From positions 1 through 29,969 of the IMG/VR virus record IMGVR_UViG_3300009124_000070: a stretch of DNA of 29,969 nucleotides. One strand, 5' to 3'. The stretch's first letter is position 1; each line of letters starts with the position of its first letter. Origin of the DNA: a virus. Below, piece by piece: positions 1-29,969 of the stretch. The translations under genes and the position numbers were made by a program. The notes below the pieces were generated by a model. The model was not told the DNA's origin. It was given only the letters and a program-made list of their open reading frames with translations, and did not search any database.

Positions 1-72
1 GTCTAAACAATTTTTATTGCTAACTATTAATAGTTTTGCTAACTTAAATCCAAATTAAAGCACTTAAATGTT
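1..72. promoter_or_regulatory. AT-rich leader with palindrome and direct repeats
   Basis: This non-coding leader precedes the first cargo gene. It holds a perfect 14-bp palindrome, AACTATTAATAGTT, at 22-35, flanked by two direct copies of TTGCTAACT at 17-25 and 36-44 (19 bp apart, about two helical turns). It could be a regulator site, or the hairpin of a terminator for a gene left of the window. No clear sigma70 promoter or Shine-Dalgarno sequence is visible. Confidence 0.35.
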
Positions 73-831
73 ATGCCATTACCAGCAGCACTTATGATTG
101 GCGGGGGCATTCTCTCAGGAATTGGGATGATTGGCCAAGCACGAGCTGGGCGTAGGGCCGCTCGCAGAATGGATCGCCTTGCATCTGGCGTACAGGGGCA
201 GTACGACGCTGCTCTTGCTCCTATTGGTGGTTTACTTGCTGAACTTGAAGGTCAAAATCTTGGACAGATGGGCCTTGAGCAAGCACGTATGGCTGGCTAT
301 GGATTTGATCGCGGGACAGCTGAAGCGTCTGCGGCTATGCGCGGTGGTGGGCGTAATGCTTTTGCAGCACTTATGGGTACTGAGCAGCTTCGCCAGCAAG
401 CGGCACTTGGTCAGGCGGCTCTTGGTGCTACCGCTAACCTTCGCCAACAGAATCTTTCTGCTCGCATGGGGCTTTCTGAGGCAATGGCTCAGGGACAGAT
501 GAGAGCCGCTGATACAGCTAATCAGATTCGCCTTGGCGGTATTCAGACAAGACAACAAAGCGCGCAGCAAGCATACGGACAGCTTGCTCAGGTAGGTGGC
601 TTTGCCCTTGCCGCTGGTATTCAAGGCGCTATGGCTCCATCAAATGTTACGAGTAGCGTTCAAGCAATGCCACCAACCTCTACGCGACTCCAAGCTCCCA
701 TTGAAATGCGAGGAACGCCAACTTTAAATCCAGCTCCTTTGGCAAACATACCATCTTTTGGCTCATCTGCTGCTGAAGCCCTAGGTGTTGATTACGGAAC
801 TCTTGCAAGTAGATTTCGCTTTGGTGGATAA
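73..831 (+). CDS. Putative virion cargo/ejection protein (Ala/Gly/Gln-rich)
   Basis: The product is 252 aa and I do not recognise its family. Residues 5-22 form a hydrophobic, glycine-rich segment (IGGGILSGIGMIGQA) that could insert into a membrane. Residues 25-190 are helical, rich in Ala, Gln, Met and Arg, with recurring RQQ/GQ units and almost no Trp or Cys. The C-terminal 60 residues are Pro/Ser-rich and probably disordered. It sits two bases before the next cargo-like gene and upstream of a giant protein, the position of small ejection (internal core) proteins in podoviruses such as T7 gp14 or the cargo genes of crAss-like phages. That analogy rests on position and composition only. The ATG at 73 is the first in frame and has no obvious Shine-Dalgarno sequence. 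Confidence 0.7.
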   Translation: MPLPAALMIGGGILSGIGMIGQARAGRRAARRMDRLASGVQGQYDAALAPIGGLLAELEGQNLGQMGLEQARMAGYGFDRGTAEASAAMRGGGRNAFAALMGTEQLRQQAALGQAALGATANLRQQNLSARMGLSEAMAQGQMRAADTANQIRLGGIQTRQQSAQQAYGQLAQVGGFALAAGIQGAMAPSNVTSSVQAMPPTSTRLQAPIEMRGTPTLNPAPLANIPSFGSSAAEALGVDYGTLASRFRFGG

Positions 832-833
832 AC

Positions 834-1772
834 ATGGCTCTAATTGATGCACTTATGGCTGGCCAGCAGTTTGTGTCTGGCATCCAGCAACAACAACAGA
901 TGGCTCGCGAATACCGCGACAGAATGGCTATGCTTGCTCGCCAAGAAGAGCGTGCTATGCGTGGGGAAGAGCGCCAAATGATGGCTGACTTCCGCGCCCA
1001 AGAAATGCAAGACTTTGAAATGGGCTTGGCCAGAAGTGCTGAAGAAAGAGCCGTCAGCGCAGAAAAAAGAGCAGTTATTGATTCTAATCTCGGGCGGGAA
1101 GAAGCCAAGCAGAGGATGAGAGCAAACGATCTTGAGATAAGACGCCTTCAAGGTGAGCTTGATCGCCTCCCAACTATTCAGGCTCAGCAAGATGCTCTTT
1201 TTGAAATACAAAGAATTACCGCAGAGAATGAGCAGCTTGCATCAAAGTTAAATATTAAAGTAGCACAAGGTGAACTTGCGGCTCAAGAATCAGCAACTGC
1301 TACTAAACAAGAACTTGGAAGAGCGCAGAGCGCTCTAGTGGATGTTGCAAGACAAGTGCAAATTAATCCCGCAGCTCTTACTGCTGAGCAAGCGCTTGCT
1401 GCTGAGCAAACTATGTTTGATTTTCTTGAAAAAAATCCTGGACAAGAACAAGCATTTAGCCCTTATTATAATGCATTTTTCAATGCTCTCGAAGAAGCTG
1501 AAAAAGCAAAAGGAAGCTTGCTTACAGAAAGAGGTGTTCGCCAAAAGTATCGGAGGGAAAACATTGAATCTCTCCCGCCACAACTACCGCTAGTTTTAAG
1601 AGCAATTCTTCCAAAAACACCAGGGCAAATCGAATATGCTACTGGTCTAGAAAGCGAATTAACCACATTAGAAGAGTATCAAAATTTTCGCGACAGACGG
1701 CAAAACTTTATTAATATTGTGGGTCAGCCTTTTGCTAACGCCCTTGTAAGCATGTTGCCGCAAGAAGACTAA
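834..1772 (+). CDS. Putative virion cargo/ejection protein, coiled-coil rich
   Basis: The product is 312 aa. Residues 15-165 are an almost unbroken run of charged, heptad-like helix (many Glu, Arg, Gln, Met and Ala), including an EER/AEKR-rich stretch near 45-90 and a QxELDRL segment near 105-115. The last 80 residues are more globular and Pro-containing. No enzymatic motif is visible. The ATG lies two bases after the upstream stop, with a GGTGG-type ribosome site inside the end of that gene, so the two are probably translationally coupled. The next gene, the giant virion protein, starts 11 bp downstream. Position and composition suggest an internal virion or ejection-conduit component (inference). 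Confidence 0.7.
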   Translation: MALIDALMAGQQFVSGIQQQQQMAREYRDRMAMLARQEERAMRGEERQMMADFRAQEMQDFEMGLARSAEERAVSAEKRAVIDSNLGREEAKQRMRANDLEIRRLQGELDRLPTIQAQQDALFEIQRITAENEQLASKLNIKVAQGELAAQESATATKQELGRAQSALVDVARQVQINPAALTAEQALAAEQTMFDFLEKNPGQEQAFSPYYNAFFNALEEAEKAKGSLLTERGVRQKYRRENIESLPPQLPLVLRAILPKTPGQIEYATGLESELTTLEEYQNFRDRRQNFINIVGQPFANALVSMLPQED

Positions 1773-1783
1773 CTAGGTAGCCA

Positions 1784-4700
1784 ATGAATGAAGAGCAGTA
1801 TCAGTACGTATATAACGCGTACAGGGCTAACCCCTATGCGTTTACCAATGAGCAGGTAGACCAGATAGCCAATGCTGCTAAGCGTCTAAATGTTGACTTT
1901 GGACGCGATCCTATGCACGAAGAAGCTACTATTGGTAGCGTTCTTGGCAACGTGCTTAGTGGTGTTGTTCAGGGGTTTACCACTATTGAAATTGGGGACC
2001 GCCCCGTTACGACTGCTGATCAGATAGCTAACAACCTTGGCTATCTTCTTGGTTTTGTTGGGTTTGTGCCTGGCGTTGGTACCGCAAGCCGCTTTCTTAC
2101 GAGTACTGCTATTCGTGGCGTTCTTTCAGCGAAGCAAGCTGGGGTTATTACTGGCGAAATAGGAAGGAAGGCCGCTGCTCAAACAATTTCTACTCTTCGC
2201 AAGACTCCTGTTAATCGCGTAACGAGTGTTCCTTTTTGGGTTGCTAACAAGATTACAGATGGCGTTGCCTCTAGCACCGCTGCCAAAAGCGCCACTGATT
2301 TCTTTATCAAGAAAGGACTTCAGAAGCAGACCGTATCCAAGATTGGCGATATAGCCAAGGAGGGCTTTAGGCTTGGTACCGCAAGCGCTGTATCTAGCTG
2401 GCAGTATGGCGTTGACCAAATGGCTGCAAGCTTTGTGCAGGGCGGTGTTTCAGGTGCTGGCTTTAGGGGCATTGCAAACTTTGTAAATCTTGGAAGCGAA
2501 GCTGCCAACAAGTTTGCCCGTATTGCTGCTGACACTATTTATTCTGGAGGCAGATCTACTCTTGCTGGCGATCCTCTGCCTGTGCAGGTATATGAGTATG
2601 CTCTTGGCGCTTTGTTTGGCAGCATGGAGCGCCCGCTAAAAGACTATCAAGCTGCCGAGTTCTTGAGCAAGAATGTCAACAAGTACACAAACCGCAATGA
2701 TCGCAGACGTGCTATTGACGACCTTCAAGACTTAGACGAATACAAGAATCTGCCTAAAGAAGTTAAGGAAGTTGTAGATCGCGACATAGATATTACATAC
2801 GGAAGCGAAGCCAAGATTCTTGAAAACATTCTTGGGGAAGATTTTGAGGGTACAGTCCGCATACCAGAAGCGCTCATCAACAGGGCTGTTCAAGAGGCAG
2901 CTGCGGAGATGGGTGTTCGCCCAGAAGATCTTCTTAGATACACGGTCCCTTCGCAAGCATACGTAAAAACTTTCCAAGAGCGTCTTGAAGAAGGCAAGAC
3001 TGAGGAACAGGCAAAGACTGAGGCTCGTGCTGCATACAAAGAGGCGAGCAAAGAAGCAGAAAGCATTATCACGCCACTTCTGTACCAAGGCGACCCTGTT
3101 GTTGCAAACAGTTTTATACCGCGTCTTAAAGCAGAAGAAGAGGCTTACAAGCCATCCATAGGAGCGTTTGAGCAAGCGTTGGCGATGCTGTCTAGACGTT
3201 CTGATACACCTTCTGAGTTCTTCCAGCGTGCTTCTATTGAAGCATCTAAGTTTATCAACAGTCCCACAGATGACATTGACCCAGTAACGGCTGAAGTTAT
3301 TGGGACAAGACAGGTAATTGGAGATAGGCCAGAGGACGTTGAGCTATTTAGATCTAGGCTGAATGACCTTGATCCCACGGCCAACTTTACTGAAGCAGAT
3401 GATCTTCTTATTAGGAAGACGATAAACACATATCTCAAAGCAAAAGAAAGGTTTGCTGGCTACATTGCTTCTGATGGTTCTATTCAAATTGGAAAGCTTA
3501 CTGATCGCGGCCAAGACATTAGAGAGGTTGGAGATCAGACTTTCCTTGATGCTGTTGGGCTTCCATCTATTATTGTTAAAAGGATTCGCGGAAACAGACT
3601 TGCCGTTTCTGAAGCAAGGACGATAAGGCAAAGCACTCTTGATGGTCTTGTTGACACTGTGAAAGCCTTGAGCAAATCTCCTAGTCCGTTTAGAAGATTT
3701 GTTTTCTCTCCAGTAAAGGGAAAGGGTCAGACAACTATTGTCCCGTCTTTGCTTGAAAATTTAAACACAAGAGAAGGAATCGAAGCATCCTTAAAAGAGC
3801 TTGACGATACGCTTTCTAGACTTGATAAAATATCGCCTGGTGTTAGAGGGGCATATAATATTGAAAGGGGCCTATTTTCCGCAGAATACAACAACGCTGC
3901 TATATTTAGGGGCAAAATAGGCGGGCTTAGCGCAAAAGAATACTATGACCTTAATGCCCTAAACAACATTAGGGTCATAGAGGAAATGAATAGCTCTATT
4001 GACCCAGATACGGGCAACAAGATCTATGTTCCATTCGAGGAAATGGTGCGTAACCCAGACAAGTTTATCTCATCTTCTGATGAGCTTGTTAAAAGGATGC
4101 AGGGTTTTGCAGACTCTAACTTTTCTTTGAATACGCCTTACTTTGAGAGCGTTAGAGCAAACGAATCTTCCCCCACCGTTGTTGAAAATGGTGGCTTTAA
4201 CTATGCCATTATAAATGACATACGCTCTGATGGCGAATCGTCATTTGGATTACTTTCTTCTCTTGGCGAAAAAGCTGGCAAGATAACTAGGCTTGATAAC
4301 ACAGACGGCGCTTTGCTTATGCGATCCGATGTGTTTGACGCTATTGCTCGTTCTTCTGGCCTTGAGGATAACATTGGGTCTATCAAGCTAACCGTTACTT
4401 ATGGTAACGAGATGCGTGATGGCAGAGCCTTGGGCGCCACCTTCCACAAGGTATCAGCTATTCGCCTTAGCGAAAAAGAATCCGTTGGTCTTGCAGAGAA
4501 CGACATATCCTTCCTCACATTTGCAAGCGGTGTTAAGCAAACTGGCTTTAGAGAGACGGTTGACTACAAAGTTAAAGTTGTAAAAGACACCCCAGTTGTT
4601 GAGCTATCAAACACCAACGCTATTTACAAAGCTCCTATTGAGTCTATACGAGTTAACATTGGCGCAAGCGAACATCTTAACCAAGTAAACTCTAGAGACG

Positions 4701-7700
4701 TTAGGCTTGTATCTCAGTTTGCTGATGACATCGCAGACCCAGTTGCAAGAGCTGCTGTTAGGAATATTTACGAGCGCGGTTTTGATGGCGATGAGGCGCA
4801 GACTCAGCGTTTTGATGATGAGTCATTTGAAGATCTCGACATTGACAATGTAAGCGCGATTTCTCTTGCAGAGGCTTATTACAACAACTCTTCTACTGTT
4901 TCTCCAGAGAAGAGGGCCTTCTTCCTTAAAGAGGTTCTTAGAAAAAATCTGCCAGATCCAGATAACGACTATTCTATTAAGGCAGATAGGCCCAACGCAA
5001 GGGCTCAGAAGGTTCTCAACGATCTGATTGATACAGAATACCTAGGCCGAGGATTTGAGGATCTCGATGCTAGTGTCAAGGACTTTATAGATGACCGCGT
5101 TCGCAACTATTTTTATACTAGAGTTTCAAAGCCAAAGGTTGAGGTTGGCGGGCAGTCTATCTTTACTTCTATTGATGGGCTTACGCAGCGACATCTTGCT
5201 GGCATGGGCAAGAGCGACGCATATAAAAATATGCCAAAAGAACTTACCGATGCTTTAGAGAAGGGCTACCTTCCAGAGGGATGGGTTGTGTTCAACCAAG
5301 GTATGCGCCGCCAAAAAATCAAATGGCTTGACGGCAAAAAGAAATCCCTTGGCAAAGCATTTGATGAGTATCTAGTTGAGAAAGACAAGGCAAAGCGTAA
5401 GCAGATGGAGGATTTGCTTACGTTCTTGTTTATCCGTGTGCCTAACGACTCTGCCGCTGGCGTACTTCCGCTTCGCATTGCTGGCTTTGGTCAGCGCAAG
5501 GGTAGCGGTATGATAGTCCACGGCGAAGAGCTAAAGCGCATGGGCGGTGCTGATATTGATATTGATAAGGCTTTCTGGTACCAAGACGTTGATGGCAACG
5601 GAGCTGGCACTGGCCCTATCATGGACTACTTTAGGTCTACGAAAGGAACCGTTGCTGCTGAACCCTATCCAAAACCAGCTGGCAGGAGCCCAGAGCAAAA
5701 AATTGCATCCCTGTTTTCTCCTACTGAGCTACACTCGGCTGGCGCAATATCAAGTGGCAGCAAAGGGAGAATTGGTGTTTACGCAAACATATCTAAGCGC
5801 GTAAGGAACTACCTATACGACCTTGCTAATAATGATCGGGAAGAACTTGCAAGGTTTAATAGGTGGATTACTACTGGGATTAATTCATCTGCTGACGGAA
5901 TTAACAGAGAAACAGCTCAGGATATATCTCGAGAGCTAAATAATCAAATAAGAAGGATTGTTCCAGAAGAAAAGTATGAGGATGCAATAGAGTATCAGAG
6001 AAACTCAAAACTAATTGAAGGTGTATTTGAAAGGAAGGTTGGAGAAATTGGCGCTAATGTTAGAAATGAATCTGAATTAATTAGATTTGCCGACGTTGAT
6101 ACCTATAATCATCCACGCCACGCTGGAGTCATTAGGCTTGCGGAGGTAATTAGAAAAGGCCCAAGCGCAGACACTATTACTGATCCTGCGTCTGTTATAC
6201 CTACTGTCTCAAGCAGTAGTGTAAATAGGATCATCGAGCGTTATGAAAACATATTCCGCTCAGATGACGATCAGTCTAAGATTACGCGATTCCTTGTAGA
6301 GGGTTTTGGAGTGCCTAGTTCTGGCTCTGGCGATACTTACCGCAACACAATTACTGGTCTTGGCAGCATGGTTGCCCTTGATAGGCGAGGTCGTGCCGCA
6401 ATCAGCCAGATGGAAGAAAAGGGGTACACCAGAGACGGTGCGCTTGTAGCAATAGAAGAAATACAGTCCTTCTTTAAAGGTGATAACGGTTATATAGAAA
6501 GACTCTCTCGGGCAAGGAGGGGATCTGGCGAGAGGATTGAAGACATCTTCAAGGATATGACTGAGCGCGCCTTCTACATTGAAGATGCTTATGGATCGTC
6601 TGCTCGTCTTTACTTTGAGATGATTGCTCGTGGCGGCAGAAGAATGTCAGACACTACAACAGAGGGGGCTCTGAACCTTCTGCGCTCTATACCTATATCA
6701 ACGGTAAACAAAAGGATTGAAGAACTTGCTGCTTCTAAAGTAAAGGATGGAAAAAATGCTGAAGCCGCACGAGAAGAGGCCATATCTGACCTTGTTGCAG
6801 AAGCAAGAAAGAGAGCCAATTCCTTTGCCAAACAAACCACAACCATTATTGATTGGGAAGGCATAAGCAAACAGACTAACATAGACTTTGCTGAAGCCGT
6901 CACCTACGTTGCTAGGGGTGAAGATGCCTTTCAAGAGCGTGTTGCAGAGCCACGATTTAGCGAGACTGGGCGTGTTGAGATAACCAAAGACCCAGAAACT
7001 GACCTTCCAGAAGATCCAGTATCTCCACGCGAAGTGGAAGAGGTTGAGTCATTCACTAGCCGCATTACTGGCAAGGAGCAAGGGGTTGAGTTCACGCCAG
7101 AAGAGCGAGCCAAGATTAATCGTATCAAGGAGATCTTCCACGAGCATCCCGATCTCATTCGTGAGATGATGATTGGCGGCGGAGGTCGCGTTATACGCGA
7201 CAGCCAAGGCGTTCCTATTCCGCCAGAGCTTTGGACACCTAGAGAAATAGACCAGTTTATAGACTACTTCGATAAGTCTAGAGGCGGGTTTTTATGGAAT
7301 CTGTTTAGCAAGGGCAAAGGAGATTTGCCAGCCTTGGCATACATGCAGTTTCCAGATAGGGTAATTGAACAAATTAAGCCGTTTGACGGCAAGCTAGAGG
7401 CCGCTGTCAACAAAAAGGTTATTACCCCAGATGGGATCAAGGTTTTACCTGTACGAGAGTTCTTTACTTCTTTTGACAGGATGAGGGTTGTGTTTGGCTA
7501 CGCGCACGACCGTAATGCAAGAGTTGTTGCAGAGCAACAAGAAAAGTTTTCAAAGTACCTCAGTTTCTTGGAGCAAGAGTCTTTCAGGGAAGACGGCGAA
7601 AAAATATTTATCATCTCCACTGCTCTTCGCGAGATTGGTCTTATTAGAAAGATTAATGAGGATGGCTCTCTTGGTGCTTTCAAAAAAGGCTACAACAAAA

Positions 7701-10216
7701 CCGTTGCTTGGAAGCGATACAAGAACATAGAGAAGCTGTACAAAGAGCTGTCTGAAAAAACATATACAGCAGCTGTTCCTAAAATTGGCAGTGATGGTAG
7801 GTTTATCAGAGACAATTCTGGCAAGCTTGAGACTACGGTTAGAAAGGTCAAGGGCAAAGAACTATTTGGAACGATTGACAACCCAAACGCTGGCATAGTC
7901 AACAAGGGTATCACAGATGTTCTTAGGGGCATCTATGACAAACTCATTGTTAACAAAGAGGGTGCTAAAAAACATCTTATTTACAAAAACAAGGAAAAAG
8001 GAATAATTGACCTTGATGCAACGATAAATCATTTGTTTGATATGTCACGCCGCAATAACAACTTCATTGTTGGCATTGATGGCCTAAACAGAATCCTCCA
8101 TGCTCAGCAGATTGAGAAGCTTGCCATTGAAGTTGCTGGCAGAAACGGAAGATCCTTTAAGATTGGCGATGCTCGTTTCCAAAAGATTGTAGAGAATCTA
8201 TACGAGCGCAATCCGTTCGAATACGAGGCAGCCGATGTTCTTGACGCTGGCATGACCGCTCTTCAGCAAGGTGCTAAAAATCTTGACAAGGGCATAAACG
8301 TTGGGCAAGTGGGCGAGATCAACATGTTTGCCTACTTTCCGCACAATGGCATACCTAGTTCTATTGCAAAAGAGTATGTCCAGAAGCTTGAGGATCAGCT
8401 TAACAACGCCACTAGCGATAGCGAGCGCAATAGGCTTAAGATTAGGATCAGCCAGATGTACGCAACTATGGCTGCTCCAGAGAACGCATTTAGCCAAAGC
8501 CTAAAGGACATTGCATTTACAACGCCAAGAGCTTCTGATGGTACTATGGTTATTGTAAAGCCAAAGCCCACGCAGTCGCGCGGCAGAGAGCCAATGCCTG
8601 GGTATGATCCTTCTGATGCGGCTATAAATAACTACATCACTACCATAACGAAGGGTTATTACGACTCTTTATCTACTGTTGTAGCAAACTACGAGATGAA
8701 TAGGTTTGAGGCCCGTAAGAGCGCTGGTGAATATACTGGCAAATGGGCAGAGTGGGGCCGCACCTATTTACGTACGGTGCTTGGTCATGATACCATGTAC
8801 AGTGATGAGTATCTGAAACGCAACCCAACGCTTGCCAAAAGTGCGGCATACTATACGTCTGATCGCTATGCGTTTGACAAGTATTATGAGACTATTGTAA
8901 AACGATTCAATATAGATCAGTACAATAGGGTTCAAAAAATTAAGGCTGATGCTGCAAGAAATGGCGAGGATTGGACGCGCCATCCAGAGATCCAGCGTGC
9001 TGCATCCAAGATCCGCAGGTTCTCCAGCATGGAGGGCAAGTGGAACATGATGAGTCTTCTTGCCAACACTAGGTCTGTTACCAACAACGTTGTTGGTGGC
9101 AATACCATGACTATTGTATCTACTGGACTTAGGCCTTGGTTAAACACATTTAGACCATCCTATTGGAAGAGCATCAACCCAGAATGGCGCTCTAAAGAAG
9201 ACCTATATAAGTTTGCAGCAGAAAGAGGTGCTGTTGAAGCGTTTATTATACAAGAAGTAAATCTCAACCCAACCAAGTTTGAGGCTCGCAATGTTAAAAA
9301 CTTTATTGCAGAAAGCATTTCTTCTATTACTTCTGCATACAAAGGCGGCAAAAGCCTTGATGACTCTGATCTTATTGCAATAGCCAAACGAAATGAGCTT
9401 AGCGAGGACTTTATTCAGTCTGCCGCATACTTTATGCGTGCCCCAGAACGAGATCTTCGCATGAGATCGTTTATGGCCCACTACTTTAAGGCGAGAGAGG
9501 TTCTTGGGTCTAACAAGAACCTTGACAAGTTTGATGACCCAGAGATCATTGAGATGGCATTGCGTGGGGTTAAAGGTACGCAGTTTCTCTACAACTCAGC
9601 AGAACGTCCCATCTTTAGCTCAAGCAGCATAGGCAAGATTTTCTCTCGTTTCCAGCTTTGGTCTTGGAACTCTATTCGTTTTAGACGCGATGTTTACAAG
9701 GCAGCCCGTGAGTCTGGCTATCAAGAGGGGACGGTAGAGTTTGACAAGTACAAGCGTGTTGTACAAGCTGACCTATTTATGCTTGGCCTTGCATCTGCGT
9801 TGCCGTACACGATGTTTGAATCCATTGTACCAGCACCGTTTAACTACATACAAGATCTTTCTGACTACTTCTTTGGAAGTGAAACTGAGCAAGAAAAAGC
9901 ATTCTTCGGAACATTGCCATACCCATTAAATGTTACAGGCATAGTTCTTCCTCCGTCTACTCGTATATTTACGGCGTTAACTGCACTTGCTGGTGGAGAC
10001 GTTGATAGATTTGTTGACTATCATATTTATACTCTTGCTCCTTTTGGGCTTATGGGTAGAAATATTGCCCGCACAGCAGCTAACCCGTCTATGACCGTAG
10101 ACTTTATGACTGGCGTACCGCTTCACAGAATGTCTCGCTACATGAGAGAGCTAAGAGAAGAAGCGCCTAGAACAAATCCTTCTCCAATAGGAGAGATTCC
10201 AATAGAAGAACAATAA
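1784..10216 (+). CDS. Giant virion protein with DxDxD motif, candidate virion RNA polymerase/ejection protein
   Basis: The product is 2810 aa, more than a quarter of the window. Seen directly: residues 45-125 and 195-275 are Gly/Ala-rich with hydrophobic, zipper-like stretches (for example LGYLLGFVGFVPGVG). Residues 1218-1262 run from an R-x-P (FIRVPNDS) through a Gly-Phe and Gly-rich turn to GGADIDIDK, with Asp at 1257, 1259 and 1261. Residues near 2424-2440 hold a LANTRSVTNN segment of a type I associate with very large phage proteins. The C-terminal 150 residues are hydrophobic. Known family: two-barrel RNA polymerases use a DxDxD/DxDGD loop, and crAss-like phage virion RNA polymerases carry DFDID preceded by a similar R-x-P...GF...GSD block. 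Inference: this is a virion-packaged, ejected RNA polymerase fused to ejection-type domains. I found no P-loop or lysozyme signature. The start ATG has an AGG-type site (AGGTAGCCAATG). It overlaps the next gene as TAATG. Confidence 0.75.
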   Translation: MNEEQYQYVYNAYRANPYAFTNEQVDQIANAAKRLNVDFGRDPMHEEATIGSVLGNVLSGVVQGFTTIEIGDRPVTTADQIANNLGYLLGFVGFVPGVGTASRFLTSTAIRGVLSAKQAGVITGEIGRKAAAQTISTLRKTPVNRVTSVPFWVANKITDGVASSTAAKSATDFFIKKGLQKQTVSKIGDIAKEGFRLGTASAVSSWQYGVDQMAASFVQGGVSGAGFRGIANFVNLGSEAANKFARIAADTIYSGGRSTLAGDPLPVQVYEYALGALFGSMERPLKDYQAAEFLSKNVNKYTNRNDRRRAIDDLQDLDEYKNLPKEVKEVVDRDIDITYGSEAKILENILGEDFEGTVRIPEALINRAVQEAAAEMGVRPEDLLRYTVPSQAYVKTFQERLEEGKTEEQAKTEARAAYKEASKEAESIITPLLYQGDPVVANSFIPRLKAEEEAYKPSIGAFEQALAMLSRRSDTPSEFFQRASIEASKFINSPTDDIDPVTAEVIGTRQVIGDRPEDVELFRSRLNDLDPTANFTEADDLLIRKTINTYLKAKERFAGYIASDGSIQIGKLTDRGQDIREVGDQTFLDAVGLPSIIVKRIRGNRLAVSEARTIRQSTLDGLVDTVKALSKSPSPFRRFVFSPVKGKGQTTIVPSLLENLNTREGIEASLKELDDTLSRLDKISPGVRGAYNIERGLFSAEYNNAAIFRGKIGGLSAKEYYDLNALNNIRVIEEMNSSIDPDTGNKIYVPFEEMVRNPDKFISSSDELVKRMQGFADSNFSLNTPYFESVRANESSPTVVENGGFNYAIINDIRSDGESSFGLLSSLGEKAGKITRLDNTDGALLMRSDVFDAIARSSGLEDNIGSIKLTVTYGNEMRDGRALGATFHKVSAIRLSEKESVGLAENDISFLTFASGVKQTGFRETVDYKVKVVKDTPVVELSNTNAIYKAPIESIRVNIGASEHLNQVNSRDVRLVSQFADDIADPVARAAVRNIYERGFDGDEAQTQRFDDESFEDLDIDNVSAISLAEAYYNNSSTVSPEKRAFFLKEVLRKNLPDPDNDYSIKADRPNARAQKVLNDLIDTEYLGRGFEDLDASVKDFIDDRVRNYFYTRVSKPKVEVGGQSIFTSIDGLTQRHLAGMGKSDAYKNMPKELTDALEKGYLPEGWVVFNQGMRRQKIKWLDGKKKSLGKAFDEYLVEKDKAKRKQMEDLLTFLFIRVPNDSAAGVLPLRIAGFGQRKGSGMIVHGEELKRMGGADIDIDKAFWYQDVDGNGAGTGPIMDYFRSTKGTVAAEPYPKPAGRSPEQKIASLFSPTELHSAGAISSGSKGRIGVYANISKRVRNYLYDLANNDREELARFNRWITTGINSSADGINRETAQDISRELNNQIRRIVPEEKYEDAIEYQRNSKLIEGVFERKVGEIGANVRNESELIRFADVDTYNHPRHAGVIRLAEVIRKGPSADTITDPASVIPTVSSSSVNRIIERYENIFRSDDDQSKITRFLVEGFGVPSSGSGDTYRNTITGLGSMVALDRRGRAAISQMEEKGYTRDGALVAIEEIQSFFKGDNGYIERLSRARRGSGERIEDIFKDMTERAFYIEDAYGSSARLYFEMIARGGRRMSDTTTEGALNLLRSIPISTVNKRIEELAASKVKDGKNAEAAREEAISDLVAEARKRANSFAKQTTTIIDWEGISKQTNIDFAEAVTYVARGEDAFQERVAEPRFSETGRVEITKDPETDLPEDPVSPREVEEVESFTSRITGKEQGVEFTPEERAKINRIKEIFHEHPDLIREMMIGGGGRVIRDSQGVPIPPELWTPREIDQFIDYFDKSRGGFLWNLFSKGKGDLPALAYMQFPDRVIEQIKPFDGKLEAAVNKKVITPDGIKVLPVREFFTSFDRMRVVFGYAHDRNARVVAEQQEKFSKYLSFLEQESFREDGEKIFIISTALREIGLIRKINEDGSLGAFKKGYNKTVAWKRYKNIEKLYKELSEKTYTAAVPKIGSDGRFIRDNSGKLETTVRKVKGKELFGTIDNPNAGIVNKGITDVLRGIYDKLIVNKEGAKKHLIYKNKEKGIIDLDATINHLFDMSRRNNNFIVGIDGLNRILHAQQIEKLAIEVAGRNGRSFKIGDARFQKIVENLYERNPFEYEAADVLDAGMTALQQGAKNLDKGINVGQVGEINMFAYFPHNGIPSSIAKEYVQKLEDQLNNATSDSERNRLKIRISQMYATMAAPENAFSQSLKDIAFTTPRASDGTMVIVKPKPTQSRGREPMPGYDPSDAAINNYITTITKGYYDSLSTVVANYEMNRFEARKSAGEYTGKWAEWGRTYLRTVLGHDTMYSDEYLKRNPTLAKSAAYYTSDRYAFDKYYETIVKRFNIDQYNRVQKIKADAARNGEDWTRHPEIQRAASKIRRFSSMEGKWNMMSLLANTRSVTNNVVGGNTMTIVSTGLRPWLNTFRPSYWKSINPEWRSKEDLYKFAAERGAVEAFIIQEVNLNPTKFEARNVKNFIAESISSITSAYKGGKSLDDSDLIAIAKRNELSEDFIQSAAYFMRAPERDLRMRSFMAHYFKAREVLGSNKNLDKFDDPEIIEMALRGVKGTQFLYNSAERPIFSSSSIGKIFSRFQLWSWNSIRFRRDVYKAARESGYQEGTVEFDKYKRVVQADLFMLGLASALPYTMFESIVPAPFNYIQDLSDYFFGSETEQEKAFFGTLPYPLNVTGIVLPPSTRIFTALTALAGGDVDRFVDYHIYTLAPFGLMGRNIARTAANPSMTVDFMTGVPLHRMSRYMRELREEAPRTNPSPIGEIPIEEQ

Positions 10217-11115
10217 TGAGCGATAGTTACGAAGAGCGCATAGTCACTGTCGCCACTAAAGAGCGCGATAGCATTAAGTCTGGCGCTATCAACCAGAACG
10301 ATCTTATTCAGAAGTATAACCTTTCTCGCCACATGGCTGGGATTATATTCTATTCTGTTAAGATTGGTAGCTTTGATGGCGAGCAACCAACTGAGCGAGA
10401 GCTTGGCGTTGTTAACAGAAACGTTGCTAATGATCGCATTGCAGACAACGGTGTTGGCAACGTGTTGGTAATTGGGGATACTCATATTCCATTTGTGCAC
10501 CCAGACTACTTAGACTTTTGTCTTTGGGTAAAAGATCAGTACGACTGTGAGTACGTTGTACACATTGGAGATGAGGTAGACAATCATGCTATTTCATACC
10601 ATGAGTCTGACCCAGACGGCCTATCAGCAGGAATGGAGGCAGAGTCTTGCCTTAACGAACTGAAGGCGTGGTACAAGGCGTTCCCTGAAGTAACGGTGCT
10701 TGTTGGTAACCACGGAGCCCTGCCCTTCAGAAAGGCTTTCAGCGCTGGTCTACCGCGTCGCTTCCTTAAAACGTACAGAGATATATGGGAGGCTCCTGAC
10801 GGCTGGGTATGGACGCATGAGGCTCTTATAGACGACGTTTTGTATCAGCATGGTATTGGAACCAGCGGTAAAAATGCCGCCCTTAACAAAGCTATGGCTA
10901 ACAGACAGTCAACTGTGATTGGCCACGTTCATAGTTGGGGCGGTGTTCAGTACACCAGCGGTCCAAAGGACACCATATTTGGCATGAACGTTGGTTGCGG
11001 TATTGACGAAACCTCTTATGCCATGGCGTACAGCAAACCGTTTAGATACAGACCTACCCTTGGCTGCGGTGTGGTTCTTGGCGATGGCTCTCACGCCATG
11101 TTTATTCCAATGTAA
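10216..11115 (+). CDS. Calcineurin-like metallophosphoesterase
   Basis: The product is 299 aa. The metal-binding motifs of the superfamily appear in order: GDTH at 87-90, GDEVDNH at 118-124, GNHG at 164-167, a His in YQHG near 212 and GHVHS at 236-240. It should be a two-metal hydrolase of phosphomonoesters or phosphodiesters. The substrate (nucleotide, nucleic acid or protein phosphate) cannot be inferred. Residues 1-80 precede the fold and look helical, with a segment (NQNDLIQKYNLSRHMAG) that could be a small helix-turn-helix. Its ATG overlaps the stop of the giant virion gene (TAATG), so it is co-translated with the cargo operon and might be a virion or early-infection enzyme. It is the last gene of the rightward block; the leftward operon ends just beyond it. 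Confidence 0.88.
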   Translation: MSDSYEERIVTVATKERDSIKSGAINQNDLIQKYNLSRHMAGIIFYSVKIGSFDGEQPTERELGVVNRNVANDRIADNGVGNVLVIGDTHIPFVHPDYLDFCLWVKDQYDCEYVVHIGDEVDNHAISYHESDPDGLSAGMEAESCLNELKAWYKAFPEVTVLVGNHGALPFRKAFSAGLPRRFLKTYRDIWEAPDGWVWTHEALIDDVLYQHGIGTSGKNAALNKAMANRQSTVIGHVHSWGGVQYTSGPKDTIFGMNVGCGIDETSYAMAYSKPFRYRPTLGCGVVLGDGSHAMFIPM

Positions 11116-11147
11116 AAAAATGGGGGATGGCTATTGCCACCCCCCAA
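11113..11147 (-). terminator. Intrinsic terminator of the leftward operon
   Basis: The hairpin at 11121-11146 has a GC-rich stem (GGGGG and TGGC arms with one bulged A, TATT loop). Read leftward it is followed by seven T residues. It sits between the convergent ends of the phosphoesterase gene and the DnaA-like gene, so it is placed to stop the long leftward transcript. It lacks a T tract in the rightward direction. Confidence 0.8.
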
Positions 11148-11153
11148 GAGATC

Positions 11154-11456
11154 TTAAACTTCTGAGTACCTTTCTGCTACTGATTCCAGTAGCTCCATGT
11201 ACTCTGGGTCTTTGATCTGTATCATGCACTTTACTTTTCTGAGATTGTGTATGATTGTGCTGTGATCATTTCCAAAGAACCTTCCTATTTCAACAATCTT
11301 TACGTTGTGTATAGCGTAAGATAGGTACTGTGCTACTTGGCGCGGGATAACGATCCTCGTTATTCTGCTTCTGCTAAGCAGCTCTTGTTGCGTAATTTCA
11401 GCTTGTTTGCAGGTGTAGCCTATTACCTCAAGCATTTTCAGTGCGTTGTTCGCCAT
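11154..11456 (-). CDS. Stand-alone DnaA domain IV-like DNA-binding protein
   Basis: The product is 100 aa and consists essentially only of the DNA-binding domain of the bacterial initiator DnaA. Residues 20-85 align by eye with DnaA domain IV: a basic helix (SRSRITRI), the IPRQVAQYL helix equivalent to the conserved ARPRQ...AMYL segment, VEIGRFFG (equivalent to LPEIGxxFG), and FGNDHSTIIHN matching the signature DHTTVxHA that contacts DnaA boxes. There is no AAA+ ATPase domain and no room for one. It could recognise DnaA-box-like sites, compete with host DnaA, or recruit the replisome to a phage origin (inference). It overlaps the upstream HTH gene by 29 bp, has a GGTGG/GGA ribosome site, and is the last gene before the terminator. 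Confidence 0.85.
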   Translation of the reverse strand: MANNALKMLEVIGYTCKQAEITQQELLSRSRITRIVIPRQVAQYLSYAIHNVKIVEIGRFFGNDHSTIIHNLRKVKCMIQIKDPEYMELLESVAERYSEV

Positions 11457-11673
11457 CTGTCCACCATTGATGTTTGTTAACGGGCTCTAACGGGTTGATA
11501 CCAAGCTTTTCGCACCAGTCAAAGTATATGCTTACGTCGCTTGGCCTGTGCATACCGCACTCCCAAAGCTTAAGCGTATCTCTACTTACATTAATTGACG
11601 AGCAGAGATATTCCCTTGACATTCCTTTGCGAAGTCTTTCTGACCTTAGCATTTCGTAGTCAAACTTCCTCAT
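11428..11673 (-). CDS. Small XRE-type helix-turn-helix protein
   Basis: The product is 81 aa. Residues 9-60 have the pattern of a Cro/C1 (XRE) helix-turn-helix: LRSERLRKGMSREYLCSSI, then NVSRDTLKLWECGMHRPS, then a helix. The WE-G-RP stretch is typical of the end of the recognition helix. It is likely a sequence-specific DNA binder. The C terminus is short and polar, with no dimerisation or effector domain visible. AAGAGGAACAATG gives a good ribosome site. It overlaps the upstream nuclease gene by 14 bp and the downstream DnaA-like gene by 29 bp, so the three are co-translated. A role in lysogeny is not supported, because no integrase or divergent regulator is present. Confidence 0.8.
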   Translation of the reverse strand: MRKFDYEMLRSERLRKGMSREYLCSSINVSRDTLKLWECGMHRPSDVSIYFDWCEKLGINPLEPVNKHQWWTDGEQRTENA

Positions 11674-11974
11674 TGTTCCTCTTGAGTTTTAGATAGTGAG
11701 ACAGGGGTATGCAAACAAGTGACTCTGTGTTTCCATCTTCTCTGAAGATTACCCCATTGACGGCTTCATGTGGGCGAAGCCATTTGGCAACACGTTTGTA
11801 GCGTTTTGCTTGGAAGTATTCATCCTCTATGATAATGTCTACTTCGTTGTGTAGGCCACGAGACTGCCCGTTGCTGCCATAGCAGCGCTCAGCCTCAAAG
11901 CCCATCTCTTTGGCTTGGTTTACGACTTCTCTTTCGTAACCAAACCCTTTTACACGCGATGATCTTCCTCCCAT
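11660..11974 (-). CDS. Hjc/Mrr-like PD-(D/E)XK nuclease, probable Holliday junction resolvase
   Basis: The product is 104 aa. Its pattern matches small archaeal-type resolvases: KGFGYEREVVNQAKEMGF at residues 9-26 (acidic residue E14 or E16 followed by a helix), ERCYGSNGQSRG at 29-40 (R and S of the substrate loop), VDIII at 45-49 (metal-binding D46) and FQAKRYKR at 54-61. The canonical E-x-K is Q-A-K here (Q55, K57), a variation known in Mrr-type relatives. Likely role: cutting branched recombination or replication intermediates before packaging. AAGAGGTATAAAATG gives a good ribosome site. Three 10-bp repeats lie directly upstream. It is the first of a three-gene overlapping cluster. Confidence 0.75.
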   Translation of the reverse strand: MGGRSSRVKGFGYEREVVNQAKEMGFEAERCYGSNGQSRGLHNEVDIIIEDEYFQAKRYKRVAKWLRPHEAVNGVIFREDGNTESLVCIPLSHYLKLKRNNEEV

Positions 11975-12031
11975 TTTATACCTCTTGGGTTAATCGGACG
12001 TAATCGGACACAATCGGACAACGTTTGTCCT
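11975..12031. repeat. Three tandem 10-bp repeats (iteron-like) plus short hairpin
   Basis: Positions 11991-12020 hold three head-to-tail 10-bp units, TAATCGGACG, TAATCGGACA and CAATCGGACA (leftward consensus GTCCGATTRN). They are immediately followed by GGACAAACGTTGTCC (read leftward, 12016-12030), a hairpin with a 6-bp stem that shares the GTCC end. A 10-bp period keeps every unit on the same face of the helix, as expected for a cooperative operator or a small iteron set. It lies in the leader of the resolvase/HTH/DnaA-like cluster, so the HTH or DnaA-like protein could bind here (inference). Confidence 0.6.
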
Positions 12032-12922
12032 TTACAATTCCACCCATGTGTCGTATGTAGCTCGCTCTTCAAAGTCGTATCTCTGCTTTGACAGAAACAT
12101 TTCTTTGAGGGTGGCGCTAATTTCTTCCTGACGCTTGGTGATTGTATCTCTGTTGATGCGAAACATTCCTACTTCGTGGTATCCTTTTGACTCAACAGCC
12201 ATGATGCCAGCAGATTCATTGGCACCAGCAAGAGCAGAATAGTGAGCAAGCTGGTACTCATAGCCATACTTGTCTATCGTTTCTTGCATCTGATACAGCG
12301 GGAATGAGGTTGTCTTAAGGTCAACAATCATGATAGCTGACGTTGAGCTGCCACCAGCAACAACGCCCATGTCAATCATTCCCTTTACCTTAAGTCCAGT
12401 AGGAGCATGTGTAGCGGTATACACTAGCTGCTTTTCTGATTCCTCTAAGCACGCTCTTGCAACGTTGTGCTTTCGAACATTAGCTGCCATAGTCATAATG
12501 CGATAGAAAGATTCTCTGCTAATGACAATCTTTTCATCAACGCGTCTTAGAAAATCGGCATACGGCATAAGATCTTTTGCCTTTTTCATGTCAACGCGTT
12601 TGTAGCCAGCTTCTTCAAAGGCTAGCGCAATGTTGGACGCGTTCTTTGAGAGCGCTGCTGCCAGTTTCATCTGCAAGTCTGTTGACGGCATCTTGAGATT
12701 GTCTGGTGCAATCTCTATGCGGTCATCAAACAGATCTGGTTCAAGCAAGTACGTGTCAAACGCTGAGCCAAATGCAAATGCTGGACTGTCAATGTTTTCT
12801 TTGTACTTGTACTTGCGTGGGTGTTGTTTGAACAACTTCATGTCGCTGTTGGATATTCCCTCCATCTGAAAGTATTCCTCTTGCGATACATTGTGTCGTT
12901 CAATGTCTGTGTATTCGAGCAT
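12032..12922 (-). CDS. RecE/DUF3799-like PD-(D/E)XK exonuclease
   Basis: The product is 296 aa. Residues 17-60 (YFQMEGISNSDMKLFKQHP followed by AFAFGSAFDTYLLEP) are the typical N-terminal block of the phage RecE-like/PDDEXK_1 exonucleases. The active site is visible as GMIDMGVV (D184), IVDLKTT (D201, K203) and YEYQLAHY (Q224). Likely role: processive 5'-3' digestion of dsDNA ends to expose single strands for the annealing protein. In this phage the partners would be the Sak4-like ATPase and the SSB-like protein encoded upstream in the same direction. The length suits the C-terminal nuclease domain of RecE. AGGAAAACCCAATG gives the ribosome site. Confidence 0.85.
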   Translation of the reverse strand: MLEYTDIERHNVSQEEYFQMEGISNSDMKLFKQHPRKYKYKENIDSPAFAFGSAFDTYLLEPDLFDDRIEIAPDNLKMPSTDLQMKLAAALSKNASNIALAFEEAGYKRVDMKKAKDLMPYADFLRRVDEKIVISRESFYRIMTMAANVRKHNVARACLEESEKQLVYTATHAPTGLKVKGMIDMGVVAGGSSTSAIMIVDLKTTSFPLYQMQETIDKYGYEYQLAHYSALAGANESAGIMAVESKGYHEVGMFRINRDTITKRQEEISATLKEMFLSKQRYDFEERATYDTWVEL

Positions 12923-13016
12923 TGGGTTTTCCTAATTGGTAATTGGGAATTGGGAATGATTCCCAATTGGGGCGGGCGGGGTTTGGCCGTGTGGATTGGC
13001 CACCCCGCCGCCCTTT
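12923..13016. other. Palindrome and GC-rich hairpin between exonuclease and primase-helicase genes
   Basis: This 94-bp gap holds an AATTGG-type tandem repeat (12934-12955), a perfect inverted repeat AATTGGGAA-TGA-TTCCCAATT (12948-12968) and a very GC-rich hairpin (12970-13013). The hairpin has 11 G:C pairs with one bulge and an inner GGCC/GGCC arm. TTTTT (13014-13018) follows the hairpin on the plus strand, so it is a canonical intrinsic terminator for rightward (antisense) transcription. Read leftward there is no U tract. An origin or RNA-processing role is also possible. Confidence 0.6.
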
Positions 13017-14846
13017 TTAGAATGTAGCAGATCTGGAACGAGAAGACTCAGATACAACCTGCATGCGCGGGAAGTCAAACTTGACCTGCAACTCAAAAGG
13101 CTCTCCATCCCTGTTCTTGATGGTCTTGATGCGCCTTGTGTAACTGGTTCGTTCTCCCTCAATAGCAATAACGTGGTCCATCTTTGTGACGTTGCTTCTG
13201 TTGCCAGTTGCATCGTTTAACGATATAGACCTTGCTGTTTCTGAAAAGTCTTCTCCATTGATAGCCCTTGATCCACTCTTGTTGATATGGTGAATGGCAA
13301 AGATTGTTGTATTGCTTGCCTGTGCAATCTTGCGCAACCCTTCAATGATAACTCTGAGATGCCACATTTCGTTGTTACCCGCTTCTGGTACGCTGATCCC
13401 ATCTGTGGTGTCAATAACAACAAACTCTGGTTTGTACTGCATACATGCGCGCTCAACAGCATCAAGTGTTGGAGCATCTGATACCATCTTAAGCCAGTCA
13501 AGTTTTGATACAAGCTCGTTTACCTGACCGTCTCTAATAGCATCCTCTACCTCTTGCTTGGTCATGCCGTTAGAACACTGTATAAAACGCCTTGTAACCA
13601 GTGCTTCTGGCATTTCCAGATTTAGGTATAGCGTTTTCTTTTTCATCTTAACAAGCATGTCTTGCACAAAAAGACTCTTGCCAATACCAGTATCAGCCAT
13701 GACAAGCGTTAGGCTTGAGGGCAATATTCTGTATTCTTTGTTGGACTGCTGTCCGTAAAGGCTATACAAATTAAATCCTTTGCCCTCGTCTATCAAGCTT
13801 ATGTAATTAGCAAGATTCTTTGCAAGCTCATCGTGTGATTGAACATACATAGAGTAATCCTTTTTCTTGTTGAAGATGCAAGACGAGCTGCAATACTCTT
13901 GCATTACTTGGTCTTTGCATCCGTAAGTGTACCCTTTATCGTAAGTGTTTTTGACTATGCGCAGAAGTTCTTCATCTGGTAGCCACCCATCTAAAGTCTT
14001 GACTGCATACTCGTAGGGCAATCCGCTGCGCCAAAGCCAGCTAGACAGTCTGAGTATGTCTTGGTGTCTGCGCCCCCTCTTGGGCCCTTGCGCTATGAGC
14101 GTCTGCATACACGTTACAAGGCGCGTTGGGTCATGAGATGATACCGTAGTACTCTCTGAGTTTCTGCGCGCTATACGTGGCGTTGCAACGATCCTGCGAA
14201 GGACTGGCTCTGGGTCTTCTTCTGGCCACTCAATAAAGGATAGCCTCTTGAGCATACTTGGCATGACACCAAGCGCTGGCGCTTGCTGGGAAAACAAATC
14301 TTTGAGCGGTATCAAAGTTTTGAATGTCCCGTTTTTGTGCTTGCTGAACGGTGCTCTGATTAGACCAGCAGTGTTGACTGGCGATAGGTCAATCAGCGGG
14401 TGGTTCATGTTTTCGTAGATGGTTGCCTTCATTATTTCTGGCAACGCACTTGATGGCGGGATGCCAAAAAGTCTTCCATCTAGCTCTACATGAAACCCCT
14501 TGTATCCACTAAACCACACTTTGATGTAGTCTTCTGGCACGTCCAAATAGGACATGATGTACCTAACATAATTTCTTACCTCCACTAGTGTTTGTGATAT
14601 ATCAACAGCAGCTCCGTCAAAGTCTAAGACAATAGTTTTCATGTAAGCATTTCCATTGAAACGCTTTGACATGTAACTGTTTTGGTTCAAGAACTCTTTT
14701 AGCTCATCGTAATCAAACGCAAACATACTGTTATGCGCCTGATTCTTTTCGCACTGTTTGAGCCACGCTTCTGATAATAGATCTGATTCAGTTAGCAGCA
14801 ACCCTCTGTTGCTGTACGATGTGTGAGATCCTTCGAAGCCTAGCAT
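13017..14846 (-). CDS. Primase-helicase fusion (AEP primase domain + DnaB/RecA-like helicase)
   Basis: The product is 609 aa. Residues 1-200 look like an archaeo-eukaryotic primase/prim-pol: motif I VLDFDG (D75, D77), motif II SGYKGFHVE (113-121, H119), motif III-like LIDLS (D153) and GLIRAPFSKHKNG (161-173). Residues 250-330 form a PriCT-like helical linker with a Cys cluster (C310, C319, C323). Residues 375-590 are a RecA-fold helicase: Walker A MADTGIGKS (383-391), EMP near 411-413, Walker B FVVIDTTD (475-482) and a His pair in IFAIHHINKSG (519-520). It should lay down primers and unwind DNA at the phage fork. There is no DNA polymerase gene in the window. Start ATG overlaps the upstream stop (TAATG). 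Confidence 0.88.
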   Translation of the reverse strand: MLGFEGSHTSYSNRGLLLTESDLLSEAWLKQCEKNQAHNSMFAFDYDELKEFLNQNSYMSKRFNGNAYMKTIVLDFDGAAVDISQTLVEVRNYVRYIMSYLDVPEDYIKVWFSGYKGFHVELDGRLFGIPPSSALPEIMKATIYENMNHPLIDLSPVNTAGLIRAPFSKHKNGTFKTLIPLKDLFSQQAPALGVMPSMLKRLSFIEWPEEDPEPVLRRIVATPRIARRNSESTTVSSHDPTRLVTCMQTLIAQGPKRGRRHQDILRLSSWLWRSGLPYEYAVKTLDGWLPDEELLRIVKNTYDKGYTYGCKDQVMQEYCSSSCIFNKKKDYSMYVQSHDELAKNLANYISLIDEGKGFNLYSLYGQQSNKEYRILPSSLTLVMADTGIGKSLFVQDMLVKMKKKTLYLNLEMPEALVTRRFIQCSNGMTKQEVEDAIRDGQVNELVSKLDWLKMVSDAPTLDAVERACMQYKPEFVVIDTTDGISVPEAGNNEMWHLRVIIEGLRKIAQASNTTIFAIHHINKSGSRAINGEDFSETARSISLNDATGNRSNVTKMDHVIAIEGERTSYTRRIKTIKNRDGEPFELQVKFDFPRMQVVSESSRSRSATF

Positions 14847-15148
14847 TATTTCTTGAATAAGGTTTTCATTTGAGTTGCCCTCCGCTTGCGACCAGCATAG
14901 GTTTCCCCGCGAAGGTCTTCTCTTTCTTCTTGAACCTTTCTGCGAGCCCTTGAGATTGACTCAAAGCGCGGCATCGTGCGGTTGTGCATCGCCATTAAAA
15001 GTTCTTGTGCTGATAAGTCAGCAGGATCACCATAGTAATTAGCAATGTAATGCCATACAACTCTTTCATCGCTGTCTCTGGCATTTATGTGTTCCTCAAG
15101 TATTGATGCTATGCGGTGCATCAGCTTATTTTTGAACTTCTTTTTCAT
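14846..15148 (-). CDS. Hypothetical basic protein coupled to primase-helicase
   Basis: The product is 100 aa, strongly basic, helical, and of no family I can name. Residues 25-60 (WHYIANYYGDP...LSAQELLMAMHN) look like a small helical domain. Residues 62-95 form a basic arm (SISRARRKVQEEREDLRG then YAGRKRRATQ) of the sort that contacts DNA. The SIxRxRRKxQ pattern followed by LRG-x-Y recurs, as I recall, in phage proteins beside replication genes. Its stop overlaps the primase-helicase start (TAATG), and GGAGGCACACAATG gives a strong ribosome site. It may be a helicase loader or DNA-binding accessory factor (inference). Confidence 0.75.
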   Translation of the reverse strand: MKKKFKNKLMHRIASILEEHINARDSDERVVWHYIANYYGDPADLSAQELLMAMHNRTMPRFESISRARRKVQEEREDLRGETYAGRKRRATQMKTLFKK

Positions 15149-15170
15149 TGTGTGCCTCCACTTATTTTGA

Positions 15171-15392
15171 TTAAGAGTTAATCCACTCTGCGCATATTTG
15201 GCAGTACCCGTATTTATCTGTTTCTTGATCCTCGCCCATTTCTTCTCCGCACTCTATGCAGACGTAATCTTCTACACAGTTATCGCATAGCCCGTTCTCA
15301 AGGGTAGCATAGCTGTATGCAGCACACTCGCATATGCGGCACTTTGCTGCTGGGTCTGGCGGTGATAGTTGTTGGTCTTTTACGTAATCCAT
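15171..15392 (-). CDS. Small zinc-knuckle protein with four CxxC pairs
   Basis: The product is 73 aa with four CxxC pairs: C18/C21, C36/C39, C45/C48 and C64/C67, plus an extra Cys at 23. It is acidic (GEEMGEDQETD) and can probably bind two zinc ions in a double zinc ribbon. Such proteins often mediate protein contacts in replication or transcription complexes, but no specific function can be assigned. GAGGTAAAAAATG gives a good ribosome site. It is the first gene downstream of the structured non-coding stretch at 15393-15680, whose final hairpin lies just ahead of it. Confidence 0.75.
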   Translation of the reverse strand: MDYVKDQQLSPPDPAAKCRICECAAYSYATLENGLCDNCVEDYVCIECGEEMGEDQETDKYGYCQICAEWINS

Positions 15393-15417
15393 TTTTTACC
15401 TCACTTGTATAAATAGC

Positions 15418-15444
15418 AAAGGCCAGCTCCCACAGCTGACCTTT
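15418..15444 (-). terminator. Terminator-like or attenuator hairpin
   Basis: GGCCAGCT and AGCTGACC arms (15421-15428 and 15434-15441, one G:T pair) enclose a 5-base loop, with AAA and TTT on the flanks. Read leftward the tail is TTTGCTATTT, a weak U tract. The hairpin ends about 28 bases before the zinc-knuckle start codon, so partial termination, attenuation or RNA 3'-end protection are all possible. Confidence 0.45.
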
Positions 15445-15543
15445 ACTAAACCTTATCGCCCACACCCCACAAAGCGGAAAGGGCTTACATTATGCCTTTC
15501 TCACTATATGAAATGGCTTCCACCTGTACTTCAGGCTTCAGCA

Positions 15544-15606
15544 GGAGACAGCAACGGAATCGAACCGCTGCCCTACGGGATAGGGGGTGCACCAGCACAC
15601 TGTCTC
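15544..15606 (-). ncRNA. tRNA-like cloverleaf (Gly-CCC-like, shortened D arm)
   Basis: Read leftward, 63 bases fold into a four-arm cloverleaf. The closing stem is 8 bp (GAGACAGT with GCTGTCTC). A tiny D-like arm is GTGC-TGGT-GCAC. The anticodon-like arm is CCCTATCCCGTAGGG. The T arm is AGCGG-TTCGATT-CCGTT with a canonical T loop. If the second arm is opened to a 7-base loop, it reads AT-CCC-GT, meaning U33, a Gly-type CCC anticodon and G37. There is no variable loop, the D loop is too small, and the closing stem is one pair too long for a normal tRNA. It may be a degenerate tRNA or a tRNA mimic. No CCA is encoded. Confidence 0.45.
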
Positions 15607-15680
15607 TGCTCATTTGCGCGGCTTAGGTAGAGCGACACCGTTATCAAGGGTTGGAGGTAGACCCCGCCGCTATTTCAGAG

Positions 15681-16385
15681 CTAAAAGGGTACTTGCTCTG
15701 ATTCGCTAGAAGACACGCTAAGCGAGGCAGGTTCAGACGGGGCGCTGTCACCACCCGCACTTAGCAAGTCGGGATTGTAGCGCTTTACCCACCCTCCACT
15801 AACTTGTTTCATGAAGCTCTTGTAAAGAGCATCACCTGCTTTCTGAGCATCCTCATCGCTGTCACCTACTGAGTAGAATATGTCGTAAACGTCATACCCT
15901 GTTTTGCCGTTGTTCTTTTGATATGCGGCATACTCAAGGTAGACAACCTCCTGTCCTACCATTTCCTTGACGGCAGCATCAAAGAGATTGCGCCATGCTG
16001 ACTCATTGAAGTTCTTCTCATCAAGATCAGATGCTTCAATATCAGCAGACTGCAACACCTTTGCCGTGTCTGTACCAGTTGCCTTGATAAGTTGCTTGAC
16101 CTTGAACAAGCTGCCAAGACCAGAAGCTACTTCACCGTGTGCAGTAGCAATCTTTTTGAACCAGCCCAGAATGTCCGTAGACTTTGCAAAGCCAGCTCCT
16201 GTATCAAGTTCAAGACCTATCATAACGTCAACCACTGTCCCCTTGGAGCCAATGCTTGCGTTTTCTGAGTAGGTAGCCTTCTCAATGCGGCCACGTTTAA
16301 CGTATACAGCGCCATCTTCGTGTGAACCAAGACGGTTGCTGTTGTTTGTTGTACTGCCCTTTGCAGGGCTTTCAAAGAATCCCAT
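15681..16385 (-). CDS. Probable phage single-stranded DNA-binding protein
   Basis: The product is 234 aa. Residues 25-180 mix beta-like and helical stretches compatible with an OB-fold ssDNA binder. The C terminus is a Ser/Glu-rich disordered tail ending in SESEQVPF, closely resembling the acidic -x-P-F tip by which bacterial SSBs dock their partners. It lies 7 bp downstream of the Sak4-like ATPase gene. Sak4-type annealing ATPases are known to work with a cognate phage SSB (for example in HK620), which supports the assignment. Overall identity to SSB families cannot be judged by eye. AAGAAGATAATG gives the ribosome site. Confidence 0.65.
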   Translation of the reverse strand: MGFFESPAKGSTTNNSNRLGSHEDGAVYVKRGRIEKATYSENASIGSKGTVVDVMIGLELDTGAGFAKSTDILGWFKKIATAHGEVASGLGSLFKVKQLIKATGTDTAKVLQSADIEASDLDEKNFNESAWRNLFDAAVKEMVGQEVVYLEYAAYQKNNGKTGYDVYDIFYSVGDSDEDAQKAGDALYKSFMKQVSGGWVKRYNPDLLSAGGDSAPSEPASLSVSSSESEQVPF

Positions 16386-16392
16386 TATCTTC

Positions 16393-17157
16393 TTAGTTTA
16401 CTTTTGAGAGTGTTTTAAGTGCAGTTGTTTTACCTGCTCCAGAGTCACCAATGATTAAGATCTTTGGGTTTGGTATATCATTCTCACGGTAGTGAGCGAT
16501 AAGTGGCCCAAAGTCTTGGTCAATGATTCCAGTCTCTGATGGGTAAGGCAATCTGCTTTTTGCCTGTGTTCTCCTATTGTCTGATACAATCTGCCACGAA
16601 TACGATGCTTCGCCTTTGCGATTGCGGCTAACAATAGAATACGCTACTATATCAAAGTAGCGAGCGGCAGACGTTTTGGCTGATCCCTTAAGGTCAGGAA
16701 CTTCTAACGGTCCACCGTTTTCGTCTTGCCCACGATCAACGTGAGCGGTAACAACTACTGGGGCTTCAAGCTTGCACAGTTTTTGTACAAAGCGAATCAT
16801 CTTCTCGCCATACTTACCCCATAGTTGTAGGTCCATATTGACTGCGCGATGTTCACGCATAATCTGCTCGCGAGTTTGGTTGCCCGCCACAGATAAGGAA
16901 TCAATAACGATACCAGAAAGGCCAATGTTTGAAGCAGTTTCAGAAATTTGGTAGCGGATTTCAGCGCCGCCTGTATCTGCAAATAGTTCATGCTTGATCT
17001 CCACTTTGTTTTCTGTTGTGATTTTGTCAAGCAACGCGCTTATCTGGTCTACCCCATGCGTTACTGATACGGGCTCAAACCCAAGGTCGTCCTTGATTTT
17101 TGAGCGGCCTCCTATTGACGCGGTACTCCTGTCTGCATCAAAGATTAAACAGTTCAT
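16393..17157 (-). CDS. Circularly permuted Sak4/RecA-like P-loop ATPase
   Basis: The product is 254 aa. It begins at MNCLIFDADRS (residues 1-11), which in Sak4/AAA_24-type RecA relatives is the second strand that normally follows the P-loop. Then come Walker B GIVIDSLSV (82-90, D86), a WGKYGEK helix (113-119) and the fourth strand VVVTAHVDRG (134-143). Walker A appears only at the very end, KILIIGDSGAGKTTALKTL (232-250), four residues before the stop. Joining the end (LSKVN) to the start (NCLIF) recreates the usual order exactly. The start ATG has a clear GAGGAAAACTATG site, and no Walker A is encoded upstream. Likely role: ATP-dependent strand annealing or pairing with the adjacent SSB-like protein and the RecE-like exonuclease. 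Confidence 0.82.
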   Translation of the reverse strand: MNCLIFDADRSTASIGGRSKIKDDLGFEPVSVTHGVDQISALLDKITTENKVEIKHELFADTGGAEIRYQISETASNIGLSGIVIDSLSVAGNQTREQIMREHRAVNMDLQLWGKYGEKMIRFVQKLCKLEAPVVVTAHVDRGQDENGGPLEVPDLKGSAKTSAARYFDIVAYSIVSRNRKGEASYSWQIVSDNRRTQAKSRLPYPSETGIIDQDFGPLIAHYRENDIPNPKILIIGDSGAGKTTALKTLSKVN

Positions 17158-17323
17158 AGTTTTCCTCTCTGTCTTCTATTTGTCTTTTAAGTGTAACCCT
17201 TTCGTATGCTTCTCGCTCAATGGCTCGGGATACTGTTTTCCATAGGCTGAAAGAAGCCCCCCTTGCGTTATACAAAGGGAGCTTCTTGTTGATCAGCCAG
17301 AGCTTATACAAAGCCCGTATCAT
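17138..17323 (-). CDS. Small hypothetical protein between DUF932 and ATPase genes
   Basis: The product is 61 aa, basic and helical, and of no family I recognise. The N-terminal part is hydrophobic/aromatic (ALYKLWLINKKLPLY) and the second half is charged (REAYERVTLKRQIEDREENY). Its ATG overlaps the DUF932 stop by four bases (ATGA) and its end overlaps the ATPase start by 20 bp. This is the arrangement of a genuine translationally coupled gene. Function unknown. Confidence 0.6.
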   Translation of the reverse strand: MIRALYKLWLINKKLPLYNARGASFSLWKTVSRAIEREAYERVTLKRQIEDREENYELFNL

Positions 17324-18177
17324 GCGAGTTCCATGAAAGCATTAACGTAAGCCTCATTCATGTCGAAACTACGTGAGGTAAACGACTTTGCATCGTTGTG
17401 CCACAACACGTTAGTGCCAGCTGAAAGCAATCCATGAAGGCTATTTTCCTCATGGTCTAGCCAGCGCTGCACAATTGTACCAGCAACGGCGTTGCCAATC
17501 TTTGTCTGTGCTTGTGCGCCAAACAAAGCCTGAAGATGCCAGCGCTTAACCTCCATGTCTGCAAGTTTGCTGATATGATTAGCAAACTCTGGCAACTGGT
17601 TTTGTGCTGCTTGCTGAACCATTGGACCAATATTGGCAAGATCATTCGTCCAGCACCAATTAGATTGATCCTTTTTGGTGTGACGAAACTTGACTGTGCC
17701 AAAGCGCTTGCCAAGTACCATGCCGTTCATGCAGAAAGCATCCAAGATCATGAGACTGACTTCTGCTTTCCATGCACCGTTGTATGAGTTCTTGACAAGC
17801 AGCGAAAGCTTTAGATCTCTCTGATTTCCAGAAGCATCAAAGCTTGGGCTTTGAGTATCGAACTCATAGACGGCAGCAAATCTGGAGCCATCCCAAAAGA
17901 TTCTGACTGGATCGCTGTTCATCCCAATCCAGTACTCCACCTCATCAAGAAGTTCTTTGTTGTGCAAAAGCAAATAGTTTTCTCCTACACGACCAAGCAC
18001 TTCTGTTTTGCCATCCGCACCAACAGCCTCTGTTGCATAGCCAGCAACGTTGCCATTGTGAGTGTGGGCTGGTACAAAGTTGACTTCAGAGTCCCACTGA
18101 ATGCCATTCTTTGCAGTTTCAATCAGTTGGGTTTTCGTCTCCAGAATCTGAGTCTGGTTGGTCTGATGTACTTCCAT
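17320..18177 (-). CDS. DUF932 (phage/plasmid-like YfjQ family) protein
   Basis: The product is 285 aa. The block VLGRVGENYLLLHNKELLDEV (about residues 60-80), followed by FWDGSRFAAVYEF and a later FRHTKK segment, is characteristic of the DUF932 family found in phages, plasmids and mobile islands. The family's biochemical role is not established, but its members often sit beside recombination and replication genes, as here next to the annealing ATPase and SSB-like genes. AGAGGAAATCAAAATG gives a good ribosome site. The first 59 bp overlap the end of the upstream gene. Confidence 0.8.
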   Translation of the reverse strand: MEVHQTNQTQILETKTQLIETAKNGIQWDSEVNFVPAHTHNGNVAGYATEAVGADGKTEVLGRVGENYLLLHNKELLDEVEYWIGMNSDPVRIFWDGSRFAAVYEFDTQSPSFDASGNQRDLKLSLLVKNSYNGAWKAEVSLMILDAFCMNGMVLGKRFGTVKFRHTKKDQSNWCWTNDLANIGPMVQQAAQNQLPEFANHISKLADMEVKRWHLQALFGAQAQTKIGNAVAGTIVQRWLDHEENSLHGLLSAGTNVLWHNDAKSFTSRSFDMNEAYVNAFMELA

Positions 18178-18535
18178 TTTGATTTCCTCTATTGTTTATG
18201 ATGTTGTAGATCTCATCCATGAGTTCGCTTGGCACTTGCTTTGATGCCTTGATTTCATCAGCAAGCGCAAGCTGATCTTCTGCCCACTGTTCGCATAGGT
18301 AAAAGATTGCTGGTAACAAGCCAGCTCTGGATGGTTCTTCTTCCCAGTTTGGGTTTTCGTCAAACGATAACAGAATTAGAAACGTAGCTTGCATCATAAA
18401 AAACACAGCGTCTACTGGAGTGTCTGTTTTTTCAGATAAAAGCTTAAGTATTTCTACTGGTTTTTCTGGCTGTTTATCTAGGACCTGATTGATACTGGCT
18501 CCTAGTTCTTCAAGCCATTCTGTTATGTCTAACAT
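18119..18535 (-). CDS. Hypothetical acidic protein
   Basis: The product is 138 aa, acidic, with no recognised domain. Residues 1-110 are helical (LDITEWLEELGASI, FFMMQATFLILLSF, YLCEQWAEDQLALADEI). The last 28 residues are an Asn/Ser/Asp/Pro tail that is probably disordered. Its start coincides with the stop of the upstream gene and its end runs 59 bp into the DUF932 gene. The long overlap makes the exact reading less certain, but the amino-acid composition looks like a real soluble protein. Confidence 0.6.
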   Translation of the reverse strand: MLDITEWLEELGASINQVLDKQPEKPVEILKLLSEKTDTPVDAVFFMMQATFLILLSFDENPNWEEEPSRAGLLPAIFYLCEQWAEDQLALADEIKASKQVPSELMDEIYNIINNRGNQNGSTSDQPDSDSGDENPTD

Positions 18536-18813
18536 TATAGGTTTTTAGGGTTTTTGCGTGAGACTTTCCTGCGGTCGGTTTTCATTGAGGTCATACCGCG
18601 CGAGCGCTGGCATGTTTCTTCAACCCTGTCCGTAAGCCAAGACTCAACGTATGGCTTAAGCTTTTGTGGAAGCAGGTGGCTAGCGTGTTTGTAAATGGTT
18701 ACAGCCTCTTCCATGTTTAGTTTGCCCTCGTTGCTTGATAGTATTTTTGATACTCCAGACTCAAGAGAGGCTGTTTCTAAACTTTCACGCTTTTCTTTTA
18801 TTGTGTAGTTCAT
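18535..18813 (-). CDS. Hypothetical protein
   Basis: The product is 92 aa and I do not recognise it. The first two-thirds are amphipathic helix (EEAVTIYKHASHLLPQKLKP). The C-terminal third is very basic (TDRRKVSRKNPKNL) and could contact nucleic acid. Its start overlaps the upstream stop by four bases (ATGA), so it is coupled to the membrane-anchored RHH-like gene. Confidence 0.6.
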   Translation of the reverse strand: MNYTIKEKRESLETASLESGVSKILSSNEGKLNMEEAVTIYKHASHLLPQKLKPYVESWLTDRVEETCQRSRGMTSMKTDRRKVSRKNPKNL

Positions 18814-19205
18814 GGCATGTGCATGTCGTTTAGATAGTTATATGCTTGGATAAAACCATCTCCTTGTCCAGCATCGTGGCCAACGTAGTATCCTATAAGT
18901 AGGCAGATTCCAGCAAATGCTATAAATACAGCAAGTTCAATGATTAGAACTGATGCTTCTTCTAGTGCTTTTTTGATTCTCCAGTTCATGACGTTTGTTT
19001 TAGGTTTGGTGTATCTGGTGTCGTGGTTATCCATGTGCTTGGTCAGAGACGAAAGCACAAACGCAGATAAAGAGTCATGCCCTTCCTTCTTCGCGTGAAT
19101 GTCTAAGCGTTCCTTGTACTCTGGATTAGGGCAGCGAAAGGTTATAGGTGGTTGTTTTTTATTCCACCTTTTTACATGACCCTCCCCCTCTACTGGTCTA
19201 GGCAT
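18810..19205 (-). CDS. Ribbon-helix-helix-like domain fused to a membrane helix
   Basis: The product is 131 aa. Residues 21-56 resemble an Arc/CopG-type ribbon-helix-helix: a short strand (ITFRCP), a helix (YKERLDIHAKKEG) and a second helix (SLSAFVLSSLTKH). A basic linker follows. Residues 85-108 form a strongly hydrophobic segment (SVLIIELAVFIAFAGICLL) that should cross the membrane, with a Gly-rich tail after it. A DNA-binding fold tethered to the membrane is unusual; it could anchor DNA or act as a regulator. An internal ATG at residue 74 could give a short membrane-only form. AGAGGACAGAGATG gives the ribosome site. Confidence 0.65.
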   Translation of the reverse strand: MPRPVEGEGHVKRWNKKQPPITFRCPNPEYKERLDIHAKKEGHDSLSAFVLSSLTKHMDNHDTRYTKPKTNVMNWRIKKALEEASVLIIELAVFIAFAGICLLIGYYVGHDAGQGDGFIQAYNYLNDMHMP

Positions 19206-19219
19206 CTCTGTCCTCTGTT

Positions 19220-19420
19220 TTATGTTTTTGCGATAGCTTCTGATGTTTTGATTGTGTGATAGCCGTTGCCATCACAAAACTCACAGATGTTATTAGTTTC
19301 CATTTCCTTGTTGTAGTTCCAACCCTCCAAAGTGCCGCGTCCTTTGCAAGACTGACATTTGGGGGGCTCTAATCCAAAGCGCTTGATATACTCAAGCCGC
19401 TCTTGCTCAAACGTTTTCAT
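19220..19420 (-). CDS. Small zinc-finger protein with DnaJ-like CxxCxGxG repeats
   Basis: The product is 66 aa with two CxxCxGxG units, CQSCKGRG (from residue 22) and CEFCDGNG (from residue 46), as in the central zinc-binding domain of DnaJ. A single zinc site is likely, serving protein or nucleic-acid contact. I start it at the ATG at 19420, five bases after the upstream stop. An in-frame TTG at 19432 would add four residues but overlaps the previous gene. Confidence 0.7.
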   Translation of the reverse strand: MKTFEQERLEYIKRFGLEPPKCQSCKGRGTLEGWNYNKEMETNNICEFCDGNGYHTIKTSEAIAKT

Positions 19421-19425
19421 TGGCT

Positions 19426-19896
19426 CTACCAACTGGCTTGGTATGTGATTTCAGACTTGTCTAAGTCAAACTTAAGTACTTCTGCCAAGATGCTGACAGT
19501 ATCCTTGATGTCTTCCCAGTACCACTCTCCAATCTCTGTTGGGCCAAAGAAAAAGCCACCCATCGGCGGTAGATGCTCTAATGCAATTTCCTCTGCATTA
19601 GAATCATCTTTGCTACCAAGAACAAAGCAGGAAAGTTTATGTAACTCTTCAAGCTTTTGCTTTGGCATGTAAATTGGCTGGCAGTCATCTACTCCATCTG
19701 CGCAGTTGTCTACAATCCAACCATGAATAGCATTGGCTTTTCTCCAGTAGCCAACTTCTTCTATGATGTACTTAATCTTTTCTGGATCAACACCTCTTGC
19801 ATTTCCATATAGAATCATTTCCATGCGATCTTCTGGCTTGGTGGTTGGCCAGTTTTTCACATAGGTTTTCCTGTGTAAGTACATGTCAAGTCCCAT
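19426..19896 (-). CDS. Conserved phage protein of unknown function (MGLDMYL family)
   Basis: The product is 156 aa. The start MGLDMYLHRKTYVKNW, the central EVGYWRKANAIHGWIVDN and the late EWYWEDI block form a pattern I recall from many unrelated tailed phages, always without known function. It is rich in aromatic residues and looks globular. AAGGAGGATTGTCATG is a strong ribosome site. It lies between two early-region genes in the leftward block. Confidence 0.8.
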   Translation of the reverse strand: MGLDMYLHRKTYVKNWPTTKPEDRMEMILYGNARGVDPEKIKYIIEEVGYWRKANAIHGWIVDNCADGVDDCQPIYMPKQKLEELHKLSCFVLGSKDDSNAEEIALEHLPPMGGFFFGPTEIGEWYWEDIKDTVSILAEVLKFDLDKSEITYQASW

Positions 19897-19909
19897 GACA
19901 ATCCTCCTT

Positions 19910-20287
19910 TTATTTTGAGTTGTTCATCAGGAAGTTAGCAAGTTGTGTCCTTGACACTCTTGCTATGCTATCTCCTGTGTTGAAAAAGTCTGCGGTTACA
20001 AACTCCTCCCCGTCCTGTTTGTCAATGTCAAGTACGGCAACCTCATACTGTTCTGCCTCCAAAGCCTCTTGCTTTGAGCTAACATGTTCGCTGCCATACC
20101 ACTCTCCAGTTCCAATAGAAAGCGAAAGCGTTTTCTTGTTTCTGAAGTTATGGAATTTGGCGTGCCAAGAGCCATGCACGACTTTTTTCCACTCAAGAGT
20201 TTTAAGCCTGTCATAAAGATCAATACTCTTTATTAGTTCGGCATCTCTGAGCAGATCAACTGCAAGATCTACTTGATAGTCATTCAT
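19910..20287 (-). CDS. Hypothetical early-region protein
   Basis: The product is 125 aa, of no recognised family. It has a helical N terminus (YQVDLAVDLLRDAELI) and a beta-rich middle (WKKVVHGSWHAKFHNF, KTLSLSIGTGEWYG) that may form a small sandwich fold. Strong ribosome site (AAGGAGGCAGTCATG). The conserved 21-bp element at 20343-20363 lies 56 bp upstream, and the terminator of the preceding small gene overlaps it, so transcription of the leftward block probably re-initiates here. Confidence 0.7.
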   Translation of the reverse strand: MNDYQVDLAVDLLRDAELIKSIDLYDRLKTLEWKKVVHGSWHAKFHNFRNKKTLSLSIGTGEWYGSEHVSSKQEALEAEQYEVAVLDIDKQDGEEFVTADFFNTGDSIARVSRTQLANFLMNNSK

Positions 20288-20316
20288 GACTGCCTCCTTG
20301 TTTTGATACGTTGAAT

Positions 20317-20343
20317 GGGTGGGGACAGCGATGCCATCCCCAC
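20317..20343 (-). other. Leader hairpin downstream of promoter-like element 1
   Basis: GGTGGGGA and TCCCCACC arms (8 bp) enclose an 11-base loop in the 5' leader of the gene starting at 20287. It follows the conserved element directly; the other two copies of the element are likewise followed by a hairpin. No U tract follows, so it is not a terminator. Confidence 0.6.
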
Positions 20344-20363
20344 CACACTAACAAAAATGGTAG
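20343..20363 (-). promoter_or_regulatory. Conserved promoter-like element, copy 1
   Basis: Read leftward it begins CTACCATTTTTGTTAGTGTG. The three copies in the window agree at 16 of 21 positions (core YACCRTTYTKGTTAGTGTG). All three face left, are followed at once by a hairpin, and lie 52-64 bp before an early gene with a strong ribosome site. The T-rich part of this copy doubles as the U tract of the preceding terminator. It does not look like a sigma70 promoter. Confidence 0.6.
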
Positions 20364-20379
20364 GGAAAAGATCCCTACC
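20352..20379 (-). terminator. Intrinsic terminator after the 35-aa membrane peptide gene
   Basis: The arms GGTAGGGA and TCCCTACC form a perfect 8-bp stem with a 5-base loop, followed leftward by ATTTTTGTT. The TAG stop of the small membrane peptide gene lies inside the first arm, so terminator and gene end are interlocked. Confidence 0.8.
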
Positions 20380-20482
20380 GCAATATTAAAGACAATCCAA
20401 AATAGATTATTGCTCCTGCTATTACGATGTAGGAGAATATATCAAAGGACTTGTCTTGTTTGGGCGGTTCAATGTTTGTCAT
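20375..20482 (-). CDS. 35-aa single-span membrane peptide
   Basis: This is a very short gene with strong support. AGGAGGCTTTGCAATG is a near-perfect ribosome site, and the intrinsic terminator overlaps the stop codon. The product begins MTNIEPPKQDKSFD, polar and charged. Residues 15-33 are one hydrophobic membrane helix (IFSYIVIAGAIIYFGLSLI), ending in Leu-Arg. It is transcribed as its own unit between two terminators in the first-expressed part of the leftward block. Small membrane peptides in this position in phages often modify the host envelope, exclude competitors or act as holin-like proteins; none of these can be chosen from sequence. Confidence 0.7.
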   Translation of the reverse strand: MTNIEPPKQDKSFDIFSYIVIAGAIIYFGLSLILR

Positions 20483-20531
20483 TGCAAAGCCTCCTGTTTT
20501 GATTCTGTTTCACAGTTCATGGTCTCTAAGG

Positions 20532-20559
20532 TTCATGCAAAGCATGAATCATGCATGAT
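20532..20559. promoter_or_regulatory. Paired palindromes upstream of the membrane peptide gene
   Basis: TTCATGC-AAA-GCATGAA (20532-20548) adjoins the perfect palindrome ATCATGCATGAT (20548-20559). They sit about 50-75 bp before the 35-aa peptide gene, downstream of the previous terminator, where its promoter or operator must be. The conserved promoter-like element is absent here, so this unit may be controlled differently. Confidence 0.45.
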
Positions 20560-20561
20560 GC

Positions 20562-20578
20562 GCGAGCGAAGCGAGCAC
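20562..20578. repeat. GCGAGCGAAGC-type repeat, copy A
   Basis: This GCGAGCGAAGCGAGCAC stretch shares GCGAGCGAAGC with 21610-21620 in the divergent control region. It lies directly beyond the T tract of the terminator at 20583-20616. Function unknown. Confidence 0.4.
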
Positions 20579-20582
20579 CAAT

Positions 20583-20616
20583 AAAAAGCAAGGCCCCCCG
20601 TGAGGGGGGCTCTTGC
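20583..20616 (-). terminator. Strong intrinsic terminator after the 132-aa gene
   Basis: The hairpin at 20588-20616 pairs GCAAG with CTTGC and GCCCCCC with GGGGGGC (12 bp, single-base bulges or mismatch between the arms) around a four-base loop. It is followed leftward by TTTTTATT and starts three bases after the stop codon of the upstream gene. Confidence 0.9.
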
Positions 20617-20618
20617 GC

Positions 20619-21017
20619 TCAGATGGCGAAGCCTTCTGACTTGCGAGCTTTGGATGGGCTCAAGCGCACGATGAAGCTTCGCTCTACACCATCGGGCGTA
20701 GTGCGGAAGTCGTTCTTCACCTTCGCGCGGTAGAAGTCAGCGTCTAACATGTCGCTGACTGCTCCAGTCTTTGACTGAAGGAAGCCTACGTAGCGCTTGA
20801 TACGCTCATAGGCTTCTTGGTAGGCCGCGCCGCCGTCACCAATGAAGCGGGCGGCAATGCAAACCTCTTCCCAATTCTCGATGAGGTACTCAATGGCGAG
20901 AGCCGCTTCTTCACTGCGAGGGTTTTCCATCACAGCGTCAACGTTCGTTTCCTGCAACGAATCGTTTGCCGTTTCGCGTGACAGGATTACAGCGGCCATA
21001 GAAGTAAGATTACTCAT
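20619..21017 (-). CDS. Hypothetical early protein
   Basis: The product is 132 aa with no recognised family. Most of it is helical (EEAALAIEYLIENWEEVCIA, YQEAYERIKRYVGFLQSK). The last 40 residues look like a beta-containing basic tail (NDFRTTPDGVERSFIVRL). It forms a one-gene transcription unit: conserved promoter-like element 64 bp upstream, CTAGGAGGTTTAGTTATG as a very strong ribosome site, and a strong terminator three bases after the stop. This layout is typical of early host-takeover genes expressed at high level. Confidence 0.75.
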   Translation of the reverse strand: MSNLTSMAAVILSRETANDSLQETNVDAVMENPRSEEAALAIEYLIENWEEVCIAARFIGDGGAAYQEAYERIKRYVGFLQSKTGAVSDMLDADFYRAKVKNDFRTTPDGVERSFIVRLSPSKARKSEGFAI

Positions 21018-21080
21018 AACTAAACCTCCTAGTTTAGATCTAGAGTTAACAAGGGTAATGATGAAACGCGTATCGCCTCA

Positions 21081-21101
21081 TCACACTAACCAGAATGGTG
21101 G
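21081..21101 (-). promoter_or_regulatory. Conserved promoter-like element, copy 2
   Basis: Read leftward it begins CCACCATTCTGGTTAGTGTG. It is followed by a hairpin between about 21060 and 21081 (GATGAGGCG paired with CGTTTCATC through G:T pairs) and lies 64 bp before the 132-aa gene. A second small stem, CTAACCA/TGGTTAG, overlaps the element itself (21085-21104). It lies directly downstream of the terminator at 21105-21142. Confidence 0.6.
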
Positions 21102-21104
21102 TTA

Positions 21105-21142
21105 GAAAGAAAGCCAAGCCCCCTTTCGGAGGCTTTGGCTTT
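21105..21142 (-). terminator. Intrinsic terminator after the 89-aa gene
   Basis: Read leftward, AAGCCAAAGCCTCC pairs with GGGGGCTTGGCTT (13 bp with one bulged A) across a GAAA loop, and TTCTTTCT follows. It ends the first leftward transcription unit. Confidence 0.85.
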
Positions 21143-21151
21143 GTGCCACGG

Positions 21152-21421
21152 TCAACCAGCAGGGTCGAGATCCATGGCAATGCGGTGGACATACTCCTCG
21201 TCGCAACCGTGATAATTAAGAATATCAAGGATTTCGCCACGAGAGCATAGGCTATCGCTATTGTCAAAATACCCGCGAGTATCTCGATCAATGATAGGTT
21301 CGTCTTTGCCGTCTTCCCAAACCTGAACCCAATAGCCTGCGTACTGAGTTCCTGCAAGGTCCAGACCAAAGCAAACTTTGGTAGACGGCATTGCTTTAGA
21401 AGTAAAACTTAAACGGGACAT
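21152..21421 (-). CDS. Hypothetical protein, first gene of the leftward block
   Basis: The product is 89 aa, acidic, with no recognised family. It has a beta-rich first half (KVCFGLDLAGTQYAGYWVQV) and an acidic helix later (SRGEILDILNYHG). I place the start at the ATG at 21421 because GGAGGTTGTTATG puts the ribosome site seven bases away. The upstream in-frame ATG (21433) overlaps that site and would add only four residues. It is a one-gene unit with a conserved promoter-like element 52 bp upstream and its own terminator, and is probably among the first genes expressed. Confidence 0.72.
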   Translation of the reverse strand: MSRLSFTSKAMPSTKVCFGLDLAGTQYAGYWVQVWEDGKDEPIIDRDTRGYFDNSDSLCSRGEILDILNYHGCDEEYVHRIAMDLDPAG

Positions 21422-21472
21422 AACAACCTCCATGGTTGATTAACGAGAACATGAACAAAGAGGAAAGTATCC

Positions 21473-21493
21473 TCACACTAACAAGAACGGTAG
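21473..21493 (-). promoter_or_regulatory. Conserved promoter-like element, copy 3
   Basis: Read leftward it begins CTACCGTTCTTGTTAGTGTG. It is followed by GAGGA-TACTT-TCCTC, a small hairpin, and stands 52 bp before the first leftward gene. It is not associated with an upstream terminator, so its conservation cannot be explained by terminator sequence. Confidence 0.6.
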
Positions 21494-21596
21494 CACGAAG
21501 GAGAGAGTGCGTAGTGCGTGAGCGTAAGGATTTATAGTACATAGCGTAGCGTGTGTGCGCGTGTGTAGGTGGGGAACAGTGAGCGTAGCGAACTCT

Positions 21597-21620
21597 GCGA
21601 GCGAGCACAGCGAGCGAAGC
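21597..21620. repeat. GCGAGC-rich repeat, copy B
   Basis: A run of overlapping GCGAGC/AGCGAGC units contains GCGAGCGAAGC, shared with 20562-20572. It is too short and irregular to be a CRISPR array. It may bind a protein or be low-complexity spacer. Confidence 0.4.
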
Positions 21621-21626
21621 AGGGCT

Positions 21627-21649
21627 TAACGTAAAATTCTAACGTAAAA
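21627..21649. repeat. Direct repeats TAACGTAAAA
   Basis: Two exact 10-bp copies (21627-21636 and 21640-21649), 13 bp apart, stand in the AT-rich middle of the divergent control region. They are a candidate operator or origin repeat. Confidence 0.4.
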
Positions 21650-21725
21650 AACCCCCTATACACCCTAAACAAGACGCCGTTTGCAGTACATATCACCGTC
21701 ACTGACTCTACAACAAATTTTGGGT

Positions 21726-21754
21726 TTGTACGCACTGGCGCTAATAGTTATATT
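21726..21754 (+). promoter_or_regulatory. Possible rightward sigma70-like promoter
   Basis: TTGTAC (three of six matches to the -35 consensus) is separated by exactly 17 bp from TATATT (five of six matches to the -10 consensus). The location fits transcription of the rightward packaging block. The weak -35 keeps confidence low. Confidence 0.35.
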
Positions 21755-21973
21755 CTTGCAGCAGACAGCAAAAACAGCCGCTTGTTAGTTAAGTAACCAA
21801 TATCAAAGGAGCCGCTGTGAGCTACTTGGGCGCAAATGCGGGGTAATATCCGCACCTTACGGGGCTTGCGTAGACCAAACTGGGTAGATTTCCCTACGTA
21901 TGGTGGTGAATACGGACCATATCTGCTGGCTTTTGCGCCATTTCACACTCTAATAGGTTTATTGTATCAAAGA

Positions 21974-22060
21974 ATGAGTGGTAAAGGAAGTAAAAGGCGA
22001 CCTACTACCGTTACTATTAAGGAATGGGAGAAAAAGTGGGAGCTAATCTTTAAAAAGTAG
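21974..22060 (+). CDS. 28-aa conserved small phage protein (MSGKGSK type)
   Basis: The product is 28 aa, starting MSGKGSKRRPTTV and ending WEKKWELIFKK. I recall very short phage proteins with this MSGKG(S/D)K-R-P start and W-x-x-IF end next to packaging genes in many small tailed phages; function unknown. The in-frame reading extends upstream to 21836, but the conserved part begins at this ATG. The ribosome site is weak (AAAGA). A T-run follows the stop without a clear stem. Confidence 0.6.
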   Translation: MSGKGSKRRPTTVTIKEWEKKWELIFKK

Positions 22061-22087
22061 TTCTTTTTTTATAGGTTGGGTTCGGTA

Positions 22088-22122
22088 ACAGCGCTGACGC
22101 GCTGTGTCCCGCTACGCGGGAC
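22088..22122. other. Two stacked hairpins before the structural block
   Basis: ACAGCGC-TGAC-GCGCTGT (7 bp) is followed immediately by GTCCCGC-TAC-GCGGGAC (7 bp). Neither has a T tract, so they are not simple terminators. They lie about 40-75 bp before the gene starting at 22163 and could be a processing site, translational control or a protein-binding site. Confidence 0.5.
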
Positions 22123-22162
22123 GGGTTATCGTTTCTGGCCCTAATTATACCCTGTTGTTACT

Positions 22163-22438
22163 ATGGCTATTGAGTACCGTGGTGAGAAGTTTGCTGGCTA
22201 TAACAAGCCTAAGAGGACTCCTAGCCACCCCAAGAAGTCACACGCTGTACTTGCCAAGAAAGGCGAAACTGTTAAACTTGTTCGCTTTGGTCAACAGGGT
22301 GTTAAAGGGGCTGGTAAGAGCCCTAAAACGGCTAAAGACAAGGCCAGAAAGAAGTCCTACTATGCCCGTCATAATGCACAGGATGCGAGCCCAGACAAGC
22401 TGAGCGCCCGCTACTGGTCACATAAAGTTAAATGGTAG
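22163..22438 (+). CDS. Conserved small basic phage protein (KLVRFG...ARYW family)
   Basis: The product is 91 aa, very basic. The segments VKLVRFGQQGVKG (38-50), a Lys/Arg-rich RKKSYYARHNAQD and KLSARYWSHKVKW (79-91) form the signature of a small protein I recall from many aquatic podoviruses, encoded near head genes. The residues in the family's usual RHxC...C pattern are not all Cys here (RHNA and WSHK), so any metal site may be lost. Its role is unknown, and the basic charge suggests DNA contact. No strong ribosome site is visible. Confidence 0.75.
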   Translation: MAIEYRGEKFAGYNKPKRTPSHPKKSHAVLAKKGETVKLVRFGQQGVKGAGKSPKTAKDKARKKSYYARHNAQDASPDKLSARYWSHKVKW

Positions 22439-22443
22439 CAATA

Positions 22444-22548
22444 ATGCCTAAAGTTGGAAAGAAAGTGTACCCGTACACAGCCGCTGGTAAGAAAGCAGCT
22501 AAAAAAGCTATGGCCAAGAAAAAAACAGCCGCAAAAAAGAAAAGGTAA
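22444..22548 (+). CDS. 34-aa Lys/Ala-rich basic protein (MPKVGKK type)
   Basis: This short gene starts five bases after the previous stop and overlaps the next start as TAATG. The product starts MPKVGKKVYPYTAAGKKAAK and continues as Lys/Ala repeats. Very short proteins beginning MPKVGKK-x-(F/Y)-PYT recur in the same cluster of small basic genes in related phages (recollection, not searched). Its AK-rich, histone-tail-like composition suggests DNA binding or condensation. Confidence 0.7.
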   Translation: MPKVGKKVYPYTAAGKKAAKKAMAKKKTAAKKKR

Positions 22549-22733
22549 TGGCTGAAAAGAAAAAGTCTAGAGTTAACGAGGCTGGTAACTATACCAAACC
22601 CTCCATGAGAGAGCGGCTCTTTTACAGCATACTTGCTAGTAAGAAGGGTGGTAAAGCGGGGCAGTGGAGCGCTAGAAAGGCGCAGATGCTTGCCAAGCAG
22701 TACAAAGCTAAGGGTGGAGGCTATAAAGACTAA
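22548..22733 (+). CDS. Conserved small basic phage protein (GQWSARKAQ family)
   Basis: The product is 61 aa. NEAGNYTKPSMRERLF (10-25) followed by KGGKAGQWSARKAQMLAKQY (33-52) and GGGYKD at the end is a highly recognisable signature of a small phage protein. It is often found beside the neighbouring small genes or fused in tandem with them. Function unknown; it is basic and likely contacts nucleic acid. Both ends overlap neighbours as TAATG, so it is translated as part of a coupled string. Confidence 0.8.
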   Translation: MAEKKKSRVNEAGNYTKPSMRERLFYSILASKKGGKAGQWSARKAQMLAKQYKAKGGGYKD

Positions 22734-22963
22734 TGGCACGACGCAAATCACAGCGCGACCTTGCTGATTGGACTGATGAGGACTGGGACTACGCTGGTAA
22801 AGAAGGCGACTCCCGCTACCTCCCAAAGAGTGCAAGGCAATCTCTAAGCCCAAGGCAGAAGGCTGCTGGCAACAAGAAGAAACGCAAGGCTAATAGGCGA
22901 GGAGAGCAGTACGCTGATTACACAGAAGCAGAGCGCCGAGCCGTTCGCAGGGCTACTAAATGA
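22733..22963 (+). CDS. Conserved small basic phage protein (RYLPKSA family)
   Basis: The product is 76 aa. DLADWTDEDWDYAGKEGDSRYLPKSARQSLSPRQKAA (in two stretches from residue 9) matches the W-x-x-W ... RYLP-x-x-A-x-x-SL pattern of small proteins that accompany the GQWSARKAQ family in phage genomes. The C-terminal half is Lys/Arg-rich (KKKRKANRRGEQ). Function unknown. It overlaps the downstream Nmad1-like gene by four bases (ATGA). Confidence 0.75.
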   Translation: MARRKSQRDLADWTDEDWDYAGKEGDSRYLPKSARQSLSPRQKAAGNKKKRKANRRGEQYADYTEAERRAVRRATK

Positions 22964-23292
22964 CAAAACCACAGTATGAGGCAATGATAGAGGCTACTTT
23001 TAATGAGATAGTCACCACGTTGCGTCAGAAAAACGCTGATTATACAGGCGTTTCAGAAGATCCGTTTGCTAATTTCAGGCTATCTGAGCTAGAAGGAGTA
23101 CCGCCAGAAAGGGGGCTAATGATACGTGTGCAGGACAAAATGCAGCGCATTAGGTCTTTTATGGATCAGGGCCGCTCTTTTGTAGAGGGTGAATCTTTTG
23201 AAGACGCTATCCACGACATAATTGGGTACATGGTACTCCTAAAAGGGCTGCTGCTGGAGCAGATGCAAAATGATCCTTTACGACTCGACTGA
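22960..23292 (+). CDS. Nmad1/DUF1599-like protein
   Basis: The product is 110 aa. KNADYTG near residue 24, DPFANFRLSE (34-43), RVQDKMQRIRSF (57-68) and EDAIHDIIGYMVLLKGL (80-97) follow the pattern of the nucleotide modification associated domain 1 (DUF1599) family. These are small helical proteins found in phages and linked by context to modified nucleotides or thymidylate metabolism. No other base-modification gene is visible in the window, so its role here is open. It overlaps the upstream gene by ATGA. Confidence 0.75.
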   Translation: MTKPQYEAMIEATFNEIVTTLRQKNADYTGVSEDPFANFRLSELEGVPPERGLMIRVQDKMQRIRSFMDQGRSFVEGESFEDAIHDIIGYMVLLKGLLLEQMQNDPLRLD

Positions 23293-23416
23293 AGATCCTA
23301 TCAAGGTATGGAACCGCTGGGCTAAACAGAACGACCCGTTGCTTCGGGCCAAGCGCTGGGCTAAACTTAAGTTCATACGCTTAAAACGCTCCATTGGTTT
23401 TAGAGGTACAAGCTGA
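23270..23416 (+). CDS. 48-aa basic hypothetical protein
   Basis: A short gene overlapping the end of the Nmad1-like gene by 23 bp and the next gene as TGATG. The product is acidic at the start (YDSTEDPIKVWNRW) and then strongly basic and tryptophan-containing (RAKRWAKLKFIRLKRS). The coupled overlaps and the lack of a gap to the next gene support it as real. Function unknown. Confidence 0.55.
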   Translation: MILYDSTEDPIKVWNRWAKQNDPLLRAKRWAKLKFIRLKRSIGFRGTS

Positions 23417-24189
23417 TGGATAGGATTACTCGCACGCTTAAGGACTCAACTGGCGTTAAAGCCAAACGAGAATACTGCATCTACACGCAGGAAGAGGCAG
23501 ACACCGCTGGTATAGAGTACGTCCATTACAAAAAAGCCAAGGGAGCGGGGGATTGGGTCATATCAGACGACGGCTACGTTGCTCAGATTATTAGGGCTAA
23601 CGGCCCGTACTCCTTTAGGGGTCGGGACAAGTACGAGTTTATCCTACCGTACTGCCGCGTATGGAGTACAGGCAGCAGCCGCCAACTTAAGTACGAGGAT
23701 TTCCGCGACGCTGGCGTATATTCTTGGCACAGCCCCAAACGTTCTTACGAGTACTCTTTGGCTGGCAAACGCTTTAAGGATGCTCTTAAGAAGTATGCTT
23801 TTTTGTACGTCACACAAAAAGGAACACTATCCGAAGACCAATTAAAGGAAATAGGAAACATATACCGACCCGATCAAAAAATACCCGAAGCAACTTTTTT
23901 GAGGGCGGTTCGAACCAAGACTGGAAAGGCTATGCTTAAGACAGAGCTGACTGGGCTAATGGCTGAGCATGGCATTACGCCAGCGCATGTCATTACCCAA
24001 CATCAGCAAATCATACAGGACGCTATTGACTCTGGTCAACTTGGCGTTGCAGAAAAGGCAAACAAGCAGTTTATTGAAATGCTTGACCTTGTACCAGACA
24101 AAGTAACTGTTACAGAAAAACTTGAGGGCGGCATCAGGTTTGACCACCTTATTGCTGCTAAAGAAGAAACCAAACTAATTGACCAATGA
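23416..24189 (+). CDS. Possible terminase small subunit/packaging protein
   Basis: The product is 257 aa. The first 130 residues are aromatic and beta-rich (DDGYVAQIIRANGPYSFRG). The C-terminal half is helical: MAEHGITPAHVITQHQQIIQDAI (in two stretches from about residue 180) followed by AEKANKQFIEMLDLVPDK and VTVTEKLEGG. This resembles the oligomerisation region and C-terminal tail of some terminase small subunits. Gene order (upstream of the large terminase) supports a packaging role, but the N-terminal DNA-binding domain is not the usual helix-turn-helix, so the call is tentative. It is coupled to both neighbours (TGATG and ATGA). Confidence 0.45.
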   Translation: MDRITRTLKDSTGVKAKREYCIYTQEEADTAGIEYVHYKKAKGAGDWVISDDGYVAQIIRANGPYSFRGRDKYEFILPYCRVWSTGSSRQLKYEDFRDAGVYSWHSPKRSYEYSLAGKRFKDALKKYAFLYVTQKGTLSEDQLKEIGNIYRPDQKIPEATFLRAVRTKTGKAMLKTELTGLMAEHGITPAHVITQHQQIIQDAIDSGQLGVAEKANKQFIEMLDLVPDKVTVTEKLEGGIRFDHLIAAKEETKLIDQ

Positions 24190-24401
24190 GCTATAAAATT
24201 TGGCCTACCGCCGCTGGATACTGCGTTATTGACTCTGAGAGCAACAACGCTGTAACGGACTCAATGGACAAACGCGCTGCCATGCGTACTGCGCACGAAT
24301 ACAACATTAATGGCTTGCCTTCTGCGAAAGCTCCTGAAGTTGTAGAAAAACCCGTTGAAGCCAAGCCAGCACCCAAAAAACGTGGACGCAAAAAAGCATA
24401 A
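24186..24401 (+). CDS. Hypothetical protein with AT-hook-like tail
   Basis: The product is 71 aa. The first 45 residues look like a small folded domain (SYKIWPTAAGYCVIDSES). After a Pro/Glu/Ala linker the end is KPAPKKRGRKKA, an AT-hook-like basic tail that can enter the minor groove of AT-rich DNA. Its start overlaps the previous stop (ATGA). It may help DNA recognition during packaging (inference). Confidence 0.65.
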   Translation: MSYKIWPTAAGYCVIDSESNNAVTDSMDKRAAMRTAHEYNINGLPSAKAPEVVEKPVEAKPAPKKRGRKKA

Positions 24402-24594
24402 TAACCGCTGTCATATTTGCGGAAAAGATTCTACACAGTGGGTAAAAGATCCAGTTGAAAATATTAATTGGGCCGTTAGACTTTTTCCTACAAAATCAGG
24501 ATCTTATGTCTGTACAATTTGTGACCCGCAGATTGAGGCAGACTGGCGCGCAAGTAGGCGCGTCAAGAAAGAAAACCAAACATCTATGTTCTGA
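24355..24594 (+). CDS. Small CxxC zinc-binding protein
   Basis: The product is up to 79 aa. One CHIC pair near residue 19 and one CTIC pair near residue 53, about 34 residues apart, make a four-cysteine zinc site, with aromatic residues between (NWAVRLFPTKSGSYV). The start is uncertain: the longest form begins at TTG 24355, deep inside the previous gene, and a GTG at 24382 would shorten the overlap. Neither has a clear ribosome site. It ends in TGATG with the next gene. Possibly a small HNH-less zinc ribbon; function unknown. Confidence 0.55.
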   Translation: MKPSQHPKNVDAKKHNNRCHICGKDSTQWVKDPVENINWAVRLFPTKSGSYVCTICDPQIEADWRASRRVKKENQTSMF

Positions 24595-24893
24595 TGAACG
24601 AGCAGCAACTCATGGAAATGCAGGGCGCTATTGATGCGCTGATGCAGATTAGAAAGCGGAGAGCCATTGACTCTGCTCAAATGGCCCTTTCTAAAGCCAT
24701 GGAGTACCGCAAGCAGGAGCCCCAAATGGGCTACTACGGTATGTCTGCTCTTGATCTTGCTATGGATAAGCGAGAGCTAATGAACACGATGCTTGCTTCA
24801 CCGCAAGCCCGCGTTGCCTCTGGCGCTAAACAGCTTCAGCACGTTAATCAGTACGGTCACTCTCAATCCAAAAACGTTTTGTATAGACGATAA
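24594..24893 (+). CDS. Hypothetical helical protein
   Basis: The product is 99 aa, mostly helical, Met/Gln-rich, and not recognised. The segments MEMQGAIDALMQIRKRRAID and DLAMDKRELMNTMLASPQAR suggest a coiled or helical-bundle protein. It is tightly coupled to its neighbours (TGATG upstream, TAATG downstream), placing it in the packaging/virion operon. Confidence 0.65.
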   Translation: MNEQQLMEMQGAIDALMQIRKRRAIDSAQMALSKAMEYRKQEPQMGYYGMSALDLAMDKRELMNTMLASPQARVASGAKQLQHVNQYGHSQSKNVLYRR

Positions 24894-25657
24894 TGGAAGA
24901 AGAAGGCGTAATATCAGAGGATATTAATCAAATTGCTGCTAACTCGCTTGCTGGCAGAGCCGCCTCTATCCTTGGAGATATTGCTAGGAAGCAGCAGGGT
25001 GGTCTTGTTGGCACTGCCGCATCACGCTTGGCAACACGTTTGTTTAGGTACGCAGAGGCAAATAGTCCCCAAACTGTTGACATAAACGCGAATCTATCTT
25101 CTAACGAAAGGGCTCTTTACGCAGAAACTGCAAAGAAACTATATAAACTGGGTATCCCCATGCCCGTTGTTCAAGAAGACCCAAATCTTATTAATTATAA
25201 CGCTCTTGGAGAGTACAAGCGTCGCCCTAACAGAATGTCTACTAGAGGGGATACTATTTTTCTTGCCCCAGAACGATTTGATAAGAAGGGCGGCTATATA
25301 ACCAGTATGGCAAATGTTTTTAGCAAAGAAGACAGTCTTCGAACGTTTGCCCATGAAATTGCTCATCTTTATCAAGAGAGACTTCCAGACTTAGATAACA
25401 AAAGTTTATCTGGTATATATGGGCCATCAATGGCTGGAGATAAGATTGGGTCTGGGCAAGAGTTTGACGCGGATATTGCATCATACGCTCTTTTGAATCT
25501 AATGACTGGAGACAGGGGTTATCCTTTTGATAATTTTGATGTTAGATATGGAAGCCTGTATAAAAACAAAAATACTGGAAAAACCTCTGGGTACGGAGAA
25601 AAAGAAAAAATCCGCACTCTTGTAAACAATGCGATAGATAGGTTAAAAAACTTCTAG
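24893..25657 (+). CDS. Putative zincin metallopeptidase (HEIAH)
   Basis: The product is 254 aa. Residues 149-160 hold LRTFAHEIAHLY, an HExxH zinc-peptidase signature (H154, E155, H158). About 30 residues later the segment SGQEFDADIASYA (187-199) supplies a candidate third zinc ligand (E190 or D194) in the manner of E-x-x-AD gluzincins. Residues 60-130 look like a folded beta/alpha region (YAETAKKLYKLGIPMPVV, RGDTIFLAPERF). No signal peptide or membrane helix is visible. It lies between the possible small terminase and the large terminase, so it may process a virion protein, act as a prohead protease or attack a host protein (inference). TAATG start. Confidence 0.7.
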   Translation: MEEEGVISEDINQIAANSLAGRAASILGDIARKQQGGLVGTAASRLATRLFRYAEANSPQTVDINANLSSNERALYAETAKKLYKLGIPMPVVQEDPNLINYNALGEYKRRPNRMSTRGDTIFLAPERFDKKGGYITSMANVFSKEDSLRTFAHEIAHLYQERLPDLDNKSLSGIYGPSMAGDKIGSGQEFDADIASYALLNLMTGDRGYPFDNFDVRYGSLYKNKNTGKTSGYGEKEKIRTLVNNAIDRLKNF

Positions 25658-25664
25658 TGGTTTT

Positions 25665-25748
25665 ATGGCAAAGGTAGTTTCATCTAATTCAGTAGGCACC
25701 AAAACACAAAGCAAAACAAAAGCAACTAATCGTCGCATCCACTGGTGA
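25665..25748 (+). CDS. 27-aa basic peptide overlapping the large terminase start
   Basis: ATG at 25665 opens a 27-residue reading that ends at TGA 25746-25748, overlapping the GTG start of the terminase by four bases (GTGA). The product starts MAKVVSSNSVGTKTQSK and ends TNRRIHW, Ser/Thr/Lys-rich. It has no clear ribosome site. It could be a real mini-protein, or mainly serve to couple translation to the terminase. Confidence 0.45.
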   Translation: MAKVVSSNSVGTKTQSKTKATNRRIHW

Positions 25749-27250
25749 CAAATCAGGAAGTATTTGATAGCTGCGTAAAGGATATGCTTTTTATGGGTAA
25801 GGCTTGCCTACCCATGCTTTTTAGCGAGAAGAGTCCAAAGATGCACCGCGAAATAGTGGATCATCTTATGGATCAAAAGAAAGAGCTTCTTAACATTATT
25901 GCTCCGCGCGGTCACGCCAAAACAACGTTAACCGCACAGGTCTACCCGCTATGGCACATCTTCTGCGAAGACCTGCACAATGGCAAAGCGCCTAAGCCAA
26001 AGTTTGTCCTACTAACATCTAAGAGTAGGCAGTCAGCCGTTAACACGCTGACCACAATCAAAAACATTCTGGAGCACAATAGGCACTTCCACACCATCTT
26101 TGGCTACCACGCTAGTCAAAATGCCCAAACGTGGAGAGAGGATATTATCCATTTGGATAATGGCTCTGTAATTATGTGTAAGGGTTGGGAACAGCAGATA
26201 CGCGGACTCAACATTGATGGTATGCGCCCATCCCTTATTGTTGGGGACGATATTGAAAGTGAGGAAAACACAAAGACACAGGATGCAGTTGATAAAACTT
26301 TTAGGCGATTTGTTCAGGCTATTATGCCAGCGCTGGGTAAAGGCGGGCGAGTTATTAATGTTGGTACGCCTTTGGTTCAGAACAGCTTGGTGTTTACTCT
26401 TGGCGAAATGGAAGAGTGGACAACGCTACACTATAAAGCAATCTATACAGAAGAGGGAGTGCAAAAGGCTCTCTGGCCTGAAATCTGGCCGCTAGATAAA
26501 CTGCTCAAAAGAAAGAGGTCGCTTGATGAAATAGGGCGCATCAGTTCGTTTTACCGCGAGTTTATGTGCGAGGTCATTGGTGACGAGGATCAGCTTTTTA
26601 ATCACAGTTACCTTCGCTACTGGGAAGGAGAACTCAAGACAGATGAAAACAAAAAAAGCTATTTGGTCATCAATGGACGAAATGTTCCTGTCAACTTATT
26701 CATGGGAGTTGATCCAGCGTCCACGCTCTCGCGGCGTAGTGACTACACGTGTATCTTTGTTATTGCGATGGACGCAGAAAGGAACGTCTACTGTATTGAT
26801 TACCTGCGGAAACGCTTAAAGCCTATTGATGTAGCCAATCAGATTATAGACTATTACAGAAAGTATCGCCCAATGAAAAGCCAGATTGAAACGGTTGGGT
26901 ATCAGTCTATGATTTCAGACTACATAAGAAGAGATAGGGGTATGTATATCCCTGGCCTTGATATAAAAAATAATCCGCGACAAGGAAAAACAGAGCGCCT
27001 AGAAGGATTGCAACCAATGTTTGCGCGTGGTAACGTACATCTTAGGAAAAGCCACAAGGAAACAAATAACATGGAAGATTTTCAAGATGAACTTCTTATC
27101 TTCCCACGAGGAAAGCACGACGATACTATTGATGCTTTCTTTTATGCAATAAAGGGCGCGTTCCCACCTTACCACGACGTTATTTTGTCTGATACGAAAA
27201 ACAATCGTAAATTGCAAAATAAACGTACCTACGATTGGATGATAGAATGA
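25745..27250 (+). CDS. terL: Terminase large subunit
   Basis: The product is 501 aa, the ATP-driven DNA packaging motor and headful/end-cutting nuclease. Walker A-type IIAPRGHAKTT (51-61) and Walker B SLIVGDDIESEE (163-174) with the catalytic Glu form the ATPase. VIMCKGWEQQIRGLN (142-156) is the usual coupling segment between them. The C-terminal RNase H-like nuclease shows FMGVDPAS (319-326, D323), IETVGYQ (381-387) and KHDDTIDAF (457-465). The start is GTG at 25745, overlapping the preceding mini-gene by GTGA; a downstream ATG (codon 14) is the alternative. It is coupled to the portal gene. Confidence 0.95.
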   Translation: MTNQEVFDSCVKDMLFMGKACLPMLFSEKSPKMHREIVDHLMDQKKELLNIIAPRGHAKTTLTAQVYPLWHIFCEDLHNGKAPKPKFVLLTSKSRQSAVNTLTTIKNILEHNRHFHTIFGYHASQNAQTWREDIIHLDNGSVIMCKGWEQQIRGLNIDGMRPSLIVGDDIESEENTKTQDAVDKTFRRFVQAIMPALGKGGRVINVGTPLVQNSLVFTLGEMEEWTTLHYKAIYTEEGVQKALWPEIWPLDKLLKRKRSLDEIGRISSFYREFMCEVIGDEDQLFNHSYLRYWEGELKTDENKKSYLVINGRNVPVNLFMGVDPASTLSRRSDYTCIFVIAMDAERNVYCIDYLRKRLKPIDVANQIIDYYRKYRPMKSQIETVGYQSMISDYIRRDRGMYIPGLDIKNNPRQGKTERLEGLQPMFARGNVHLRKSHKETNNMEDFQDELLIFPRGKHDDTIDAFFYAIKGAFPPYHDVILSDTKNNRKLQNKRTYDWMIE

Positions 27251-29400
27251 TTGGCGACCACTTTAATCCTAATACACACGAATACGAAAACTTAGAGCAG
27301 CCAACGGAAGACACGAGTACAGATCGTGACGTTGAGCTGACAGAAGAATTGTATCAGCACTATTCTGATGCACAGTATGAGTGGTCTACTCGTGGACGAG
27401 AGTCCAAAGATTTTGTTCACAACGTTCAGTTTACCAAAGAGCAGATTGACGTACTGAACGAGCGAGGTCAGGCGGCAACGCCAATCAACGTTTTGTGGCC
27501 AGCAATGGAGCAAGCCGTTGCTATGTTAACCGCCAACACCCCGTCGTTTCAGGCAACCGCTGAAGAAGACTCTGACGTTAAAACAGCAAGCGCTATTAGC
27601 GATGTTGTTGCTCACGACTGGTATAAGTCTCACGGCAACGAACAGCTTAAGATTGCGCTTTTTGACTACTACCAAACTGGGCGCGGCGTAATTCAAACTT
27701 ATGTTGACCCAGACGCAGATTACGGCAAGGGTGCTGTACGCTTTCGCGCTATTGACTCCCTGATGGTGTACCCAGACCCAAACAGCCGTGACCGCTTGTG
27801 GCGCGATGCAAGCCACATCCTAATCAAAAACCTTATGACAGCGGAGCAGATTCTTGCGATCTGGCCCGATGCCTCGGAGGTGCTGCCAGCAGCAGACACT
27901 ATCCATGACAATTATGATGAGTTCACTTCTTCTCTTAAAGGTGATGGCGGGTTTACTCGTGGTCGCGTTTACGATAACCACCATAGCCGCTATCAAATTC
28001 TTGAGCGCTACACGAAAGTTAGAATCGAGTATCAGCACGTTGCTGAGCGCCCAACTGGAGTTGAGCAAGTGTACTTGCCAGAAGAATTTGAGCAATACCT
28101 TGAAACTCCAGCAGTCATTATCGCAATGCCTGACGGAAGCCAGCAGTTCTTCATTGGAGACATGGTACAGTCAGCTCTTCAGCTCTTGGAGCAAGCAGAG
28201 CCAACAGAAGACGATCAGATCTATACCATCCCCATTGATGAACAGGGCAACGTTGCCACCATCAAGCTCACAAACAACGCTGAGCTAATTGAGATTGGTC
28301 AGATTGTGCGACGCCGCGTATTGCTTGACCGCGTAATGCACATTATTACGATTGGCAATCAATTGTACTGGAAAGGTTACCTGCCAATTAGCCACTACCC
28401 ACTCACACCTATTCATGGACGCTGGGACCACGATCCCTATCCAATGAGTGACGTTGAGTTTGTAAAGCCTATTCAGGAGTCTGTCAATAAGATCCATAGT
28501 CAGATCATAGCCAACCTTGCCAACAGCACTAACGTTAAGGTGTTTGTTCCGCGAGGCTCTGTTGACATGGATAACATTGAGATGGACTTTGCCAAGAGCG
28601 GGGCAGCCGTTATTGAGTTTGATGCTGAGATGGGAGTGCCGCAGGTAATCTCGCCACTTGCACCGCCAGCCGCACTCTTTAGTTACGCTGCTGAGTTGCG
28701 TATGCAGATTGAGCGTGAGCTTGGTGTTTTCTCCGTACAGCAGGGAGATCCAACTGGAGCGCCTAATACGTATCGCGGAACGCTTGCCATTGACGAATAC
28801 GGTCAGCGACGGATTAAATCCAAGCTTGATGACATTGAATCTGCCTTATCGCAGGTTGCTCGCGTTGCGCTTCAGTTTATGCAATATGCCTACCGAGAAG
28901 AGCGAGTAATTCGCTTGCTTCAGGCAAATAATCGTATTAAAGAAACGGTCATAAACTTCTGGTCCTACGATGACCGCACTGGTGATGCACTGCGTATTAA
29001 TGACCTTAGCGTTGGTCAGTATGACGTTCGCATGGTTGCTGGCTCTACGCTGCCATCTAACCGCTGGGCGTTGCTGGAATACTACATGCAGATGTACCAG
29101 ATGGGCATTATTGACCAGTCTGAGGTTCTGAAGAAAACAGATATTGTAGACGCGCAGGGAGTTATGGAGCGCATGTCTGTTGTTTCACAGCTTCAGCAGC
29201 AGGTTCAGATGCTTGCTGAGGAAAACAAACAGCTTAAAGGCGATCTGCAAACGGCAGACCGCGAATCTATCAGCGCTCGTCAACGCGTTAGTGTTGCAAA
29301 AGCAGATGCTGATATGCACAAAATTGTGTCAGACGCTCAAGCGGCTGCACAAATTTATAAAGCTCAAGCAAGAATGGAATCTAAAAATTCTGATTCTTGA
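27247..29400 (+). CDS. Portal protein (P22-type)
   Basis: The product is 717 aa, the dodecameric ring at the special vertex that docks the terminase and admits DNA. The N-terminal RGRESKDFVHNVQFTKEQ (about 49-66), the TPINVLWPAMEQAV block, DYYQTGRGVIQTYVDP and the C-terminal helical barrel/crown region with long coiled coil (QLQQQVQMLAEENKQLK, then Ala-rich) match P22-like portals in order and length. I start it at ATG 27247, which overlaps the terminase stop (ATGA). A TTG at 27235 would add four residues inside the terminase gene. Confidence 0.92.
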   Translation: MIGDHFNPNTHEYENLEQPTEDTSTDRDVELTEELYQHYSDAQYEWSTRGRESKDFVHNVQFTKEQIDVLNERGQAATPINVLWPAMEQAVAMLTANTPSFQATAEEDSDVKTASAISDVVAHDWYKSHGNEQLKIALFDYYQTGRGVIQTYVDPDADYGKGAVRFRAIDSLMVYPDPNSRDRLWRDASHILIKNLMTAEQILAIWPDASEVLPAADTIHDNYDEFTSSLKGDGGFTRGRVYDNHHSRYQILERYTKVRIEYQHVAERPTGVEQVYLPEEFEQYLETPAVIIAMPDGSQQFFIGDMVQSALQLLEQAEPTEDDQIYTIPIDEQGNVATIKLTNNAELIEIGQIVRRRVLLDRVMHIITIGNQLYWKGYLPISHYPLTPIHGRWDHDPYPMSDVEFVKPIQESVNKIHSQIIANLANSTNVKVFVPRGSVDMDNIEMDFAKSGAAVIEFDAEMGVPQVISPLAPPAALFSYAAELRMQIERELGVFSVQQGDPTGAPNTYRGTLAIDEYGQRRIKSKLDDIESALSQVARVALQFMQYAYREERVIRLLQANNRIKETVINFWSYDDRTGDALRINDLSVGQYDVRMVAGSTLPSNRWALLEYYMQMYQMGIIDQSEVLKKTDIVDAQGVMERMSVVSQLQQQVQMLAEENKQLKGDLQTADRESISARQRVSVAKADADMHKIVSDAQAAAQIYKAQARMESKNSDS

Positions 29401-29447
29401 TATGAGTTTTATTGATCGTTATATTTAAAACAAACATTGCAAACATA

Positions 29448-29969
29448 ATGGCATTATCAAACGAAACTGAAAGCGCTTATGAAGATGTGATGGAAGCAGA
29501 GTCAAGCGACCCGTTTGCTGATCTTTTTCCAGAAATATCTTCTGAAGACCAAGCGTTTTCCGCTCCAGATGAAGGGGTTCCGCAGCAGCAGGTAGCCGAA
29601 GAGCAACCTGAGCAGCAAATCTCTAATGAAGAGCAACGTGTTCGAGATTGGCAAGCCAAGTTTGACAAGCTGCAAGGTGAGTTTGATTCGTACAAGACAC
29701 AAGCAGAAGACGTAAATAAGTTATGGTCCTATGTCCAAACTGATCCGCGTCTAGCACAAGAAGTGTTTTCTACGGTCGAGCGGTCACTTTCTGGCGAGGG
29801 TTCCAGCGCGGAAGCGGCTGAATCCAAGAATGAGCCACAGGAGCCAGCACAACCAGAAAAGCCGTCTGATTACAGCGACCATGATGCCTACATGGAGCCA
29901 GATAGCCAATCCTTTAAGTATCGTCTTGCCATGGAGCAGTACCGCTCCGAATACGCAGACTACAAAATG
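29448..29969 (+). CDS. Scaffolding protein, N-terminal part (runs off the window)
   Basis: The reading is open from ATG 29448 to the window edge (174 codons, partial). The product is acidic and very low in complexity: SSDPFADLFPEISSEDQAF, then Gln/Glu/Pro-rich stretches, a coiled-coil piece (RDWQAKFDKLQGEFDSYKTQ), then more Pro/Glu/Ser. That composition and its place directly after the portal are typical of capsid assembly scaffolds, with the major capsid protein expected next beyond the window. The ribosome site is weak. Confidence 0.75.
   Translation, partial: MALSNETESAYEDVMEAESSDPFADLFPEISSEDQAFSAPDEGVPQQQVAEEQPEQQISNEEQRVRDWQAKFDKLQGEFDSYKTQAEDVNKLWSYVQTDPRLAQEVFSTVERSLSGEGSSAEAAESKNEPQEPAQPEKPSDYSDHDAYMEPDSQSFKYRLAMEQYRSEYADYKM

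Follow-up and report, generated by a model that had tools for sequence, protein, structure and literature searches.

The window, that is, the whole stretch of DNA that was analysed, is a 29,969-base IMG/VR record. Its genes and gene parts that concern this study are the following.

73 to 831, plus strand: short gene of 252 aa, a putative ejection partner by its position; several relatives have genes of similar size before the giant gene.
834 to 1772, plus strand: short gene of 312 aa, a putative ejection partner by its position; genes of 295-562 aa lie at the same place in relatives.
1784 to 10216, plus strand: giant protein of 2810 aa (P0001), with an N-terminal region, a central core assigned to a two-barrel RNA polymerase, variable linkers and a conserved C-terminal domain.
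8501 to 10213, plus strand: conserved C-terminal domain of the giant protein, residues 2240-2810, with 29% identity to a distant relative (E 7e-79).
25745 to 27250, plus strand: terminase large subunit, TerL (phrog_38), which led to the distant relative G003.
27235 to 29400, plus strand: P22-type portal protein (PF16510, E 6.6e-58).

An earlier reading, made from the sequence alone (hereafter the sequence-only reading), had set the giant gene beside two cargo-like genes. This held for the position, as the 252-aa and 312-aa genes stand just upstream; their cargo role is inferred. The 252-aa protein showed no confident family match in Pfam or PHROGs, and the 312-aa protein had no detectable sequence similarity to its positional counterparts in the relatives. 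The giant-gene stop is overlapped by a metallophosphoesterase gene (10216-11115, plus strand; phrog_221), and metallophosphatase genes also lie near the polymerase block of the crAss-like phage phi14:2. A 254-aa frame at 24893-25654 (plus strand) without a PHROG match carries the motif HEIAHLYQE, which suggests a zinc metallopeptidase. Replication and recombination genes occupy 12032-18177 on the minus strand, namely an exonuclease VIII-like gene, a DnaB-like helicase fused to a primase-like part, and a Sak4-like annealing protein.

The genome had also been described as non-crAss and podovirus-like. The close relative L002 has a structural gene block upstream of its giant gene and an SU10-type capsid protein. 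TerL and portal of the window and L002 belong to phrog_38 and phrog_156/P22_portal, and the capsid protein, seen in L002, to SU10_MCP/phrog_1328. The respective proteins of phi14:2 belong to phrog_6681, phrog_6547 and phrog_11589, and no similarity to phi14:2 was detected by BLASTP of TerL. The three proteins are in other families than those of phi14:2 and no crAss-type TerL, portal or major capsid protein was recognised; therefore, the phage is not crAss-like, and this part of the claim held. The term podovirus-like rests on inference from the portal only, with the tail uncharacterised. P22_portal was found in nine of the ten relatives' records. There are relatives' contigs of about 44 to 47 kb. 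The record of locus L292 (G015) has 88,986 bases and matches P22_portal at two places (near 31.8-33.8 kb and near 76.5-78.5 kb), about 44.7 kb apart; probably the assembly joined two copies of a single genome of about 44.7 kb head to tail. Together, the relatives' contigs and the two portals of this record make a genome size near 44 kb likely.

The stretch of interest in the giant protein is RVPNDSAAGVLPLRIAGFGQRKGSGMIVHGEELKRMGGADIDIDK, residues 1218-1262 (window 5435-5569), with the pattern RVP...GF...GGADIDIDK and Asp at residues 1257, 1259 and 1261. The sequence confirmed what had been read there. Two features were defined in this stretch.

5435 to 5443, plus strand: R1218-V-P1220 motif; R and P do not vary in the 13-member family or in A4.
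5552 to 5566, plus strand: catalytic acid triad D1257-x-D1259-x-D1261, as assigned here; invariant in 13 of 13 family members, with spacers varying between I, V and L and between I and G.

A chance origin of the triad was weighed. The giant protein is acidic and contains the bare pattern D.D.D at four places (residues 332, 1017, 1058 and 1257), against a mean of 0.78 in shuffled sequences. Therefore, the triad alone is weak evidence, and the case was made to rest on homologues. The longer patterns are rarer: G[AST]D.D.D is present once where 0.0095 are expected, and R.P with the spacing and G(x)D.D.D once where 0.0045 are expected. Direct searches with the giant protein (Pfam, PHROGs, PDB sequences and tblastn against INPHARED) gave no confident match. 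Two loci from a DNA pattern for G[AS]DIDIDK, L006 and L007, were unrelated chance matches and were rejected.

Homologues were obtained at several distances. Two close relatives are present in IMG/VR, L001 (86%, truncated) and L002 (66%, 2820 aa). Codon differences between the window and L002 show that residues 1204-1283 are under strong constraint: 27 are synonymous and 6 non-synonymous, against 854 and 918 over all of the protein that can be compared. The terminase search yielded the distant phage relative G003 (TerL 42%), whose giant frame shares the C-terminal domain at the similarity listed above and reads RVP...GF...GADVDGDK at the triad site. A first scan of genome contigs had found no relative, and direct searches with the distant relative's protein gave nothing useful either. 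The search with the C-terminal domain reached 11 viral and two genome loci, of which eight viral and two genome contigs were new. Ten of the distant giant frames (2065 to 3283 aa) extend over the region, and all of them have the motif, as DVDGD in nine and as DLDID in L300, a Bacteroidetes contig. The giant proteins of L002 and L291-L300 have 2820-3283 aa. The contigs of L300 (JAHISV010000010.1) and L301 (PMMO01000176.1) come from metagenome-assembled genomes of Bacteroidetes and Ignavibacteriae; they hint at possible hosts, and a binning error could also account for them.

Across the 13-member family, the triad at 1257 reads DIDID in three members, DVDGD in nine and DLDID in one. DxDGD, here DVDGD, is the cellular form of the triad. 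The other three D.D.D triads of the giant protein are lost beyond the closest relatives in the same alignment. Invariant in it are the three Asp, R1218, P1220, Q978, G1331, N1335, A1370 and D1371; D841, K868 and K889 are invariant in all 12 members covering these positions. In a 29-sequence alignment of the window family with crAss-type RNA polymerases, K889 and K918 are invariant. Variation of the three Asp among close homologues would have refuted the sequence-only reading; it was not observed, and only the spacers shift towards DxDGD.

The regions of the core were delimited as follows, using the profile comparison and the structure model given below. DPBB stands for double-psi beta barrel.

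4046 to 6103, plus strand: RNA polymerase core, residues ~755-1440, equal to residues ~38-794 of the L297 model, the part aligned with QDE-1 and gp66.
4295 to 4558, plus strand: DPBB-B segment, residues 838-925 (NTDGALLMRSDVF...SIKLTVTYG...ATFHKVSA...FASGVKQTG), with D841, K868 and K889 conserved; hhalign without the acid motif, E 2.2e-5.
5108 to 5593, plus strand: DPBB-A region, residues ~1109-1270; match to the crAss DPBB-A HMM at 1205-1267, E 1.1e-6; strands of the model lie here.
5720 to 5833, plus strand: candidate bridge helix, residues 1313-1350 (...GSKGRIGVYANISKRVRNYLYD...), equal to a 38-residue helix of the model (603-640), with G1331 and N1335 invariant.
5879 to 5905, plus strand: motif INSSADGIN, residues 1366-1374, with A1370 and D1371 invariant; it resembles crAss INAxVDxAKDP, by eye only.
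5909 to 6091, plus strand: hypervariable stretch, residues 1376-1436; between the window and L002, 4 codons are identical, 10 synonymous and 41 non-synonymous (41/55).

The candidate bridge helix has GK..MG..VNAKT at the expected place; its match to crAss GK..IG..AN is weak, just above that of shuffled sequences. No trigger loop was identified in the core, and the downstream sequence match to crAss RNA polymerases is weak. The hypervariable stretch is probably a linker behind the core.

The relationship with crAss-type polymerases was determined by profile comparison. A three-sequence profile aligned with phi14:2 gp66 picked exactly the triad stretch, with 54 gapless columns, 31% identity and the three Asp in register. 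Residues 780-1480 were then compared by hhalign with 13 crAss-type polymerases, namely gp66 and its tblastn-collected relatives. The probability was 92, the E value 6.7e-7 and the score 62.7; none of 60 column shuffles scored above 24.6, and other parts of the giant protein reached about 20. The alignment to crAss-type polymerases spans residues 833-1267 and is co-linear over TD(G/A), the Lys-containing strands, EH...SQ, GGQS and RVPN...DIDIDK. With a DNA pattern, about 70 crAss-type polymerases of diverse sequence were collected, many of them aquatic in origin, and with 47 from this aquatic set, residues 780-1560 reached probability 96, E 2.6e-9 and score 81.9 (shuffle maximum 22.0). At least about 99 non-redundant crAss-type polymerases are present in IMG/VR (loci L027-L106 and L147-L226), many on contigs of 15-50 kb, and their diversity looks much larger than that of the cultured set.

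Motif-ascertainment bias is possible in the aquatic set; therefore, the tblastn-collected set and a DPBB-B test without the motif were used as well. After DPBB-A had been cut from both sides, hhalign still gave E 2.2e-5 and a score of 44.5 (shuffle maximum 23.0), and four other regions of the giant protein did not exceed 20.1 in the barrel-specific tests. This DPBB-B result depends on the broader aquatic set, as the tblastn-collected set alone stayed below significance (E 0.024 and 0.11). The HMM of crAss DPBB-A was made from tblastn-collected sequences, hence without motif selection, and found the giant protein at E 1.1e-6 among 3219 sequences, where the best shuffled sequence had 0.15. A profile of the upstream strands of DPBB-A with the acid motif removed did not recognise it. 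The computational result, obtained without a tree, is that the giant protein is homologous to the gp66-type crAss virion RNA polymerases across both barrels.

For the understanding of the fold, structure prediction was executed. AlphaFold2 on the giant protein with its two close relatives only was uninformative (pLDDT 42). The corresponding 837 residues of the relative L297, modelled from the family alignment only and without crAss rows, gave a pLDDT of 80.2 and a pTM of 0.79. The confident model is thus that of L297 and not of the window protein, to which L297 is about 17% identical in the region. In a Foldseek search with this model, the 16 best PDB rows all belonged to QDE-1 and plant RDR2, with E 7e-8 for QDE-1 at the top, and the largest subunits of bacterial RNA polymerases came next; RPB1-type subunits were also among the best PDB matches. 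The VIA-align 2 Z scores were 14.6 over 480 residues for QDE-1, 12.9 and 12.7 for gp64/gp62 of the P23-45 group (P74-26 gp62, 12.7), 10.5 for P23-45 gp96, and 10.1 over 539 residues with an rmsd of 4.5 for phi14:2 gp66. RDR2 gave Z 13.7. The fold match covers the whole core of the model, and the matches to QDE-1 and gp66 span both barrels. Among predicted viral proteins, the best matches were unnamed proteins (E 1.5e-27, 16% identity) and then crAss-like phage proteins. YonO was absent from the fold rows listed, which is no evidence against kinship. A confident fold without a double-psi beta barrel would have spoken against the sequence-only reading; the L297 model instead matches two-barrel polymerases, including both gp66 and QDE-1, which had been named for comparison.

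The computational evidence therefore shows homology, the class of fold and the constancy of the catalytic residues, and it is very likely that the giant protein holds the two-barrel RNA polymerase fold, its activity being inferred. The main point of the sequence-only reading, that a non-crAss phage encodes a two-barrel RNA polymerase of the crAss type, is supported by the constancy of the Asp residues, the profile alignment over both barrels and the PDB matches of the family-only model. The best overall explanation is, in all likelihood, a single-chain two-barrel DNA-dependent RNA polymerase that forms part of a giant virion protein. The enzyme would be made up of residues ~755-1440, with DPBB-B (838-925; K868 and K889) followed by DPBB-A and the bridge helix (~1313-1350), and the D1257-I-D1259-I-D1261 loop of DPBB-A would bind the catalytic Mg. 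Packaging and delivery would fall to the parts on either side, mainly to the conserved C-terminal domain. The giant protein would reside in the capsid together with the proteins encoded by the two short genes before it, be ejected with the DNA through the P22-type portal and the tail, and transcribe early genes before or without the host RNA polymerase, as N4 vRNAP and phi14:2 gp66 do.

These steps differ in their support. Polymerase activity, virion presence, ejection and early transcription are all inferred. That the protein is a virion polymerase is probable, and this is deduced from the gene layout, its size and the parallel with N4. There are no proteomics, no transcription data and no promoter, and layout supplies the only signs of ejection. 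The packaging or ejection role of the C-terminal domain is likewise an inference, as no function is known for it; it matches neither a Pfam family nor a known ejection family. Accordingly, the earlier claim of fused ejection-type domains and of ejection by the phage stands only as an inference.

Three other readings were weighed. The enzyme could be a two-barrel RNA polymerase made during infection and acting in the cell like P23-45 gp64, with the fusion serving another purpose. Non-virion two-barrel phage polymerases do exist (PMC10770324), and this reading gains from the missing proteomics and from a C-terminal domain without a known ejection homologue. It is nevertheless unlikely: the giant gene ends the structural block, standing in the window behind the two short genes with relatives arranged similarly, the size of about 3000 aa and the central polymerase match N4 vRNAP, and the replication genes of the window lie on the opposite strand. 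Less plausible still is a domain that derives from a polymerase, is no longer catalytic and remains as a DNA-binding or structural part of an ejected protein. In its favour, the sequence is far from any characterised polymerase and the window lineage differs from the cellular DxDGD. Against it, the three Asp, D841, K868, K889, R1218 and P1220 are invariant while the spacers change freely, and the crAss gp66, whose activity is reported (PMC7886860), carries a DFDID triad.

The last reading, in which the giant protein is merely a large polyvalent ejected protein as in Thalassomonas phage BA3 and the triad a chance metal or calcium site, is very unlikely. The BA3 layout is the same (234, 284 and 2631 aa), its portal is also of the P22 type, and acidic proteins often contain DxDxD. 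However, the BA3 protein has no significant similarity to the window protein, including its C-terminal domain, and carries LPD38 and a methyltransferase instead, and the fold and profile evidence favours a polymerase. The absence of an LPD38 match in the giant protein, in that of L002 and in the C-terminal domain alignment, and a profile comparison with BA3 near shuffle level, are only weak evidence on this point.

With the virion polymerase retained as the preferred reading, a bolder one can be put forward. A separate, so far unnamed lineage of about 44 kb, with P22-type portals and an SU10-type capsid (in L002), probably ejects a two-barrel RNA polymerase in the middle of an N4-style protein. 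With the same confidence, the N4 plan, which in N4 uses a T7-type enzyme, appears to have been built independently with an enzyme of the QDE-1/crAss type, in a family having both DIDID and DxDGD sites. It is conceivable that some members infect Bacteroidota or Ignavibacteria.

The claim that the combination is new held in part. Virion two-barrel RNA polymerases are known from a few phage groups (crAss-like, P23-45-like and phiKZ-like jumbo phages), and their fusion to large virion proteins has been described for gp96 of P23-45 (PMC10770324) and gp66 of crAss-like phages (PMC7886860). What is likely to be novel is a two-barrel virion polymerase, its virion role being inferred, built into an N4-style ejection protein; this is a variant and not a new class. 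No description of the family was found in the open-access literature searched, and an earlier listing, for example in supplementary alignments, is not excluded. If the reading is true, this type of enzyme is more widespread and became joined to ejection machinery on more than one occasion, here in small phages with P22 portals. Such phages would begin transcription without the host RNA polymerase and have their own genes read on entry. A family set with both DxDID and DxDGD is useful to trace the relations between crAss, QDE-1 and cellular polymerases.

Among the known systems, phi14:2 gp66 is likewise a single chain with DPBB-B before DPBB-A and shares TD(A/G), the Lys of DPBB-B, GG(Q)S, R-(I/V)-P-N and D-x-D-I-D-K. 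The order and spacing of the barrels agree, with 416 residues from TD to DxDxD in the window protein and about 400 in gp66. In contrast, the distance from DxDxD to the bridge-helix motif is shorter in the window protein (78 residues to the bridge Asn against about 190), its polymerase stands in the middle of the protein fused to a different C-terminal domain, and the phage is of another kind. At the level of tblastn against INPHARED phages, the window protein showed no similarity. In P23-45 gp96, a two-barrel virion polymerase is likewise joined to a giant virion protein, as inferred for the window protein. However, gp96 is fused to the tape measure protein of a long-tailed phage, whereas the portal of the window phage is of the P22 type and no tape measure protein was recognised in this phage. 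The eukaryotic RNA-interference polymerases QDE-1 and RDR2 are the best fold matches; unlike the window protein, they act in RNA interference without fusion to virion domains, and the identity is about 12%.

The gene plan resembles that of N4 vRNAP (gp50, Schitoviridae), a protein of about 3500 aa with its polymerase at 998-2103 and in one operon with two ejection proteins (PMC12633501). Both systems have a giant protein in the range of about 3000-3500 aa, a central polymerase and two smaller genes alongside. The N4 enzyme, in contrast, is a single-subunit polymerase related to that of T7, whereas the L297 model has its top fold matches among two-barrel polymerases, which have a different fold.
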